A DNA stretch of 64,000 bases, taken from assembly GCF_016629525.1 (NCBI RefSeq), contig NZ_AP024269.1:1736001-1800000 (forward strand). The letters run 5' to 3'. The position numbers were made by a program, and so were the translations under genes. This DNA is from Kaistia sp. 32K (GTDB taxonomy: Bacteria > Pseudomonadota > Alphaproteobacteria > Rhizobiales > Kaistiaceae). A model generated the notes under the pieces. It was not told where the DNA came from. It made no database searches and worked only from the letters and a program-made list of their open reading frames with translations. Below, in pieces: positions 1-64,000 of the stretch; position 1 is the first letter of the stretch, and each line of letters starts with the position of its first letter.

Positions 1-265
1 CGGCGCCGTCGAGCCGGTCGAGCAGCGTCTCGTCGGCCGAGACCGCTTCCTCGCCAATCACCACGGCGCCCGGGAAGGCCTTCGTCAGCTTCGCGGTGAT
101 CACCTTTTCGGCCGCTTCGTCGGCATCGGTGACGAGGTCCTCCGCCGAGGTCTTCTGGCGGATGGCGCCGGCGGCGAGGCGCCGGAATCGCGGCAGGATT
201 TCCTGCTCTGCCGCATCATGAAGGATCGCGGCGACGGTGCGGGCGTCGGCGGTAGAGAATGTCAT
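1..265 (-). CDS. Inositol monophosphatase family protein, partial (3' end outside window)
   Basis: Reading leftward from 265 the frame is open to the window edge, so only the first ~88 residues are seen. The stretch around residues 38-70 (SAEDLVTDADEAAEK, then FPGAVVIGEEA) is the typical N-terminal part of the Mg-dependent inositol-monophosphatase fold, with the substrate-side DLVTxAD motif and the metal-binding GEE. The DPIDGT motif would lie beyond the edge. Two ATGs are adjacent (268 and 265); the second has a GGAG six bases upstream, so I use it. It is the last visible member of a same-strand run with the GST and RNase T2 genes (22-nt gap to the GST stop). The substrate could be inositol-1-phosphate, histidinol phosphate or another sugar phosphate; this cannot be decided from the N-terminus. 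Confidence 0.75.
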   Translation of the reverse strand, partial: MTFSTADARTVAAILHDAAEQEILPRFRRLAAGAIRQKTSAEDLVTDADEAAEKVITAKLTKAFPGAVVIGEEAVSADETLLDRLDGA

Positions 266-287
266 CATGGTCTCCAGGCTGTGGGGG

Positions 288-890
288 TCAGGCCTTGACG
301 CGGGTGGTCTCGAACGCGGGAACGCGGGCCGCGAATCTGTCGAGGAAGGCCTTCAACTTCGGGTGGCCGTCCCGCCAGTCGCCGCCGAAACGGAGATCCA
401 GATAGCCGAGCGCGCAGGCGAGTGCGATCGTGCCGACATGCGCGGAATCGTCGAGCGGCCATGTCTCGGCCGCCGCGAGGCCGCGCTCGACCTTGCCGCG
501 CTGATGCGCTTTCCAGGTCTCGCTCTGCTGCGCCTCGTCGCGCCAGCGTCCCTCATAGACCTGGAGCAGGGCGGCGTCAGCGATGCCGTCGGCCAGCGCT
601 TGCAGGCCGAGCACCCGGTAGCGGCGCGCCGGATCGGTCGGGATGACGCGGTCGCCGCCGGCCAGATGATCGAGATATTCGATGATGACGCGCGAATCAT
701 ACAGCACGAAGCCGTCTTCCAGGATCAGCGCCGGGATCTTGCCGAGCGGATTCTGCTGGCGGAGCGTGTCGTTCGGATTGGTCGTGTCCGCCATCACGAT
801 CTGAATACGGTCCGATAGATCAAGCTCTTGCATGACGATCTTGACCTTGCGCCCGAACGGGGACGCGGGCGAACTGCGCAGGACGAGCAA
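288..890 (-). CDS. Glutathione S-transferase family protein
   Basis: About 200 residues, the usual size of a soluble bacterial GST. The N-terminus (SSPASPFGRKVKI) is the thioredoxin-fold glutathione site with Ser in the catalytic position. NPLGKIPALILEDG carries the cis-proline of the GSH-binding loop and YDSRVIIEYLD is the usual SNAIxxYL-type segment; the rest is the all-helical C-terminal domain. The open frame extends far upstream to 1235, but that part overlaps the RNase T2 gene and has no family resemblance. I choose the TTG at 890 because AAGGA lies about eight bases upstream and the protein then begins directly with the GST fold. It sits 23 nt after the RNase T2 stop, so co-transcription is likely. 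Substrate unknown. Confidence 0.85.
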   Translation of the reverse strand: MLVLRSSPASPFGRKVKIVMQELDLSDRIQIVMADTTNPNDTLRQQNPLGKIPALILEDGFVLYDSRVIIEYLDHLAGGDRVIPTDPARRYRVLGLQALADGIADAALLQVYEGRWRDEAQQSETWKAHQRGKVERGLAAAETWPLDDSAHVGTIALACALGYLDLRFGGDWRDGHPKLKAFLDRFAARVPAFETTRVKA

Positions 891-913
891 AGTGGGATTC
901 CTTGTGGGGGAGA

Positions 914-1576
914 TTATCGGACGGGAGGCATGGTGAGCCGGTCGTTGCGGCATGCCTTGCGGTCTACCTCGGCGCAGCTGCGGAACCGAAGGTCCCGCGT
1001 CAGGCAGATACGGACTTCCTTGAGGCGGCGGGAATCGCAGGAGACCGCGATGCCGTCGCGCCGGAGGCCGGGATTGGCGGCGATGAAGGCCGCCTCGACC
1101 TCGTCCGGCGAGACGGTCAGGTAGGTTTCGACATCGACGAAGCGCTCGGGGATCCGGACCGCCTGGTTCGCCTGTCGCGTCAGCGCGAAATAGTCGGCCG
1201 GCTCGAGGCCGGAGCAGGAGCCGTGCGTCCGCCATTCATGACGGACGAGCCCCGGGCTTGGCATGATGTCTAGCATACCGTCGACGAGGCGGCGCGGCAG
1301 CCCGCTGCGCGGGCCGACGTCGCAATTGCGCGGCGAGCCGCGCTCATATTGCGGCCAGAGCCCGTGCACGACGAAGGCGAACGGCCTCGGCCCGCCGCAC
1401 TGGATGCGGTCGGACGTTCCTCGATCCTGGCAATAGGTCGGCGACCAGGAGAGCGACAGCACGTAGAAATCGAACTCGCCCGGTGTATCGGCCGAGGCGG
1501 CGGTCTGGCTGGTCCAGAGCGCGGCCATGGCGACGAGCGAGACGATCAGGCCGCGCAGGACCGCCGATAAAGGCAC
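914..1576 (-). CDS. Secreted ribonuclease T2 family protein
   Basis: 220 aa with a hydrophobic signal peptide (about residues 7-28, cleavage near ASA-D). Both catalytic segments of the RNase T2 family are present: CAS-1 FVVHGLWP (His71) and CAS-2 HEWRTHGSC (His113, Glu114, His118), plus several Cys suited to disulfides, as expected for a periplasmic RNase that cuts single-stranded RNA through a 2',3'-cyclic phosphate. It follows the secreted protein at 1579-2046 with only two bases between stop and start, so the two are probably translated from one message. All key residues are intact, so an active enzyme is likely. Confidence 0.9.
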   Translation of the reverse strand: MPLSAVLRGLIVSLVAMAALWTSQTAASADTPGEFDFYVLSLSWSPTYCQDRGTSDRIQCGGPRPFAFVVHGLWPQYERGSPRNCDVGPRSGLPRRLVDGMLDIMPSPGLVRHEWRTHGSCSGLEPADYFALTRQANQAVRIPERFVDVETYLTVSPDEVEAAFIAANPGLRRDGIAVSCDSRRLKEVRICLTRDLRFRSCAEVDRKACRNDRLTMPPVR

Positions 1577-1578
1577 GT

Positions 1579-2046
1579 TCAGTAGTACCGGCCCGGACGG
1601 ACGGTGCGGCAGTGTCCGTCATGCACCCGCCACGGATCCTGGCCGGCGACGCAGAAGTCGACATACCAGCCGATTGAGGCTAAGCCCATGCGCTCCTCGA
1701 TCAGGTAGTAGACCGGGGTCGGGCGGATGTTGTCGGAGATGAAGATGTCCGCCCGGCAGAAGCGGCGGTCAATCAGGCCGGGATCACCGGGCACGAACTG
1801 CGATTCGCTGACCGAGGCGATTTCCCGGAATGCGAGGTTGTTGCCCCAGGTGTGGGTGTTGGCCCAGTGGTAGCGCTCGGCCATGTTGGAAAGGACGGCC
1901 GGGGCGTCGCAGGGCGGAACGCTGCCGCGATCCCAGCCCCTCCGCACTTCGGGCTCATAGCCATAGCTACTGGAATAGTCGGCCGCCTGGGCCGCGGAGC
2001 CGGCGACCGTCACGAAGGCGATGGCGGCGAGAAGGGTACGGATCAT
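1579..2046 (-). CDS. Secreted protein of unknown function, upstream of RNase T2
   Basis: 155 aa. The start at 2046 (MIRTLLAAIAFVTVAGSAAQA) gives a clean Sec signal peptide with an AQA-A cleavage site; the frame continues upstream to 2214 but that part is not signal-like. The mature part contains four Cys and several aromatic residues (SMAERYHWANTHTW, RRFCRADIFISDN, IGWYVDFCVAG), suggesting a small disulfide-bonded periplasmic domain. I do not recognise an enzyme motif. The gene is the first of the tight minus-strand run leading into RNase T2 and GST, and its promoter should lie in 2047-2219, shared with the divergent reductase gene. Confidence 0.75.
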   Translation of the reverse strand: MIRTLLAAIAFVTVAGSAAQAADYSSSYGYEPEVRRGWDRGSVPPCDAPAVLSNMAERYHWANTHTWGNNLAFREIASVSESQFVPGDPGLIDRRFCRADIFISDNIRPTPVYYLIEERMGLASIGWYVDFCVAGQDPWRVHDGHCRTVRPGRYY

Positions 2047-2219
2047 GGAGGCGACTCCCCAGAGGACGCTTTCCTGACGATGCGGCACTCCCCCCGGCAC
2101 GGTCAAGCGCTCAACGCCTTTCCGAGGGCCGCGCGGTGAACAGAGCGTCGTCGTGTGGGCGGCTGGCAACAACTCTTGTTTGATCCAATATGCGTCCGAC
2201 AACGATTGGAGCATCGGAT

Positions 2220-3200
2220 ATGGGACTTCTGGTCGACGGCATATGGCAGGACCAATGGTATGACACGCGCAACACCGGCGGCCGCTTCCAGCGCAGCGCC
2301 GCCGGCTTCCGCAACTGGGTGACGGCCGACGGCAGTCCCGGTCCCACCGGCAAGGGCGGCTTCAAGGCCGAGCCCGGCCGCTACCATCTCTACATCGCGC
2401 GCGCCTGCCCTTGGGCGCATCGGGTGATGATCTTCCGCGCCCTGAAGGGCCTCGAGGACATGATCGACTATTCGGTCGTCCATTGGCTGATGGCGGAAAA
2501 CGGCTGGACCTTCGCGCCGGGCCCCGGCGTCACGCCGGACAATGTCAACGGTTTTGACTTCCTCTATCAGGTCTACACCAAGGCCGATCCGGACTATTCC
2601 GGCCGCGTTACCGTGCCGGTGCTCTGGGACAAGCAGACCCAGACGATCGTCAACAACGAGTCGTCCGAGATCATCCGCATGCTGAATTCGGCGTTTGACG
2701 GCGTCGGCGCCAAGGCGGGGGACTACTATCCCGAGGCGCTCAGGCCCGAGATCGACGCGCTGAACCAGCGCATCTACGACACGGTCAACAACGGCGTCTA
2801 CAAGGCCGGCTTCGCGACGAGCCAGACGGCGTATGAGGAGGCGGTCCGGCCGCTCTTCGAGAGCCTGGACTGGCTCGAGGGCCTGCTGTCGGAGCAGCGC
2901 TATCTGGCCGGGGACCGGCTGACCGAGGCCGACTGGCGGCTGTTCACGACGCTGCTGCGCTTCGATCCCGTCTATGTCGGGCATTTCAAGTGCAACTGGC
3001 GCCGGCTGGTCGACTATCCCGCGCTGTGGTCCTACACGCGCGAACTCTACCAGGTGGCCGGCATCCGCGAGACCGTCGATTTCGACCACATCAAGCGGCA
3101 CTATTACGAGAGCCACAAGACGATCAATCCGACCGGGGTCGTCCCGATCGGCCCGTTGATCGACTTCGACGAGAGGCCAGATCGCGCGTTCGCGGCCTAG
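2220..3200 (+). CDS. Glutathionyl-hydroquinone reductase (xi-class GST, YqjG/PcpF family)
   Basis: 326 aa, matching the long xi-class GSTs. It reduces glutathionyl-hydroquinones, releasing hydroquinone and glutathione disulfide. The N-terminal MGLLVDGIWQDQWYDT and the CPWAHR motif (Cys63) with its catalytic Cys are diagnostic; the helical C-terminal domain includes YLAGDRLTEADWRLF. The frame is open back to 2190, but the ATG at 2220 has GGAG eight bases upstream and gives the canonical family start. It runs convergent to rlmJ with only three bases between the stops. The enzyme is cytosolic and usually handles quinone detoxification. Confidence 0.92.
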   Translation: MGLLVDGIWQDQWYDTRNTGGRFQRSAAGFRNWVTADGSPGPTGKGGFKAEPGRYHLYIARACPWAHRVMIFRALKGLEDMIDYSVVHWLMAENGWTFAPGPGVTPDNVNGFDFLYQVYTKADPDYSGRVTVPVLWDKQTQTIVNNESSEIIRMLNSAFDGVGAKAGDYYPEALRPEIDALNQRIYDTVNNGVYKAGFATSQTAYEEAVRPLFESLDWLEGLLSEQRYLAGDRLTEADWRLFTTLLRFDPVYVGHFKCNWRRLVDYPALWSYTRELYQVAGIRETVDFDHIKRHYYESHKTINPTGVVPIGPLIDFDERPDRAFAA

Positions 3201-3203
3201 AGA

Positions 3204-4073
3204 TCAGCTCTCGCCGCGGATCCACCAGACGCGGCGACCGGCCTTGTCGGTCTCGCCGAGGATCGGTGCCAGGCCGGTCAGGAGCGCGTCGAGCGTGCGG
3301 TCGAGATGCCAGGGCGGATTGCAGATGACGAGGCCCGTGCCGTTGAAGGTATCGGGCGTCGTCCGCTCGCGCACCCACAGTTCCGCCCCGAGCAGCTTCT
3401 TGATGCCGCTCTCGGCGAGGCGCTTGTGGAAATTCGTCACCGCGCCGATGTCCTTGATCGGATACCAGAGCGCGTAGACGCCCGTCGGCCAGCGCTGATA
3501 GGCCTTCTCGAAGCGATCGAACAGCGTCTTGAATTCGTCCGGCTGCTCATAGGGCGGGTCGATCAGGACGAGGCCGCGCCGCTCCTTCGGCGGCACGAAC
3601 GAGCCGAGCGCCAGCCAGCCGTCCAACTCGATCGCCTTGACCTGGAAATCGCCGGCGAAGCGCTCGGCCAGCGTCGCGTGATCGGCCGGGTGCATCTCGA
3701 CCGCCGTCATCCGGTCGGTCTTGCGCAGGAGATGGCGGATCACCCAGGGCGAACCGGGATAATGCCGGAGCCCGCCATCCGGATTGGCGGCGGCGACCGT
3801 CTCCAGATAGGGCGCGAGCGCCTCGGCGAGCTTGCGCGTCAGTTCGACCGCCGGCTTGCCGTCGGCGCCGAGCAGCCTGCCGATGCCGGTCTGCCATTCG
3901 TTGGTCTTGCCAGCCTCGATCGCCTCGAGATCGTAGAGGCCGATGCCGGCATGGGTGTCGATCACCCGGAACGGCTTGTCCTTGGCCTTCAGATGCTCGA
4001 CGAGCAGCGCGAGGATGGCGTGCTTGACGACATCGGCGAAATTTCCGGCGTGATAGGCGTGGCGATAGTTCAT
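3204..4073 (-). CDS. rlmJ: 23S rRNA (adenine(2030)-N6)-methyltransferase RlmJ
   Basis: 289 aa, close to the ~280 aa of E. coli RlmJ. It methylates A2030 of 23S rRNA with S-adenosylmethionine. The N-terminal MNYRHAYHAGNFADVVKH is the hallmark of the family; residues 36-46 (FRVIDTHAGIGLYD) form the SAM-binding motif and LIDPPYEQPDEF (Asp172-Pro-Pro-Tyr175) is the catalytic DPPY motif of N6-adenine methyltransferases. A 12-residue upstream extension to 4109 is open, but the ATG at 4073 matches the family start exactly. Single gene, convergent with the reductase gene and divergent from the membrane protein at 4230. Confidence 0.95.
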   Translation of the reverse strand: MNYRHAYHAGNFADVVKHAILALLVEHLKAKDKPFRVIDTHAGIGLYDLEAIEAGKTNEWQTGIGRLLGADGKPAVELTRKLAEALAPYLETVAAANPDGGLRHYPGSPWVIRHLLRKTDRMTAVEMHPADHATLAERFAGDFQVKAIELDGWLALGSFVPPKERRGLVLIDPPYEQPDEFKTLFDRFEKAYQRWPTGVYALWYPIKDIGAVTNFHKRLAESGIKKLLGAELWVRERTTPDTFNGTGLVICNPPWHLDRTLDALLTGLAPILGETDKAGRRVWWIRGES

Positions 4074-4229
4074 GGCCGAGGTGGTGGCATTGAAGCGTCG
4101 TCCGCGCAAGGTGATTTCGAGCGCAGCGGCGCGGCTTCCTCATCGAGATGAGCGGAAGGTCTCGACCGCGACGCCGTACATGCTCCGCGTAGCGTTGCTA
4201 TGATGCGCGGGTCGATTCCTGGAGCGATC

Positions 4230-5516
4230 GTGAACGAGTTCGAGCCCTTCTATCGTCTGGCCCTCGCCATCGCGATCGGCCTCCTGGTCGGCGTCGAGCG
4301 CCATTGGCGCGAGCGTGAACTGGCGCCGGGGCGGCGCACGGCGGGAATCCGCACCTTCGCGATGATCGGCATGCTGGGCGGCGTCGTCGGCCTGATCGAG
4401 AAGGGGCTACCGCCGGGCGGGCAGGCGGGGATCGCCACCGGCATCATCTTCCTTGCCTTCTCGACGGTCTTCGCCTTCTACCAGTGGCGTGAATCCGAAG
4501 CGGAAGGCGAATTCAGCGTCACCTCCGTGATCGCCGCGATGGCGACCTTCCTGTTCGGCGTGCTCGCCGTGCTCGGCGATCTGAAGCTCGCGGCGGCCGG
4601 CGGCGTGACGCTCGTGGCCATCCTGGCGAGCCGCGAGCCGCTGCACCGGTTCATCAAGAAGATGAGCTGGGTCGAGCTGCGCTCGGCGATCATCCTGCTC
4701 ACGATGACCTTCGTCATCCTGCCGCTGTTGCCGCACACGCCCTATGGCCCCTTCGGCGGCATTTCCCTGCGTTCGGTCTGGTCGCTCGCCATCCTTCTCG
4801 CCGCCATCTCCTATGTCGGCTACGTCGCCATCCGCCTGTTTGGTGCAGGACGGGGCGAACTGGCGGCGGGCGCGGCCGGCGGGCTGGTGTCCTCGACGGC
4901 GGTGACGCTCGACAATGCCCGTCGTTCCACGGCCGGTCACGACGTCGCCTGGCTCGCGGGCGGCGCCGCGGTTGCGGGCTGCGCGTCCTATCTGAGGACG
5001 GGAGCGCTCGTGCTTTTCCTGGCGCCGCCGCTCGCCTGGCTTCTGCTGCCGCCCTTCATCGCCGGAGCCCTCGCCATGGCGGCCGGCGCGGCGTGGCTCG
5101 TGCGTGGGCAGAGCGCCAAGGCCCACAAGGCGACGTCGATGCGCAATCCGTTCGAGCTGACCAGTGTGCTCAAACTGACGCTGTTTCTCGCGGCCATCGG
5201 CTTCGCCGTGCGGGCGGCATCGGCGGCGTTCGGCTCGGCCGGCATCGTCTTCGCTTCCGCGCTCTCCGGCATCGGCGATGTCGACGCCGCCACCGTCACG
5301 GTGGCCGGCCTGCCGTCGCTCGAAACCAGCGTCGGCGCGCTGGCGATCGCGGCGGCGGTCGCCTCCAACACCGTCGCCAAGGCCATCTATGCGGTGGCGG
5401 CCGGCGATCGCGCCTTCGGCTGGCGCTTTGGCGCCGTCTCGGCCGTGGCGCTCGTCGTCGGCGGCGCGGCGTTCTGGGCGGCGAATGTCGTGATGGCGGG
5501 GCTGAACCCTTCCTGA
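4230..5516 (+). CDS. MgtC/SapB-type membrane protein with DUF4010 domain
   Basis: About 428 aa and strongly hydrophobic, with roughly 12 predicted membrane segments. The N-terminal third (RLALAIAIGLLVGVERHWRERE, then GIRTFAMIGMLGGVVG) is the MgtC/SapB-like region with its conserved GVER and RT; the rest fits DUF4010 (COG3174), with LVSSTAVTLDNARRS as the most recognisable stretch. I prefer the GTG at 4230 (GGAG five bases upstream) over ATG codons at 4200 and 4203, which have no ribosome site. Function unknown; MgtC relatives affect Mg homeostasis and virulence, but that cannot be assumed here. Confidence 0.82.
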   Translation: MNEFEPFYRLALAIAIGLLVGVERHWRERELAPGRRTAGIRTFAMIGMLGGVVGLIEKGLPPGGQAGIATGIIFLAFSTVFAFYQWRESEAEGEFSVTSVIAAMATFLFGVLAVLGDLKLAAAGGVTLVAILASREPLHRFIKKMSWVELRSAIILLTMTFVILPLLPHTPYGPFGGISLRSVWSLAILLAAISYVGYVAIRLFGAGRGELAAGAAGGLVSSTAVTLDNARRSTAGHDVAWLAGGAAVAGCASYLRTGALVLFLAPPLAWLLLPPFIAGALAMAAGAAWLVRGQSAKAHKATSMRNPFELTSVLKLTLFLAAIGFAVRAASAAFGSAGIVFASALSGIGDVDAATVTVAGLPSLETSVGALAIAAAVASNTVAKAIYAVAAGDRAFGWRFGAVSAVALVVGGAAFWAANVVMAGLNPS

Positions 5517-5525
5517 GGGCCGCGC

Positions 5526-6188
5526 CTATCCCGTGAAGGCCGGCCCCACCAGCATGCCGCCGAGATCGGCGGGCACGTCGGCGTGGAGCTTCAGCCGCTC
5601 GTTCTCGACCGTGGCGAGGCCGGAGGCGACCAGGGCGAGCGCCATCGGATAGAGCTGGTGCTCGGCCGTCAGCACGCGCTTCGACAGCGTGTCCGGCGTG
5701 TCGTCGAGCGCGATCGGCACGGCGGCCTGGCCGATGATCGGGCCGGAATCCATCTGCGCGCGGACGAAGTGCACGGTGCAGCCGGCGAGGCGCATTCCCG
5801 CTTCCAGCGCGCGCTCATGCGTGTGCAAGCCGGGGAAGAGCGGCAGCAGCGACGGGTGGATGTTGATCATCCGGTCGCGCCAGCCTTCGACGAAGCCGTC
5901 GGTCAGGAGCCGCATGAAGCCGGCGAGGCAGACGAGGTCGATGTTTTCGGCGCGCAGGCGCTTGTCCATCGCCGCGTCGAATTCGGCGCGGCTGGAAAAG
6001 CCCTTGTGGTCGATCACCGCCGTGGCGATGCCGGCCTCGGCGGCGCGGGCGAGCCCGCCCGCGTCGGCGCGGTTCGAAAGCACGAGCGCGATCTCGGCCG
6101 GAAAATCGGGATCGGCGGCGGCTTCGATCAGGGCCGTCATGTTCGAGCCGCGGCCCGAGATCAGGATCGCGACGCGCTTCCTCGCCAT
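5526..6188 (-). CDS. purN: Phosphoribosylglycinamide formyltransferase PurN
   Basis: 220 aa, normal length. It transfers the formyl group of 10-formyl-tetrahydrofolate to GAR, the third step of purine synthesis. SGRGSNM (11-17) is the phosphate-binding loop, and the catalytic triad is visible as Asn109 and His111 in INIHPSLLPLFPG and Asp147 in MDSGPIIG, equivalent to N106/H108/D144 of E. coli PurN. The start at 6188 lies two bases after the purM stop, so the pair forms a purMN operon. The longer open frame upstream is an out-of-register run through purM. Confidence 0.97.
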   Translation of the reverse strand: MARKRVAILISGRGSNMTALIEAAADPDFPAEIALVLSNRADAGGLARAAEAGIATAVIDHKGFSSRAEFDAAMDKRLRAENIDLVCLAGFMRLLTDGFVEGWRDRMINIHPSLLPLFPGLHTHERALEAGMRLAGCTVHFVRAQMDSGPIIGQAAVPIALDDTPDTLSKRVLTAEHQLYPMALALVASGLATVENERLKLHADVPADLGGMLVGPAFTG

Positions 6189-6190
6189 CG

Positions 6191-7264
6191 TCAAAGCGCC
6201 AGGGCGCCGGAGAAGACGACGCCTTCGCCCTCGCGCGGCACGAGCGTGCCGAGGCGCATCACCGTCTCGCCCTCGGCGGCGAGCGCGGCGATCACGGCAT
6301 CGGCAGCTTCCGGGGCGACGACGACGATCATGCCAACGCCGCAGTTGAAGGTGCGCAGCATCTCGTGCTCGGCAACGCCGCCGGTCTTCGCCAGCCAGCC
6401 GAACACGGGCGGCACGGTGACCGCGTCGAGATCGACGGAGGCCGCCAGCGCATCGGGCAGGACGCGCGGAATGTTGTCGACGAAGCCGCCGCCAGTGATG
6501 TGGGCCATCGCCTTGATCGCGCCGGTGGCGCGGATGGCGGCGAGCAGCGGCTTCACATAGATCCGCGTCGGCGCGAGCAGCGCTCGGCCGAGCGGCAGCT
6601 CCGGCGCGAAGGGCGCAGGGGCATCGAAGCCGAGGCCGGAGAGCTCGACGATCTTGCGGACCAGCGAGAAGCCGTTCGAATGCACGCCGGAGGAGGCGAG
6701 GCCGAGCAGCACGTCGCCCTCGGCGACGTCCGGGCGCGGCAGCAGGCCGGTGCGCTCGACGGCGCCGACGGCGAAGCCGGCGAGATCGTAGTCGCCAGCC
6801 TTGTAGAGGCCCGGCATCTCGGCCGTCTCGCCGCCGATCAGTGCGGCGCCGGCGATGCGGCAGCCCTCGGCGATGCCGGCGACGACGGTCGCGGCCTCGC
6901 TCGGGTCGAGCTTGCCGGTGGCGAAATAGTCGAGGAAGAAGAGCGGCTCTGCGCCCTGGACGATCAGATCGTTGACGCACATGGCGACGAGGTCGATGCC
7001 GACCGTGTCGTGGATGCCGGTGTCGATCGCGACCTTCAGCTTGGTGCCGACGCCGTCATTGGCGGCGACGAGCAGCGGGTCGGTGTACCCGGCCGCCTTC
7101 GGATCGAAGATCCCGCCGAAGCCGCCGATATCGGCGTCCGCGCCGGGGCGGCGGGTTGCCTTGACGAGCGGCTTGATCATGTCGACGAGACGGTTGCCGG
7201 CGTCGATATCGACGCCTGCGTCGGCATAGCTCAGGGCGTTTTTGGCGCCGGTCTTTTCGGTCAT
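6191..7264 (-). CDS. purM: Phosphoribosylformylglycinamidine cyclo-ligase PurM
   Basis: 357 aa, standard length. It closes the imidazole ring of AIR with [20 protein letters not shown] at the N-terminus and [11 protein letters not shown] (about 69-79) are the family's signature segments; [12 protein letters not shown] and [13 protein letters not shown] are also present. Start at 7264 ([11 protein letters not shown]) is chosen over the longer open frame to 7441 because the family begins here. First gene of the purMN operon; its promoter should lie in 7265-7569, shared with the divergent transporter-like gene. Confidence 0.97.
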
Positions 7265-7569
7265 CGAAGGATCCCGGTTGCTTTGGGCAGGGAGGACCAC
7301 ATCCGCGCCATCGCCGTCAATCCGAAATCGCCGTCTGCGCTGAATTGTGACGATCGGGAGCCATGCGGAAAGGGCGACGCGGCGATCCGTCGGAGTGACG
7401 GGTGGGGAGAGGATGGAGGGGGATATCGACAGACATTCCACGACTTTCGGCCCGATATCGGCCCCTTCGGGCGGCCATCCTTGACCGCTTCGCCATGCAG
7501 GCCGTATCTGGGGCGGGACGAGCTTCGCCAGTTGGCCTGGCCGATGGATGGAAGAGGGGGCGCATCGCC
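7265..7569. promoter_or_regulatory. Divergent intergenic region between purM and the AI-2E family gene
   Basis: 305 bases without a convincing gene. It must hold the promoters for the minus-strand purMN pair and for the plus-strand gene at 7570. I found no clear -35/-10 pair, no PurR-like palindrome and no strong hairpin. Frames open across it belong to upstream extensions of the two flanking genes. Confidence 0.4.
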
Positions 7570-8664
7570 GTGAATCTGCAACGTCAGATCGGGTTTTGGC
7601 TCGCCGCGTTTCTCGTCTTCGTGCTGTTCCTGTTTGTGTTCAGCAACGTCCTGCTGCCGTTCCTGGTCGGCATGGCGGTGGCCTATGGCCTCGACCCGAT
7701 CGCCGACTGGCTGGAACGGCGCGGCCTCGGCCGCCTGGCGGCTTCGCTGGTTATTCTCGTCGGCTTCCTCGTCCTGCTCGCCATATTGATGCTTCTGATC
7801 GTGCCAGTGCTGGCCAACCAGCTCGCCGGCTTCATCGACAAGATCCCCGCCTATGCCCAGCAATTGCAGGCCCTGGTGCAGGTGTTCCTCGACACGACCC
7901 GGCTGGGACAGCTGCTGAAGGTCGATTCCAGCCAGCTGAAGAACTCCATGGGGACGCTGATGAGCGAGGGCGCCGGATGGCTCTCGACGCTCCTGAAGTC
8001 GATCTGGAGCGGTGGATCGGCGCTGGTGGACCTCGCCGCGCTGTTCGTCGTCACGCCGGTCGTCGCCTTCTACATGCTGATCGACTGGGACAAGATGGTG
8101 GCGCGCATCGACAGCTGGGTGCCGCGCGATCACGTCGAGACAGTCCGCACCATCGCGCGCGACATCGACCATGCCATCGCCGGCTTCGTCCGCGGGCAGG
8201 GGCTGGTCTGCATCCTGCTCGGCTGCATCTACGCCTTCGGCCTGATGCTGGTCGGCGTCAATTTCGGCCTCTTGATCGGCATCGGCGCCGGCATCCTCTC
8301 CTTCATCCCCTATGTCGGCACCACGGTCGGCTTTGTGGTCGGCGTCAGCGTGGCGCTGGTGCAGTTCTGGCCCGAATGGCAGTGGATCGGCGCCACCGTG
8401 GTGGTGTTCCTGGTCGGCCAGTTCATCGAGGGCAACATCCTGCAGCCGCGCCTCGTCGGCCGCAGCGTCGGCCTGCACCCGGTCTGGCTGATGTTCGCGC
8501 TATTCGCCTTCGGCGCGCTGTTCGGCTTCGTCGGCCTGCTGATCGCGGTCCCCGCGGCGGCGGCTATCGCCGTCCTGATGCGCTTCGCCCTTGCCCGTTA
8601 CCTGACCAGCCCGATCTACCGGGGCGAGACGGGCAATGACGAGCCGCCGGCTCCGCTTCGTTGA
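7570..8664 (+). CDS. AI-2E family (PerM/TqsA-type) membrane protein
   Basis: 364 aa with about seven to eight membrane segments, typical of this family. An N-terminal hairpin ([20 protein letters not shown], then [22 protein letters not shown]) is followed by a soluble helical region (about 95-165), the [16 protein letters not shown] segment, and the C-terminal block with [25 protein letters not shown] and [17 protein letters not shown], all family landmarks. The GTG at 7570 has a purine-rich GAGGGGG upstream; earlier in-frame codons add a charged non-family tail. Directly before hdaA (27-nt gap), the usual order in Rhizobiales. The true substrate of this class is unsettled. Confidence 0.88.
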
Positions 8665-8691
8665 GCGCCAATCGTTCGAGCGTTTTGTACC

Positions 8692-9396
8692 ATGAGTGAG
8701 TCCTCGCGGCAGTTGCCGCTTTCCCTGCCGCACAGCGCCGCCATGACGCGGGAAGATTTCATCGTCGGCAGGGCGAACCAGTCCGCCGTGGCGCTGGTCG
8801 ACCGCTATCCCGACTGGCCCAATCCGGTCGCGCTGCTGGTCGGCCCGGTCGGCTCCGGCAAGACCCATCTCGGCCAGATCTGGAAGGCGGCCGCCGGCGC
8901 CTCCGAAATCGCCGCGCGCGATCTCGCGACCGCCGGTCTCGACGAGTTGGTCGGCTCCGGCCCGGTCCTCGTCGAGGATCTGCATGAGGAAGGGGTCTCG
9001 CAGTCGGCCCTGTTCCATCTGCTCAATCTTGTGCGCGAGCGCCGGGTGTCGGCGCTGCTGACGAGCCGCGTGCCGCTGCAGGCACTCGATTTCGGCCTCG
9101 CCGATCTCGCCTCGCGCCTGCGCGCCACCGTGCCGGCGGAACTCAGCGAGCCGGACGACGATCTGCTGGCGCTCGTCGTCGTCAAGCTGTTCGCCGACCG
9201 GCAGCTTGCGGTCGATCCGGCGGTGGTCGATTTCATCAGCCGCCGCATGGAGCGCTCGCTGGGCGCGGCGAACCGGCTGGTCGAGCTTCTGGACCATGAG
9301 GCGCTGGCGGCGGGACGGCCGATCACGCGCCAGCTGGCGGCGACGGTGCTGTCGCGCGAGGCCGGCGACGAGCCCGAATTGCCCTTCGACGACTAA
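8692..9396 (+). CDS. hdaA: DnaA-homologous regulator HdaA (regulatory inactivation of DnaA)
   Basis: 234 aa: a single AAA+ domain related to DnaA without the DNA-binding domain. Near the N-terminus QLPLSL (residues 7-12) fits a beta-clamp-binding motif, needed for clamp-dependent stimulation of ATP hydrolysis on DnaA. Walker A is GPVGSGKT (51-58) and the Walker B position reads VLVEDL (92-97). SRRMERSLGAANRLVELLD resembles the sensor-2 helix. Neighbours (AI-2E family gene before, ppk after) match the Rhizobiales arrangement. In Caulobacter HdaA prevents over-initiation; the same role is inferred here. Confidence 0.9.
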   Translation: MSESSRQLPLSLPHSAAMTREDFIVGRANQSAVALVDRYPDWPNPVALLVGPVGSGKTHLGQIWKAAAGASEIAARDLATAGLDELVGSGPVLVEDLHEEGVSQSALFHLLNLVRERRVSALLTSRVPLQALDFGLADLASRLRATVPAELSEPDDDLLALVVVKLFADRQLAVDPAVVDFISRRMERSLGAANRLVELLDHEALAAGRPITRQLAATVLSREAGDEPELPFDD

Positions 9397-9478
9397 AGAT
9401 CGTTTTGCCGTCCTCGCATGACGCAATTGTCACAATTCGCGTGTATTCTGCTGGGGTAACGCCAACGGAAGAACGGTG

Positions 9479-11677
9479 ATGGATCAGAAGAATCCCGACG
9501 CTCAGGCGGCGCTGGCCGCCCTCAAGGTCGAGGCTGGGGAAGCGGACAAGCTTCGCCATAGCCCGGAGCGCTTCATCAACCGGGAGCTGTCCTGGCTCGA
9601 GTTCAACCGTCGCGTTCTCGAGGAGGCGGGCAACAGCCAGCATCCGCTGCTCGAACGCCTGCGCTTCCTTTCGATCTCGGCCAACAATCTCGACGAGTTC
9701 TTCATGGTGCGCGTCGCCGGCCTTCGGGGCCAGCAGCGCGAAGGCGTCAGCATGACGAGCGATGACGGCCTGACGCCCAGCGAGCAGCTGGTGCGGATCG
9801 CCGATGCCGTCTCGACGCTCGCATCCGACCAGCAGAAGCGCTGGGCGGAGCTGCGCAACGAACTCGCCATTTCCGGCATCATGCTGATCGATCCCTCGGC
9901 CCTGAAGGAGACCGAGCGGACCTGGCTCGAAGGCTATTTCATGGACTCGGTCTTCCCGGTCCTGACGCCACTCGCCATCGATCCGGCGCACCCGTTCCCG
10001 TTCATTCCCAATCTCGGCTTCTCGCTCGTCATGCAGCTGGTGCGGCCGACGACGGGCAACCGGATGACGGCGCTGCTGCGCGTGCCGATCACGCTCGACC
10101 GCTTCATCAAGATGCCGTCTTCGGAGCCGGGGGTGGACCGCTACATCAGCCTCGAGAACGCCGTGTCGCTGTTCACCCAGCGCCTGTTCCCGAGCTACAC
10201 GATCGAGGGCGTCGGCGCCTTCCGCATCATCCGCGACTCCGACATCGAGGTCGAGGAAGAGGCCGAGGATCTCGTCCGCTTCTTCGAGTCGGCGCTGAAG
10301 CGCCGCCGGCGCGGATCGGTGATCCGGCTCGAGATCGAGTCGGCGACACCCGACGGTCTGCGCAATTTCGTCGCCGGCGCGCTCGCGGTCCTGCCGGACG
10401 AGATCTTCCTGGTCGACGGCATGCTGGCGCTGAACGATCTCTCGCAGCTCGTCGGCATCGATCGCCCGAATTTGAAGTTCCCGCCCTATCAGGCCCGCTT
10501 CCCGGAGCGCATCCGCGAGAATGGCGGCGACTGCTTCGCCGCGATCCGCGAGAAGGACCTGATCGTCCATCATCCCTATGAGTCCTTCGACGTCGTGGTG
10601 CAGTATCTGCGCCAGGCGGCGCTGGATCCCGACGTCGTCGCCATCAAGCAGACGCTCTACCGCACCTCGAAGGACAGCCCGATCGTCCGCGCGCTGCAGG
10701 AGGCCGCCGAGGCCGGCAAGTCGGTGACGGCGCTGGTCGAGCTCAAGGCGCGCTTCGACGAAGAGGCGAACATCAAGTGGGCGCGCGATCTCGAGCGCGC
10801 CGGCGTGCAGGTCGTCTACGGCTTCATCGAGCTCAAGACCCACGCCAAGCTGTCGCTGGTCGTCCGCCGCGAAGGCGGCGCGCTGGTCAGCTATGTCCAT
10901 ATCGGCACGGGCAACTACCACCCGATCACCGCGCGCGTTTATACGGATCTGTCCTATTTCTCCGACGATCCGGCGATCGCCCGCGACGTGGCGCGCATCT
11001 TCAACTACATCACCGGCTATACCGAGCCGGTCGAGATCGAGCGCCTGTCGACCTCGCCGCATTTCCTGCGCAAGCGCATCCTCGACCTGATCTACGCCGA
11101 GATCGACCATGTGAAGGCCGGCCGGCCGGGCGCGATCTGGATGAAGATGAACTCGCTGGTCGATCCCCAGATCATCGACGCGCTCTATGACGCAAGCCGG
11201 GCCGGCGTCGACATCGAGCTGGTGATCCGTGGAATCTGTTGCCTGCGGCCGGGCGTTCCGGGCCTTTCGGAGCGGATTCGCGCCCGTTCCATCGTCGGAC
11301 GCTTCCTGGAGCATGCCCGCATTCTCTGCTTCGGAAACGGCCACGGGTTGCCCTCGCCGGAAGCGATCGTTTATATCGGTTCTGCTGACCTGATGCCCCG
11401 GAACCTCGATCGTCGTGTCGAGGCCATGATTCCGATGCTGAATCCGACCGTGCACGAACAGGTGCTCGATCAGATCATGGTCGCCAACCTGAAGGACAAC
11501 CAGCAGAGCTGGGAGATCCAGCCAGATGGAACGTCGCGACGGATCGTGCCGCGGAAGGGCGAAGAAGTCTTCAACGCCCACCAGTATTTCATGACAAACC
11601 CGAGTCTTTCAGGACGTGGAAAATCGCTCAAGAACAGTTCGCCCCGATCGATCGGGAACCGACCTGCCAAGCATTGA
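9479..11677 (+). CDS. ppk1: Polyphosphate kinase PPK1
   Basis: 732 aa. It reversibly builds polyphosphate from [22 protein letters not shown] at the N-terminus is the PPK1 signature; the phospholipase-D-like catalytic half shows [10 protein letters not shown] (His455, the phosphorylated His by analogy with E. coli H435) and the second His in [15 protein letters not shown] (His481). A GTG at 9476 is immediately followed by ATG at 9479; GGAAG upstream fits the ATG. The 3' end overlaps the ppx start by 62 bases, so synthesis and degradation of polyphosphate are translated from one message, as is common in this group. Confidence 0.96.
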
Positions 11678-13229
11678 AGCCGAAGCGTTCTCGCTGGAGG
11701 ACGCTGAAGCCCATGAATATGCACCGGGGCGGCTGAACGGCACCGGTCCTGTCGCGATCATCGACATCGGTTCGAACTCCGTTCGTCTCGTCGTCTACGA
11801 GCGATTGAGCCGTTCGCCGATGGCTCTCTTCAACGAGAAGGAGCTGGCCGGCCTCGGACGCGGCATCGCCAGCACCGGCAGGCTCAACGAGCAGGCGGTC
11901 GAGGCGGCGCTGGCGGCGATGCGCCGCTTCATGGGGCTGTGCGAGCAGATGCATGTCCGCTCGGTCCATGTGCTGGCGACGGCCGCGGCCCGCGAGGCCT
12001 CGAACGGTCCGGATTTCCTGGCGCAGGTCGAGGAAATCACCGGCGCCGAGGTGGCGCTGCTGAGCGGCCCCGAGGAAGCGCGGCTCTCCGCCATGGGCGT
12101 GCTTTCGGGCATCCATGAGCCGGACGGCATCGCCGGCGATCTCGGTGGCGGCAGCCTCGAGGTCGTCGATATCCGCGGCCGCGAGATCGGCCTCGGCGAG
12201 ACCTTCCCGCTCGGCGGACTGCGTCTCGAGGAGATGTCGGAAAAGACGCTGAAGAAGGCGGAGAAGATCGCCACCGATGCGCTGTCCAGCTCCGCCGTCC
12301 TGGCGAAGGGGCAGGGCAGGCCCTTCTATGCCATCGGCGGCACCTGGCGCTCGCTGGCCCGTCTTCACATGCGTCAGAAGGGCTATCCCCTTCACATCAT
12401 GCATGAATATGCGATCCCGGCGGACGAAGCGCTCGACTTCTGCCGCATGGTGGCGCGGCGCGACGCGGAATCGCTCGACTCGATCGAGGCCGTCTCGAAG
12501 AGCCGCCGCCTCCTGCTTCCCTATGGCGCGATCGTGCTGGGTGAGGTCATCCGCGCGATGAGGCCGTCGGTGATCATCCTGTCGGCGCTCGGCGTGCGCG
12601 AGGGGTTGCTCTACGACCTGCTCGATGACGAGACCCGGGAAGAGGATCCGCTGATTTCCGCAGCTGACGAGCTGGCGGTGCTGCGGTCCCGCTCGCCCGG
12701 TCATGTCCGCGAGCTCGGGCCCTGGACGGGCCAGGCGCTTGCGGCGATCGGCATCGACGAGACGCCGGAGGAAGCGCGGCTTCGCACGGCCGCCTGCCTT
12801 CTCGCCGACATCGGCTGGCGAGCCCATCCGGATTATCGCGGCGAGCAGAGCCTCAATCTGATCGCGCACGGCTCCTTCGTCGGCATCGACCATCCCGGCC
12901 GCGCCTATCTGGCGCTCGCGAACTACTATCGCCACGAGGGGCTGGTCGACGAGCAGATCTCGTCGCGGATCCGCGAGCTGGCGACGACGCGCCTGATCGA
13001 GCGGGCCCGCGCTCTCGGCGCGGCGCTCCGGGTTGCCTATCTCGTTTCGGGATCGATGGCGGGCGTCATTTCGCGCACGCGGATCGAGGTGCGGGGCGAT
13101 CAGCTGACGCTGGTCCTGCCGCCGGACCGGGCGATGCTTGATGGCAGCCGCCTGCAGCGACGCGTCGCCCAGCTGGCGAAGCTCGGGGGCGCGCTGAAGC
13201 CCACGATCGTCGTCGAAAAGACCGGCTAG
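11616..13229 (+). CDS. ppx: Exopolyphosphatase (Ppx/GppA family)
   Basis: 537 aa. The actin-like ATPase fold shows phosphate-1 motif [16 protein letters not shown] (about residues 47-62) and phosphate-2 motif [14 protein letters not shown]. The C-terminal half ([17 protein letters not shown]) is the HD-like helical domain of long Ppx proteins. It removes terminal phosphates of polyphosphate, or the 5'-phosphate of pppGpp. The start is uncertain: GTG at 11616 is the only in-frame start upstream of the ATPase core with reach, and it lies inside ppk1. The ~45-residue N-terminal tail before the fold has no clear homology. A bidirectional hairpin follows. Confidence 0.92.
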
Positions 13230-13248
13230 AGCCGTTTCGGACAAAAGG

Positions 13249-13277
13249 AAAGCGCCGACGGAGCCCGTCGGCGCTTT
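13249..13277. terminator. Bidirectional rho-independent terminator between ppx and rnd
   Basis: A 13-bp perfect stem AAAGCGCCGACGG / CCGTCGGCGCTTT with a 3-nt loop. The A-run on the left and T-run on the right let it work for both converging genes. Confidence 0.85.
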
Positions 13278-13306
13278 GAATATTCCAGTCGCTGAATTCG
13301 CGCCGG

Positions 13307-14485
13307 TCAGGCGGCTTCGATGGCGGGCTTCGGCTGGTTGCCGACGATCGTCACCTTGCGGCCGTCGAGCCTGAGCGAGATGTCGCCCCGCTTCAGCTTG
13401 AGCGCCTGCTCGCCGAACAGTTCGCGGCGCCAACCCTGCAGCGGCGCCACATCGGCATTGCTGTCGCCGGCGATCGCTTCCAAATCATCGACCGTCGCGA
13501 TCACGCGCGCGGCGACGCCGTGCTCCTCGCTGGTCATCTTGAGCAGGACCTTCAAAAGGTCCACCGCCGCGCCATTGCCATCCGAGGCGGGCTTCACCTT
13601 CGGCACCTTGGGCAGCTTGTCCTTCGGCAGGTCGACCGCGCGCTTGACGGCGGCGAGGATATCCTCGCCCGTGCGCGACCGCTCGAAACCGCGCGGAATG
13701 GTGCGCAGCCGCGCGAGCGCCTCGGCCGTGGTCGGATGCTGCTCGGCGATCTCGTAGATCGCGTCGTCCTTCAGGATGCGACCGCGCGGCACGTCGCGGG
13801 CCTGCGCCTCGCGCTCGCGCCAGGCGGCGATTTCCATCAGTACGGCGAGCTGCAGCGGCTTCTTGATCCGCATCTTGAGCCGCTTCCAGACATTCGCCGG
13901 ATCGACCTGGTAGGTATCGACCGAGGTGAGAACGTCCATCTCCTCGGCGACCCAGTCGTTGCGGTTCTGCTTGTCGAGCTTCTGCTTCAGCGCCTTGTAG
14001 ACGTCGCGCAGATGCGTGACGTCGGCGATCGCGTAGTCGACCTGCTGCGGCGTCAGCGGCCGGCGGCTCCAGTCGGTGAAGCGCGAGGACTTGTCGATCG
14101 AGTGGCCGGTGATCCGCCCGACCAGCTGGTCATAGCTGATCGATTCGCCGAAGCCGCAGACCATGGCCGCGACCTGGGTATCGAAGATCGGATGCGGGAG
14201 GATGCCGCCGAGATGCCAGACGATCTCGATGTCCTGCCTGGCGGCGTGGAAGACCTTCACCACCTGGTCGTTGGCCATCAGCGCGAAGAAGGGCGCGAGG
14301 TCGAGACCCGGGGCTTCGGCGTCGATGATCACCGCTTCGTCCGTGCTCGCGATCTGGATGATGCAGAGCTTCGGCCAGTACGTGGTTTCGCGCATGAACT
14401 CGGTATCGACGGTGACGAATTCGAACCGGGATAGGCGATCGCAGGCGGCGGCGAGGGCTTCAGTTGTCGTAATGATATCGGTCAT
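13307..14485 (-). CDS. rnd: Ribonuclease D
   Basis: 392 aa, the usual size. The DEDD exonuclease domain begins with [10 protein letters not shown] (Asp27, Glu29), continues with [17 protein letters not shown] and ends with [11 protein letters not shown] carrying the last Asp of the DEDDy set. An HRDC domain follows (about 205-290). It trims 3' ends of tRNA precursors and other stable RNAs. An upstream extension to 14629 is open but lacks family resemblance; ATG at 14485 gives the normal N-terminus. Convergent with ppx, divergent from aspS. Confidence 0.94.
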
Positions 14486-14922
14486 GAAGCTTCTAATAGC
14501 GCAGGCGGGGCCGCTTGTCGCGGGGGGGCATGGAGCGGAGAGAGCCCAGGCTCCGGCGACGCCGGGCGCCAGGAGAAGCGCCTCATGCATCGACTGCGGG
14601 CCTGGGCAATCCGAATCCCGCCATGGCACGCGACGACCGGTTCGGCGCGAGCCAACCGAAAGGGCCGGAGTACATCCGTCCTGACCCGATCGTTCGAGGC
14701 GCAGCGCCTTGCGGCGCGCGACCCCGTATGGAGTGGCTGGGATGAGACTTAGATGGGGAGCCTTTCCGCTATTGCAAGGGGAGGGCCGGGGGGAGAGCAG
14801 AGCTGCGCCGTTCTTGACAAAGACTGACCCGCATGTGTTCTTCCGCGCGCGTGCGCATCTATCTTGTCAGCCGGTCTATGCGCATGCCCCGTTGAGCCAG
14901 ACCAAACTCGGATCCCAGCACC
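14486..14922. promoter_or_regulatory. Intergenic region between rnd and aspS
   Basis: 437 bases with no supported gene; it should contain both divergent promoters. A perfect TTGACA lies at 14814-14819, about 100 bases before aspS, but the hexamer at 17-nt spacing (GTTCTT) is a poor -10, so I do not call it a promoter. No T-box or other riboswitch-like fold was recognised. Confidence 0.4.
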
Positions 14923-16704
14923 ATGCATCGCTATCGCTCCCATACCTGCGGACAACTCCGCGAGACCCATGCGGGCGAGACCGTCCGCATCTCCGGCTGG
15001 GTCCATCGCGTGCGCGATCATGGCGGCGTGCTGTTCATCGATCTGCGCGACCATTACGGCCTGACCCAGGTCGTCTGCGACCCCGACTCGCCGGCCTTCA
15101 AGGTGGCCGAGGCGGTGCGGTCCGAATGGTGCATCAAGATCGACGGCTTCGTGAAGAAGCGCACGCCCGAGACGATCAACGCCAACCTGCCGACCGGCCA
15201 GATCGAAGTCTTCGCGCAGGAGATCGAGGTTCTCGGCGCGGCCAAGGAACTGCCGCTGCCGGTGTTCGGCGAGCCGGAATATCCGGAGGACATCCGCCTC
15301 AAGTACCGCTTCCTGGATCTCCGCCGCGAGACCCTGCACGCCAACATCGTCAAGCGCACCCAGATCATCGCCTCGATGCGCGAGCGCATGACCGAGATCG
15401 GCTTCCACGAGTACACGACGCCGATCCTGACCGCCTCGTCGCCGGAAGGCGCGCGCGACTTCCTGGTGCCGTCGCGCATCCATCCCGGCAAGTTCTACGC
15501 CCTGCCGCAGGCGCCGCAGCAGTTCAAGCAGCTCCTGATGATGGCCGGCTTCGACCGCTACTTCCAGATCGCGCCCTGCTTCCGCGACGAGGATCCGCGT
15601 GCCGATCGCCTGCCGGGCGAGTTCTACCAGCTCGACCTCGAGATGAGCTTCGTCACCCAGGAAGACGTCTGGGACACGATGGAGCCGGTGCTGCGCGGCA
15701 TCTTCGAGAAGTTCGCCAACGGCAAGCCGGTGACGCAGAAGTTCCGCCGCATCCCCTATGACACGGCGATCCGCACCTATGGCTCGGACAAGCCCGACCT
15801 GCGCAACCCGATCGAGATGCAGGCCGTCACCGAGCATTTTGCCGGCTCCGGCTTCAAGGTGTTCGCGCGCATGATCGAGGCCGACCCGAAGGCCGAAGTC
15901 TGGGCGATCCCGGCGAAGACCGGCGGTTCCAGAGCCTTCTGCGACCGCATGAACTCCTGGGCGCAGGGCCAGGGCCAGCCCGGCCTCGGCTACATCTTCT
16001 GGCGCAAGGAAAACGACGTCCTCGAGGGCGCCGGCCCGGTCGCCAAGAACATCGGCCCGGAGCGCACCGAGGCGATCCGCGTCCAGCTCGGCCTGGAGGA
16101 TGGCGACGCCGTCTTCTTCGTCGCCGGCGATCCGTCGAAGTTCTACAAGTTCGCGGGCGACGCGCGCACGCGCGTCGGCACCGACCTCGACCTCGTCGAC
16201 AAGGACCGGTTCGAGCTCTGCTGGATCGTCGACTTCCCGTTCTACGAATGGGACGACGAGACCAAGACGCTCGATTTCGCGCACAACCCCTTCTCGATGC
16301 CGCAGGGCGGCATCGACGCGCTCAACAACCAGGATCCGCTGACGATCAAGGCGTATCAGTATGACGCCGTCTGCAACGGCTTCGAGATCGCCTCGGGCTC
16401 GATCCGCAACCAGCTGCCGGAGACGATGGTCAAGGCGTTCGAGCTGGTCGGCCGGTCGCGCGAGGATGTCGAGCGCGATTTCGGCGGCCTCTACCGTGCG
16501 TTCCAGTACGGCGCCCCGCCGCATGGCGGCATGGCCGCCGGCGTCGATCGCATCGTCATGCTGCTCTGCGGCGCGCAGAACCTGCGCGAGATCACGCTGT
16601 TCCCGATGAACCAGCAGGCGGAAGACCTGCTGATGGGTGCGCCGAGCGATCCGACGCCGAAGGCGCTGCGCGAGCTGCACATCCGCCTGAACCTGCCGAC
16701 CTGA
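14923..16704 (+). CDS. aspS: Aspartyl-tRNA synthetase
   Basis: 593 aa, bacterial-type length. The N-terminal OB-fold anticodon-binding domain ([21 protein letters not shown]) is followed by the class II core with motif 2 ([17 protein letters not shown]), the GAD insertion domain (about 300-420) and motif 3 ([17 protein letters not shown]). It charges tRNA-Asp. Whether it is strict or also mischarges tRNA-Asn depends on GatCAB, which is not in the window. The [14 protein letters not shown] start is common in alphaproteobacteria. Monocistronic; tRNA-fMet follows 120 nt later with its own promoter. Confidence 0.97.
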
Positions 16705-16760
16705 TCGGCAGGGGATGCCCGCGAGCCTGTGGACGACGGCGAATAGTTCTTTAGCCGGGG

Positions 16761-16789
16761 TTCACAAGGCCGGGGTGTCCGTCTATACA
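16761..16789 (+). promoter_or_regulatory. Probable sigma-70 promoter of tRNA-fMet copy 1
   Basis: TTCACA (16761-16766), a 17-nt spacer and TATACA (16784-16789), ending 34 nt before the tRNA. The second tRNA copy has a promoter-like pair at exactly the same distance, which supports both. Confidence 0.65.
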
Positions 16790-16823
16790 CCCCTCACGCG
16801 ACGCCGACAGGCGCCGCGCGTGA

Positions 16824-16900
<77 letters not shown>

Positions 16901-16907
16901 GCACTAC

Positions 16908-16935
16908 AAAGAACCCGCCTCTCGGCGGGTTCTTT
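16908..16935 (+). terminator. Rho-independent terminator after tRNA-fMet copy 1
   Basis: A 12-bp perfect stem AAAGAACCCGCC / GGCGGGTTCTTT with loop TCTC, followed by CGTTTT, seven bases after the tRNA CCA. Confidence 0.9.
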
Positions 16936-17111
16936 CGTTTTGGCCGCATCATCTCGCGGCGCGGTCGCAGCGTCCGCTTTTGCCGTTGGTCCGGTTGGCG
17001 CGATATCGCCTGACAAATCGACGCGCGATCGTGTAGGCTCGGTTGCAACGTGGCTTTGTGCGCAAGCCATTCGTGAGCTTGCGATCGCAACAGGCAAGTT
17101 GGAGCACGGAA

Positions 17112-17480
17112 ATGCGCAATCCTGTCCGGATGTGGATTTGGTCCAAGCTCGCATGGCCGGCCTTGGAGCATACAGGGCCTGTCGCGACCGTTCTTGCGCT
17201 GGGGATCCTTTCCTGCGCTCTGCCGGCGCGGGCCGCGCCGGTATCGTTCGCGGATTTCCCTGTCGTCATCTTCTGCGAATTCAGCGGGTCGACGAGCGCC
17301 TACTATTTTTCGCGGCTGTCGGATGGCAAGGCGATCTATCTGACGCCCGACAGGCAAGCCGGCGTCATCACGATCGACGGCGAGGCGCAACGCATCGGCG
17401 GTGAACGGGCCGGAACCTGCCTGGACAAGACGCTCAAGGAACTGCGGGCCTCCGGACAGGCGTTCGATCTGCGGAAGTGA
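17112..17480 (+). CDS. Small secreted protein of unknown function
   Basis: 122 aa. ATG at 17112 has GGAG seven bases upstream; earlier in-frame codons from 17043 lack a site. Residues about 20-42 form a hydrophobic segment ending in ALPARA-A, a good signal peptidase site after a longer than average N-region. The mature part of ~80 residues has two Cys (FCEFSGSTSAYYF, GTCLDK), possibly one disulfide, and a compact beta-rich look (IYLTPDRQAGVITIDGEAQRI). I recognise no family. Convergent with the secreted protein at 17499. Confidence 0.65.
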   Translation: MRNPVRMWIWSKLAWPALEHTGPVATVLALGILSCALPARAAPVSFADFPVVIFCEFSGSTSAYYFSRLSDGKAIYLTPDRQAGVITIDGEAQRIGGERAGTCLDKTLKELRASGQAFDLRK

Positions 17481-17498
17481 AACGGCGGCCTTCCCGCG

Positions 17499-18584
17499 CT
17501 AGTCGCCCGGACAGACCAGCGTCACCTTGACCGTTTCCTTGCCGGTCGCCGACAGGCCGCCCTGGGCCAGGATCTTGCCGAAGGCCATTTCCTTGACGTC
17601 GCGGGAGAGATTCGTCTCTGTCCGTACCTCCTGATCGGCAAAGTAGGCCCCCTTGCCGACCTCCTGCTGCGGTCGCATCGACATGCCGTGGCCGCCCCGG
17701 CACGTGATCTTCACGTCGCCCGGCGCGCTGGTGGACTTGCCGTCCAGATCCATGGTCAGGCCATCCGTCTGCAGGGTCATGTCGATATTGGTGTTGGTCT
17801 GCCCCGACGAAGTGCAGGTCATGCCGGCGAGCCGCACCTTGTCGATCCGGACGACCTGCACCCCCTTGCCGTTCAGCGACCATTCGTCCGAGCCGGGGGA
17901 GCTCTTGCCCTTCAGCCGGATCGGGCCCGTATCGTAGGAATAGGTGACGTCGAATTGCGGCGCCTGGATCCGTGGCTTCATATGCGCCTCGACGGTCATC
18001 TCGCCGTCGTCGAGCACTTTCTTGAGCAGCTTTCGCAGGGCGGCGGCCTGCTCGGTGTAACGGATGACCTCTTCAGCGGCCATCTGGCTCGGCAGTCGCT
18101 TCCAGTATTCACTCGCGCCCGCCGCCTGGCATTCGGCCCGGTGCGCCGCCTCATGCGCGAGATTGATGTCGGCGAGCTCCTTGCACTGCGAGCCCGATTT
18201 CAGGGCGTCGAGGTCCCGCGCCGACTGCTCGCAGGTTCCGAAAGGCATGTTGATGCTGGCGGGTCCCGAGTATCCCTTGACCTTCGGGTGGGGGAGGGTG
18301 AAGCGGCTCAGGATCGTGCTCCGCTCCCGGATCGAGCGATCGTAGATGTTGACGTCGGAATCGGGGTGAGTCGGCCGCTTCTTGGCCTCGATCAGCGGCG
18401 CCTCGACGGCATCGAGCTTTCGCTGGATTTCCTGCTGCAGCCGGATCAGGGCCTCGGCGTTGCGGAGTTCCTGCTGGATGCTCTCGAGATGGCGACAGGA
18501 GCAGGCGGCCCCGTCGGCGAAGGCCGCGGATGTCGGGATAACGACGACGAGAACGGATGCGATGGCAGCGAAACGCTTCAGCAT
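17499..18584 (-). CDS. Secreted protein of unknown function with a HEAAH segment
   Basis: 361 aa. Start at 18584 (preceded by GGGAGAGG) gives a signal peptide ending ...SAAFA-D near residue 23. A helical stretch (about 35-70, SIQQELRNAEALIRLQQEIQRKLD) could be a coiled coil. A middle segment SQCKELADINLAHEAAHRAECQ contains H144-E-A-A-H148, which formally fits the HExxH zinc-protease pattern and is flanked by Cys. The C-terminal half is beta-rich and repetitive (CTSSGQTNTNIDMTLQTDGLTMDLDGKS). No clear third zinc ligand is visible, so protease activity is a guess. The MarR-like gene is upstream on the same strand. Confidence 0.6.
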   Translation of the reverse strand: MLKRFAAIASVLVVVIPTSAAFADGAACSCRHLESIQQELRNAEALIRLQQEIQRKLDAVEAPLIEAKKRPTHPDSDVNIYDRSIRERSTILSRFTLPHPKVKGYSGPASINMPFGTCEQSARDLDALKSGSQCKELADINLAHEAAHRAECQAAGASEYWKRLPSQMAAEEVIRYTEQAAALRKLLKKVLDDGEMTVEAHMKPRIQAPQFDVTYSYDTGPIRLKGKSSPGSDEWSLNGKGVQVVRIDKVRLAGMTCTSSGQTNTNIDMTLQTDGLTMDLDGKSTSAPGDVKITCRGGHGMSMRPQQEVGKGAYFADQEVRTETNLSRDVKEMAFGKILAQGGLSATGKETVKVTLVCPGD

Positions 18585-18666
18585 GACCTCTCCCTGGGTG
18601 CTGGAAGAGCTCATGCCTATGGACGAAGGCCGGAGGGATCAAAGCGGATTGGCTGCAATTTGACGC

Positions 18667-19167
18667 CTATTCTCCCACGCTCGCCCGCGCCGGGTCGTAG
18701 ACGTAGCCATGCCTGCGGGCGATTTCCTTGCGCGCCTGCAGGAAGATGCGGCCGATCTCGAACAGACGCTGGGTCGGCATCAGCAGCAGGCGCCGACGAT
18801 CCTTGGGGTCGGGGCTGCGCACCAGCGTGCCTGACGCCACCATGTCGTCGATGTGCCGGGTGATCGTGACGTCGCTGGTGAACGCCTCGAAATAGGTCGC
18901 CACCTGCTTCACCGTCAAAATCTCGCCCTGCAGCCATTTGTGGCCGATCAGGGTGAAGATCATGTCGGCCTCGAAGATGCTCCGCCACGGATGCTTGAGA
19001 AAGCCCTGTTTGATCATCTGCCGGCGGAACTCGGCCCGGTATTCGAGCCAGGACACATCCGACGCCAGCAGCGCGCGCTGTTCCGGATCGAGAGCGACCT
19101 CCGCATGGTCCTCGATCTGCAGCACGTCGTCGAACACCTCTCTGGGCGTGATCTCGGTCTTGTTCAT
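18667..19167 (-). CDS. MarR-type winged-helix transcriptional regulator
   Basis: 166 aa. The central part (GEILTVKQVATYFEAFTSDVTITRHIDDMVASGTLVRSPDPKDRRRLLLMPT) has the order of a MarR winged helix: recognition helix with SDVTITRHID, then the DxRDRR-like wing (DPKDRRRLLL). The N-terminal ~60 residues are acidic and helical and not typical of short MarR proteins. The target is unknown; the long spacer at 19168-19783, opposite the DoxX operon, is the natural place for its site. Medium confidence in the family, none in the effector. Confidence 0.72.
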   Translation of the reverse strand: MNKTEITPREVFDDVLQIEDHAEVALDPEQRALLASDVSWLEYRAEFRRQMIKQGFLKHPWRSIFEADMIFTLIGHKWLQGEILTVKQVATYFEAFTSDVTITRHIDDMVASGTLVRSPDPKDRRRLLLMPTQRLFEIGRIFLQARKEIARRHGYVYDPARASVGE

Positions 19168-19783
19168 GAAATGGAGTTCCGATCGTCAGGAGAATGGCCA
19201 ATCTATGTTGCGGCCAGACAGATCTTGCAACGTCCAGCTGTGAACGCGGTCACACCTCATCCTTCGGATGACGCAGCTGCCGTTCGGAACGGGCGTCGGG
19301 AAATAGCAGAAGAATTGTAGCTAATTGCCTCTTCGGTCCTGCGAAGGGGTTCGCTAATGCTCGGCGAGGTCGTTGCTGCGAACCGAGCTTGCCGAGACGG
19401 GCAGGGGCGAGGGCGGCCTGCACGGCATCCGCACCCGGCCTGACGGCGGGGGCGGGGCGCCAGACACACAATCGATCCCTTTCACCCTTCGGGCGCGTCA
19501 GCGCCCGTCGCCGGCGGAGCCTTGTCTTCGGCCGGCCAAAGCGGAGCAGGCACTTGCAGGACAGAGTTTTGGATCTTTTTTGGCCGGTCGCCGTGACCCG
19601 GCGGCGCGGGCGGCGGTGGCGGGGGCGCGCGCTGCAATCCTTCGACCGGCGGCGTCTTCATGTCCGGTCGATCCGCCAGGCCGGGCTCGGCGTCAACCTC
19701 GGCCTCTGAGGCCTGCGGAACGCGCGAGGGATGCCCGCGTGCCGGCCCCTGCAATCCAACCAACAACAACGGACAAGAGAACG
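19168..19783. promoter_or_regulatory. Long divergent spacer between the MarR-like gene and the DoxX operon
   Basis: 616 bases with no supported gene. Short frames are open on both strands, including a minus-strand one at 19482-19769 with a run of prolines, but none has a ribosome site or a recognisable product. An A/T-richer patch (about 19300-19335, AATTGTAGCTAATTG) contains the near-palindrome AATTGTAGCTAATT and may carry a promoter or an operator for the neighbouring MarR-like protein. Confidence 0.35.
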
Positions 19784-20257
19784 ATGAGCCTTGAAATAGT
19801 GAAGGATATCCGCCCCGAGAGCGAGGTCGCGCCGTCGCCGCGCCTGTCGAGCCAGCTTGCCTCTGTGCTGCGCATGGCCTGGGTCGGCTATGTCGTCCGG
19901 GGCATTTTCACCTTCATGTTCTGGTCGAGCGGGTTGGCGAAGCTGCTCGACGTCGATGCCGGTCTCGCCGAGATGCGGCATTTCGGGCTGGAGCCGGCCG
20001 TCCTGTTCTACGCCGCGACCGTGGCCATCCTGCTCGGCGGGTCGTTCCTGGTCATCCTCGACCGCTGGACATGGCTCGGCGCCGGCATTCTGGCCGTCTT
20101 CACCGTTCTGACGATCCCGATCGCGCATGGCTTCTGGGCGATGGAAGAGCCGCTGCGGACGCTGGAGTTCCATGTCGTGATGGAACACATCACCGTGGTC
20201 GGTGGCCTGCTGGTCGTCATCTACGCCTCCGCCACCCGGAAGGCGGCGGCATCATGA
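19784..20257 (+). CDS. DoxX family membrane protein
   Basis: 157 aa with four predicted membrane segments. VVRGIFTFMFWSSGLAKLLDVDAGLAEMRHFGLEP is the typical DoxX opening (first helix, short loop with GL, then the conserved helix start); FYAATVAILLGGSFLVI, WLGAGILAVFTVLTI and EHITVVGGLLVVIY follow. ATG at 19784 is chosen because the family fold begins about 35 residues later; the frame is open further upstream without homology. Its stop overlaps the following lipoprotein start (ATGA), so the two are coupled. DoxX proteins take part in oxidative-stress-linked membrane complexes in some bacteria; the role here is unknown. Confidence 0.8.
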   Translation: MSLEIVKDIRPESEVAPSPRLSSQLASVLRMAWVGYVVRGIFTFMFWSSGLAKLLDVDAGLAEMRHFGLEPAVLFYAATVAILLGGSFLVILDRWTWLGAGILAVFTVLTIPIAHGFWAMEEPLRTLEFHVVMEHITVVGGLLVVIYASATRKAAAS

Positions 20258-20619
20258 AGACGATAGGGATCCTGACGGCCGGGCTGTGCCTGCTCGCGGC
20301 AGGCTGCACCAGCGATGCGCGGATGGGGGCTCTGAAGGCCGACATGGCCGGGCGCCAGGCGGCCGCCGAAGTGGCGGCCAGCCGTCCCGGCGCGACGGCG
20401 GAGGATCGCGAGCGCGCGCGGGGCTATGCCTCCGCGCAATCGTGCATCGACCAGATTCAGGCGCATGGGAAGGCCGCGCAGGCGACGCATATGGCGACGA
20501 CCGGCGCGCTAGCCGCCGTCAGCTTTGCAGGACCGGGCGGTGCGCTGGCCGCCCGCGCGCTGGCGCCGGTCGGCGCCGCGGCGTCCCGCCAGGCGCCATT
20601 CAGCGTCGCCTGCTACTAG
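20254..20619 (+). CDS. Small lipoprotein of unknown function
   Basis: 121 aa. ATG at 20254 overlaps the DoxX stop. MKTIGILTAGLCLLAAGC is a lipoprotein signal with lipobox LAAGC; Ser at +2 after the Cys predicts outer-membrane sorting. The rest is Ala-rich (about 30%), starting with a helical, possibly coiled stretch and then a glycine/alanine hydrophobic segment (TTGALAAVSFAGPGGALAARALAP). No family recognised. Second gene of a three-gene run ending at the hairpin at 21106. Confidence 0.7.
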   Translation: MKTIGILTAGLCLLAAGCTSDARMGALKADMAGRQAAAEVAASRPGATAEDRERARGYASAQSCIDQIQAHGKAAQATHMATTGALAAVSFAGPGGALAARALAPVGAAASRQAPFSVACY

Positions 20620-20664
20620 GCCGGGCGAGACCCGGCCGTGTCTTCCAGCACTGAGGTCGCTATC

Positions 20665-21054
20665 TTGAGCAAGCACTTGAACGGCCGCGTCTTTCAGGGA
20701 GCGTTCCTTCTCCCTGCGATCCTCGGCATGGCCGCATGCCAGAGCGCGCCATCCAACTTCCAGGGTTCGAATTTCTCGAATGAAACGAGGGCCCTCGAAA
20801 AGCAGCTGAACGCCGAGTCGATGGCCTTCGGCGCCGCTCAGGGCGCGACCAGCCTCGCGGCTTCGGCGGATCCGACGGGCCTTTCCAGTTTCGTCAAGGC
20901 GCCGGTCGCGCTGGCCGCGCGCAACGCGATGGCGAAGAGCGCCGACGCGCGCATGGATGCCCAACTGGCGCGCGACGAGCAGGAGCTCTACCGCCGCTAC
21001 GGGATGAACCCCGACGGCACGCCTTCCGGCAAGAAGCCGGCGGGCCGCAATTGA
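20665..21054 (+). CDS. Small lipoprotein of unknown function
   Basis: 129 aa when started at TTG 20665 (GAGG eight bases upstream); a GTG at 20638 would add nine residues. The signal FQGAFLLPAILGMAAC has a lipobox-like MAAC. The mature part is Ala/Ser-rich with a helix (NETRALEKQLNAESMAFGAAQGATSLAAS) and a charged C-terminus. Like its neighbour at 20254 it is a short Ala-rich lipoprotein with a Gly/Ala patch, so the two may be partner proteins. A strong terminator follows. Confidence 0.65.
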   Translation: MSKHLNGRVFQGAFLLPAILGMAACQSAPSNFQGSNFSNETRALEKQLNAESMAFGAAQGATSLAASADPTGLSSFVKAPVALAARNAMAKSADARMDAQLARDEQELYRRYGMNPDGTPSGKKPAGRN

Positions 21055-21105
21055 GAGGCGCTTCCAACCCGCGACGCGCGGGCGGGTCCCCGCAGAGAAC
21101 TTGCG

Positions 21106-21134
21106 AAAGCCCCGGCCTTGCTGCCGGGGTTTTT
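21106..21134 (+). terminator. Rho-independent terminator of the DoxX-lipoprotein operon
   Basis: Stem AAAGCCCCGGC / GCCGGGGTTTTT with a 6-nt loop CTTGCT, 50 bases after the stop at 21054. The arms carry an A-run and a T-run. Confidence 0.85.
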
Positions 21135-21256
21135 CGTTTTGCGATTGCCTCCGTTCGCGCGTCCAACGCGATTCCCCGGAATTTCGCGGCCGGCGCGCCG
21201 CAATGTTGCTGCAACCGTCAGCCTTTAGGTCGGGTGAAAACCTGGAGATCGAAAGA

Positions 21257-21931
21257 ATGCGGCTTCTTCTCGTCGAGGACGAACGGCAGATGGCGGAAGC
21301 GCTGACTGCAGCGCTGATGCGCTACGATATCGTCGTCGACCACGCGCCGACGCTGGAGTACGCCGAAGATGCCGTGATGGACGACCTGCACGACGTCATC
21401 GTGCTGGATCGCCATCTGCCGGACGGCGACGGCCTCGCCTTGCTGCCGCATCTCCGGTCGATCCAGTCGACCGTGCCCGTCATCGTCCTGACCGCGCTCG
21501 GCGCGCTCGACGAGCGCATCCATGGTCTCGACATGGGCGCGGACGACTATCTCGCCAAGCCCTTCGCCGTCGAGGAATTGCTGGCGCGCATCCGCGCCCT
21601 GCTCAGGCGGCCGTCCGCGCTCGTGCCGATGACCGCGAGGATCGGCCGGCTCGAATTCGACCTCGGCAACAGCCAGGCCAGGATCGAGGGTGCCCCCCTC
21701 GATCTGACGCGCCGGGAGATGCTCGTGCTGGAAGCGCTCGTGCGGCGGCAGGGGCGCACGGTTCTGCGATCGGAGCTCGAAGACGCGGTCTACAATTTCG
21801 ACGAGGAAATCCAGTCCAACGCGCTCGATTCGCATGTGTCCCGTCTGCGCCGGAAGCTCGCCGACGCCAATTCCGGCGTGGAGATTCACGGAATTCGCGG
21901 CGTAGGCTACCTGCTGAGGACGGCCACGTGA
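21257..21931 (+). CDS. OmpR/PhoB-family response regulator
   Basis: 224 aa. Receiver domain with the acidic pair in LLVEDE, phospho-acceptor Asp51 in VIVLDRHLPDGDG, Thr79 in VLTAL and Lys101 in YLAKPF. The C-terminal winged helix (about 130-222) shows LTRREMLVLEALVRRQGRTVLRS and SNALDSHVSRLRRKL. ATG 21257 follows a purine-rich GGAGATCGAAAGA. The stop overlaps the sensor kinase start by four bases, so this is a standard two-component pair. Closest in look to QseB/TctD-type regulators. Confidence 0.94.
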   Translation: MRLLLVEDERQMAEALTAALMRYDIVVDHAPTLEYAEDAVMDDLHDVIVLDRHLPDGDGLALLPHLRSIQSTVPVIVLTALGALDERIHGLDMGADDYLAKPFAVEELLARIRALLRRPSALVPMTARIGRLEFDLGNSQARIEGAPLDLTRREMLVLEALVRRQGRTVLRSELEDAVYNFDEEIQSNALDSHVSRLRRKLADANSGVEIHGIRGVGYLLRTAT

Positions 21932-23295
21932 AGCTGTGGTCGCGCCATTCGCTCCGGGGACGCCTGATCCGCCAGCTGCTGGCGCTCCAGGCCGGCATCA
22001 TCCTCATCATCGCCCTCGGGCTCACCCTGCTGATCGTCTACGGGGACCTTGGCGGCATGGTGGCCGACCCGAAAACGGTCGAGGTCGCGTCGCGCGCCGC
22101 GGCGCGCGACAAGGATGGCCGTCTGGTCGTGCGGGAGACGGACGAGCTGAAGGCCATGACCGAGAAGGCTCCGGCCTACTGGTTCCTTCTGCGCAGCCCG
22201 ACCGGGGAGGTACTGGAGTACGGTCCGGTGCCGGACTTCTACCGCCTGCTCAACGACAATATCGACCGCCTCGACTTCATCGACATCGATATCCGGGACA
22301 AGCTCTCGCCGTATGCCCTGTCCGGACTGGGGCACACGACCGATGGCCCGGCCGGCCCGCTCTATGTGCTGTCCGGCGGCGTGCCGCTGATGAAGGTCGG
22401 CTTTGTCCTGCTGATCCTCTCCAGCATGCTGCTGTCCGTGGTCCTCGTCCTGGTGACGCTGATCGTTCTGTTCGCCATTCCCTGGATCGTCGGGCGCGCC
22501 TTCCGGCAGCTGCAGACTGTAGCGGGGGAGGCGGAGCGCATTGACATCGACCGTCGCGGTGGCCGTCTGGCGCAGGCCGGCGTTCCCACGGAAGTGCTGC
22601 CGCTGGTGCAGGCCATCAACGCCGCGCTCCAGCGCCTCGATCACGGCTACGAGCAGCATCGGCGGTTCATCCTCGACGCCGCGCATGAGCTGCGCACGCC
22701 GATCTCGATCCTGCACACCCGCATCGAGACCATGCCTTCCGGCGCGATGCAGACGCGGCTCTTGGCCGATGTCGGCCGCATCGCGGCGCTGGCGGAGCAG
22801 CTGCTCGACCTGCAGCGGCTCGATCGCAAGAACGAGACCTTCACCCGGGTCGACCTCGTGACGCTCTGCGAGCGCGTCGCGGCGGACCTCGCGCCGCTCG
22901 CCATCGCCTCGGGCTATCATCTTGCGCTCGACACCGACGAGCGGCCGGTCTTCGTGACGGGATCCCCAGGAGCGCTGGAACGCGCCATCGTCAATCTCGT
23001 CCAGAACGCCATCGAGCATGGCGGCCAGAGCGGCGGCATCACCATTCGCGTGGCCCGGAGCGGATTCGTCGAGGTGTCGGATGACGGCCCCGGTATTCCG
23101 CTGGAGGAACAGGAGCGGATCTTCGAGCCGTTCTATCGCCTGCATCCGCGCGAGCGGGGCGCGGGTCTCGGCCTCAACCTCGTCCGCGAGGTGATGCGGC
23201 ACCATGGCGGCTATGTCACCGTCCTCGACAATCCCCACGGAGGCGCCTGCTTCCGTCTGAGCCTGCCGACGGACAGCTCCGGATCCCGTGGATAG
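21928..23295 (+). CDS. Sensor histidine kinase (EnvZ/QseC-like)
   Basis: 455 aa, GTG start coupled to the regulator stop. First membrane helix about 18-38, a periplasmic sensor region (about 40-150), second helix about 152-182 (VGFVLLILSSMLLSVVLVLVTLIVLF), then a HAMP-like linker. His253 lies in the H-box AAHELRTPISIL; the ATPase domain has N-box LVQNAIEHGG, G1 DDGPGIP and G2 RGAGLGLNLV. It should autophosphorylate and pass phosphate to the regulator at 21257. The signal is unknown, but neighbours are envelope proteins. Confidence 0.93.
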   Translation: MKLWSRHSLRGRLIRQLLALQAGIILIIALGLTLLIVYGDLGGMVADPKTVEVASRAAARDKDGRLVVRETDELKAMTEKAPAYWFLLRSPTGEVLEYGPVPDFYRLLNDNIDRLDFIDIDIRDKLSPYALSGLGHTTDGPAGPLYVLSGGVPLMKVGFVLLILSSMLLSVVLVLVTLIVLFAIPWIVGRAFRQLQTVAGEAERIDIDRRGGRLAQAGVPTEVLPLVQAINAALQRLDHGYEQHRRFILDAAHELRTPISILHTRIETMPSGAMQTRLLADVGRIAALAEQLLDLQRLDRKNETFTRVDLVTLCERVAADLAPLAIASGYHLALDTDERPVFVTGSPGALERAIVNLVQNAIEHGGQSGGITIRVARSGFVEVSDDGPGIPLEEQERIFEPFYRLHPRERGAGLGLNLVREVMRHHGGYVTVLDNPHGGACFRLSLPTDSSGSRG

Positions 23296-23420
23296 CCATA
23301 CAATATTTCGAGGGGAAATGGTCTAGATTGCCGCGTTCATGACAGTCTGCAATGTAGAGGCAATCTATCAGCGGTATTGGTGACAAGTCATCAATATACA
23401 CCGCTGGAAGGAAGCATGCG

Positions 23421-24047
23421 TTGATTGCCCACATCTGTAACGCTCTTTCGATCATCAAGGAGCACAGGCGGGCGTTCATCGTCCTCAATATTGCGTTCTA
23501 TGGTCTGTTCGCGATCTCGATGACCGTTACGCTGTTCGTCCCGGAGCTGCATGAAACCGCCAAGCTGGCGATGTTCGAGGTGCTTTCGCAGCCCGGCTAC
23601 ATGAAGGCGGGGGCGGATGCCTATGCCGGCGGCCACCTGTTGCTGGCCATCGGCCTCACCTTCGTCACCAATCTCGGCGTCTCGGTGGTCCTGACGACAC
23701 TGCCTTCGTTCGTCGTTCCGTTCTCCGGCATCCTGGCGACACTGCACCGGGGCGCGCTGTGGGGCGTCCTTTTCGCGCCGATCGGTCCCTTTCGCGGCAC
23801 GCTGATCCCGCATTCGCTCACCCTCCTGCTCGAAGGGCAGGCCTATGTGCTCGCGGCGTTCGCGGCCTATGTGCAGGGCCAGCTGATCCTCCGGCCCCGC
23901 CACTATGGCATCGGATCCCGCTGGGAAGGCTACAGGGCCGGCGCCGTCACCGTTGCCCGGATCTATGTCCTCATCGTCCTCGTCCTCATCGTCGCGGCCG
24001 TCTACGAGGGCTACGACGTGATCTATCTCGCTCCCTACTTTCGCTAG
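23421..24047 (+). CDS. SpoIIM-like (stage II sporulation protein M family) membrane protein
   Basis: 208 aa, five to six membrane segments. The order of blocks fits the SpoIIM/DUF95 family: an N-terminal helix (FIVLNIAFYGLFAISMTVTLF), FVTNLGVSVVLTTLPSFVVPFSG followed by THRGALWG-like text, then PHSLTLLLEGQAYVLAAF in the place of the family's PHGxxE segment, and a last helix with LIVAAVYEGYDVI where family members have AAxxEG. The TTG at 23421 has GGAAGGAAG upstream. In Proteobacteria such proteins are not linked to sporulation and their role is unclear. It follows the two-component pair after 125 nt. Confidence 0.6.
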   Translation: MIAHICNALSIIKEHRRAFIVLNIAFYGLFAISMTVTLFVPELHETAKLAMFEVLSQPGYMKAGADAYAGGHLLLAIGLTFVTNLGVSVVLTTLPSFVVPFSGILATLHRGALWGVLFAPIGPFRGTLIPHSLTLLLEGQAYVLAAFAAYVQGQLILRPRHYGIGSRWEGYRAGAVTVARIYVLIVLVLIVAAVYEGYDVIYLAPYFR

Positions 24048-24179
24048 ATCGGCCGGCTGACGGCGTCGCGACAATCCTCAAATCTTCCGGAAATCCAAAT
24101 CTCCGCCCCCGTGCGGCAGGGCGCGCGCCCTGTCGCTCCCAATCCCAATCCCAATCCAAGCCCCCAACAGGACTTCCCC

Positions 24180-24563
24180 ATGCAGAAGAAAACCCTGCTT
24201 CTCCTCGCCGTCGCCACCGCCGTGCTGGTGTCGGGCTGCCAGTCCAGCCAGCAGTCGATGGACAGTGCCTACGTGACCTGCGCCAACAGCGGCATCCGCC
24301 CCGGCAGCTGGGAACATGAGCGCTGCACCCGCAACGTCTACGAGGAAAACCGTCGCAAGGCCGACCAGGCGGCGGCGGCCGTTGCCGTCGGCGTCGCGGC
24401 GGGCGCGGTCGGCGCCTATGCCATCTCGCAGGCCGAGAAGGATCGGAAAGACCGTCGCGATCGCCGCGACTGGCGTCCGCCGGTCCGCGACCGGAACAGC
24501 CCCTCGATGCCGCCGCGCGATCGCGACAACTGGCAGAGGCCGGGCGGCGTCATCGCCTATTGA
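24180..24563 (+). CDS. Small glycine-zipper-like lipoprotein
   Basis: 127 aa. MQKKTLLLLAVATAVLVSGC is a lipoprotein signal with lipobox VSGC. Residues about 45-80 (KADQAAAAVAVGVAAGAVGAYAISQAEKD) form an Ala/Gly-rich hydrophobic helix, followed by a strongly basic and acidic tail rich in Arg/Asp and Pro (DRKDRRDRRDWRPPVRDRNS). Four Cys are present in the mature N-terminal part counting the lipidated one. Just upstream (24138-24155) CCCAAT is repeated three times in tandem, covering the place where a ribosome site would be expected; none is obvious. Confidence 0.7.
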   Translation: MQKKTLLLLAVATAVLVSGCQSSQQSMDSAYVTCANSGIRPGSWEHERCTRNVYEENRRKADQAAAAVAVGVAAGAVGAYAISQAEKDRKDRRDRRDWRPPVRDRNSPSMPPRDRDNWQRPGGVIAY

Positions 24564-24600
24564 GGACAGCGTCCTTCCGCGATCGACCTGAAACGACAAA

Positions 24601-24629
24601 GCCCCGGATCGCGAGATCCGGGGCTCTTT
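24601..24629 (+). terminator. Rho-independent terminator after the lipoprotein gene
   Basis: A 10-bp perfect stem GCCCCGGATC / GATCCGGGGC with loop GCGA, then TCTTTTT. It lies between this gene and the oppositely oriented autotransporter end. Confidence 0.9.
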
Positions 24630-24691
24630 TTATCGAGGGTCGTTCCGCCGCCGCTACCGGCCGAAACCGGTAGGGAAGGCGGGCCAGGAGA

Positions 24692-26656
24692 TCAGAGCTT
24701 CACGTCGAAGTTGATCTTGAAGGCGTGCGCCGTGACCTCGTCGGCGAACTGGCCGGAGTAGGAGGCGCCGAGCGTCGCGCTGGGGCTCAGCGAGACGCCG
24801 AAGCCGGCTTCCAGTGCCAGCGCGTCCTTGGCGATCGGCACGCCCGAGATGTCGAACGAGGCGCCGGTTCCGAGCGCGAAGCTGGAGACGGGCGTGACGT
24901 CCTCATAGGCGTGCTGCCAGCCCAGCATGCCGTGCAGCGAGGTCTTGGTGCCGCCGAGGTCGAACTGGGTCGAAGCGCGGGCGCCGAGGGTCGAGAAGGT
25001 GTTCGACGTCGTCGAGTCGTCGGTCGACAGCGCCGCATTCGTGCCGCCCGTCTCGCCGAAGCCGTCGCTGTTCAGGTGGACATAGGCGAGGTTGACGAAG
25101 GGCTCGACGGCGCTCTTGCCCATGTCGAGACGATAGGCCAGCTCGCCGAAGACCTGCGCCGTCGCGGCGTTGTAGTCGGCCGAGAGGGTTTCGGCGAAGG
25201 CCGGGAAGACGACGTTGCGGCGGGTGTCGATCTGGTGCCAGCCATACATCGCGCCCGAGCGGAAGCCGAGCGCGCCCCACTGGGTGCCGGCATAGACGCC
25301 GATGTCGTAATTGTCGCTGTGGCCCGACGAGGCGCGGTCGTCGACCTTGTAGGTCGAACGGCTGTAGCCGCCGAGCAGGCCGAGCCGCCAGGTATCGACC
25401 GGCACGTCGACGCCCGCGACGAAGCCGGTGGCGTTGCGGTCGAAATCGGCCGCGTAGCCCGAACCCTTGGCGTCAGCCATCATGGTGATGCCTTCGCCCC
25501 AGATGACGACGCCGTCCGTGGCGGCGGGCGCCGCATGCAGGCCGTTGGCGTCGATCGTCGCGGTCAAGCCGGTAGGGGCCGCGACCGAGCCGAACGCGGC
25601 GCGAAGCCGGCGGTTCGCGGCGTCGCGGACGAAGCGGCTGTCTTCGATCAGGCCGCCCTTGATGTCGGCATGGATCTCGCCGGACAGCACGTTGCCGTAG
25701 GGACGCAGATACTTGTAGAAGCCGACGCCTTCCTCGCCATTGCCGGGAGCGCTTTCCTCGCGGTTGAGGACGTTCATCGACCAGCCGTCCTTCGTCCACT
25801 TGAAGGAAAGGCCTTCGATTTCCTGCTCTGCGCCGAGCTTCAGCGTGCCGAGGATCTCGACTTCACCGGTCTTGAGATTGGCGCGGCTCAGCGTCTTCTC
25901 GGCATCGTCGCTCGAGAAGTACATCCAGCCGTCGAGGATCTTGCCACCCTGCGCCTGGTCGATCGTCTGCTTCAGCGGGATGTATTCCTTGAAGCTGAAG
26001 TCGGACAGGTTGTAGACGGCGATCTGCGTGGCGTTGTCGTAGGCCATGCCATAGGCGAGGCCGGCCTTGGCATCAACCGCCACCCAGCTGGCGACGTCGC
26101 GGATGCCGTCCGGCGGATTGAGCCTGTAGGCCTTGCCGGTATATTCCAGCGTCTTCGCGTCGTAGATGGCGAAGACGGGGTTGGTGTACTTCTGCCCGGT
26201 CGACGGATCCCGCTTGCTGGAATCCAGCGAGATGTAGAGCAGCCCGTCGGCGTAGTCGATGTCGCCGATATGGTTGAGGCCGATGCTCGAGAACTCGGAC
26301 GGGATCTCCAGCTGCGGCGCGATCGCGTTGGGGTCGATCTTGACGGTGCCGAAGTTGCCGTCGGCGATCTCGAGCGAGTGGGTTCCCGAGAAATACCAGT
26401 AGGTGCCGTCCGAGGTGACGCCCTGGCCGCGCGACGGGTCGGCGCCGAGGAAGAAGTTGCGCTCGACCATAACCCAGGGCTCGACGGCGAGCGCCGGCAG
26501 CGACGTCGCGACCAGCGCGCCGGACCAGAGCAGGCTGGACAATACGGTCTTCGGAAGGCGGGCGGCGACCGTGCTCTTCAGCGCGGCGAGGCGGCGCTTG
26601 TGCGGAGCCGGCTGGCGGGAGGCTTCGCCGGCCGTGTCGATCATCATGGATGGCAT
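24692..26656 (-). CDS. Autotransporter with a propeller-like passenger domain
   Basis: 654 aa. A long N-terminal export signal (about 57 residues, basic region then LLWSGALVATSLPALA) resembles extended signal peptides of type Va secretion. The passenger (about 58-345) is not the usual beta-helix: it has repeated blade-like units (DIDYADGLLYISLD, WVAVDAKAGLAYGMAY, KILDGWMYFSSDD) and resembles six-bladed propeller esterase/phytase-like domains. The last ~270 residues form the beta-barrel translocator with alternating strands (VDTWRLGLLGGYSRSTYKV, YDIGVYAGTQWGALGF) ending in AHAFKINFDVKL. No passenger cleavage site is evident, so the propeller may stay on the cell surface. Monocistronic, divergent from the GntR gene. 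Confidence 0.85.
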   Translation of the reverse strand: MPSMMIDTAGEASRQPAPHKRRLAALKSTVAARLPKTVLSSLLWSGALVATSLPALAVEPWVMVERNFFLGADPSRGQGVTSDGTYWYFSGTHSLEIADGNFGTVKIDPNAIAPQLEIPSEFSSIGLNHIGDIDYADGLLYISLDSSKRDPSTGQKYTNPVFAIYDAKTLEYTGKAYRLNPPDGIRDVASWVAVDAKAGLAYGMAYDNATQIAVYNLSDFSFKEYIPLKQTIDQAQGGKILDGWMYFSSDDAEKTLSRANLKTGEVEILGTLKLGAEQEIEGLSFKWTKDGWSMNVLNREESAPGNGEEGVGFYKYLRPYGNVLSGEIHADIKGGLIEDSRFVRDAANRRLRAAFGSVAAPTGLTATIDANGLHAAPAATDGVVIWGEGITMMADAKGSGYAADFDRNATGFVAGVDVPVDTWRLGLLGGYSRSTYKVDDRASSGHSDNYDIGVYAGTQWGALGFRSGAMYGWHQIDTRRNVVFPAFAETLSADYNAATAQVFGELAYRLDMGKSAVEPFVNLAYVHLNSDGFGETGGTNAALSTDDSTTSNTFSTLGARASTQFDLGGTKTSLHGMLGWQHAYEDVTPVSSFALGTGASFDISGVPIAKDALALEAGFGVSLSPSATLGASYSGQFADEVTAHAFKINFDVKL

Positions 26657-27033
26657 TCTGTCGAATTCCTGTTGGCATGCATCGTCGATTTTCTCAGCCC
26701 GCGCGCCGTCGATCCATGACGACGGAGGCCCCCGGCGATGGTGATGTTCAGATCTGGTTCTTGGTGGTGCTGTATTTCTTGCAAAATCAGCAAATATGAG
26801 CGCATGCGGAATTCATGGTTGAATGCATTCCGACGCGATCACAGCAAATGTCTTCGCAATTATTGCGCATGATAGACTTATGATTTTGGTTTAACTTAAG
26901 ATATTTATGCGGCTATGTGATTTTGACTCTGGTGACGTGTTTCGCGATGTGCTTATTAGGTTGGGTGCGTGACAGTCATGTGAATAGTGTGAATGATATG
27001 AAGAATGCGGCGGCCCTCGCGAGGGCATCCCGG
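26657..27033. promoter_or_regulatory. A/T-rich divergent regulatory region, autotransporter | GntR gene
   Basis: 377 bases, much richer in A/T than anything nearby, especially 26760-26960. It must hold both promoters. A perfect 13-nt palindrome CGCAAT-T-ATTGCG lies at 26855-26867, a plausible site for the adjacent GntR-type regulator; TGACAGTCA near 26970 is a second short palindrome. No gene fits. Confidence 0.55.
26855..26867. promoter_or_regulatory. Candidate operator palindrome CGCAAT-T-ATTGCG
   Basis: A perfect inverted repeat of six bases around a central T inside the A/T-rich spacer, about 170 bases before the GntR-family gene and 190 bases before the autotransporter. FadR-type regulators bind dyads of this general size, but the match to this protein is inference. 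Confidence 0.4.
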
Positions 27034-27768
27034 ATGAGGCCTCATCAGGAGGGCTCATCCCGCTCCGGCCTGCATGCGCGGCTGCTCAACGAAATCGGCC
27101 TGAGCATCGTGCGGGGTGATCTCGTGCCCGGCGACCAGCTGCCGAACGGGGACGACTGGAGCGCCGCCGTCGGCGCCAGCCGCACCGGCCTGCGCGAGGT
27201 CGTCAAGGTGCTGGCCGGCAAGGGCATGGTCGAAATGCGGCCGCGGACGGGAACGCGGGTCCGGCCGCGCAAGGACTGGAACTTTCTTGATCCCGACGTG
27301 CTGCTCTGGCGCTTCGGCGCGCGGACGACGGTCGAGGACGCGCGCTCGCTGTTCGAGCTGCGCCGGGCGATCGAGCCGATGGCCGGCGCCCTGGCGGCGG
27401 AACGCGCGACGCCAGGGCAGATCGCCGAGTTGCGCGACATTCTCGCCGAGATGGAGGCGGCCGGCGCCGACAGCGAGCGCTTCGCCGTGCCGGATCTCGC
27501 CTTCCACCAGGCGATCCTGCACATGTCGGGCAACGAACTGATCGGCTCGCTGTCCGCCCTGATCGAGACCGCGCTGGTGATCAGCTTCCGCCTGACCGAC
27601 GACAATCCGGCCGGGCAGCTTCATTCGCTCGGGCTGCATCAGCAGATCGTCGAATTCATCGAGAAGCGCGACCCCGCCGCCACCAGCCGGGCCCTGATCG
27701 CCCTGCTCGACGGCGCGGAGGCGGATGTCCGCGTCTCGCTCGCGGCGCGGCAGGGACGTCAAGCCTAG
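27034..27768 (+). CDS. FadR-type (GntR/FCD) transcriptional regulator
   Basis: 244 aa. N-terminal winged helix (RLLNEIGLSIVRGDLVPGDQLPN, then SRTGLREVVKVLAGKGMVEMRPRTGTRV) followed by WNFLDPDVLLWRF and a C-terminal FCD ligand domain, with metal-binding candidates in PDLAFHQAILHMSGN (Asp, His) and LGLHQQIVEFIEKRD (His). I start at ATG 27034 because GAGGG lies eight bases upstream; ATG 26998 and codons back to 26917 are in frame but lack a site. Sugar-acid or carboxylate effectors are usual. It may control itself, the IMPase gene after it (36-nt gap) or the autotransporter. Confidence 0.86.
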   Translation: MRPHQEGSSRSGLHARLLNEIGLSIVRGDLVPGDQLPNGDDWSAAVGASRTGLREVVKVLAGKGMVEMRPRTGTRVRPRKDWNFLDPDVLLWRFGARTTVEDARSLFELRRAIEPMAGALAAERATPGQIAELRDILAEMEAAGADSERFAVPDLAFHQAILHMSGNELIGSLSALIETALVISFRLTDDNPAGQLHSLGLHQQIVEFIEKRDPAATSRALIALLDGAEADVRVSLAARQGRQA

Positions 27769-27804
27769 GCAGTCTTTGCCTCCTCGCACACCTTGAGACC
27801 TCGA

Positions 27805-28605
27805 ATGAACAGCCACGAGATCGCGCGACGTCACGCCTTCGCCGAGGAGATCGCGCGCGAGGCGGGCGCCATAGCGCGTCGCGCCTTCCGGTCCGGCGAC
27901 AGCATTCGCGCCATGGAGAAGGGCGCGCATGACCTGCTCACGGAGACCGACCTCGACATCGACCGCTTCCTGATCGGCCGGCTGCGCGAGGTCTTTCCCG
28001 AGGATGGCATTTTGACGGAAGAGTCCGGCGGCGGCTCGGCTGGGAATCTCTGGGTCATCGACCCCATTGACGGCACAATGAACTTCGCGCGCCGGATCCC
28101 GCATTTCGCCGTCTCGATCGCCTTCCATGCGGAGGGGAAGACCGAAAGCGGCGTCGTCTACAACCCGATCCTCGACGAGATGTTCACGGCGCGGCGCGGC
28201 TTCGGGGCCTTCTGCAACGGGCAGAAGATGCGGGTCCGCCCGACCCGGGATGCGACCGACGCCGTCATCGATGCCGGCTATTCGTCGAAGCGTCCGCTGT
28301 CCGACTATATCGCGCTGGTCAGTCGGCTGCTGGAGGGCGGCTTCGCCTTCGTGCAGAACGGCTCGGCCGCGATCGGTCTGGCCCAGGTCGCCTGCGGCCG
28401 GATCGACGGCTACGCGGAGCTGTTCCTGCACAGCTGGGACGTGCTGGCCGGCCTGCTGCTGGTCGAGGAGGCTGGCGGCTGGACGAGCGATTTCACCGCC
28501 GGCGACGGCCTGCTGCGGGGCAATCCGGTTCTGGCCGGCACGCCGGCGATCCGGGAGGCGTTGCAGCGCATCCTGCCGCTGGACGACCTTCTTCGGACGG
28601 ACTAG
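27805..28605 (+). CDS. Inositol monophosphatase family protein
   Basis: 266 aa, full length. Metal and substrate motifs are intact: DLLTETDLDIDRFL, GILTEESGG, VIDPIDGTMNFARRIPHF and the C-terminal LHSWDVLAGLLLVEEAGG. These proteins hydrolyse inositol-1-phosphate or related sugar phosphates in the cytosol. ATG 27805 is preferred over TTG 27793. It follows the FadR-type regulator by 36 nt and may form an operon with it, which hints at a role in sugar or polyol catabolism rather than housekeeping. It is a paralogue of the truncated gene at 1-265. Confidence 0.9.
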   Translation: MNSHEIARRHAFAEEIAREAGAIARRAFRSGDSIRAMEKGAHDLLTETDLDIDRFLIGRLREVFPEDGILTEESGGGSAGNLWVIDPIDGTMNFARRIPHFAVSIAFHAEGKTESGVVYNPILDEMFTARRGFGAFCNGQKMRVRPTRDATDAVIDAGYSSKRPLSDYIALVSRLLEGGFAFVQNGSAAIGLAQVACGRIDGYAELFLHSWDVLAGLLLVEEAGGWTSDFTAGDGLLRGNPVLAGTPAIREALQRILPLDDLLRTD

Positions 28606-28610
28606 GCGAG

Positions 28611-29228
28611 CTATTCGCTCGCGGCCTGGGTCAACTTGCCGATGTGGGCCTGGACCAGCCGGGCGACGTCGTCGGCGTGGGTGATGGCGAGGTCGTGATC
28701 GGCGCCGGGCAGGACGTGCAACTCGGCATCGGGCAGCAGGCCGAGAAGCCGCTCGCCGATCGCGACCGGGCTGATCGGGTCGCTGTCGCCCCAGATCAGC
28801 AACGTCGGTGCGGAAACCTCGGCAAGCCGCGTCGTGAGATCCTCGGTCGGCCCCGCGATCCAGTCGGCGGCCTGCGGAAAGCTCGCTTGGTAGCTCGCGC
28901 GCCAGTCGCTGGCGCCGAGTTCCCGCATCGGCACGCCGGCCGAGGTCACCGCGAGCACGATGCCGCGGACCCGCTCCGGCGCCGCCAGCGCCACCTGCAT
29001 GGCGACATAGCCGCCCATCGATTGCGCGACCAGCACCGAGGGTTCGGTCAGCGCATCGAGCACCCTGGCGACGAGGTCGTCGATGCTCCGGACATCCGGG
29101 TCATGCGGTTCGTTGCCGAGGCCCGGCCAGGCGAAGAACACGGCGGGTTCGTCGAGATCGAGCCGCTCGGCCACCGCGCTCCAGAAGCTCGCGCTGCCGC
29201 CGGCGCCGGGAAGAAAGAGGATGGTCAT
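28611..29228 (-). CDS. Alpha/beta-hydrolase family protein
   Basis: 205 aa, compact hydrolase without a large lid. The oxyanion-side loop is FLPGAGGSASFW (5-16), the nucleophile elbow AQSMGG (Ser70), the acid Asp148 or Asp150 in LIWGDSDPISP, and the catalytic His178 in LPGADHDLAI. Start at 29228 (MTILFLPGAGG) matches the family. Substrate unknown. The gene is convergent with the IMPase (five bases between stops) and lies 101 nt downstream of the LysR gene on the same strand, so it could share its transcript. Confidence 0.87.
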   Translation of the reverse strand: MTILFLPGAGGSASFWSAVAERLDLDEPAVFFAWPGLGNEPHDPDVRSIDDLVARVLDALTEPSVLVAQSMGGYVAMQVALAAPERVRGIVLAVTSAGVPMRELGASDWRASYQASFPQAADWIAGPTEDLTTRLAEVSAPTLLIWGDSDPISPVAIGERLLGLLPDAELHVLPGADHDLAITHADDVARLVQAHIGKLTQAASE

Positions 29229-29329
29229 CGCATTTCCGCAGAACGAGAGGGCGGTCGGGATCGGCGCCGGGGCGATTTTGCCTATGGGGCAGGGGGGACG
29301 ATGCCAGCGCGAGGCGTGCGGCTCAAGGC

Positions 29330-30217
29330 TCAAGGATCCAGCATGTCCTCGACTGCAAAATCCACGAACACCCGGAGCTTTGGCGACAGATTGCGGCTCG
29401 AAGGCCAGAGCACGTTCAGCAGCGTCGTATCCGGCAGGAAGTCGTCGAGGACCGAGACGAGGGTGCCGGCCCGCAATTGCCGGCGCACCGCGAGGTCCGG
29501 AATGCAGGCGAGGCCGAGCCCCTGTTCAGCTAGCGAAATCTGCGGCTCCAGCGTGTTCATCACGACGCTGTTCTGGATCGGGACGTCGACCAGCTCGCCG
29601 TCGCGACGCAGCGGCCAGCGGTCGAGCTTGCCGGTGGTGGCGTAGCGGTAGAGCAGGCCGGCGTGACCGGCGAGATCCTCCGGCTGTTTCGGAAAGCCCG
29701 TCTGCTCGAAATAGGCCGGCGAGCCGACCAGAACCTTGCGATAGCTGCCGATCCGCCGGACCATCAGGCGCGAATCCGCCGGTTCGCCCGTGCGGATGAC
29801 GGCGTCGAAGCCTTCGTCGATCACGTCGACGAGCCGGTCGCTGAAATCGAGCTCCATCTCGATGCGCGGGAAATGGCGCTTGAAGGCGGCGAATTTCGGC
29901 ATGAACAGGATGCCCATCGAGGGCATGCTGACCCGGAGCTTGCCCTGCGGTTCGGTCTGGGTCTGCGTCAGCTCCGTCTCGGCCGCCTCCATCTCGCACA
30001 GGATGCGCCGGCAGCGCTCGAGAAAGCACGAACCCTCGGCCGTCAGCGTGATGGTGCGCGTCGAACGGTGGAACAGGCGAACGCCGAGCCGCTCCTCCAG
30101 CCGGCCGACCGCCTTGCTGACGGCGGAAGGGGAGACGCCGAGCTTGCGCCCGGCTTCCGTGAAGCCACGGGCATCGGCGGCCTGAACGAAGGCGCTGAGC
30201 GCTCCGAGACTATCCAT
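29330..30217 (-). CDS. LysR-family transcriptional regulator
   Basis: 295 aa. MDSLGALSAFVQAADARGFTEAGRKLGVSPSAVSKAVGRLEERLGVRLFHRSTR is the standard LysR helix-turn-helix, followed by a linker helix and a substrate-binding domain (about 90-290) of the periplasmic-binding-protein fold (LRVSMPSMGILFMPKFAAFKRHFPRIEMELDF; GFDAVIRTGEPADSRLMVRRI). It is divergent from the MFS exporter with a 165-nt spacer, the usual arrangement for a LysR protein that controls its neighbour. The effector is unknown. Confidence 0.93.
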   Translation of the reverse strand: MDSLGALSAFVQAADARGFTEAGRKLGVSPSAVSKAVGRLEERLGVRLFHRSTRTITLTAEGSCFLERCRRILCEMEAAETELTQTQTEPQGKLRVSMPSMGILFMPKFAAFKRHFPRIEMELDFSDRLVDVIDEGFDAVIRTGEPADSRLMVRRIGSYRKVLVGSPAYFEQTGFPKQPEDLAGHAGLLYRYATTGKLDRWPLRRDGELVDVPIQNSVVMNTLEPQISLAEQGLGLACIPDLAVRRQLRAGTLVSVLDDFLPDTTLLNVLWPSSRNLSPKLRVFVDFAVEDMLDP

Positions 30218-30382
30218 GCTGCTCTCCGATGGCCGACATTCTTGTCCGAAGTGTTGTGAATTGTAGCCTGTTTGTCGGGAGGAGGCGACCCTCTAGCTTT
30301 TCTCCGAACCGGGTCCGATCGCGCCCCGCGCCTCCCGGCGGCGCCGTCTCCGGCCCTTCAGGCTTTGAAAGAAGCAGACATC

Positions 30383-31609
30383 ATGACCTCGACTTCTCCC
30401 CTCGACGCCCTGCTGGAGGGCCATGCCGCCGTCCGGCCCGAGCCCTTGCCGATCGCCGGATTGCTGGCGCTGGCCATGGCCGGTTTCATCACGCTCCTGA
30501 CGGAAGTGCTGCCGGCCGGACTGCTGCCGCGCATGAGCGCCAGCCTCGCCGTCTCGGAAAGCATGGCCGGCCAGCTGATCACGGTCTATGCGCTGGGCTC
30601 GCTTCTGACCGCGATCCCGCTTGTCGCCGCGACGCAGGGGCTTCGCCGCCGGCGCCTGCTCCTGCTGGCGATCGGCGGTTTCGCCGTGACCAACACGGTG
30701 ACGGCGATCTCGGACCACTACGTCCTGACGCTCGCCGCGCGCTTCTTCGCCGGCGTTTCCGGCGGCCTGGTCTGGGCGCTGCTCGCGAGTTACGCCGCGC
30801 GCATGGTGCCGTCGCACCTCGCGGGCCGGGCGATCGCCATCAGCGGCATCGGCGCACCGCTCGCCTTCTCGGTCGGCGTTCCCGCCGGAACGTTTCTCGG
30901 CGGCGTAGTCGGCTGGCGGCTCGCCTTCGGCATCATGAGCGCGCTGGCGGTCCTCCTGATCGGCCTCGTGCTCGCCAAGGTGCCGGATTTCCCGGGCCAG
31001 CCGGCCGGCAAGCGGCTGTCGCTGACCGGGGTGTTCCGGATACCGGGCATCCGCTCGATCCTGTTCGTCATCTTCGCCTTCGTGCTCGCGCACAACATCC
31101 TCTACACCTACATCGCGCCTTTCCTCGCGCCGCTTGGCCTGCTCGACCGCGTCGACGGCATCCTGCTCGTCTTCGGCATTGGCGGCCTGGTCGGCCTCTG
31201 GATCGCCGGCGTGCTGATCGATCGCTGGCTGCGCGAGATGGTGCTCGTCAGCATCGTCGTTTTCATCCTGGCCGTGCTGGCGCTCGCCATCTGGGGAGGC
31301 TCGCCGATCACGGTTTATGTCGCGGTGGCGGCGTGGGGCATCATCTTCGGCGGCGCGCCGGCGCTGTTCCAGACCGCCTCGGCCAAGACCGCCAAGGAAG
31401 CCGCCGATGTCGCGCAGGCGATGATCGTCACCGTCTGGAACCTTGCGATCTCCGCGGCCGGCATCGCCGGCGGCGTGCTGCTCGATACGCTCGGCGTGAT
31501 TTCGTTTCCCTGGGCGATGATCGCAGCCCTGGCGCCGACCTTGCTGGTCGCCTGGTCGGCGAAGCGGCACGGCTTCCCCTCGGTCCGGCGAGCGGGCAGG
31601 GCAGGCTAG
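30383..31609 (+). CDS. MFS transporter (AraJ/sugar-efflux-like drug:H+ antiporter type)
   Basis: 408 aa with 12 predicted membrane segments. FITLLTEVLPAGLLPRMSASLAVSESMAGQLITVYALGSLLTAIP is the start of the DHA1 branch (COG2814) with its TExLPxGLLP motif; the conserved cytoplasmic loop between helices 2 and 3 reads TQGLRRRRLLL. ATG 30383 gives the family N-terminus. It probably exports small molecules and is likely controlled by the divergent LysR protein. A terminator follows. Confidence 0.9.
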   Translation: MTSTSPLDALLEGHAAVRPEPLPIAGLLALAMAGFITLLTEVLPAGLLPRMSASLAVSESMAGQLITVYALGSLLTAIPLVAATQGLRRRRLLLLAIGGFAVTNTVTAISDHYVLTLAARFFAGVSGGLVWALLASYAARMVPSHLAGRAIAISGIGAPLAFSVGVPAGTFLGGVVGWRLAFGIMSALAVLLIGLVLAKVPDFPGQPAGKRLSLTGVFRIPGIRSILFVIFAFVLAHNILYTYIAPFLAPLGLLDRVDGILLVFGIGGLVGLWIAGVLIDRWLREMVLVSIVVFILAVLALAIWGGSPITVYVAVAAWGIIFGGAPALFQTASAKTAKEAADVAQAMIVTVWNLAISAAGIAGGVLLDTLGVISFPWAMIAALAPTLLVAWSAKRHGFPSVRRAGRAG

Positions 31610-31646
31610 CGCGCCCGCCGATCCGGCTCTGATCCCGGCTCATGCC

Positions 31647-31680
31647 AAAGTGCCCCGGCCGCAAGGTTCGGGGCACTTTT
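31647..31680 (+). terminator. Rho-independent terminator after the MFS gene
   Basis: Stem AAAGTGCCCC / GGGGCACTTT with an extra C:G at the base of a GGCCGCAAGGTT-type loop, ending in TTTT. Its central 21 nt are identical to the centre of the terminator at 43330-43368. Confidence 0.88.
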
Positions 31681-31786
31681 GTCGGCGGACCTGCCGCCCG
31701 GCCGGCGCCGCAGCGTGGCCGGCGCGGATTTTCCCTACATCCATCGGCATATTGACCCAAAACGCCGCAAATTGTTGTCTTTTCCG

Positions 31787-32230
31787 ATGAAACACGCACA
31801 GCACTCCATGGTCGAGCCGCTGGTCGAGCACATCCCGGAAGGGCCCTCGAACCGCAGTTTCGGCTACACCGTCGGCGGCATCCTGCTGGGCCTGATGGCG
31901 CTCAAGTGGCTGCTCTCAGGGGCCTTCACGCCATTCTCGATCGGGCTGGCGCTGATCGGCGCGGTGCTGGTCGCGCTGGCGTTCGTGGCGCCCGAGACGC
32001 TGACGGTTCCGAACCGGCTCTGGGGCAAGCTCGGCCTGCTGCTGTTCAAGATCGTCAATCCGATCGTGATGTGCCTGATCTACGCCACGACCTTCGTGCC
32101 GATCGGTCTCTTCCTCCGGTGGCGCGGCCACGATCCGCTCGCCGCCTCCTTCGACCGTTCCGCGTCAACCTACTGGATCACGCGTCCCACGGGCGACGCG
32201 GATCCGAATGCCATGCGCAATCAGTTCTGA
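31787..32230 (+). CDS. SxtJ-like membrane protein
   Basis: 147 aa, three predicted membrane segments (about 24-45, 47-71, 84-118) and a conserved C-terminus with HDPLAASFDRSASTYWITR. This segment and the position before a DUF5989 gene and a carbamoyltransferase are typical of the SxtJ family, named after the saxitoxin cluster protein of unknown function. ATG 31787 starts just before the first helix; the frame is open upstream across the MFS terminator, which cannot be coding. First gene of a tight three-gene unit (51 nt to the next start). It may anchor or assist the carbamoyltransferase at the membrane. Confidence 0.75.
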   Translation: MKHAQHSMVEPLVEHIPEGPSNRSFGYTVGGILLGLMALKWLLSGAFTPFSIGLALIGAVLVALAFVAPETLTVPNRLWGKLGLLLFKIVNPIVMCLIYATTFVPIGLFLRWRGHDPLAASFDRSASTYWITRPTGDADPNAMRNQF

Positions 32231-32281
32231 TGCCTGACAAGCGAGGCGGGTCTTCGGCCTCGTCGAACTGGGAGATCTGAA

Positions 32282-32431
32282 ATGGAAATGCTGCGTGAGC
32301 TCTGGTCCTACATGGGCAGCCGCAAGAAATTCTGGCTCCTGCCGATCTTCGTCATGGTCGGGGTGTTCGGCACGCTGGTGGTGCTGACCCAGGGCACGGC
32401 GGTGGCGCCCTTCATCTATACCCTGTTCTGA
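32282..32431 (+). CDS. DUF5989 micro-protein (49 aa)
   Basis: MEMLRELWSYMGSRKKFWLL begins a 49-residue protein with one membrane helix (about 18-37) and the conserved ending VAPFIYTLF. This is the DUF5989 family, whose members regularly sit between an SxtJ-like gene and a NodU/TobZ-type carbamoyltransferase. The basic SRKK before the helix predicts a cytoplasmic N-terminus. Upstream GGGAGATCTGAA gives a ribosome site, and the carbamoyltransferase starts 13 nt after its stop. The function is unknown in any organism I can recall. Confidence 0.8.
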   Translation: MEMLRELWSYMGSRKKFWLLPIFVMVGVFGTLVVLTQGTAVAPFIYTLF

Positions 32432-32444
32432 TCGCAGGTCCTCC

Positions 32445-34277
32445 ATGCGTATCCTCGGTATCTCGGCCTTCTATCACGATAGCGCGGCAGCGCTGGTGGA
32501 GGATGGGCGCATCGTCGCCGCGGCGCAGGAGGAGCGGTTCACCCGCAAGAAGCACGATCCGGCGTTTCCCGTCCAGGCGATCCACTATTGCCTGGACGAG
32601 GCGGATTGCTCGATGGCGGACATCGATCACGTCGTCTTCTACGACAAGCCGTTCCTGAAGTTCGAGCGCTTGCTGGAGACCTATCTGGCGACGAGCCCGC
32701 ACGGCTTCACCTCGTTCCGGACCGCGATGCCGGTCTGGATCAAGGAGAAGCTGTTCCAGAAGGACCTGCTGCGCAAGCAGCTGGGCAAGATCGCCGGGAC
32801 GAAGTCCTGGAAAGGATCGCTCCTGTTCACGGAGCATCACCTCGCCCATGCGGCGAGCGCCTTCTTTCCCTCGCCCTTCGCTAGCGCGGCCGTTCTTACC
32901 ATGGACGGCGTGGGCGAATGGTGCACCACGTCGCTTGGCCATGGCCGCGACAACCGCCTCGAGATGCTGAAGGAAATCCACTTTCCGCATTCGCTCGGCC
33001 TGCTCTATTCGGCCTTCACCTATTACACCGGCTTCAAGGTGAACTCCGGCGAATACAAGGTGATGGGGCTGGCGCCCTATGGCCGCCCGCGCTTCGCGCA
33101 GACGATCCTCGACAATCTGATCGACCTGAAGGAGGACGGCTCGTTCCGGCTCGACCAGCGCTATTTCGATTACTGCACCGGTCTCACGATGACCTCGGAC
33201 GCCTTTCACAAGCTGTTCGGGGGCGAGCCGCGCAAGCCGGAGTCGCCGCTGACCCAGCGCGAGATGGATCTGGCCGCCTCGATCCAGGCGGTCACCGAGG
33301 AGGTCGTGCTGCGGCTGGCGCGCTTCGCCAGGCAGGAAACGGGCGAGCGGAACCTCTGCCTCGCCGGCGGCGTCGCGCTGAACTGCGTCGCCAACGGCAA
33401 GCTCCTGAAGCAGGGCCTGTTCGACGAGATCTGGGTCCAGCCGGCCGCGGGCGACGCCGGCGGCGCGCTCGGCGCGGCGCTTGCGGTCTGGTACGAATAT
33501 CTCGGCAGCGCGCGTTCCGTGAACGGCAAGGACAGCATGGCTGGCGCTTATCTCGGTCCCGATTTCGGTCAGGACGAGATCGAGCAGCGCCTGACCGCGG
33601 CCGGCGCCGTCTACAGCGTCCTGCACGATGACGACTTGATCGCTAGCACCGTCAATTCCCTCGCCGAGGAGAAGGCCGTAGGCTGGATGCAGGGGCGGAT
33701 GGAGTTCGGGCCGCGCGCTCTCGGCGGGCGGTCGATCCTCGGCGATCCGCGCTCGCCGACCATGCAGAAGACGCTCAATCTGAAGGTGAAATATCGCGAG
33801 AGCTTCCGTCCCTTCGCGCCTTCCGTCCGTCGCGAGGACGTGGCCGACTGGTTCGATATCGACACCGACAGCCCCTACATGCTGCTCGTCGGCGACGTGC
33901 TGGACGGTCGGCGGCTGCGGCCCAATCTCGACGATGAGGGCCTGTTCGGCATCGACAGGCTGAACGTGCCGCGCTCGGAGATCCCGGCCGTCACTCATGT
34001 CGACTATTCCGCCCGCGTGCAGACCGTCCATCGTGACACCAATCCGCGCTACTGGGAGCTGCTGAGCGCCTTCAAGGAGCGGACGGGCTGCCCGGTGCTG
34101 GTCAACACCAGCTTCAACGTCCGCGGCGAGCCGATCGTCTGCACGCCGGAAGACGCGTTCCGCTGCTTCATGGGCACCGAGATCGAGCGCCTCGTCGTCG
34201 GCAACTGTGTCCTGCGCAAGGAAGACCAGGCCGCCTCGCTCCGGGTCGACTACAAGGAAAACTTCGAGCTCGACTGA
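32445..34277 (+). CDS. Carbamoyltransferase (NodU/CmcH/TobZ family)
   Basis: 610 aa, full two-domain length. The N-terminal Kae1-like domain starts MRILGISAFYHDSAAALVEDG and has the metal-binding HHLAHAASAFFPSPF, VNSGEYKVMGLAPYG and LCLAGGVALNCVANG; the C-terminal domain has WMQGRMEFGPRALGGRSIL, YRESFRPFAPSV and FNVRGEPIVCTPEDAF. Such enzymes make carbamoyl-adenylate from carbamoyl phosphate and ATP and transfer the carbamoyl group to a hydroxyl of a sugar, antibiotic or lipid. Third gene of the SxtJ/DUF5989 unit, convergent with the polysaccharide-lyase-like gene. The acceptor is unknown; the nearby SGNH proteins suggest a glycan or envelope polymer. Confidence 0.93.
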   Translation: MRILGISAFYHDSAAALVEDGRIVAAAQEERFTRKKHDPAFPVQAIHYCLDEADCSMADIDHVVFYDKPFLKFERLLETYLATSPHGFTSFRTAMPVWIKEKLFQKDLLRKQLGKIAGTKSWKGSLLFTEHHLAHAASAFFPSPFASAAVLTMDGVGEWCTTSLGHGRDNRLEMLKEIHFPHSLGLLYSAFTYYTGFKVNSGEYKVMGLAPYGRPRFAQTILDNLIDLKEDGSFRLDQRYFDYCTGLTMTSDAFHKLFGGEPRKPESPLTQREMDLAASIQAVTEEVVLRLARFARQETGERNLCLAGGVALNCVANGKLLKQGLFDEIWVQPAAGDAGGALGAALAVWYEYLGSARSVNGKDSMAGAYLGPDFGQDEIEQRLTAAGAVYSVLHDDDLIASTVNSLAEEKAVGWMQGRMEFGPRALGGRSILGDPRSPTMQKTLNLKVKYRESFRPFAPSVRREDVADWFDIDTDSPYMLLVGDVLDGRRLRPNLDDEGLFGIDRLNVPRSEIPAVTHVDYSARVQTVHRDTNPRYWELLSAFKERTGCPVLVNTSFNVRGEPIVCTPEDAFRCFMGTEIERLVVGNCVLRKEDQAASLRVDYKENFELD

Positions 34278-34327
34278 GGCCGGAGCCGGCTAAGCCGGCA
34301 CGTCGGCCGGCGGCAAATCCGTCGCCG

Positions 34328-35860
34328 TCAGGGTGTCTTGGTGGCGGGTGCAGCGTTTGCCGGGGGCTCGGTGTTCTGCGCCTTGTTCTGGGCCTTGGCG
34401 TCAGGCGGTCCCAGCGACCGGACGGCCCGGATGAAGGTGCCGCTCTGGATCCAGTCATTCTCGATCAGCCGCCCCTCGGCATCGACATGGCCCAGCGCCA
34501 GGCGGGGCTCGTTCAGGGAATAGGGGGTCGGCTCGAAGACCCAGTTCCAGCCCTCGACGATCGTCGGCTTTTCGCCGGCCTTGACCCGGTCGACGAGGTC
34601 CAGCGCCGCCCCGATGCCGAACTCGCCGACCAGGCTGTATCCCTTGTGCAGTTCCTTGTCGTCATAGGTCAGCGTGTCCTCGCCCGTCACATAGAGCGGC
34701 CGGTTCGTCCCCAGTTCGTAGAATCGCGCCCAGTCGCCGGAAGGGCGCCGGCTCTGGCGCAGCCAGTCCGCCGCCTCGACGGCGCCGTCGAGATAGCGCT
34801 TCTCGCCGGTGCGGAGATAGAGCTGCAGCAGCGCTTCGATGGCGCCGGCGGTCTCGCGCGAGGCCACGGCCGGCGGCTCGAATTTGCGCCCCCAGATCGG
34901 CTCGAGATCGAGATTGTAGGTCTGCGCCCAGCCCCGCTGCGGCGCCGGCAACTGGGCGGCGAGCAGGAAGTCGCCGGTCCGCCGCGCCGCGGCGATCAGG
35001 TCCTCCCGCGCCTCGTAGCGATCGGCCGCGAGCAGCAGGCGCATCGTGTCGCGCACAAGCTGATCATTCAGCACCATGGCGGCGCTCGGAGGCTTCACCC
35101 ATTCCTTCGACCATGTCTCGGGAAGCCTCGCGCGCCAGGCGGCCGCGAAGCGCTTGTGCGGGAAGACGCGGCCCAGGAAGACGGGCCAGGATCCGTTGGG
35201 ATATTGCGCCTTCAGCAATTGATTCAGGCCGTAGCGGATCGCGTCGCCGATGGCGGGATCCTTGCCGTCGGTGACGGTGTCGTACCACATGAGGAAGCCC
35301 AGATTGCTCTGGGTGATGTTGTCGTCGAGCGTCGCGTTGTTGCGCTCCTTGTTGCCTTCGATCGCGGCGCAGGCCTCGGCATTGGCAACCGCCGTGCGAT
35401 AGCACCATTGGGCCCGGCGATCCGGCAGGGTCTCGGTGAAGTTGTACCATCCGCCGGAGAGCAGCTGGCCGTTGAGGGTCGCCTGCGCCGCCGCGCCGGC
35501 CGCTTTCAGCCAGCGCGGGTCGCGGGTGATCTCGTAGAGGCGGAGGAAGGCTGCGCCGACGCCCGGCGTGCCGGGCGGCTGGTTCCAGACGACGCCGTTG
35601 TCGACCCTGCCTTCGCCGCGACGAACCTTGAGATCGGGCGAGTATGCGTAGACATAGCCGCCCGAGGTCGCCAGATGTGTGGCGAAGAACTCGCCCATCC
35701 GCTCCACCGTCGCGACCGGATCGGTCGAGGCGGCAGTTTGCTTGATCTCAGCGCGGACGGGCATGGCGATGACGCCCGCGAGGCCCGCGGCCAGGGTCAG
35801 GAACGCCGGCGCTCGCCTTCCGCGCCGCGAAGGCGATGAGGCTCCAAGGACAGGTTTCAT
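34328..35860 (-). CDS. Secreted polysaccharide-lyase-like protein (alpha/alpha-toroid, PL10-like)
   Basis: 510 aa with a Sec signal (basic start, LTLAAGLAGVIAMPVRA-E). The body is a set of helical pairs typical of alpha/alpha toroids (TRDPRWLKAAGAAAQATL; NGLNQLLKAQYPNGSWP-type repeats; LQLYLRTGEKRYLDGAVEAADWL). LLSGGWYNFTE and NATLDDNITQSNLGFLMW occupy the places of the GGW and ITFNDD motifs of pectate-lyase family 10. Exact catalytic residues cannot be assigned by eye; a C5-epimerase or glycosidase of the same fold is possible. A Pro/Ala/Lys-rich tail (about 485-510) follows. Last gene of the minus-strand SGNH group, 35 nt after the first SGNH gene's stop. Confidence 0.6.
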   Translation of the reverse strand: MKPVLGASSPSRRGRRAPAFLTLAAGLAGVIAMPVRAEIKQTAASTDPVATVERMGEFFATHLATSGGYVYAYSPDLKVRRGEGRVDNGVVWNQPPGTPGVGAAFLRLYEITRDPRWLKAAGAAAQATLNGQLLSGGWYNFTETLPDRRAQWCYRTAVANAEACAAIEGNKERNNATLDDNITQSNLGFLMWYDTVTDGKDPAIGDAIRYGLNQLLKAQYPNGSWPVFLGRVFPHKRFAAAWRARLPETWSKEWVKPPSAAMVLNDQLVRDTMRLLLAADRYEAREDLIAAARRTGDFLLAAQLPAPQRGWAQTYNLDLEPIWGRKFEPPAVASRETAGAIEALLQLYLRTGEKRYLDGAVEAADWLRQSRRPSGDWARFYELGTNRPLYVTGEDTLTYDDKELHKGYSLVGEFGIGAALDLVDRVKAGEKPTIVEGWNWVFEPTPYSLNEPRLALGHVDAEGRLIENDWIQSGTFIRAVRSLGPPDAKAQNKAQNTEPPANAAPATKTP

Positions 35861-35895
35861 GCAGAAACTCCCTGTGTCGGCCGGCGCTTGCCGCC

Positions 35896-37242
35896 CTAGC
35901 GCTTCAATCGGCCGGATCTGGCCTCGTCCTCGAACGCATGGTCGACGGTGGCCAGGCGTTGCAGGATCACGTCCGCGGCGACGGTGGCGCCGTCAGGGCT
36001 GAAATGGCTGTCGGGGGCGTACATGCGGACCGGCTGCGGTTCGCTAAGGAAGGCCTCGTAGAGATCGATCACCGGCACATTCTCAGCCGCCGCCGCCTCG
36101 CGCACGAGGGTCCTCAGCTGGTCGAACGCCGGATCCTTGGAAAGCGCGCCCATGAAGCGATCGACCCGGGGGACGTAGACGATCGAGAACCGGCCGCCCC
36201 AGCCCTGCGTGATCGCCTTCGCCTGACGTAGCGTGTCGCGGAACTCGGGGATGGTGCGCGCGATCTTCGGATAGACCAGCCCGAGCCGGGTCAATGTCAG
36301 CTGAAGCGCGAAGAAATTGCGGAACATCTCCGTCTTGGTCAGCAGGTCGATATAGGTGATCGGCTTGCCGCTGCTCTCCTCCATCGCCGCCCTCGCCTCG
36401 TCGAGCGGCTTTTGCGCCTCGGCCTGCGAGCCATAGTTCGCGTCGGGAGCGAGGGCCGTGCGAAGCCAGGGCTCCTTCAGCTCGGATTCGAAATTCTCCC
36501 AGTCATTGCCCTCGAAGAAGACCATCACGACATGGCGAGGCCGGAACATCTGGCCGAAGCGGCCGAGCGTCGCCAGCTCCAGCAGCGGACCATTGCCGCG
36601 AATGCCCATGCTGGCCGCGACCAGGCCGCGATCGCGCAGGCGGGAGGCCAGATCCTGGCCGGGCGGCAGGCAGAACCCCTCGACGAAGGAGTCGCCGAGC
36701 AGCATCAGGTCCATGTGGTTGTCATAGACCTGGTTCGGATTGTTGAAGCCGTAGCGATCCGCCGTGTAGATCACGGTATGGTCCTTGGGCGTGCACAGGA
36801 TGACCTTCGCATTCGGAAAGCCGGAGAGAACCGCGCTCGACAAGTGCTCCGTGCCGGAGATGTCGTTGAGGCGGTTCAACGTGAAGCCCCGGACTACCTT
36901 GTCGTTCTGCGCCAGCGTTTCCCGGCTCTTGTCGCTGAGCTGGCCCAGCATCGCCAGCCGGACGGGAACGGACTGAAACGTCAGCAGCGTCTCGCAGGCG
37001 AAGAGGGCGACCAGGGCGCTCAGGCCGGTAATTCCGGCGACGGCCGCCCATTGCGGCCGGGCCAGCACGCCGGTCGCGAGGAACGCCAGCCCCAGCACGC
37101 CGGGAACGAGTACGTAGCGCATGAAATGCGGCGTGTCGGAGCCATACTCCTCGAAGTTCAGCAGCGCGTAGCCCGGGCTCGACAGGAGATAGAGCGCCAG
37201 CAGCGTGCAGGTGATGAGTCCGATTTTCCGCGAAGTAAGCAA
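35896..37242 (-). CDS. Membrane-anchored SGNH-hydrolase-like protein 1
   Basis: 448 aa. Three N-terminal membrane segments (about 7-27, 42-62, 66-88) precede a periplasmic SGNH domain in which all four blocks are visible: LLGDSFVEGF (Ser185), SMGIRGNGP (Gly216-Asn217), FFEGNDW (Asn246-Asp247) and DSHFSPDG (Asp411, His413). Such domains act as O-acetyl-esterases or O-acetyltransferase partners on glycans. It lies in the middle of a same-strand run (122 nt after SGNH 2, 35 nt before the lyase-like gene). With all four catalytic blocks present, it is the most likely of the three to be an active enzyme together with SGNH 2. Confidence 0.78.
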   Translation of the reverse strand: MLTSRKIGLITCTLLALYLLSSPGYALLNFEEYGSDTPHFMRYVLVPGVLGLAFLATGVLARPQWAAVAGITGLSALVALFACETLLTFQSVPVRLAMLGQLSDKSRETLAQNDKVVRGFTLNRLNDISGTEHLSSAVLSGFPNAKVILCTPKDHTVIYTADRYGFNNPNQVYDNHMDLMLLGDSFVEGFCLPPGQDLASRLRDRGLVAASMGIRGNGPLLELATLGRFGQMFRPRHVVMVFFEGNDWENFESELKEPWLRTALAPDANYGSQAEAQKPLDEARAAMEESSGKPITYIDLLTKTEMFRNFFALQLTLTRLGLVYPKIARTIPEFRDTLRQAKAITQGWGGRFSIVYVPRVDRFMGALSKDPAFDQLRTLVREAAAAENVPVIDLYEAFLSEPQPVRMYAPDSHFSPDGATVAADVILQRLATVDHAFEDEARSGRLKR

Positions 37243-37364
37243 GGTACGATCCTGTCGCGTGTGAACTTCCTCACATCGTCACCACGGTTCGAAAGTCGAG
37301 GTCCCCGGGCCGATCTTCCTTCGTTCCAACTGGATGATACGGCCGCATCGGCTGCCGCCGGCCG

Positions 37365-38492
37365 TCAGGGCGTAGCCGGAGTGGTCGTGGCCGCATTCGT
37401 CAGCGATATGGACTGGTGGCCGGGCGTCGCCGGCGCCGAGTGATAGACGTCCGGAAAATCCTGCACGAGCTTGTCGGCGATCGCCTGCGCGAAGCGCTCA
37501 TTGGCAGTCCGGTTCGGATGCGCGTCGGTCGGCGAGACCCAGAGACTGGTCGGCTCCAGATCGGTGATCGAGGGCAGCAGGTCGAGAAACTCGACATGGT
37601 TCGCCTTGGCGACGGCGGCGACCCCCTCCGTCACTTCCGGGAATGGATAGTCGCGCAGCTGGTGCAGCTCGGGATAGTTGACGATCAGAAGCTTGATGCC
37701 GTTCTCGCGGCAATAGTCGGCGAGACGGCCGATCGCGTCCTGGGCCGCGGTCCAGCCCGGCGCGCCGTCGCGATAGAGATCCCGATAATAGGTCTTCCAG
37801 TCGGCCTTGCCGAAATATTCGCGCGACAGCTTGTCGATCGCTGACGCCAGGAAGACGTAGCCGTAGGAATATTCCCGCCAGATCGACGTCTGGCGCTTCG
37901 GCTGCGGCTCGGCGTCGTTGATGAAGTAGTTGAGCACGACGACGTCGGGCTTCAGCTCCTGTCCGCGGTCGAGGAAATAGGCGATCTCCATCGTCGTGTT
38001 GTAATTGCCGACGCCGGTGTTGATCACCTCGTTCCGGGGTGTATCCTTCGCGTCGTTGAGCCGTGTTTCGATCAGCTTGGCCGGCGTGTCCTCGGCCTTC
38101 ACGCCCCAGCCGAAGGTGAGGGAGTCGCCCAGCATCATCGTGCGGACGGCTTCGGGCGGCTTGACCAGATCGAACTCCCGGTCGCGAAGGCCCATCGCGT
38201 TGATCTGGACCGGCACGCCCATATAGAAGCCGCTGGTTTCCGGCCGATGCTCGTGCCCGATTTGAGGATTGTCGCTCACGCGTTTGATATCGCGAGCATA
38301 TTTCCACATCTCGACATCAAAGTTCATGCCGTCGTCCAGCACCCAGCGGGCGGTGCCTTCGATCAGCAGGCCGCCGACGATGACGCTCGCGACGACAGAG
38401 ATCAGCGCCATCCGCGCCGAGGATTTCGCCGTCGCTTTCCTGGGTGCCTCGGCGGGCGAAGGCTGGCCTCTATCCTTGGTATTCTGGTCCAT
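37365..38492 (-). CDS. Membrane-anchored SGNH-hydrolase-like protein 2
   Basis: 375 aa: a cytoplasmic basic/Pro N-terminus, a single membrane helix (about 28-47) and a periplasmic SGNH domain. Block I is MLGDSLTFGWG (Ser124), block II NTGVGNYNT (Gly162-Asn163), block III NYFINDAEP (Asn192-Asp193) and block V SPTDAHPN (Asp323, His325); the Ser-Asp-His triad is complete. An insert before block I (QINAMGLRDREFDL) is found in many SGNH proteins of exopolysaccharide clusters. 39 nt after SGNH 3. Substrate unknown; likely an acyl ester on a periplasmic glycan. Confidence 0.8.
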   Translation of the reverse strand: MDQNTKDRGQPSPAEAPRKATAKSSARMALISVVASVIVGGLLIEGTARWVLDDGMNFDVEMWKYARDIKRVSDNPQIGHEHRPETSGFYMGVPVQINAMGLRDREFDLVKPPEAVRTMMLGDSLTFGWGVKAEDTPAKLIETRLNDAKDTPRNEVINTGVGNYNTTMEIAYFLDRGQELKPDVVVLNYFINDAEPQPKRQTSIWREYSYGYVFLASAIDKLSREYFGKADWKTYYRDLYRDGAPGWTAAQDAIGRLADYCRENGIKLLIVNYPELHQLRDYPFPEVTEGVAAVAKANHVEFLDLLPSITDLEPTSLWVSPTDAHPNRTANERFAQAIADKLVQDFPDVYHSAPATPGHQSISLTNAATTTPATP

Positions 38493-38531
38493 GCGGGCTT
38501 CCCTTCGGTCCTTCGAGCCTCGCAGGCGGGT

Positions 38532-39773
38532 TCATCCGCCATGCGGGCCCGTTACGAGCTTGAGATAGGCGTCGGCGCGGCTGCAGTCGGGAATGACCGG
38601 TTCCGGCGCGTGGAATTCATGCGCCGGCAGAACGGTGGCCTTCGGCCCGCGCGCCCAGTCCGTCATCAGCCAGCGCTCGATCGACTCGGCTACCAGGAAC
38701 TGGCCATAGGGCGTCAGATGCTTGTCGACGACGCCGTAGGTCTTGCTCGGATCCTGCGCCGAGAGAACGGGGCTCATGTCGAGGAGGTAGGCGTTCGGGG
38801 TGGCAGCGGCGAACGCCTCGAGCATGACGCGCTGGCGCTTCGGATCCATGCCGTCGTCGCGCCCGGCCATCTCGGCCCAGGAAGGTAGCGCCAGGATCAG
38901 CAGATCGGCGTTGTTCGCCTGCGCCTCCTGGGCCAGCTTGCCGAGGAGCCGGCGGGTGATCTCGATCGCGGTGTTGATGTCGCGCCGGGCGTCCCAATTG
39001 CCGAAATAGGGCCGGACGGCCGTGTTGTAGATCCAGGGATAGACCTTGCTGTTGTTCCAGAGGAACAGGTGGATCCGGGCCAGCGGCTTCATGGAATCCT
39101 TGGCGGTTCCCACTGCCGGGTGGATGTTGATGTCGACTGTATCGCCATTGAGCGAGGCGCGTTCGACATTGTCGTCGATGTCGGTGCTCAGCGAATATTG
39201 CTGGATGACGAGCGTGTGGGGCAGGGCCGGGGCCTTGTCCTCGTAGACGCGGATCGAATTCGCCTGGCCATAGCCGCCGACGCCATAGTTGCGGAACGCC
39301 CATTCCGGATGCCAGGCGTCCATCAGGTCCGTGAAGGTCTCGTTTTCGTTGACCAGGCTGCCGCGCGTCATCGAGTCCCCGAGCACGAGGATGGGCTTGC
39401 CGTGCGTATCGAAATTGTCGCGGAAGCCTTCCGCGTTGATATGCACATAGGACCAGGGGTCGGCGGTGCTGAAACGCTCGAAATAGCTGTTCTCAGGCGA
39501 TTCCGTGTAGCCGAACGTCGGGTGCGGGCGATGCCGCGTCTCGATCGGCGTGCAGAAGCGGTATTCGCCTTCGCCGGTCTGGACCTGATATTGCGGAAAG
39601 GCGCGCAGCACGAGTTCCGCGCCGGCGAGCGACAACAGGATCGAGGCCGAGAACAGCAGGGCGTTGCCGATATAGGCTCGATGGCGCGGGGGCGTTTTTG
39701 CGCCGGTTTCCGCCTCGAAGGCGGGGCCGGGTGGCGCGTCGCCGGGCTCGCTCCCGGTGCCGATCGAAGTCAT
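38532..39773 (-). CDS. Membrane-anchored SGNH-hydrolase-like protein 3
   Basis: 413 aa with one membrane helix (about 36-56) after a Pro-rich cytoplasmic tail. Block I VLGDSMTRGS (Ser134), block II as YGVGGYGQANS, and block V DKHLTPYGQ (Asp350, His352). Where block III should show GxND it reads QQYSLSTDID, so the oxyanion Asn is missing or moved; AlgX/AlgJ-like and several exopolysaccharide O-acetyltransferase domains show the same GVGGYG pattern. An acetyltransferase rather than an esterase is possible. Its start overlaps the stop of the 153-aa gene by four bases (ATGA), so the two are translationally coupled. Confidence 0.75.
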   Translation of the reverse strand: MTSIGTGSEPGDAPPGPAFEAETGAKTPPRHRAYIGNALLFSASILLSLAGAELVLRAFPQYQVQTGEGEYRFCTPIETRHRPHPTFGYTESPENSYFERFSTADPWSYVHINAEGFRDNFDTHGKPILVLGDSMTRGSLVNENETFTDLMDAWHPEWAFRNYGVGGYGQANSIRVYEDKAPALPHTLVIQQYSLSTDIDDNVERASLNGDTVDINIHPAVGTAKDSMKPLARIHLFLWNNSKVYPWIYNTAVRPYFGNWDARRDINTAIEITRRLLGKLAQEAQANNADLLILALPSWAEMAGRDDGMDPKRQRVMLEAFAAATPNAYLLDMSPVLSAQDPSKTYGVVDKHLTPYGQFLVAESIERWLMTDWARGPKATVLPAHEFHAPEPVIPDCSRADAYLKLVTGPHGG

Positions 39774-40231
39774 GCTCTTTCAGCCTCCGGAAGCGGACCG
39801 ACATGGCGGATCTGCAGATGCCGATGGAGCCCCAGGCGATTGCCGAGGTGCCATTGGACGGAACGGGAGCGCGGCTCCTGGCCGAGCCGCGTCAGGATCG
39901 AGCGCACCGGCCAGATCCGTTCGCGGTCGACGCCGAGGCCGAGCACGGCGCTGCGAAAACGCCGGGTCATGACGAACACGATGCCGGCCGAAAGCACGGC
40001 GTCCCGGACGCGCGCGTCATCGTCGATCGAGACATATTCCACCCCCGGAATGGTCAGGGGCATATCTGCGACGACGGGGTCCAGAATGCGGTCGGCAGCG
40101 CGAGGCTCGACACCGTTCAGCACCAGCGCCACCAGCCCGGATTGGCTTGCCCGGTAGGCGCAGTGAAGCAACTGGATGGGCTCACTACCTTCCGTAACGG
40201 ACGAAATCTCTATTACAGCCCAGTTCTGCAT
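39770..40231 (-). CDS. Protein of unknown function coupled to SGNH 3
   Basis: 153 aa, cytosolic by composition. ATG at 40231 has GGAGCGAAACA upstream, a good site, and the stop overlaps the SGNH 3 start; this and similar codon use argue that it is real. The first half (MQNWAVIEISSVTEGSEPIQLLHCAYRASQSGLVALVLNG) looks like a small alpha/beta domain; PGVEYVSIDDDARVRDAVLSAGIVFVMTRRF follows; the C-terminus is very basic and His-rich. I do not recognise a family. It is the first gene of the five-gene minus-strand group. Confidence 0.6.
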   Translation of the reverse strand: MQNWAVIEISSVTEGSEPIQLLHCAYRASQSGLVALVLNGVEPRAADRILDPVVADMPLTIPGVEYVSIDDDARVRDAVLSAGIVFVMTRRFRSAVLGLGVDRERIWPVRSILTRLGQEPRSRSVQWHLGNRLGLHRHLQIRHVGPLPEAERA

Positions 40232-40559
40232 TGTTTCGCTCCATGGCGGAGTGAAATGATCTCGGCTGGAAAACAGGTATTCATTCCGACGACATGTTTT
40301 CATGCGGCCGACTGTAGAGGGTTATTGAAGGCCGAGATTAGGGCTCCGGCCGCAGCGCGTATATATATCCGAGGATGTATGGGCGGCCGCCGCCGTTGTG
40401 CCTAAACCTCTCCGGGAGTACGCTGAGCGCTATCGATCGCCGGCAAGGATGACCCGAGACGCGCACTGGATCGAAAGCACGAAAGAGCTCGCCCGCTGGG
40501 GCAAGTCTGGCCTCGGGGCGCGTGCTTCGAGAGCAGGGAGGCCGGCTGTGTCGATCCTG

Positions 40560-42404
40560 ATGCGACATCCGAGAGCCCGGCGGCGGCAGCCCGCCTTCGG
40601 ATCGGTGTTGCGGTCGTTCCATCCGCTGGCCTGGCTCCTGCCGACGCCTTCGTCGCCAAGCGCTGTCGGGTCGCGCCTGCAGAACCCGCCCGATATTGCG
40701 CGCGGGCGAACCACCTGGATCAACACGTTCCGCGCCCGTTCCGACCGGGTGATCGCCATCGGGCGCATTCTTCTGGCGATCGGCAGCTTCTATATCGCCT
40801 GGCTCGATGCTAAGCATCCGCCCGCTTCTCCGGAACTCGTCTACGGGCTCCTGCTCGCCTATCTGGCCTATGCCGTCATCGCCGCCGTGCTGGTCTGGCG
40901 GACCGAGGTCTCGCGGGTGCAGGGAACCCTGATCCGCCATGTCATCGACGTGCTCTTCTTCGTCGTCTTCATGTTCCTGACGGATGGGGCGTCCAGCCCG
41001 TTCTTCATGTTCATGCCGTTCGCGCTGCTCTCGGCAACCCTCCACTGGCGCTGGCGGGGCGCGTTCTGGACCGCGCTGATCTGCGTCGTGGTGCTCCTGT
41101 TCCTCGTCGCCACCGACAGGACCGTGATCGTCGACGCCGATACCGATGCGACGACGGACGCCTCGCGCATCCTCTTCATGGTGGTTTCGGGAATTCTGCT
41201 GGTCTGGCTCGGCGCGCATCAGGAGGAGGTGCGGACCGAGCTGCTGCGCCTGGTCGAGAAGACGCCCGCTGTGCCGGAGGGCAGGGAGTGGCCGGCGGCG
41301 GTCGCGCTCGACTATGCCGCGCATGTGATGCGCGTGCCCCGCGCGCTGCTGATCTGGAGCGACGCGGAGGAACCCTGGACCTATCTGGCGGTCTGGAACC
41401 AGGGTGTGTCGGAAATCCGCCGGCTGCCGCCGAGCCGCTACATGCCGTGGACGGCCGAGAGCCTGCAGCATGCGAGCCTTCTGATCTCCGACGCGGCGAC
41501 GTCGCGCATGCTGGTTCACCGGGGCGAGGGGCGCTTCGACGAGGGCGAAGGCGAGGGGGCGCCGGTTTCCCCGGAGCTGGTGGCGGATTTCTCGATCAAC
41601 TCGGCGGTGTCGGTGCCGTTCTCGATCGGCGACCTAGAGGCCCGCCTCTATCTGCTCGATCCCCCCACCATGACGCTGGACGACGTGGCGATCGCCGAGA
41701 TCATCGCGGATCGGCTCAAGGCGCTGTTTCACCAGGCGATCCTGGTGCGCAAGCTGAGCGACGCGGCGGCGGTCGAGGAGAGGATCCGCATCGGCCGCGA
41801 CCTCCACGACGGCGTGCTGCAGTCGCTCGCCGGCACGGCCCTGCAGCTGCAGGCGCTCCGCGCCCTCGATCCGAGCGCCCTCCACGCGCTGGACGAGCGG
41901 CTCGCTTCCATCCAGACCATGCTGGCCGGCGAGCAGCGCGACCTGCGCATCTTCATTCGCGCGCTCGAACCCGGCGACCCGTTCGTCGCCGGCGGCGATT
42001 TCCAGCTCAAGGCCCAGTTCGACGCCCTGGCGGAGCGGCTGCGGCAGCAATGGCTGATCGACTTCCAGCTCGACCTCGAGCCCGCCGACCTGCGCCTCCC
42101 GGCGACGGCCATCTACGAACTGACGCGGATGATCTCCGAGGCGACGGCCAATGCCGTGCGCCACGGCGCGGCGCGCTCTGTCCATGCCAGCCTGAAGCTG
42201 GACGGCGACGCCGTTGCACTGACGGTTGATGACGATGGCGCGGGCTTTGGATATGGCCGACGCTTTGAACATGCCGAGCTGGAAGGAACGAAGGTCGGCC
42301 CCCGCAGTCTGCGCGAGCGCGCTGCGGCGGTCGGTGGAACGCTCACAATCGATCGGGTGGCGCAATGGACGCGGATCATAGTCAGGCTCCCACTGACCTC
42401 GTGA
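40560..42404 (+). CDS. NarL-type sensor histidine kinase (HisKA_3/HATPase), membrane-bound
   Basis: 614 aa when started at ATG 40560; the frame is open back to GTG 40398, and no start has a convincing ribosome site, so the N-terminus is uncertain. After a basic ~60-residue tail come about five to six membrane helices (VIAIGRILLAIGSFYIAWL; LVYGLLLAYLAYAVIAAVLVW; VIDVLFFVVFMFLTDG; FFMFMPFALLSATLHW; TALICVVVLLFLVAT; LFMVVSGILLVWLG), then a GAF-like region (about 230-400). The kinase has RIGRDLHDGVLQSLAG (His416) of the HisKA_3 group and an ATPase domain with SEATANAVRHGAA and DDDGAGFG. The bases 40232-40559 before it hold the divergent promoters; nothing else was seen there. Its 3' end overlaps its regulator. 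Confidence 0.88.
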   Translation: MRHPRARRRQPAFGSVLRSFHPLAWLLPTPSSPSAVGSRLQNPPDIARGRTTWINTFRARSDRVIAIGRILLAIGSFYIAWLDAKHPPASPELVYGLLLAYLAYAVIAAVLVWRTEVSRVQGTLIRHVIDVLFFVVFMFLTDGASSPFFMFMPFALLSATLHWRWRGAFWTALICVVVLLFLVATDRTVIVDADTDATTDASRILFMVVSGILLVWLGAHQEEVRTELLRLVEKTPAVPEGREWPAAVALDYAAHVMRVPRALLIWSDAEEPWTYLAVWNQGVSEIRRLPPSRYMPWTAESLQHASLLISDAATSRMLVHRGEGRFDEGEGEGAPVSPELVADFSINSAVSVPFSIGDLEARLYLLDPPTMTLDDVAIAEIIADRLKALFHQAILVRKLSDAAAVEERIRIGRDLHDGVLQSLAGTALQLQALRALDPSALHALDERLASIQTMLAGEQRDLRIFIRALEPGDPFVAGGDFQLKAQFDALAERLRQQWLIDFQLDLEPADLRLPATAIYELTRMISEATANAVRHGAARSVHASLKLDGDAVALTVDDDGAGFGYGRRFEHAELEGTKVGPRSLRERAAAVGGTLTIDRVAQWTRIIVRLPLTS

Positions 42405-43054
42405 GCCTCCGCATCGTCATCGTGGACGATCATCTGATCGTTCTCGACGGGCTGCGGCGCATGGTGGAGACCGAGCCCGGCTGGCAGGTCGTGGCGACCT
42501 GCCGGAGCGCCGGCCACGCGATTGAAATCGTGGCGTCCATGCCGGTCGATCTCGTCGTGCTGGACCTTCGCATGCCCGAGATGAGCGGCATCGAGCTCGT
42601 CCGTCGCCTGCGCCGCGACCGGCCCAAGCTGGCGCTGGTCGTGCTGACCGCCGATATCAGCGACGAGGACCTGGCCGAAGCGTCTCGACACGGTGTCAGC
42701 GGCGTCGTCCTCAAGGAGCAGGCGCCGACGGTGCTGCTCGACTGCATCCGCACCGTCGTCGCGGGCGGCAGCTATTTCATCGACCAGAACCTGAACGCGG
42801 CCTTCGACCGGATCCGCAAGCGCGACGTCGAGCGCGACTGGATCCTGCAGGCGCTGACCCCGCGCGAAATCGAGGTGTCGCGGCTGGCGGCGGCGGGCTT
42901 CCGCAGCCGGGAGATCGGCTCGCAGCTCGGCATCTCGCCGGGGACCGTGAAGCTCCACCTCCACAGCATCTACAGCAAACTCGACATCACGAGCCGGGTG
43001 GAGCTGGCGAACCTGTCGCAGAGATTGCAGCTGAACCTCGACGGATCGGCGTGA
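42365..43054 (+). CDS. NarL/FixJ-family response regulator
   Basis: 229 aa. Receiver with IVIVDDH and phospho-acceptor Asp67 in VVLDLRMPEMSG, Thr/Ala in VLTAD, Lys in VVLKEQ; LuxR-type DNA-binding domain (about 163-225) LTPREIEVSRLAAAGFRSREIGSQLGISPGTVKLHLHSIYSKL. ATG 42365 lies inside the kinase gene; a GTG at 42401 overlapping the kinase stop (GTGA) would give a 217-aa protein starting just before the receiver and is equally plausible. Cognate of the kinase at 40560. Target genes unknown. Confidence 0.92.
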   Translation: MDADHSQAPTDLVSLRIVIVDDHLIVLDGLRRMVETEPGWQVVATCRSAGHAIEIVASMPVDLVVLDLRMPEMSGIELVRRLRRDRPKLALVVLTADISDEDLAEASRHGVSGVVLKEQAPTVLLDCIRTVVAGGSYFIDQNLNAAFDRIRKRDVERDWILQALTPREIEVSRLAAAGFRSREIGSQLGISPGTVKLHLHSIYSKLDITSRVELANLSQRLQLNLDGSA

Positions 43055-43185
43055 CAGGAGGCGGGCATACATCCGCTACTCCGCTGCGCGCGAGACATCG
43101 GGAACGGAAATCCGCGGGGTCGTCGATGCTGAGCCGGCTCGCCGCCAATCGCCGTGTATAACGGCGACTAATTTCCGATTTGGGG

Positions 43186-43214
43186 TTCCAAACGGCGGTT
43201 CGACCTCCTATATC
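43186..43214 (+). promoter_or_regulatory. Probable sigma-70 promoter of tRNA-fMet copy 2
   Basis: TTCCAA (43186-43191), 17-nt spacer, TATATC (43209-43214), 34 nt before the tRNA: the same spacing and distance as the promoter of copy 1, with the same GGGGTTC at the -35 edge. Confidence 0.6.
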
Positions 43215-43248
43215 ACCACTGCGCGACGACGAAAGACGAAGCGCGTGA

Positions 43249-43325
<77 letters not shown>

Positions 43326-43329
43326 GCAC

Positions 43330-43368
43330 AAGAAAAAGCCCCGGCCGCAAGGTTCGGGGCTTTTTCTT
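43330..43368 (+). terminator. Rho-independent terminator after tRNA-fMet copy 2
   Basis: Stem AAGAAAAAGCCCCG / CGGGGCTTTTTCTT with an 11-nt loop GCCGCAAGGTT, five bases after the tRNA. The core is shared with the hairpin at 31647-31680. Confidence 0.92.
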
Positions 43369-43424
43369 TGGTCCTGCCTGTTGCGATCCCGTCTGCCGCG
43401 AACCTTCCGTTATTTCCGGGACAT

Positions 43425-43449
43425 GGAACCAACCGCGCCGCCGGCGGTT
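43425..43449 (+). promoter_or_regulatory. Candidate EcfG-type (general stress) promoter of the CsbD gene
   Basis: GGAAC (43425-43429), 16-nt spacer, GGTT (43446-43449), close to the alphaproteobacterial EcfG consensus GGAAC-N16/17-CGTT and 34 bases before the CsbD start. CsbD-like genes are often in this stress regulon, which supports the call; the -10 part deviates at one base. Confidence 0.45.
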
Positions 43450-43483
43450 GATCGGTCGTCAGTTCACGAGGAAGGATTTCACG

Positions 43484-43675
43484 ATGAGCAGCACGACCGA
43501 CAAGATCAAGGGTGTCGCCAACGAGGCGATCGGCAACGTGAAGCAGGGTGTCGGCAAGGCGACGGAGAACGATCGTCTTCGCGCCGAAGGCAAGGCCCAG
43601 GAAATCAAGGGTGAAGCCCAGCAGGCTGTCGGCAAGGCCAAGGACACGGTCAAGAAGATCGTCGACAACGCCTAG
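43484..43675 (+). CDS. CsbD-family stress protein
   Basis: 63 aa, the complete family. [21 protein letters not shown] and the repeat of K(I/A)KGxxxxAxG(K/N) units ([24 protein letters not shown]) are characteristic. The protein is small, hydrophilic and helical, probably intrinsically flexible; homologues are induced by general stress with unknown mechanism. AGGAAGGA upstream of ATG 43484 is a good site; the frame is open 12 codons further upstream without family sequence. Single gene with its own terminator. Confidence 0.93.
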
Positions 43676-43702
43676 TCGTTGACAATCATCCTACGAAAGT
43701 GA

Positions 43703-43732
43703 GAAATCCCGGTCGGAAGCGGCCGGGATTTC
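43703..43732. terminator. Bidirectional terminator between CsbD and the ammonia-lyase gene
   Basis: Perfect 10-bp stem GAAATCCCGG / CCGGGATTTC with a 10-nt loop. It serves the two converging genes; the flanking T-run is short. Confidence 0.7.
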
Positions 43733-43761
43733 GTGCATTTTGGGGTGCGGTTGGCCGGGAG

Positions 43762-44967
43762 CTAGGCCGGAACGGCATCCCGCTTCAGAACCGCGTCCGG
43801 CGACAGGCCGACCAGCGTCTCGTAGAGCTTGGGGTCCGTGGCGCCCTCGGTGTTGATGAGGAAGACGCGGGCATCCGGGCCGAGGCCGATCGAGGCGCGC
43901 AGCGCCGGATCGGCCGCAACCCTGACCAGTCCGGCAAGCCCGGCGCCGCCGCTTTCGCCCGCGACGATCGCCGGATCCCCGCCCTTCGGCTGCGCCAGCC
44001 GGTTCATCACGGCGATCGCGTCGCCCTCGTCGACCGTCATGAACGCATCGGCGAGACGCGACAGGATGCGCCACGCGACCATGGACGGCTCGTAGCATTC
44101 GAGCATCGCCATCACCGTCGCCTCGCCATGCGCGACCTTGACCGCGTGGCCGGCGCGGGCGCTTTCGAACAGGCAGGCGGCGCGGGCCGGGTCGACGACG
44201 GTGAAGAACGGGCGGTTCTCGCCGAAGACGATGGAGAAATAGCCCGAGACGGCGGCGGCGACGCCGCCGACGCCGGCCTGCACGAAGACATGCGTCGGCG
44301 GCTCGGGCAGCGCTTCCAGCGCTTCGCGCAGCAGCGCCGTGTAGCCCTGCATGACCAGCCCGGGGATGCGCTCATAGCCGGGCCAGGACGTGTCGGAAAC
44401 GACGGTCCAGCCTTCGGCGGACGCCCGGCGCGAGGCTTCGGCGACGCTGTCGTCGTAATTGCCGTCGACGCGGATCATCTCGGCGCCATAGCGGGCGATG
44501 GCCGCGATCCGCTCGCTGCTGACGCCCGAATGGACGAAGATCGCCGCCCGGGCGCCGACCAATTGCGCGCCTTGCGCGACCGAGCGGCCGTGATTGCCGT
44601 CCGTGGCGCAGGCGACCGTCATCGTGGCGGCGACAGCGCGAACCTCGGACGTCTGCAGTTCCGCGACGTCGACGGTGCGGCCCAGTCGGCGGGACGCTTC
44701 CTCCAGCACCAGCCGGATCACGGCATAGGAGCCGCCGAGCGCCTTGAAGCTGCCGAGCCCCAGCCGCGAGGCCTCGTCCTTGATATGGATGGCGCCGACG
44801 CCGAGCTCCTTGGCGAGGTGGGGCAGGGCGACCAGCGGCGTCGGCCGATGGTTGTCGCGATAGGAGAGGAAGCGCTCGACTTCCCGGGCGGCGTCGACGC
44901 CCAGCGTCTCGGCGTCAACGGCATCGAGCGGCTTTCGATGGTCGGGATGCGTGTTCAGGATGAGCAA
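43762..44967 (-). CDS. Diaminopropionate ammonia-lyase-like PLP enzyme
   Basis: 401 aa, the size of E. coli YgeX/DpaL. The PLP lysine is Lys75 in LGLGSFKALGGSYA, an exact match to the family's motif; CATDGNHGRSVAQGA, GVGGVAAAVSGYF and GESGGAGLAGL are further landmarks. The enzyme converts 2,3-diaminopropionate (or D-serine in some homologues) to pyruvate and ammonia. Start at 44967 gives the family N-terminus. Single gene, divergent from the ABC transporter operon by 805 nt, so a functional link with that operon is possible but not shown; none of the four operator dyads lies close to this start. Confidence 0.88.
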   Translation of the reverse strand: MLILNTHPDHRKPLDAVDAETLGVDAAREVERFLSYRDNHRPTPLVALPHLAKELGVGAIHIKDEASRLGLGSFKALGGSYAVIRLVLEEASRRLGRTVDVAELQTSEVRAVAATMTVACATDGNHGRSVAQGAQLVGARAAIFVHSGVSSERIAAIARYGAEMIRVDGNYDDSVAEASRRASAEGWTVVSDTSWPGYERIPGLVMQGYTALLREALEALPEPPTHVFVQAGVGGVAAAVSGYFSIVFGENRPFFTVVDPARAACLFESARAGHAVKVAHGEATVMAMLECYEPSMVAWRILSRLADAFMTVDEGDAIAVMNRLAQPKGGDPAIVAGESGGAGLAGLVRVAADPALRASIGLGPDARVFLINTEGATDPKLYETLVGLSPDAVLKRDAVPA

Positions 44968-45772
44968 GCTGGTTTACTCCCGAAGCTGAAGAAGGACGAA
45001 TTGGGGCGGTCTGGAGAGAATACCCCAATCATCCCGAGAGATTTCCGTGATTTGCGGGCTCCAGATGCAATTCTGTTTCATATTGGGCGGGATTGATGAG
45101 AGGATCGCTCACGGGGCGATCTTGAGCAACGCGCCTTTGGAAGCCGGCTCGGCGCGGTTCGCGATGAGCGATAGGGGCTTTCGCGAGACCTCGCGGGGCT
45201 TTGCCGAAGGGCGGCCTCGCGTTGGGGCAGGCGCGAGAAAGCGTTGCCGAACAAGGGGCGTGGTGGACCCGACCGCGCCGCCGGCCCGGTCACGGCCCTC
45301 GCCGGGGCAGGGCGTGGGATCGCGACCGTTCAGCCCGCAAACGGCTCACGCGCAGCGGGCGCGGAACCATGCGACGCCAACCAAGCCCGGCTCCCATCCC
45401 GAAACCCAGTCTCATTGTCATTCTAATAATGAGATGATAGAAAGAATAATCAGTCCTGATGGCGGCAAACGTCGCCGGAAGGCCGGAAGTCGTCGTCTTG
45501 AAGCGGGGGGAGACTGCTTCGGGGCGACGTCCGGACGAGCTGCTGAACAGCGGTGGAGGGCGATGGTGAATGGCTGACTCTGTGTAGGGCGACGGCTGCG
45601 CGAGCGTCGTGCAACCCGTGAGCATGTTCATGCAGGCTTTTCCGGCCTCGGCGCGCCCTGCGCCGGCGGAGGCTGTCGTGTCGTGCCGCCGGTTCGTCGG
45701 AACGCTTCCGGAAGCCTTGCTCCACACATTGGGCAGACCAGGATCCAATCGCCATTTGGGTGAGGAACAGTC
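44968..45772. promoter_or_regulatory. 805-nt divergent spacer before the LivHMGF-type operon
   Basis: No supported gene; short frames lack ribosome sites. It carries an 18-bp dyad at 45423-45440 inside an A/T-rich island (about 45415-45460) in otherwise GC-rich sequence, 333 nt before the transporter start. The remaining ~330 nt after the dyad contain no clear hairpin or start, so a long leader is possible. Confidence 0.5.
45423..45440. promoter_or_regulatory. 18-bp dyad operator, site 1 (before the ABC transporter operon)
   Basis: CTAATAATGAGATGATAG; its reverse complement reads CTATCATCTCATTATTAG and aligns with three other sites (49321, 55023, 60867). Outer half-sites CTATCAT and TTATTAG are near-complementary. 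This is the weakest match of the four in its centre. Confidence 0.6.
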
Positions 45773-46645
45773 TTGGATCAGCTATCACAGCATTTAGTCA
45801 ATGCGCTTATCATGGGCGGCACCTATGCTTTGCTAGGCATTGGCCTGACCCTGATATTCGGCATCATGCGTATCGTGAATTTTACGCATGGAGAGCTGTA
45901 TGCGCTCGGCGCATACATGATGTACTTCTTCGCGACCGTGCTGGGGCTGAACTTCTTCGTGGCGATCGCCTTCGCCATCGTGGCCGGCATGGCGGTGGGT
46001 TCGGCGATCGAATTCACGCTGCTCAGGCCCAAACGCGGCGCCGACATCGACACGACCATGCTGCTGATGATCGGCGCCTGGATCGTGATGCAGAATGCCG
46101 AGCACCTGATCTGGGGCGGCATCGCCAAGTCGATCCCGTCGCCATTGCCGGAAGCGCCGCTCGTCATCGGGCCGGTGTCGATCTCCTGGCTGCGCGTCAT
46201 GGTGCTGATCGTCTCGGTCGTGCTGATCGCGGGCACCTATTTCCTCATCAACCGCACCAAGCTCGGCAAGGCGATGCGGGCGACCTTCCAGGACGGCGGC
46301 ACGGCCGCGCTGATGGGCGTCAACGTCAACGCCATCTACACGACCACCTTCGCGCTCGGCTCCGGCCTGGGTGCGGCGGCGGGCGCGCTGCTCGGCCCCG
46401 TCTTCGTCGTCACGCCGACCATGGGCGACCTCGCCTCGCTGAAGGCCTTCGCCATCGTCATCCTGGGCGGCCTCGGCAACATCACCGGAGCTGCGATCGG
46501 CGGCTTCATGCTCGCCGTCGCCGAGGAGATCGGCGCTGGCTACATCTCGTCCGGCTACCGCGACGCCATGGGCTTCCTGATCATCATCATCGTTCTTCTC
46601 TTCAAGCCCACGGGCCTGTTCGCACGTTCGGAGCGCATCGGATGA
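45773..46645 (+). CDS. LivH-type branched-chain amino acid ABC transporter permease
   Basis: 290 aa, about eight membrane segments. ALIMGGTYALLGIGLTLIFGIMRIVNFTHGELYALGAY is the hallmark N-terminus of LivH permeases; GLGAAAGALLGPVF and FAIVILGGLGNITGAAIGGFMLAVAEE follow. TTG 45773 is the start: GAGGAA lies five bases upstream and no ATG is possible before the fold. It forms the inner-membrane pore with the LivM-type protein that overlaps it by four bases. The family transports amino acids, but also urea, amides and aromatic acids. No solute-binding protein gene is next to it. Confidence 0.93.
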   Translation: MDQLSQHLVNALIMGGTYALLGIGLTLIFGIMRIVNFTHGELYALGAYMMYFFATVLGLNFFVAIAFAIVAGMAVGSAIEFTLLRPKRGADIDTTMLLMIGAWIVMQNAEHLIWGGIAKSIPSPLPEAPLVIGPVSISWLRVMVLIVSVVLIAGTYFLINRTKLGKAMRATFQDGGTAALMGVNVNAIYTTTFALGSGLGAAAGALLGPVFVVTPTMGDLASLKAFAIVILGGLGNITGAAIGGFMLAVAEEIGAGYISSGYRDAMGFLIIIIVLLFKPTGLFARSERIG

Positions 46646-47688
46646 AACGACTGCTTCCCTACATCGCCGTCGCGTTCTTTGCCTCGGTGCCGCTCTGGCT
46701 GCAGGACCAGTATTTCCTGCACACCCTGGTCGTGACCGGCATCTTCGTGATCGCCGCCATGAGCCTGAACCTGCTGCTCGGCTATACCGGGCAGCTCAGC
46801 CTCGGCCATGTCGCCTTCTTCGGCATCGGCGCCTATGTCAGCGCGCTCACCTCGCTCGGCTTCAGCGTGGAAATCTTCGGCCTCCAGATCACGCACGAGC
46901 CCTGGCCGGCGGTGGTCGGCGTCCTGTTCGGCACGATCGTGGCCGGGCTCTGCGGCTATGTGATCGGCAAGCTCGCCTTCCGCGTCCGCGGCGCCTATTT
47001 CGTGATCGTCACGATCTCCTTCGCCGAGGTGGTGCGCCTCGTCTCGCTGAACTGGGTCGAGCTCACCAACGGCCCGCTGGCGCTGCCCGGCATCCCGCCG
47101 CTGACGCTCGGCTTCGAGTGGACCGGCTATGCAACGCTTTGGGGCAAGGCGCAGAACTACTACGTCGTGCTCGCGACCATCGTCCTCGCCTATATCCTGA
47201 TCAAGCGGCTGGTCTATTCGCCCTATGGCCGCGCCATGATCGCGCTGCGCGAGAACGAGACCCTCGCCGTCTCGGTCGGCATCAGCGTGACGAAGTACCT
47301 GGTGCTCGCGGCCGTGCTGTCCGGCGCCATGGCCGGCGTCGCCGGCGGCCTCTACGCCCACTACATCCAGATCATAGACCCGATGATCTTCATGTTCCTG
47401 AACACGGTGACGATGGTGATCATGGTGATCACCGGCGGCAAGGGCACGCTCGCCGGGCCGCTGGTCGGCGGCCTGATCTTCGGCATCGCGCCGGTGGTCC
47501 TGCGCTCCTATGTCGGCCCCGAGGTGCAGTGGATCCTCTACGGCCTCCTGATGATCCTCATCGTCTTCGTCCTGCCCGAGGGCATCGTCCCGGCGATCGA
47601 GCGCTGGTTCACCCGCAAGCCCGGCAGCGCCTCGGCCGGCAAGCCGGCCGGCCTCGTCCTTGAATCGAGCAAGGGAGCGCGTTCATGA
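46642..47688 (+). CDS. LivM-type branched-chain amino acid ABC transporter permease
   Basis: 348 aa, about ten membrane segments. AAMSLNLLLGYTGQLSLGHVAFFGIGAYVSAL and FRVRGAYFVIVTISFAEVVRLV are family signatures; ENETLAVSVGISVTKYLVLAAVLSGAMAGVAGGLYAHY is the region that contacts the ATPases (EAA-like). ATG 46642 overlaps the previous stop. A ~20-residue Ala/Gly/Pro cytoplasmic tail ends the protein, overlapping the next ATG. Partner of the LivH-type permease. Confidence 0.94.
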   Translation: MKRLLPYIAVAFFASVPLWLQDQYFLHTLVVTGIFVIAAMSLNLLLGYTGQLSLGHVAFFGIGAYVSALTSLGFSVEIFGLQITHEPWPAVVGVLFGTIVAGLCGYVIGKLAFRVRGAYFVIVTISFAEVVRLVSLNWVELTNGPLALPGIPPLTLGFEWTGYATLWGKAQNYYVVLATIVLAYILIKRLVYSPYGRAMIALRENETLAVSVGISVTKYLVLAAVLSGAMAGVAGGLYAHYIQIIDPMIFMFLNTVTMVIMVITGGKGTLAGPLVGGLIFGIAPVVLRSYVGPEVQWILYGLLMILIVFVLPEGIVPAIERWFTRKPGSASAGKPAGLVLESSKGARS

Positions 47689-48482
47689 CCGTCGCTGCAA
47701 CGAGTTCCCCGCGGCCGATCCTCGCCATCGAGCATGTCGCGGTGCATTTCGGCGGCCTGATCGCCATCTCCGACATGAACTTCGTCGTCAACGAAGGCGA
47801 GCTGGTCAGCCTCATCGGCCCGAACGGCGCCGGCAAGACGACGGCGTTCAACGTGATCACCGGCTTCCTGAAGCCGACCAAAGGGCAGGTGACCTTCAAG
47901 GGGCAGTCGCTGAACGGGCTGAAGCCGCACGAGGTCACCTCGCTCGGCCTCGTCCGCACCTTCCAGCGCACCAGCGTGTTCGAGAAGATCTCGGTCTTCG
48001 ACAACGTGCGGATCGGCCTGCACCGGCGGACCAGCGCGAGCCTCTTCGGCACGATCTTCGGCCTCCCGCGCGAGCGCCGGCAGGAGGCGGCGCTGCGCGA
48101 GGAGGCCTGGGAAATCCTGCGCCTCGTCGGCATCGAGCATCAGGCGGACGAGCTCGGCGGCAGTCTGCCCTATGGCGACCAGCGTCTGCTCGGCGTGGCG
48201 CTGGCGCTGGCCGCCAATCCGTCGGCGCTGCTTCTGGACGAGCCGGTCTCGGGCATGAACGCCTCGGAGACCGGGCGCTTCGTCGCCCTGCTCAACAAGC
48301 TGCGCGCCAACGGCAAGACCATCCTCCTCGTCGAGCACGACATGCCGATGGTGATGGGCGTGTCCGACCGCATCGTGGTGCTCAACTACGGCCGGATCAT
48401 CGCCAACGGCACGCCGAAGGAGATCCAGAACGATCCGGACGTCATCCAGGCTTATCTGGGGCAGGGGGTGAAGCATGCTTGA
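47685..48482 (+). CDS. LivG-type ABC transporter ATP-binding protein
   Basis: 265 aa. Walker A GPNGAGKT (45-52), Q-loop with RTFQRTSVFEKISVFDN, signature GSLPYGDQRLLGVALAL (the LPYGxQR variant normal for LivG), Walker B ALLLDEPVSGMN and H-loop LLVEHDM. ATG 47685 overlaps the permease stop. Together with the next gene it powers uptake. Confidence 0.95.
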   Translation: MTVAATSSPRPILAIEHVAVHFGGLIAISDMNFVVNEGELVSLIGPNGAGKTTAFNVITGFLKPTKGQVTFKGQSLNGLKPHEVTSLGLVRTFQRTSVFEKISVFDNVRIGLHRRTSASLFGTIFGLPRERRQEAALREEAWEILRLVGIEHQADELGGSLPYGDQRLLGVALALAANPSALLLDEPVSGMNASETGRFVALLNKLRANGKTILLVEHDMPMVMGVSDRIVVLNYGRIIANGTPKEIQNDPDVIQAYLGQGVKHA

Positions 48483-49194
48483 GATCTCGAACCTGGTCTG
48501 CCGATACGGCAAGGTCACCGCGCTCAAGGGCATTTCGCTCAAGGTCCCGGCCAAGCAACTCGTGGTGCTGGTCGGCGCCAACGGCGCCGGCAAGAGCACG
48601 ACGCTCCGCGCCATCTCCGGCCTGGTGCCGGCGGCGAGCGGCAGGATCACCTTCGACGGGCAGGACATCACCGGCATGTCGGCGGGACGCATCCTGTCGC
48701 TCGGTATCGCCCATTGCCCGGAGGGGCGGCGCGTCTTCAGCCAGATGACCGTGCTCGAGAACCTCGAGATGGGCTGTTACCTGCGCTCCGACAGCAAGGG
48801 CATCGCCTCGGACCTCGACCACATCTTCGGCCTGTTCCCGCGCCTCGCCGAGCGGCGCAAACAGGTCGCGGGCACGCTGTCGGGCGGCGAACAGCAGATG
48901 CTCGCCATCGGCCGCGCCATGATGTCGAGGCCGAAGCTGATCATGTTCGACGAGCCGTCGCTCGGCCTCGCGCCGAACATCGTCGCGCAGACCTTCGACA
49001 TCATCCAGGGCATCCGCGAATCCGGCACGACGGTGCTGATGGTCGAGCAGAACGCCTATGCCGCGCTCGACATGTGCAACTACGCCTATCTGCTCGAGGC
49101 CGGCACGATGGCGCTGGAAGGGCCGGGCGAGAAGTTGATCAGCGACCCGCATGTGCGCGAGGCCTATCTCGGCGCCGGGCTCGCCCACGCCTGA
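48475..49194 (+). CDS. LivF-type ABC transporter ATP-binding protein
   Basis: 239 aa. Walker A GANGAGKST (34-42), signature LSGGEQQMLAIGRAMM, Walker B LIMFDEPSLGLAP, H-loop LMVEQNA. Its start overlaps the LivG-type gene by eight bases. Last gene of the four-gene permease/ATPase operon; a hairpin at 49228 follows. Confidence 0.95.
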   Translation: MLEISNLVCRYGKVTALKGISLKVPAKQLVVLVGANGAGKSTTLRAISGLVPAASGRITFDGQDITGMSAGRILSLGIAHCPEGRRVFSQMTVLENLEMGCYLRSDSKGIASDLDHIFGLFPRLAERRKQVAGTLSGGEQQMLAIGRAMMSRPKLIMFDEPSLGLAPNIVAQTFDIIQGIRESGTTVLMVEQNAYAALDMCNYAYLLEAGTMALEGPGEKLISDPHVREAYLGAGLAHA

Positions 49195-49227
49195 GGCCGG
49201 GCGCCATCCATTCTCTGCAGCATCCCG

Positions 49228-49256
49228 AAGCCGGTCGCGCCCAGCGCGGCCGGCTT
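49228..49256 (+). terminator. Hairpin terminator after the ABC transporter operon
   Basis: Stem AAGCCGG-CGCGC / GCGCG-CCGGCTT with one T:G wobble in the middle and loop CCA, followed by TGCCGTTT. The T-run is weak, so termination may be partial, which would let transcription run on into the F420 operon. Confidence 0.65.
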
Positions 49257-49320
49257 TGCCGTTTCCGGCCCGCTTTCCGGGCGTCTCGGCCAGCCGGCAG
49301 CCCGCGTGAATAATGTTGTC

Positions 49321-49338
49321 TTATCTTTCTATTGATAG
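49321..49338. promoter_or_regulatory. 18-bp dyad operator, site 2 (before the F420 operon)
   Basis: TTATCTTTCTATTGATAG, in an A/T-rich island 112 nt before npdG. It matches site 4 at 14 of the last 17 positions in the same orientation and shares the TATC...ATAG/TAG arms with all four. Confidence 0.68.
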
Positions 49339-49449
49339 TATGACTCTTACATGGTGAAAGCCGAGGGGATGGGCGCGGGGCTCGCGAGCGAGCCGGGCCC
49401 CGGCCTCCGAAAAGGCAGCCTCAACGCGAGCATTTCAGGCAGGGATCAC

Positions 49450-50115
49450 ATGTCCGATACGTCGAAGCCGGTCATTGGCATCATTGGGGGAACCGGCGAC
49501 CTCGGTTCGGGGCTGGCCAAGTGCTGGGCGGCCGCCGGCTATCGGGTGCTGATCGGCTCGCGCTCGCGCGACAAGGCCGTGGCGCTGGCGCCCGAGCTGG
49601 GTGAGGGCGTCGAGGGCGAGGACAATGTCGGCGCCGCGCGCGCGGCCGATATCGTCATCCTCGCCGTGCCCTTCGCCAGCCATGACGCCACGCTGAACGA
49701 GATCCGCGACGTCGTGCAGGGCAAGATCGTCGTCGACGCCGCCGTGCCGCTGGTGCCGCCCAAGGTCTCGACGGTGCAGCTGCCGGAGGCCGGCTCGGCC
49801 GCGAAGATCGCCCAGGCGATCCTCGGCGAGAATGTCCGCGTCGTCTCCGCCTTCCACAATGTCGGCGCCACCAAGCTGCATGCCGGCGGCAAGATCGATT
49901 GCGACGTGCTGGTGTTCAGCGACGACAAGGACGCGCGCAACGCCGTCATCGAGCTCGCCGGCGCGGTCGCCAATCGCGGCGTCGGCGGCGGTGTGCTCGC
50001 GAATTCGGCGGCGGCCGAGGCGCTGACCTCCGTGCTCATCTGGATCAACCGCACCTACAAGGTGCCGGGCGCCGGCATCGCCATCACCGGTCTCGAAGAC
50101 GCCGTCCGGGCCTGA
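49450..50115 (+). CDS. npdG: NADPH-dependent F420 reductase (F420H2:NADP oxidoreductase)
   Basis: 221 aa. The N-terminal Rossmann fold PVIGIIGGTGDLGSGLAKCWAAAGYRVLIGSRS binds NADP (IGSRS after the second strand fits phosphate recognition). FHNVGATKLHAGG is the F420-side motif of the family (compare archaeal Fno) and the helical end holds ALTSVLIWINRTYKVPGAGIAITGL. ATG 49450 has AGGGA upstream; an in-frame extension to 49351 has no homology. It moves hydride between NADPH and F420, and heads an operon with the F420 biosynthesis genes (four-nt gap to cofE). In an aerobe, reduction of F420 by NADPH is the expected direction. Confidence 0.9.
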   Translation: MSDTSKPVIGIIGGTGDLGSGLAKCWAAAGYRVLIGSRSRDKAVALAPELGEGVEGEDNVGAARAADIVILAVPFASHDATLNEIRDVVQGKIVVDAAVPLVPPKVSTVQLPEAGSAAKIAQAILGENVRVVSAFHNVGATKLHAGGKIDCDVLVFSDDKDARNAVIELAGAVANRGVGGGVLANSAAAEALTSVLIWINRTYKVPGAGIAITGLEDAVRA

Positions 50116-50119
50116 TCCC

Positions 50120-50883
50120 ATGCGCGCGGCGTCCGTTTCCCTGCACCCGCTCGCGGGCGTTCCGCTCGTCGAGCCCGGTGACGATCTGGCGGAGATCCTG
50201 ATCGGGACGCTCCGCGACAACGATCTCGAACTGGTCGACGGCGACATCCTCGTCGTCGCCCAGAAGATCGTCTCGAAGGCGGACGGTCTCTATGTCGATC
50301 TCGACGGCGTCGAGCCCTCGGACAAGGCGCGGGAATTGGCCGGCCAGGTCGGCAAGGATCCGCGCCATGTCGAAGTGGTGCTGCGGGAGGCGGACGAGAT
50401 CGTCAAGGTCGGTCCGCATGTCATCGTCACGGCGCATCGCCTCGGCTTCGTCATGGCGAATTCCGGCATCGACGAGTCGAACATCAGCCACGACAAGGGA
50501 AGTCGTGTCCTGCTCCTGCCGCGCGATCCCGACGGGTCGGCGGCGCTGCTGAAGCAGCGGCTCGACGCGGCCTTCGGCGCGAAAATCGGCGTCGTCATCA
50601 ACGACAGCTTCGGCCGCCCCTGGCGCAACGGCGTCGTCGGCGTCGCGATCGGCGCGGCCGGCGTCTCGTCGCTGGTCGACCGTGTCGGCAGCACCGACCT
50701 GTTCGGCCGCAAGCTGAAGGTCACCGAGATCGCCATGGCCGACGAACTGGCCTCCGCCGCCTCGCTGCTGATGGGGCAGGGCGACGAGGGCATCCCCGCC
50801 GTGCTGGTCCGCGGCGTCCGTTCGCCGGCGCCGGAAACGCCGGCCAAGTCTCTGATCCGCAGTCGCGAGAGGGATATGTTCCG

Positions 50884-50887
<4 letters not shown>
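50120..50887 (+). CDS. cofE: Coenzyme F420-0:L-glutamate ligase CofE
   Basis: 255 aa, the size of stand-alone Cof[20 protein letters not shown] at the start, [28 protein letters not shown] and [19 protein letters not shown] are family landmarks with the GTP/metal site Asp and Glu residues. It adds gamma-linked glutamates to F420-0 using GTP. The C-terminal nitroreductase domain of mycobacterial FbiB is absent. Stop overlaps the cofD start by four bases. Confidence 0.95.
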
Positions 50888-51872
<985 letters not shown>

Positions 51873-51876
<4 letters not shown>

Positions 51877-52553
51877 TCTGGGCGCTCGTTCCCGTCAAAC
51901 GGCTGGAAGCCGCGAAGTCGCGCCTCGCGCCGGTCCTCGACAGCGCGGAGCGCGGGCGGCTCGCCAAGGCGATGCTGCGCGATGTTCTCGATACGCTCCG
52001 CCGAGTCGAAACGCTTGCCGGCATCCTGGTCGTGACGGACGATGCCGAGGTCGCGGCGATCGCGGCTGGCCACGGCGCGACCGTGATCGGCGATCCGCAG
52101 GAGCCGGCGTTCAACGCCGCCGTGCTGCACGGCATGCATTGGCTCGACGCCCGCCAGAAGGCCGGCGCGCTCGTGGTGCCGGGCGACATCCCGCTCGTCA
52201 CCGTCGAGGAGATCGAGGCCGTGCTGGACGCGACGCGCACCAGCCCGGTCGTCATCGTCCCGGCGACGCGCGACGGCGGCACCAACATGCTGGCAATCGC
52301 GCCGCCACTGTTGATGCCGCCCACCTTCGGTCCCGACAGTTTTGCCCGCCACGTCGCCGCCGCGCAGGCGCTTGGTATCACGCCAGCGATCCTGCGGCTC
52401 GAGGGCGCCGGCCACGACGTCGACGTCGCGGCCGACCTCGTCCTCGATACCGGAAGCGCCGCCGCGCCGCGCACGCGCGCCCTCATCCGTCAGCTTCGCG
52501 GCACCCCCGTTCCCGCCGTCGCCGGTTCTTTCAAGGAGGCAGTTTTGCCATGA
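51873..52553 (+). CDS. cofC: CofC guanylyltransferase (phospholactate / PEP / 3-phosphoglycerate)
   Basis: 226 aa, nucleotidyltransferase fold. MIWALVPVKRLEAAKSRLAPVLD begins the protein with the GTP-binding region; VVPGDIPLV and RDGGTNMLAI are conserved CofC motifs, the Asp of PGD binding metal. It activates a C3 phospho-acid with GTP for CofD. Substrate choice between 2-phospholactate, PEP and 3-phosphoglycerate depends on a few pocket residues that I cannot assign by eye. Overlaps cofD and fbiC by four bases each. Confidence 0.92.
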
Positions 52554-54961
52554 GCATCCAGACGCTTCTCGCCGATTTTGCCCATGACCGCCGGCTGACG
52601 CGCGCCGAGGCCCTCGGCCTCGTCGATATGGACGACCTGTCGCCGCTGCTTCGCGCCGCCTCGGCCCGGCGCGACTTCGGCCATGGCGACCAGGTCTCCT
52701 ATTCGCGAAAAGTCTTCATTCCGCTGACGCAGCTCTGCCGCGACGTCTGCCACTACTGCACCTTCGCCCATCCGCCGCGGAAGGGCGAGCGCGCCTTCCT
52801 GACCCGCGAGGAGGTTCTTGCGATCGCTGAGGCTGGCAAGCGCGCGGGCTGCAAGGAGGCGCTGTTCACCCTGGGCGACAAGCCCGAGCTCCGCTACAAG
52901 GCGGCCCGCGACGAACTGGCGGCGCTCGGCCACGAGACGACGATCTCCTATCTCGTCGAGGTCGCGGCCATGGTGCTGAAGGAAACCGGCCTGCTGCCGC
53001 ACGCCAATCCCGGCCTGCTGACTGATGCCGATCTTGACGCGCTGCGTCAGGTCTCGATCTCGCAGGGCATCATGGTCGAGAGCACGTCGGAACGGCTCTG
53101 CGCCAAGGGCGGGGCCCATTACGGCTCGCCGGACAAGCTGCCGGCCGCGCGCCTCGACACCATCCGCCGCGCCGGCGAGCGGGCCGTGCCGTTCACCTCA
53201 GGCATCCTGATCGGCATCGGCGAGACGCGCGAGGAGCGGATCGACTCGCTGCTGGCGCTGCGCGAGCTGAACGACGCGCATGGCCATATCCAGGAGATCA
53301 TCGTCCAGAATTTCCGGCCCAAGGCCGATACCAAGATGGCGGATGTCGAGGCGCCTTCGGAGCAGGATCATCTCTGGACCATTGCGATCGCGCGACTGCT
53401 GTTCGAGCCGGAGATGAACATCCAGGCGCCGCCCAATCTGAGCCCGGGCGCGCTGCCACAGCTGGTCGCGGCCGGCATCAACGATTGGGGCGGCGTGTCG
53501 CCGGTGACGCCGGACCACGTCAATCCGGAAGCCCCGTGGCCGCATGTGCGCGAACTCGCCGCCGCCACCGCCGAGGCCGGCAAGGAGCTGACCGAGCGTC
53601 TTGCCATCTATCCGGCCCACGCGCGACAGCCTTACCGCTGGGTCGATCCGGCGCTCCGGACCGCTCTGTTCAATCTCGTCGATGGCGACGGCTGGCCGCG
53701 CGCCGACAGTTGGTGCCCCGGCCGCGCCGATCCGCTGCCGGCCCGCGACGTTTCTCTGCTCACCGGTGGAGCGCCGGCGCGGATCGATGTCGGGCTCGAG
53801 ATCGTCCTCGACAAGGCGATGGCCGCGCAGAGGTTGTCGGAAAGCGAGATCGTGCGGCTGTTCCGGGCGCGCGGCGATGCCTTCACGGCGGTCTGCCAGG
53901 CGGCCGACGATCTCCGCCGTCGCGTCAATGGCGACATCGTCAGCTATGTCGTCACGCGCAACATCAACTACACCAATGTCTGCTACTACAAGTGCCAGTT
54001 CTGCGCCTTCTCGAAGGGGAAGATGAGCGAGAACCTGCGCGGCCGCCCCTATGATCTGGAGATGGCGGAAGTGGCGCAGCGGGTGCGCGAGGCGGCCGAG
54101 CGTGGCGCCTCCGAGGTCTGCATGCAGGGCGGCATCCACCCGTCCTATACGGGCCAGAAATATCTCGATCTCTGCGCCACGGTGAAATCAGCCGTGCCGG
54201 CCATGCACATGCACGCCTTCTCGCCGCTCGAAGTCTCGCAGGGCGCCAAGACGCTCGGCATCCCGGTCGGCGAATTCCTGCAGCGGCTGAAGGAGGCCGG
54301 CCTCAACACGCTGCCGGGCACAGCGGCGGAGATCCTCGACGACGAGGTGCGGGCGCTGCTCTGCGCCGACAAGGTCAAAACCGACGAGTGGCTCGACGTC
54401 ATGCGCACCGCGCACGGCCTCGGCTTCCGCTCCACCGCGACGATCATGTTCGGCCATATCGAGCGCTATGAGCACTGGGCGCGTCACCTAATCCGGGTCC
54501 GCGATTTGCAGGCCGAGACGGGCGGTTTCACCGAATTCGTGCCGCTGCCCTTCGTCCACATGGAGGCGCCGATCTACCTGAAGGGCAAGTCGCGCCCCGG
54601 CCCGACCTTCCGCGAGACCGTGCTGATGCACGCCGTCGCCCGTCTCGCGCTGCATCCCCACATCACCAACATCCAGACCTCCTGGGTGAAGCTGGGGCCG
54701 GAGGGCGCGCGCCATTGCCTGAACGCCGGCGTCAACGACCTCGGCGGCACGCTGATGGACGAGAGCATCTCGCGCTCGGCCGGCGCCAGCCACGGTCAGG
54801 AGATGACGCCGCAGCGGATGGAGGAGATCATCCGCGCCGCCGGTCGCCTGCCGCGCCAGCGCACCACGCTTTACAGCAATGCGCCGGCGACCCTGCTGGA
54901 GCGGTCCTTCGCCGCCTGCCAACCGGCCCAGGACGCCCCGCAGCCCGCCTACGCCAGCTGA
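52550..54961 (+). CDS. fbiC: Fo synthase, CofG-CofH fusion (FbiC)
   Basis: 803 aa with two radical SAM domains. The CofG half has Cys63/Cys67/Cys70 in TQLCRDVCHYCTF; the CofH half has Cys478/Cys482/Cys485 in NVCYYKCQFCAF. Each binds a 4Fe-4S cluster; together they join tyrosine and 5-amino-6-ribitylaminouracil into the deazaflavin Fo. The fusion is the actinobacterial and bacterial arrangement, whereas archaea have two proteins. ATG 52550 overlaps the cofC stop; an open extension through cofC to 52139 is not coding. Last gene of the F420 operon. Confidence 0.97.
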   Translation: MSIQTLLADFAHDRRLTRAEALGLVDMDDLSPLLRAASARRDFGHGDQVSYSRKVFIPLTQLCRDVCHYCTFAHPPRKGERAFLTREEVLAIAEAGKRAGCKEALFTLGDKPELRYKAARDELAALGHETTISYLVEVAAMVLKETGLLPHANPGLLTDADLDALRQVSISQGIMVESTSERLCAKGGAHYGSPDKLPAARLDTIRRAGERAVPFTSGILIGIGETREERIDSLLALRELNDAHGHIQEIIVQNFRPKADTKMADVEAPSEQDHLWTIAIARLLFEPEMNIQAPPNLSPGALPQLVAAGINDWGGVSPVTPDHVNPEAPWPHVRELAAATAEAGKELTERLAIYPAHARQPYRWVDPALRTALFNLVDGDGWPRADSWCPGRADPLPARDVSLLTGGAPARIDVGLEIVLDKAMAAQRLSESEIVRLFRARGDAFTAVCQAADDLRRRVNGDIVSYVVTRNINYTNVCYYKCQFCAFSKGKMSENLRGRPYDLEMAEVAQRVREAAERGASEVCMQGGIHPSYTGQKYLDLCATVKSAVPAMHMHAFSPLEVSQGAKTLGIPVGEFLQRLKEAGLNTLPGTAAEILDDEVRALLCADKVKTDEWLDVMRTAHGLGFRSTATIMFGHIERYEHWARHLIRVRDLQAETGGFTEFVPLPFVHMEAPIYLKGKSRPGPTFRETVLMHAVARLALHPHITNIQTSWVKLGPEGARHCLNAGVNDLGGTLMDESISRSAGASHGQEMTPQRMEEIIRAAGRLPRQRTTLYSNAPATLLERSFAACQPAQDAPQPAYAS

Positions 54962-55022
54962 GACGCGACCCTTCCACCGCGCCTCGGGCGCAGTGGAATA
55001 TTCACGCCATGGGATAGTAGTA

Positions 55023-55040
55023 CTAACATTAGTATGATAG
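55023..55040. promoter_or_regulatory. 18-bp dyad operator, site 3 (before the PLP/CoA-transferase operon)
   Basis: CTAACATTAGTATGATAG, reverse complement CTATCATACTAATGTTAG. This is the most symmetric of the four: CTATCAT and ATGTTAG arms around ACTA. It lies 54 nt before the first gene; TAGTACTA directly beside it is a further short palindrome. Confidence 0.7.
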
Positions 55041-55093
55041 CCTCTTTTGACCGTCGGCAATGACGGTGAGCAGGGGACGGGGAGCTTTCGGAA

Positions 55094-56596
<1,503 letters not shown>

Positions 56597-56633
56597 CAGA
56601 AGCGGCACTGGCCGCCAGCCTAAGGAGGAGCGT

Positions 56634-57599
56634 GTGCTGAACGCCCAGGTAGAGCCCTATCAGAGGCTCAGGGAGAATCTGTCCCAGCGCGACCGCAGTC
56701 TGCGCGAGAAGGTCATGACCTTGGAGGAGGCCGCCTCCTTCGTGCAGGACGGCATGAAGGTCGGCATCGGCGGCTCCACCATGTCGCGCACGCCGATGGC
56801 GATGATCTGGGAGCTGGTGCGCCAGCGTCGCAGGAACCTGTCCTGCTCGCGGGCCATAACCTCGACGGATGGCGACATCCTGTTCGGCTCCGGTGTCTCC
56901 GACCACATCATCACCAGCTGGTTCGCGCAGGGGATTCTCTGGGGCCTGTCCAAGGTCATGCGGCGCCATGTCGAGCAGGGCCTCGCCCGCTACGAGGAAT
57001 GGAGCCACATGGCGGTCGGCATGCGTTTCCGCGCCGGCGGCATGGGCGTGCCGTTCCTGCCGATCCGCTCGATGCTCGGTTCCGGCGTCATGGATCAGCG
57101 CCCCGAGGCGAAGCCGATCGATTGCCCCTTCACCGGCGAGAAGCTGCTGCTGGTGCCAGCGCTCAATCCCGACGTGGCGTTGATCCACGTCCAGCGTTGC
57201 GACGCCTATGGCAACGCGCAGATCGACGGCCTGCAGTTCATGGACATCGATCTGGCGCTCGCCGCCAACCGCGTGATCCTGACGACGGAGCGCATCGTCT
57301 CCAACGACCAGATCCGCCGCGCGCCCGACCAGACCAAGATCCCGTTCTTCTGCGTCGACGCCGTCGTCGAGGTTCCCTATGGCTCCGCGCCGCACGAATG
57401 CTTCGGCCTCTATGAGCCGATGCTGAAGCACATGGAAGCCTATGTCGGTCAGGTCAATTCCGACCCGGTCGAGGGCATGCGCGACTACCTCGAGCGTTAC
57501 TTCTACGCGCCGAAATCCTGGAACGAATACCTCGCCCTGATCGGCATGGAGGAAGTTCTGGACGCGAGCCGGAAGGGGCGGAGCATCTACAATGACTGA
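56634..57599 (+). CDS. CoA-transferase subunit A (glutaconate CoA-transferase/IpdA-like)
   Basis: 321 aa. The N-terminal MTLEEAASFVQDGMKVGIGGSTMSRTPMAMIWELVRQ holds the GIGG motif of CoA-transferase family I alpha subunits; LNPDVALIHVQRCDAYGNAQIDG and DLALAANRVILTTERIV follow. Start is GTG 56634 behind a strong AAGGAGGAG; a GTG two bases earlier is out of frame. The length and C-terminus (DYLERYFYAPKSWNEYLALIG) place it nearer glutaconate CoA-transferase and the steroid-degradation protein IpdA than to acetoacetate transferases. It works as a heteromer with the next gene, which it overlaps by eight bases. Confidence 0.87.
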   Translation: MLNAQVEPYQRLRENLSQRDRSLREKVMTLEEAASFVQDGMKVGIGGSTMSRTPMAMIWELVRQRRRNLSCSRAITSTDGDILFGSGVSDHIITSWFAQGILWGLSKVMRRHVEQGLARYEEWSHMAVGMRFRAGGMGVPFLPIRSMLGSGVMDQRPEAKPIDCPFTGEKLLLVPALNPDVALIHVQRCDAYGNAQIDGLQFMDIDLALAANRVILTTERIVSNDQIRRAPDQTKIPFFCVDAVVEVPYGSAPHECFGLYEPMLKHMEAYVGQVNSDPVEGMRDYLERYFYAPKSWNEYLALIGMEEVLDASRKGRSIYND

Positions 57600-58359
57600 C
57601 ACGACGCGCTACACCGCCGCCGAAATCCTCGCCATTCTCAGCGCCCGGCAGTTGAAGGACGGGCAGGTGGTCTTCGCCGGCGTCGGCACGCCGCTGCTGG
57701 CCGCGACGCTGGCGCAGCGCCTGCGCTGCCCGGGGCTCACCATCCTGTTCGAGGGCGGTGTCGTCGGCGCCTTCGTCGAGCCCGGCAAGCTGCCGCCCTC
57801 GACCAACGACCAGCGTTGCACCAAGCGCGCCAACATGGTGCTCGGCAGCGCCGACGTGCTGCTGCTGCTGCAGCGCGGCTATGTCGACATCGGCTTCATG
57901 GGCGGCGCCCAGATCGACCAGTTCGGCAATCTGAATTCGTCCTTCATCGGCGATCCCTCAGCGCCGAAGACGCGCCTGCCGGGTACCGGCGGCGGCAACG
58001 ACATCTCGAGCCTCACCAACATGATCGTGGCGATGAAGCACGAGAAGCGCCGCTTCGTCGAGAAGGTCGACTTCATCACTAGCCCCGGCTTCCTCCGCGG
58101 CGGCACCAGCCGCGCCGAGGGCGGACTGCCGGCCGGCGGCATGTTCCGCGTCATCACCGAGCTCGCCGTCTTCGGCTTCGACGATCAGACGCGCCGGATG
58201 AAGGTGCTGGCGCTCAATCCCGGCGTCAGCCGCGAGAATGTGCAGGACAACACCGGCTTCGACCTCGTCTTCGACGAGCAGATCGCGATCACCGAGCCGC
58301 CAACCGAACATGAACTGGAAACGCTCCGGTCGATCGACCCCGAGCGGATGTTCATCTGA
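57592..58359 (+). CDS. CoA-transferase subunit B (glutaconate CoA-transferase/IpdB-like)
   Basis: 255 aa. FAGVGTPLLAATLAQRLRCPGLTILFEGGVVGA contains Glu54, which falls at the position of the catalytic Glu54 of glutaconate CoA-transferase beta subunit; a Glu there argues for a genuine CoA-transfer reaction rather than a ring-cleaving hydrolase. QRGYVDIGFMGGAQIDQFGNLNSS and GTGGGNDISSL are family motifs. Overlaps subunit A by eight bases, so production is coupled. The acid it activates is unknown. Confidence 0.87.
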   Translation: MTDTTRYTAAEILAILSARQLKDGQVVFAGVGTPLLAATLAQRLRCPGLTILFEGGVVGAFVEPGKLPPSTNDQRCTKRANMVLGSADVLLLLQRGYVDIGFMGGAQIDQFGNLNSSFIGDPSAPKTRLPGTGGGNDISSLTNMIVAMKHEKRRFVEKVDFITSPGFLRGGTSRAEGGLPAGGMFRVITELAVFGFDDQTRRMKVLALNPGVSRENVQDNTGFDLVFDEQIAITEPPTEHELETLRSIDPERMFI

Positions 58360-58380
58360 GTTTTCATTGGGAGGAATTCA

Positions 58381-59364
58381 ATGACTATGCTGTCCAAGAC
58401 GTTCGGCATCGCCGCGCGCAACTTCGTCGCGTATCCGAACATGCCCGATGCCCGCGCTCTGGTTGACTATGGCGTCCGCGTCGAGGAACTCGGCTACGAC
58501 TCGGTGTGGGTCTGGGACCACATGCTGCTCGGCGTCGACCCGAACTTCCCGATCATCGACTCGCTGACCGCTCTGACCGGCATCGCCGCCCGCACGACCC
58601 GCATCAAGATGGGCACCGGCATCCTCGTCCTGCCGCTGCGCAACCCGGTCGCGCTCGCCAAGCAGCTCTCGTCGATGGACCAGCTGTCGAACGGCCGCAT
58701 GGTCATGGGCATGGCCGCCGGCTGGTACAAGCGCGAGTTCGACGCCATGAGCCTGCCGTTCGGCAAGCGCGGCAAGATCATGGACCAGAACCTCGAGATC
58801 ATGCGCCGCCTGTGGACCGAAGACCTGGTGACCGGCGACTACAAGATCGAGGACGAAGCCACGGGCGTGCAGCTGAACTACAAGCTGTCGAAGGCGGTGA
58901 TGTATCCCAAGCCCGCGCAGCCGCAGCTGCCGATCCTGATCGGCGGCTATGCCGATGCGGCGCTGAAGCGCGCGGGATCCACCGGCGACGGCTGGCTGAC
59001 CTATTTCTACCGCGCCGAGGACTTCAAGAAGTCGTGGGACAAGGTGCTCGGCTTCGCCAAGGAAGCCGGCAAGGACCCGTCGAAGGTCATGAACGCCTCG
59101 CAGCTCCCGATCATGGTCGGCCCGTCCAAGGAGGCGGTGCATGACGACATGATGGACTGGCTCAACAAGGAATGGGACTTCCCCGAGCACAGCGACTGCA
59201 CCCGCGAAAGCGCCATCATGGGCTCGGTCGACGAGTGCGTCGAGCAGCTCCGCGCTCATATCGACGCCGGCGTCCAGAAGATCATTTTCGTCCCCTACAA
59301 GTACCAGACGGACCAGATCGAGACGATCGCCCGCGAGATCATCCCGCGTCTGAAGACGCTCTGA
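58381..59364 (+). CDS. LLM-class oxidoreductase, presumably F420-dependent
   Basis: 327 aa, (beta/alpha)8 luciferase-like fold. YGVRVEELGYDSVWVWDHMLLG is the typical opening; TRIKMGTGILVLPLRNPVALAKQLSSMDQLSNGRMVMGMAAGW is the core; PQLPILIGGYADAALKRAGSTGDGW is the conserved segment near the phosphate site. Placement in an operon under the same operator as the F420 genes makes F420H2, not FMN, the likely cofactor. Codons are strongly biased to C/G-ending forms, suggesting high expression. GGGAGGAATTCA gives a strong ribosome site 21 nt after the CoA-transferase stop. Confidence 0.88.
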   Translation: MTMLSKTFGIAARNFVAYPNMPDARALVDYGVRVEELGYDSVWVWDHMLLGVDPNFPIIDSLTALTGIAARTTRIKMGTGILVLPLRNPVALAKQLSSMDQLSNGRMVMGMAAGWYKREFDAMSLPFGKRGKIMDQNLEIMRRLWTEDLVTGDYKIEDEATGVQLNYKLSKAVMYPKPAQPQLPILIGGYADAALKRAGSTGDGWLTYFYRAEDFKKSWDKVLGFAKEAGKDPSKVMNASQLPIMVGPSKEAVHDDMMDWLNKEWDFPEHSDCTRESAIMGSVDECVEQLRAHIDAGVQKIIFVPYKYQTDQIETIAREIIPRLKTL

Positions 59365-59456
59365 GCCTCCGAGCTTTGGCCCGCGCCGTCTCCGGAGGGG
59401 AGGCGGCGCGGCCTCTCGCCGCCGAAACACCATCCAGAAGCAATCCGGAACGTCTC

Positions 59457-60740
59457 ATGACCGATCCCAACCGCCAGAAAATCATCGACGCGATCGACGC
59501 CAACCGCGACCCGGCGATCCGCTTCCTGCAGGACATGGTCGCCATTCCGAGCGTCACCGGCGACGAGGCCGCGATCCAGGAGTTCGTCTCCGGCTACATG
59601 ACCGGCATCGGCCTCGACGTCGACATGTGGGAGACGGACTGGGAAGAGCTGAAGAAGCATCCGGGCTACCGTCCGGTCGATCGCGGCTATGAGGGCCGGC
59701 CGAACATCGTCGCCACCCGCAAGGGCACGGGCGGCGGCCGCTCGCTGCTCCTGAACGGCCATACCGACGTCATCCCTGTCGGCAATGGCGAGGGCTGGAG
59801 CGATGATCCGTGGTCGGCCGCCATCAAGGATGGCCGCATCTATGGCCGCGGCTCCTGCGACATGAAGAGCGGCGTCGCCAGCCACATCCTGGCGGTCCAG
59901 TATCTGAAGGAAGCCGGCATCGATCTGAAGGGCGACGTCTACATCAACGTCGTCATCGACGAGGAGGTGTCGGGCCACGGCACGCTCGATACCGTCATCC
60001 GCGGCTACACCGCCGACGCCGGCATCTCGGGCGAGACCAGCGATCTCGCCGTCCAGCCTGCCTGCATCGGTCGCATCTGGTTCCAGATCGACGTGCAGGG
60101 CAAGCCGGCCGGCATCCAGCAGCGCTATATGGGCATCAGCGCCATCGAGCTCGGCAACAAGGTCGTCAAGGCCGTGCAGGAGCTGGAGGATCACCGCGTC
60201 GCGACGGTCAAGCATCCGCTCTATCCGAGCGCGCTCGACTCGCTGCCTTGCATCATCGGCTCGTTCCAGGCCGGTAACTATCCGAGCGCCTTCCCGGCCA
60301 GCGCCGTGCTCAAGGGCAGCATTGGCACCGTGCCGGGCGAGGACCATGAAGGCGTCAAGCAGAGCCTCGTCGACAAGATCGCCGAGATGGCGAAGAACGA
60401 TCCCTGGATGAAGGACCATCCGCCGGTCGTCCGCTTCGTCGGCTATGACGCGCAGGCGTCCGAGATCCCGCGCGACCACGGCATCGTCGAGACGGTGTGC
60501 CGAACCTATACCGAGGTGACGGGCAAGACGCCGGTGATCAGCGGCCGCCAGGGCGCCGCGGATACCCGCTTCCTGAACGAATATGGCCACACGCCGACCG
60601 TGATCTTCGGACCGGGCTCGACGGCGGTCATGCATGCCAATGACGAATATGTCTCGATCGACGATTACCTTACCTCGATCAAGGTGATGGCGCTCAGCAT
60701 CTATGACTGGTGCAATAGCGAGCCGATCGCGAAGGCCTGA
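59457..60740 (+). CDS. M20-family deacylase/peptidase (ArgE/DapE type)
   Basis: 427 aa. Metal-binding motifs of the di-zinc M20 family are present: LLNGHTDVIPVG (His), GRGSCDMKSGVA (bridging Asp) and VIDEEVSGHGT (catalytic Glu pair), with PGSTAVMHANDEYVSID giving the last His. The Gly after DEE is SG rather than the more common GG. It removes an acyl group from, or cleaves an amide in, an amino-acid-like substrate. ATG 59457 is preceded by a 92-nt gap after the LLM gene; longer in-frame extensions overlap that gene. The terminator at 60773 ends the operon. Confidence 0.9.
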   Translation: MTDPNRQKIIDAIDANRDPAIRFLQDMVAIPSVTGDEAAIQEFVSGYMTGIGLDVDMWETDWEELKKHPGYRPVDRGYEGRPNIVATRKGTGGGRSLLLNGHTDVIPVGNGEGWSDDPWSAAIKDGRIYGRGSCDMKSGVASHILAVQYLKEAGIDLKGDVYINVVIDEEVSGHGTLDTVIRGYTADAGISGETSDLAVQPACIGRIWFQIDVQGKPAGIQQRYMGISAIELGNKVVKAVQELEDHRVATVKHPLYPSALDSLPCIIGSFQAGNYPSAFPASAVLKGSIGTVPGEDHEGVKQSLVDKIAEMAKNDPWMKDHPPVVRFVGYDAQASEIPRDHGIVETVCRTYTEVTGKTPVISGRQGAADTRFLNEYGHTPTVIFGPGSTAVMHANDEYVSIDDYLTSIKVMALSIYDWCNSEPIAKA

Positions 60741-60772
60741 CGGCCGCCGACCCGCAGCGGCTCGAGGAGGGG

Positions 60773-60805
60773 AAGAGGCATCGCCTGGCGATGCCTCTTT
60801 TTTTT
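60773..60805 (+). terminator. Rho-independent terminator of the PLP/CoA-transferase/LLM operon
   Basis: A perfect 12-bp stem AAGAGGCATCGC / GCGATGCCTCTT, loop CTG, followed by TTTTTT, 33 nt after the M20 stop. Confidence 0.95.
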
Positions 60806-60866
60806 GCGCGTGACTCGCCCCTGGGTTGCGCCCTGAGGCGGCGAATAATTTCGGCATCAATAGTTT

Positions 60867-60884
60867 CTATCTTACTATAAATAG
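60867..60884. promoter_or_regulatory. 18-bp dyad operator, site 4 (before the transhydrogenase operon)
   Basis: CTATCTTACTATAAATAG, 107 nt before pntAA in an A/T-rich island (60842-60897). Same orientation as site 2; CTAT/ATAG arms are perfect inverted repeats. Confidence 0.68.
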
Positions 60885-60990
60885 GTTGATTATGAATCGC
60901 GTCGGGCGCAGTGTGGGCTCGATGTCAGGGCAAATGACCGTGGGGGCACGCTGTCGGCTCTGCCGTCTTGCCAGTTCAGGAGACGAGGCC

Positions 60991-62130
60991 ATGCATATTG
61001 CGGTTCTGTCCGATACGATGACCGACACGCGGGTGGCAGCCACCCCGGAGACGGTGAAGAAATACGAGACGCTGGGCGGGAAGGTCCTGGTACAGGGCGG
61101 CGCCGGACACGGCGCGGGCTTCTCCGATCAGGAGTTCGAGCGTGCCGGTGCCCGTGTCGCGCCCGACGCCGCCACGACGGTTCGCCATGCCGACATCGTG
61201 CTGTCGGTCAACCGGCCCTCGGCCGACGTCATCCGCGCCTGCAAGCCGGGCGCGATCGTCATCGCCACGATGGATCCGCATCGCCCGGCCGACTCGCTCG
61301 ACGTCATGGCGAGCGCCGGCGTCTCCGCCTTCGCCATGGAGCTGATGCCGCGCATCACCCGGGCGCAGAGCATGGACGTGCTGTCGAGCCAGGCCAATCT
61401 GGCCGGCTACCGCGCCGTGATCGACGCCTCGTCCGCCTATACCCGTTCGCTGCCGATGATGATGACCGCGGCCGGCACCGTTCCCGCCGCCCAGATCTTC
61501 GTCATGGGCGCCGGCGTCGCCGGCCTGCAGGCGATCGCCACCGCGCGCCGTCTCGGTGCCGTCGTGACGGCGACGGATGTTCGTCCGGCGGCGCGCGAGC
61601 AGGTCGAGTCGCTCGGCGCCAAGTTCATCGCCGTCGAGGACGACGAGTTCAAGAAGGCCGAGGCCGCTGGCGGTTACGCCAAGGAGATGTCGAAGGCCTA
61701 CCAGGCCAAGCAGGCGGAGCTCGTCAGCGAGCATCTCCGCCGTCAGGACATCGTCATCACCACCGCGCTGATCCCGGGCCGTACAGCGCCGATCCTGATC
61801 ACCTCGGCGATGATCGAGCCGATGCGTGCCGGATCGGTGATCGTCGATCTCGCCGTCGAACGCGGCGGCAATGTCGAGGGAGCGAAGGCCGGCGAGGTGG
61901 TCACCACCGCCAACGGCGTGAAGATCCTCGGCAATTCCAGCGTGCTGAAGGTCGCGGCCACCGCGTCGAACCTCTATGCGCGAAACCTCTACTCGTTCGT
62001 CTCGACGCTGGTCGACCAGCGCACGGCGGATCTCGCCGTCAACTGGGACGACGATCTGATCAAGAGCACCAACCTGACGCGGGGAGGGCAGATCGTGCAC
62101 CCGGCCTTCGCCAACGCGCTCGCGAGCTGA
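60991..62130 (+). CDS. pntAA: NAD(P) transhydrogenase subunit alpha 1 (domain I)
   Basis: 379 aa, soluble NAD(H)-binding domain I as a separate polypeptide, as in Rhodospirillum rubrum. VAATPETVKKYETLGGKVLVQGGAGHGAGFSD opens the fold; RSLPMMMTAAGTVPAAQIFVMGAGVAGLQAIATARRLGAVVTATDVR is the NAD-binding site; AMIEPMRAGSVIVDLAVERGGN follows. ATG 60991 has AGGAGACGAGG upstream. With the next two genes it couples the proton gradient to NADPH formation. Confidence 0.95.
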   Translation: MHIAVLSDTMTDTRVAATPETVKKYETLGGKVLVQGGAGHGAGFSDQEFERAGARVAPDAATTVRHADIVLSVNRPSADVIRACKPGAIVIATMDPHRPADSLDVMASAGVSAFAMELMPRITRAQSMDVLSSQANLAGYRAVIDASSAYTRSLPMMMTAAGTVPAAQIFVMGAGVAGLQAIATARRLGAVVTATDVRPAAREQVESLGAKFIAVEDDEFKKAEAAGGYAKEMSKAYQAKQAELVSEHLRRQDIVITTALIPGRTAPILITSAMIEPMRAGSVIVDLAVERGGNVEGAKAGEVVTTANGVKILGNSSVLKVAATASNLYARNLYSFVSTLVDQRTADLAVNWDDDLIKSTNLTRGGQIVHPAFANALAS

Positions 62131-62279
62131 CGCGGCTCGGCGCCCCATCGTCTAGCGCCGCTTCCTTTCATTCCGCACCGGGCGCCGTCGCCCGGAGCAG
62201 CCACCGCGAACCATCGCGGGGGAATGCCTTCCCTTGCGCCGCCGTCGCCGACGGTAGGCCGTCTCTCCGGAGGATCATC

Positions 62280-62603
62280 ATGACGTCCACGGCCGTCATT
62301 CAGCTCTTCGTCTTCGTCCTCGCCGGCTTTGTCGGCTTCCAGGCCATCACCCGCGTGCCGCCGCTGCTGCACACGCCGCTGATGGCCGCCACCAACGCCA
62401 TTTCCGGCATCTCGCTCGTCGCCTCGATCGTGCTCGCCGGCGCCAACCAGAGCGTGCTCAGCACCGTGCTCGGCACCATCGCCGTCGGCTGCGCCATGGC
62501 CAACGTCGTCGGCGGCTTCCTGATCACGGATCGCATGCTCGCCATGTTCGACAAGGCCAAGGCCGCCAAGCAGGAGGAGCGCGCGAGCGCTAGGGTCCAT
62601 TGA
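62280..62603 (+). CDS. pntAB: NAD(P) transhydrogenase subunit alpha 2 (membrane)
   Basis: 107 aa with three to four membrane helices (IQLFVFVLAGFVGFQAI; LMAATNAISGISLVASIVLAG; LGTIAVGCAMANVVGGFLITDRML). VPPLLHTPLMAATNAISGI is the conserved opening of domain II. The 149-nt gap after pntAA holds two GC-rich hairpins (around CCGGGCGCCGTCGCCCGG and CCGCGAACCATCGCGG) that may tune subunit ratios. Ends overlapping pntB by four bases. Confidence 0.95.
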   Translation: MTSTAVIQLFVFVLAGFVGFQAITRVPPLLHTPLMAATNAISGISLVASIVLAGANQSVLSTVLGTIAVGCAMANVVGGFLITDRMLAMFDKAKAAKQEERASARVH

Positions 62604-63988
62604 TCGACATCGTCATCCAGCTTTCCTACCTGCTGGCCTCGGTCCTCTTCATCTTCGCGCTGCGCTCGCTGAGCCGTCCGGATACGGCGCGGCGCGGCAT
62701 GCAGCTTGCCGCCTTCGGCATGCTGATCGCCGTCGCGGCGACGCTGCTCCATGCCCGCATCGTCACCTATGAGTGGATCCTGATCGGCGCCGCCGTCGGC
62801 GCGCTGATCGGCTACCCGCTCGGCATGTGGGTGCCGATGACGGCCATGCCGCAGCGCATCGCCTTCAGCCACGCTTTCGGCGCGCTGGCCGCGACCCTCG
62901 TCGGCATCGGCGAATACGCGCATCTCTATCACGAGCAAAGCCTGACCCGCGGCGTCATGACGGCGCTCGGCTTCGAGGTGCTGCTCGGCGCGCTGACGGT
63001 GACGGGAAGCCTGATGGCCTTCGGCAAGCTGCAGGAACTGCTGCCCGGCCGGCCGATCACCTTCCCCCTCCAGAACTACTTCAACCTGGCCCTCTTCGCC
63101 CTCGGCGTCGCCGGCTTGGTCTGGGTGGTGCTGTTCCCGTATGACGTCTGGGTCTTCGCTGCGATCTGCGCGATCGGCCTCATCGTCGGTATATTGATCG
63201 TCATGCCGATCGGCGGCGCCGACATGCCGGTGGTGGTCTCGCTGCTCAATGCCTATGCCGGCCTTGCCGCGGTAGCGACGGGCTTCGCCCTCGACAACAA
63301 CGTACTGATCGTCGTCGGCGCGCTGGACGGCGCCAGCGGCTTCATCCTCTCGGTCGCCATGAGCAAGGCGATGAACCGCTCCTTCGCCAACGTGCTGTTC
63401 GGCGCCTTCGGTTCGGCGGGCGGTCCCGACGAGGCCGCGGCTTCCGGAGCCTCCGGCGATATGACGGCGATCCAGGTCGACGACGCGGCGCTCCGCCTCG
63501 CCTTCGCCAACCGCGTCATCATCGTGCCGGGCTACGGCCTCGCCGTGGCGCAGGCGCAGCACCAGGCGCGCGAGCTGGTGGATCTGCTGGAGAAGCGCGG
63601 CGTCGACGTCCGCTTCGCCATCCATCCGGTCGCCGGCCGCATGCCGGGGCACATGAACGTCCTGCTGGCCGAGGCGGGCATCTCCTACGACAAGCTGATC
63701 GACATGGAGGACATCAACGAGCGCTTCGCCGGCACCGACGTCGCGCTCGTCGTCGGCGCCAACGACGTCGTCAATCCGGCGGCGCGCACCAACAAGAGCT
63801 CGCCGATCTACGGCATGCCGATCCTGAACGTCTCCGAGGCGACCAGCGTCATCGTGCTGAAGCGCGGCAAGGGCGCCGGCTTCTCCGGCGTCGAAAACGA
63901 TCTCTTCGTGGCGCCAAAGACGTCTATGCTGTTCGGAGACGCGAAGCAGTCGTTGATGCAGCTGGGCGCCGAGGTCAAACTGGCCTAG
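62600..63988 (+). CDS. pntB: NAD(P) transhydrogenase subunit beta
   Basis: 462 aa, TTG start overlapping the pntAB stop. About nine membrane helices with the proton-channel residues region (RIAFSHAFGALAATLVGIGEYAHLY; DMPVVVSLLNAYAGLAAVATGFAL), then the NADP-binding domain III (IVPGYGLAVAQAQHQARELVDLLEKRG; VGANDVVNPAARTNKSSPIYGMPIL). Complete; the stop is 12 bases before the window end. Together with NpdG it can keep F420 reduced through NADPH. Confidence 0.96.
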   Translation: MIDIVIQLSYLLASVLFIFALRSLSRPDTARRGMQLAAFGMLIAVAATLLHARIVTYEWILIGAAVGALIGYPLGMWVPMTAMPQRIAFSHAFGALAATLVGIGEYAHLYHEQSLTRGVMTALGFEVLLGALTVTGSLMAFGKLQELLPGRPITFPLQNYFNLALFALGVAGLVWVVLFPYDVWVFAAICAIGLIVGILIVMPIGGADMPVVVSLLNAYAGLAAVATGFALDNNVLIVVGALDGASGFILSVAMSKAMNRSFANVLFGAFGSAGGPDEAAASGASGDMTAIQVDDAALRLAFANRVIIVPGYGLAVAQAQHQARELVDLLEKRGVDVRFAIHPVAGRMPGHMNVLLAEAGISYDKLIDMEDINERFAGTDVALVVGANDVVNPAARTNKSSPIYGMPILNVSEATSVIVLKRGKGAGFSGVENDLFVAPKTSMLFGDAKQSLMQLGAEVKLA

Positions 63989-64000
63989 CCCGCGCGAGCG

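Follow-up and report, generated by a model that had tools for sequence, protein, structure and literature searches.

Genes for import, F420 synthesis, breakdown and NADPH supply lie side by side in the soil bacterium Kaistia sp. 32K, which raises the question of whether they are controlled together and by which protein. The locus was analyzed in a window of 64,000 nt (NZ_AP024269.1, 1,736,001-1,800,000). A sequence-only reading had proposed that four units are each preceded by the same 18-bp imperfect dyad, at 45423-45440, 49321-49338, 55023-55040 and 60867-60884, and both sequences and coordinates were correct. With up to two mismatches, the pattern CTATCNTNCTANNNNTAG matched the window at exactly these four places, while 100 shuffles of the window gave a mean of 0.41 matches, at most 3 and never four. 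The dyads were imperfect as described, but the 18-bp frame is off-centre: the two-fold symmetry belongs to a 20-bp dyad, TCWTnCTA-n4-TAGnWTGA, with the half-site TCATnCTA and the consensus TCATACTAATATTAGTATGA. Each site indeed lies in an A/T-rich island (65% or more A/T over 40 bp); the sites occupy four of the window's eight islands, and the islands at 14459, 26758, 26845 and 58348 are without one. The count of four holds for the window but not for the cluster, whose genes are preceded by six dyads in total (Table 1). S5 and S6 precede a molybdenum-hydroxylase operon and the gene for the binding protein (SBP) of the ABC transporter.

Table 1. Sites and genes of the cluster and neighboring regulators (window positions, or G000:C1 coordinates where so marked)
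Feature	Position	Strand	Remarks
S1, operator dyad TCATTCTAATAATGAGATGA	45418..45437	.	335 bp before ABC permease gene, between it and the divergent diaminopropionate ammonia-lyase gene
S2, operator dyad TCTTTCTATTGATAGTATGA	49324..49343	.	before F420 operon; 0 mismatches to dyad; matrix score 28.5
S3, operator dyad TAGTACTAACATTAGTATGA	55018..55037	.	56 bp before PLP/CoA-transferase/LLM/M20 operon
S4, operator dyad TCTTACTATAAATAGGTTGA	60870..60889	.	before pnt operon; 0 mismatches; score 26.0
S5, dyad	G000:C1:1800098-1800117		98 bp past the window's right end
S6, dyad	G000:C1:1807678-1807697		past the window's right end
Two-component histidine kinase	40398-42404		
NarL-type regulator	42365-43054		
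Diaminopropionate ammonia-lyase	43762..44967	-	NF006058 521 bits, cut-off 276; divergent from ABC operon across S1
Branched-chain-type ABC importer, permeases and two ATPases	45773..49194	+	
F420 operon npdG, cofE, cofD, cofC, fbiC	49351..54961	+	NCBIfam equivalogs, each above cut-off
PLP fold-II protein, CoA-transferase A and B, F420-type LLM oxidoreductase, M20 deacylase	55094..60740	+	
pntA (two genes) and pntB, proton-translocating transhydrogenase	60826..63988	+	
AsnC/Lrp protein	G000:C1:1805809-1806327		

The identity of the F420 biosynthesis operon follows from its cofE, cofD, cofC and fbiC equivalogs, all of which score above their curated cut-offs. The LLM oxidoreductase reached 186.3 bits against TIGR03619 (cut-off 166.9). 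The M20 protein stayed below the cut-off of the YgeY-type family NF009555 (131.7 bits, cut-off 321). The diaminopropionate ammonia-lyase is of the YgeX type by its NF006058 score (Table 1), but it fell short of TIGR03528 (333 bits, cut-off 532). Past the window's end the regulon continues with S5, S6, the Mo-hydroxylase operon, a gene for a GntR/UTRA protein and the SBP gene. Genes for pipecolate/lysine catabolism lie beyond the SBP gene; among them the L-piperidine-6-carboxylate dehydrogenase scored 815 bits (cut-off 730) and an AmaA-like oxidase fell under its cut-off.

A weight matrix was built from the six cluster sites, which scored between 18.8 and 28.5, S6 being the weakest. They held ranks 1 to 6 in 119 kb, also when each was left out of the matrix in turn, and one simulated 5.35-Mb genome contained no match at 20 or above and a single one at 18 or above. 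That no clear match exists elsewhere was true within the window but not strictly across the genome. Allowing up to two mismatches, the 18-bp pattern with W at position 6 matched 16 times in 5.35 Mb, and 7 of these matches fall within 74 kb; one match, at 1733845, lies inside an SDR gene and is absent from the best dyads. The 20-bp dyad, again with up to two mismatches, was found 12 times, at the six cluster sites and at six scattered places, whose scores of 15.6 to 21.2 overlap the cluster range at S6. Many equally good scattered matches, named beforehand as counting against a regulon, were not seen, although one scattered dyad (21.2, at G000:C1:3095660) scores above S6. It precedes by ∼200 bp an operon of the xdhC/coxI type for Mo-enzyme maturation, which was considered as a seventh regulon member and rejected, as nine other Kaistia genomes with the orthologous operon, G014 and G020 included, have no comparable site there. 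Another scattered dyad, at 4494690 (17.3), precedes a solute-binding-protein ORF. Two other Kaistia genomes have off-cluster dyads (G020:C6:267152, 24.3; G014:C5:229230, 14.0), both away from the xdhC locus. Raw match counts were 16 in each Kaistia genome with the cluster and 4 to 27 in those without, and cluster-bearing genomes are separated by site position and score only.

In three Kaistia genomes, 113 of 120 site columns were identical (94%), compared with 435 of 948 flank columns (46%). Identical site columns numbered 18/20 for S1 (flanks 50/158), 19/20 for S2 (62/158) and 20/20 for both S3 (115/158) and S4 (84/158), and G014 has kept all six sites. The Kaistia-only matrix found a site scoring at least 15.9 upstream of the PLP gene in 13 of the 18 cluster loci, or 12 of 17 when Kaistia is left out, versus 0 of 61 loci that have a PLP homologue but lack the CoA-transferase, LLM and F420 genes. 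Upstream of the PLP gene, the loci L023 and L088 were without a site. The same matrix found sites before the same units on those Sinorhizobium megaplasmids that were scanned; the eight best distinct places on S. meliloti R28 pSymA were before pyrC, ABC, F420, CoA-transferase (two), pnt, Mo and SBP genes. In five F420 clusters of other kinds the sites were not found (best scores 12.5 to 16.6). The thresholds, 15.9 for the PLP-gene loci and 16 for the F420-cluster comparison, were set after the scores had been seen. The sites are kept before the same genes in orthologous clusters, the test that the sequence-only reading had set for itself, and its proposal that import, F420, catabolic and transhydrogenase units form one regulon is upheld. 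A common site before six neighboring gene sets for import, breakdown, F420 and NADPH supply, kept in other genera, supports a single local regulon, all units of which would obey one signal.

The six sites are probably read by a single regulator protein encoded just past the window's edge. The best candidate is the GntR/UTRA (HutC-type) protein encoded 5 kb past the window, behind the Mo-hydroxylase genes; where TetR, GntR and MarR had been left open as classes, co-occurrence points to GntR. The protein is present in exactly the 3 cluster genomes among 14 Kaistia, and in 12 of 12 Sinorhizobium plasmids with the cluster's fbiC. A match at E<=1e-55 was found in 12 of 17 other cluster genomes, versus none of 18 genomes in which a PLP homologue is present and F420 and CoA-transferase genes are absent beside it. 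In 10 of the 12, gntR lies within 1.5 kb of Mo, diaminopropionate ammonia-lyase, F420 or M20 genes. Four of the 17 (G412, G417, G423, G425) had no GntR/UTRA match and G426 only a weak one. The check for the same site at the regulator gene itself was negative: no dyad precedes gntR in Kaistia, nor is one among the ten best places of the two Sinorhizobium stretches scanned. The protein has an N-terminal GntR wHTH (PF00392, 56.6 bits, cut-off 27) and a C-terminal UTRA domain (PF07702, 38.5 bits, cut-off 23.8; S. meliloti protein 26.3). It is HutC-type but not HutC itself, because its score against the histidine-utilisation repressor equivalog TIGR02018 (69.5 bits) is below the cut-off of 220.

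Our main reading, to which we give a probability of about 80%, is ligand-released repression of the six units by the GntR/UTRA protein through the 20-bp dyads. A dimer would bind the dyads at six promoters and repress them until it is released by a ligand in the UTRA domain, perhaps the substrate taken up by the cell or an early product. The cell would then make the F420 machinery and Pnt along with the importer, its binding protein, the Mo-hydroxylase and the PLP/CoA-transferase/LLM/M20 enzymes, and probably the diaminopropionate ammonia-lyase too. Pnt would supply the NADPH with which NpdG reduces F420, and the resulting F420H2 would serve the LLM enzyme.

The same protein, or another regulator, might instead activate at the sites, since the sequence does not tell activation from repression. 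S1 lies far from its gene (Table 1), and a simple sigma-70 scan reported no sigma-70-like promoter at the four in-window sites, S2 included, as might fit activated promoters. We consider activation rather unlikely: the HutC-type relatives NagR, DasR and HutC are known as repressors, and S2 spans a promoter-like -35/-10 pair, TTGTCT-17-TATGAC, seen by eye. Binding by the AsnC/Lrp protein, whose gene adjoins gntR and is found in just those 3 of the 14 Kaistia genomes that have gntR, is very improbable; only 2 of the 17 other cluster genomes had strong matches (E<=1e-50), compared with 12 for GntR at its own threshold, and the pipecolate/lysine genes would be its more natural target. There is hardly any case for control by the window's two-component system, which lies 2.4 kb from S1 and adjoins the cluster in G020 too, yet has no homologue in the 40-kb cluster stretch of G014, where every site is kept, and none at E<=1e-10 in the other loci scanned. 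That the sites are mere A/T-rich promoter elements or chance, as their A/T islands before genes and the scattered matches might suggest, is just as negligible and is contradicted because the cross-genus test came out against it, with recurrence before the same units and absence from the five other F420 clusters, besides the two-fold symmetry and the conservation above flanks.

The GntR/UTRA candidate shares its wHTH and UTRA architecture with the GntR/HutC repressors NagR/YvoA, DasR and HutC, its nearest named solved relatives, and like them it is encoded among its presumed targets. The equivalent of NagR Arg48, the second base-reading arginine, is invariant in the aligned proteins. Unlike in NagR, the Arg38 position is replaced in 15 aligned proteins (Glu in 10, Val in 4, Gln in 1), and unlike the usual HutC operators the dyad lacks the core GT-N4-AC. 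SdhR and FarR control other targets than those of the Kaistia regulon. In the available passages of one paper, GT-N4-AC is the usual HutC operator spacing, typical and not defining, and SdhR, FarR and NagQ depart from it (PMC4494728). SdhR and FarR are likewise HutC-type proteins with non-standard operators; the SdhR site TCTTATGTCTTATATAAGACATAAGA has TCTTA...TAAGA arms resembling those of the dyad, but both operators differ from it in sequence and spacing (PMC4494728).

A 26-kb region of S. meliloti pSymA that the accessible text ties to nodule competitiveness is the same cluster, with a COG2188 GntR gene among those listed (PMC8407117), and the GR4, KH35c and KH46 plasmids carry the cluster with dyads; that text describes neither an operator nor a regulon or substrate. 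The reductive urate pathway, as far as the available passages describe it, has the Mo-hydroxylase, M20 and diaminopropionate ammonia-lyase in common with the cluster, and pSymA has one gene for an Amidohydro_1 enzyme; an F420-type luciferase-family enzyme is noted in Chloroflexota reductive-urate clusters (PMC12507026). In contrast to that pathway, the M20 protein is under the YgeY cut-off and the CoA-transferase and PLP protein do not fit, and the link is a lead only. Our literature search, judged from listings and passages and with subscription papers mostly outside its scope, recognised no paper on an operator of this cluster or on its regulon.

Why Proteobacteria make F420 was an unanswered question in the consulted parts of a 2021 review, which give only trace F420 for two Alphaproteobacteria (PMC8498797). 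A substrate-induced F420 operon, if true, would explain low F420 under non-inducing growth. The candidate regulator, if it is the binder, would show how the DNA specificity of a HutC-type protein can change in nature, and a regulator and a pathway are offered for the pSymA region linked, in the text available, to nodule competitiveness (PMC8407117). The regulon suggests that such bacteria produce F420 only when it is needed for a certain nutrient. More broadly, and tentatively, as a possibility that we rate below even odds, F420 in these Alphaproteobacteria may be induced and pathway-dedicated, not housekeeping: a repressor of the HutC type, its operator re-specified, would switch on F420 synthesis, NADPH supply and reductive nitrogen-heterocycle breakdown (Mo-hydroxylase, F420-LLM enzyme, hydrolases, diaminopropionate ammonia-lyase), in a cassette that would move between chromosomes and symbiotic plasmids and may supply rhizobia with food from plants or soil that aids nodule competition.

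Each letter of the four A/T-rich 18-bp sites that the sequence-only reading had placed before the ABC transporter, F420, PLP/CoA-transferase/LLM/M20 and pnt units (S1 to S4) was confirmed at its position. The pattern CTATCNTNCTANNNNTAG, allowing up to two mismatches, matched the 64-kb window at exactly these four sites, and the same search in 100 shuffles gave a mean of 0.41 matches and never four. The window covers bases 1736001-1800000 of a single 5.35-Mb contig; in this genome a slightly tighter pattern gave 16 matches, seven of them inside 74 kb. The four-unit scope stood but was too small, as two more sites (1800095 and 1807675) lie past the window's right edge: S5, just beyond it, is upstream of a molybdenum-hydroxylase operon, and S6 is upstream of a minus-strand Peripla_BP_6 gene for a substrate-binding protein. 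No substrate-binding protein was seen among the window's ABC genes. The seventh clustered match, at 1733845 within an SDR gene, is probably due to chance.

Features beyond the right edge of the window (G000:C1, contig of the source genome)
Feature	Sequence	Coordinates	Strand	Identical columns across three Kaistia	Identical flank columns
S5 dyad	TCATTCCAAAAATAAGATGA	G000:C1:1800098-1800117		20/20	54/158
Mo-hydroxylase operon		G000:C1:1800200-1804643	+
GntR/UTRA regulator gene		G000:C1:1804872-1805636	+
AsnC gene		G000:C1:1805809-1806327	+
ABC binding-protein gene		G000:C1:1806380-1807669	-
S6 dyad	TCTTGCTGTCTTTAGGATGT	G000:C1:1807678-1807697		16/20	70/158

Alignment of the six sites with their flanks gave TCWTnCTA-n4-TAGnWTGA, a 20-bp symmetric unit with an even centre that does not coincide with the centre of the original 18-bp frame. 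Perfect 20-bp matches in the genome were found only at S2 and S4. With a symmetric matrix built from the six Kaistia cluster sites, these took ranks 1-6 over 119 kb (scores 18.8-28.5, S6 being the weakest), the next independent place scored 12.7, and in leave-one-out runs every omitted site remained within ranks 1-6. A single genome of equal length, simulated with a first-order Markov model, contained no match of at least 20, one of at least 18 and three of at least 16. In the real genome, six dyads differing from the consensus at no more than two positions lay scattered off the cluster; their scores ran from 15.6 to 21.2 and exceeded 16 in five cases. The highest (L133:2161-2180, equal to G000:C1:3095660-3095679) lies ∼200 bp upstream of an xdhC/coxI-type Mo-enzyme maturation operon and was not kept before that operon in the nine other Kaistia genomes having it. 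A strong off-cluster dyad in the cluster carrier G020 (L137:2156-2175 on G020:C6, 24.3) had no identified target.

Of 28 genomes sampled from the family, 3 encode the third unit's PLP protein, equal to 3 of 14 of the genus, and the cluster is syntenic in the other two carriers, G014 and G020. All six sites were retained in these three Kaistia, with 113/120 identical columns in the sites vs 435/948 in the flanks, counts in which the columns are non-independent and the orthologous sites were found through near-identical strings. Raw pattern counts failed to discriminate (16 in each cluster genome vs 4-27 in clusterless ones); among the matches listed, zero-mismatch ones occurred only in the three cluster genomes.

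Conservation outside Kaistia was analyzed in 80 loci surrounding relatives of the PLP protein, which tblastn split into 18 with CoA-transferase/LLM or F420 genes beside the PLP gene and 61 without; L070 was dropped for its short flank. A few of the 61 had Mo, M20 or ammonia-lyase relatives, and one a weak npdG relative. In the 300 bases upstream of the PLP gene or its first 60 bases, a Kaistia-only matrix gave a site of at least 15.9, a threshold set afterwards on related rows, in 13/18 cluster loci (12/17 excluding Kaistia) vs 0/61, where the best score was 15.6. Locus L060, one of five cluster loci below threshold, reached 14.8; at L025 and L031 fbiC precedes the PLP gene and dyads lie elsewhere in the locus, and at L023 and L088 this matrix found no dyad at the PLP gene. 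The best scores at F420 clusters of other type were 15.5 (Agrobacterium rubi), 14.5 (Aromatoleum), 12.5 (Sphingobium), 12.7 (Paraburkholderia) and 16.6 (Novosphingobium).

Cluster-type fbiC was found on 12 Sinorhizobium plasmids (69-81% identity), five of which were scanned for dyads. On S. meliloti R28 pSymA the eight best distinct places under the Kaistia-only matrix (17.5-29.0; Markov expectation at ≥17.5, 0.06 places per 44 kb) precede pyrC, ABC, F420, CoA-transferase (two), pnt, Mo and SBP (substrate-binding protein) genes. S. fredii SMH12 agreed with R28, and GR4 and KH46 had sites of at least 16 at R28's units, pyrC excepted. On KH35c the CoA-transferase sites were missing and the CoA-transferase operon lay closer to fbiC. 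At L155:13066-13203 of KH35c pSymA, the loss of its two dyads and the shorter distance to fbiC, compared with GR4, may reflect a promoter deletion that arose naturally and placed the operon under the F420 promoter. A Sinorhizobium stretch encodes an amidohydrolase resembling PyrC (L150:2410-3453), whose gene has a dyad to itself; no PLP protein was found in that stretch, and Kaistia has one (window 55094-56596). The two proteins are perhaps alternative steps of one pathway.

Two regulator genes, GntR/UTRA and AsnC, lie downstream of the Mo-hydroxylase genes, and within Kaistia both track the cluster (3/14 each). Outside Kaistia, GntR/UTRA was found at E≤1e-55 in 12/17 cluster genomes vs 0/18 of the other group, and in 10 of the 12 Mo, ammonia-lyase, F420 or M20 genes lay no more than 1.5 kb from it; 4/17 cluster genomes gave no match, and weak ones (32%) occurred in one cluster genome (G426) and one of the other group (G444). 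AsnC as the binder is disfavoured, since it was found at E≤1e-50 in just 2/17 cluster genomes and its further neighbours are pipecolate/lysine breakdown genes. The window's two-component system (histidine kinase and NarL-type response regulator, window 40398-43054) adjoins the cluster here and in G020 but not in the G014 stretch, which argues against it as controller.

GntR/UTRA is the best candidate binder. Locus L027, outside the 17-genome count, carries the gene and L070 a piece of it; the same 12 Sinorhizobium plasmids that hold fbiC encode it at 77-81%, and only three other plasmids do, at ∼40% or less. Class-wide sampling found it at E≤1e-45 in 3/385 genomes, the source genome among them. 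A dyad stands upstream of gntR itself in L126 and L027, and none does in Kaistia. In L136 (G087:C16:1-20000) a relative (49%) precedes Mo-hydroxylase genes; the best dyad there scored 17.9, and a search of these 20 kb for a set of F420-cluster genes found none of them. The cluster border (G000:C1:1805809-1810829) holds the AsnC-type regulator and, past the SBP gene, a P6C dehydrogenase and an AmaA-like oxidase, a pipecolate/lysine module.

Solved relatives of the regulator are HutC-type proteins, including NagR/YvoA and DasR. In NagR, Arg38 reads G-5 and Arg48 reads G-4 (PMC4333415). The aligned cluster regulators retain Arg48, but at the Arg38 position the 15 covering that stretch have Glu (10), Val (4) or Gln (1) and never Arg. 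HutC sites are usually GT-N4-AC, with exceptions including SdhR and FarR (PMC4494728), whereas the dyad consensus has AC and GT in reverse order, AC-N8-GT. Judged from sequence, both differences would fit a re-specified HutC-family member.

A ligand-free GntR dimer on the dyads would probably block the six promoters, and ligand would release it. The S2 dyad overlaps TTGTCT-17-TATGAC, promoter-like by eye; a simple promoter scan at the sites reported no promoter. Induction would yield the importer with its binding protein, the Mo-hydroxylase, the PLP/CoA-transferase/LLM/M20 enzymes, F420 synthesis with NpdG, and Pnt, and probably also the divergent ammonia-lyase. NpdG and the LLM protein both score above curated F420-family cut-offs, so the natural reading is that electrons pass from NADPH (Pnt) to F420H2 (NpdG) and on to the substrate (LLM).

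The Mo-hydroxylase, M20 deacylase and diaminopropionate ammonia-lyase, joined on pSymA by an Amidohydro_1 enzyme, are reminiscent of the reductive urate pathway. The paper on that pathway points out that clusters in Chloroflexota include a luciferase-family enzyme of the F420 type (PMC12507026). However, the M20 protein falls below the YgeY cut-off, and the CoA-transferase and PLP protein do not fit. Degradation of a nitrogen heterocycle is taken as a lead only.

In S. meliloti the cluster has been described as a 26-kb region on the pSymA plasmids of GR4, KH35c and KH46 that is linked to nodule competitiveness, where regulatory-region k-mers were assigned to Mo-subunit and GntR genes (PMC8407117); all three plasmids bear the dyads. 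A literature search found no account of the cluster's operator or regulon. The system would belong to the local HutC-type catabolic regulons; its new features are the operator, the altered recognition helix of the candidate regulator and the inclusion of F420 synthesis. The proposal of a single F420-centred regulon sharing one site is supported and extended by firm comparative evidence, with GntR/UTRA as its candidate binder. Such a regulon would offer an explanation, open to testing, of why F420 is made in these Proteobacteria.
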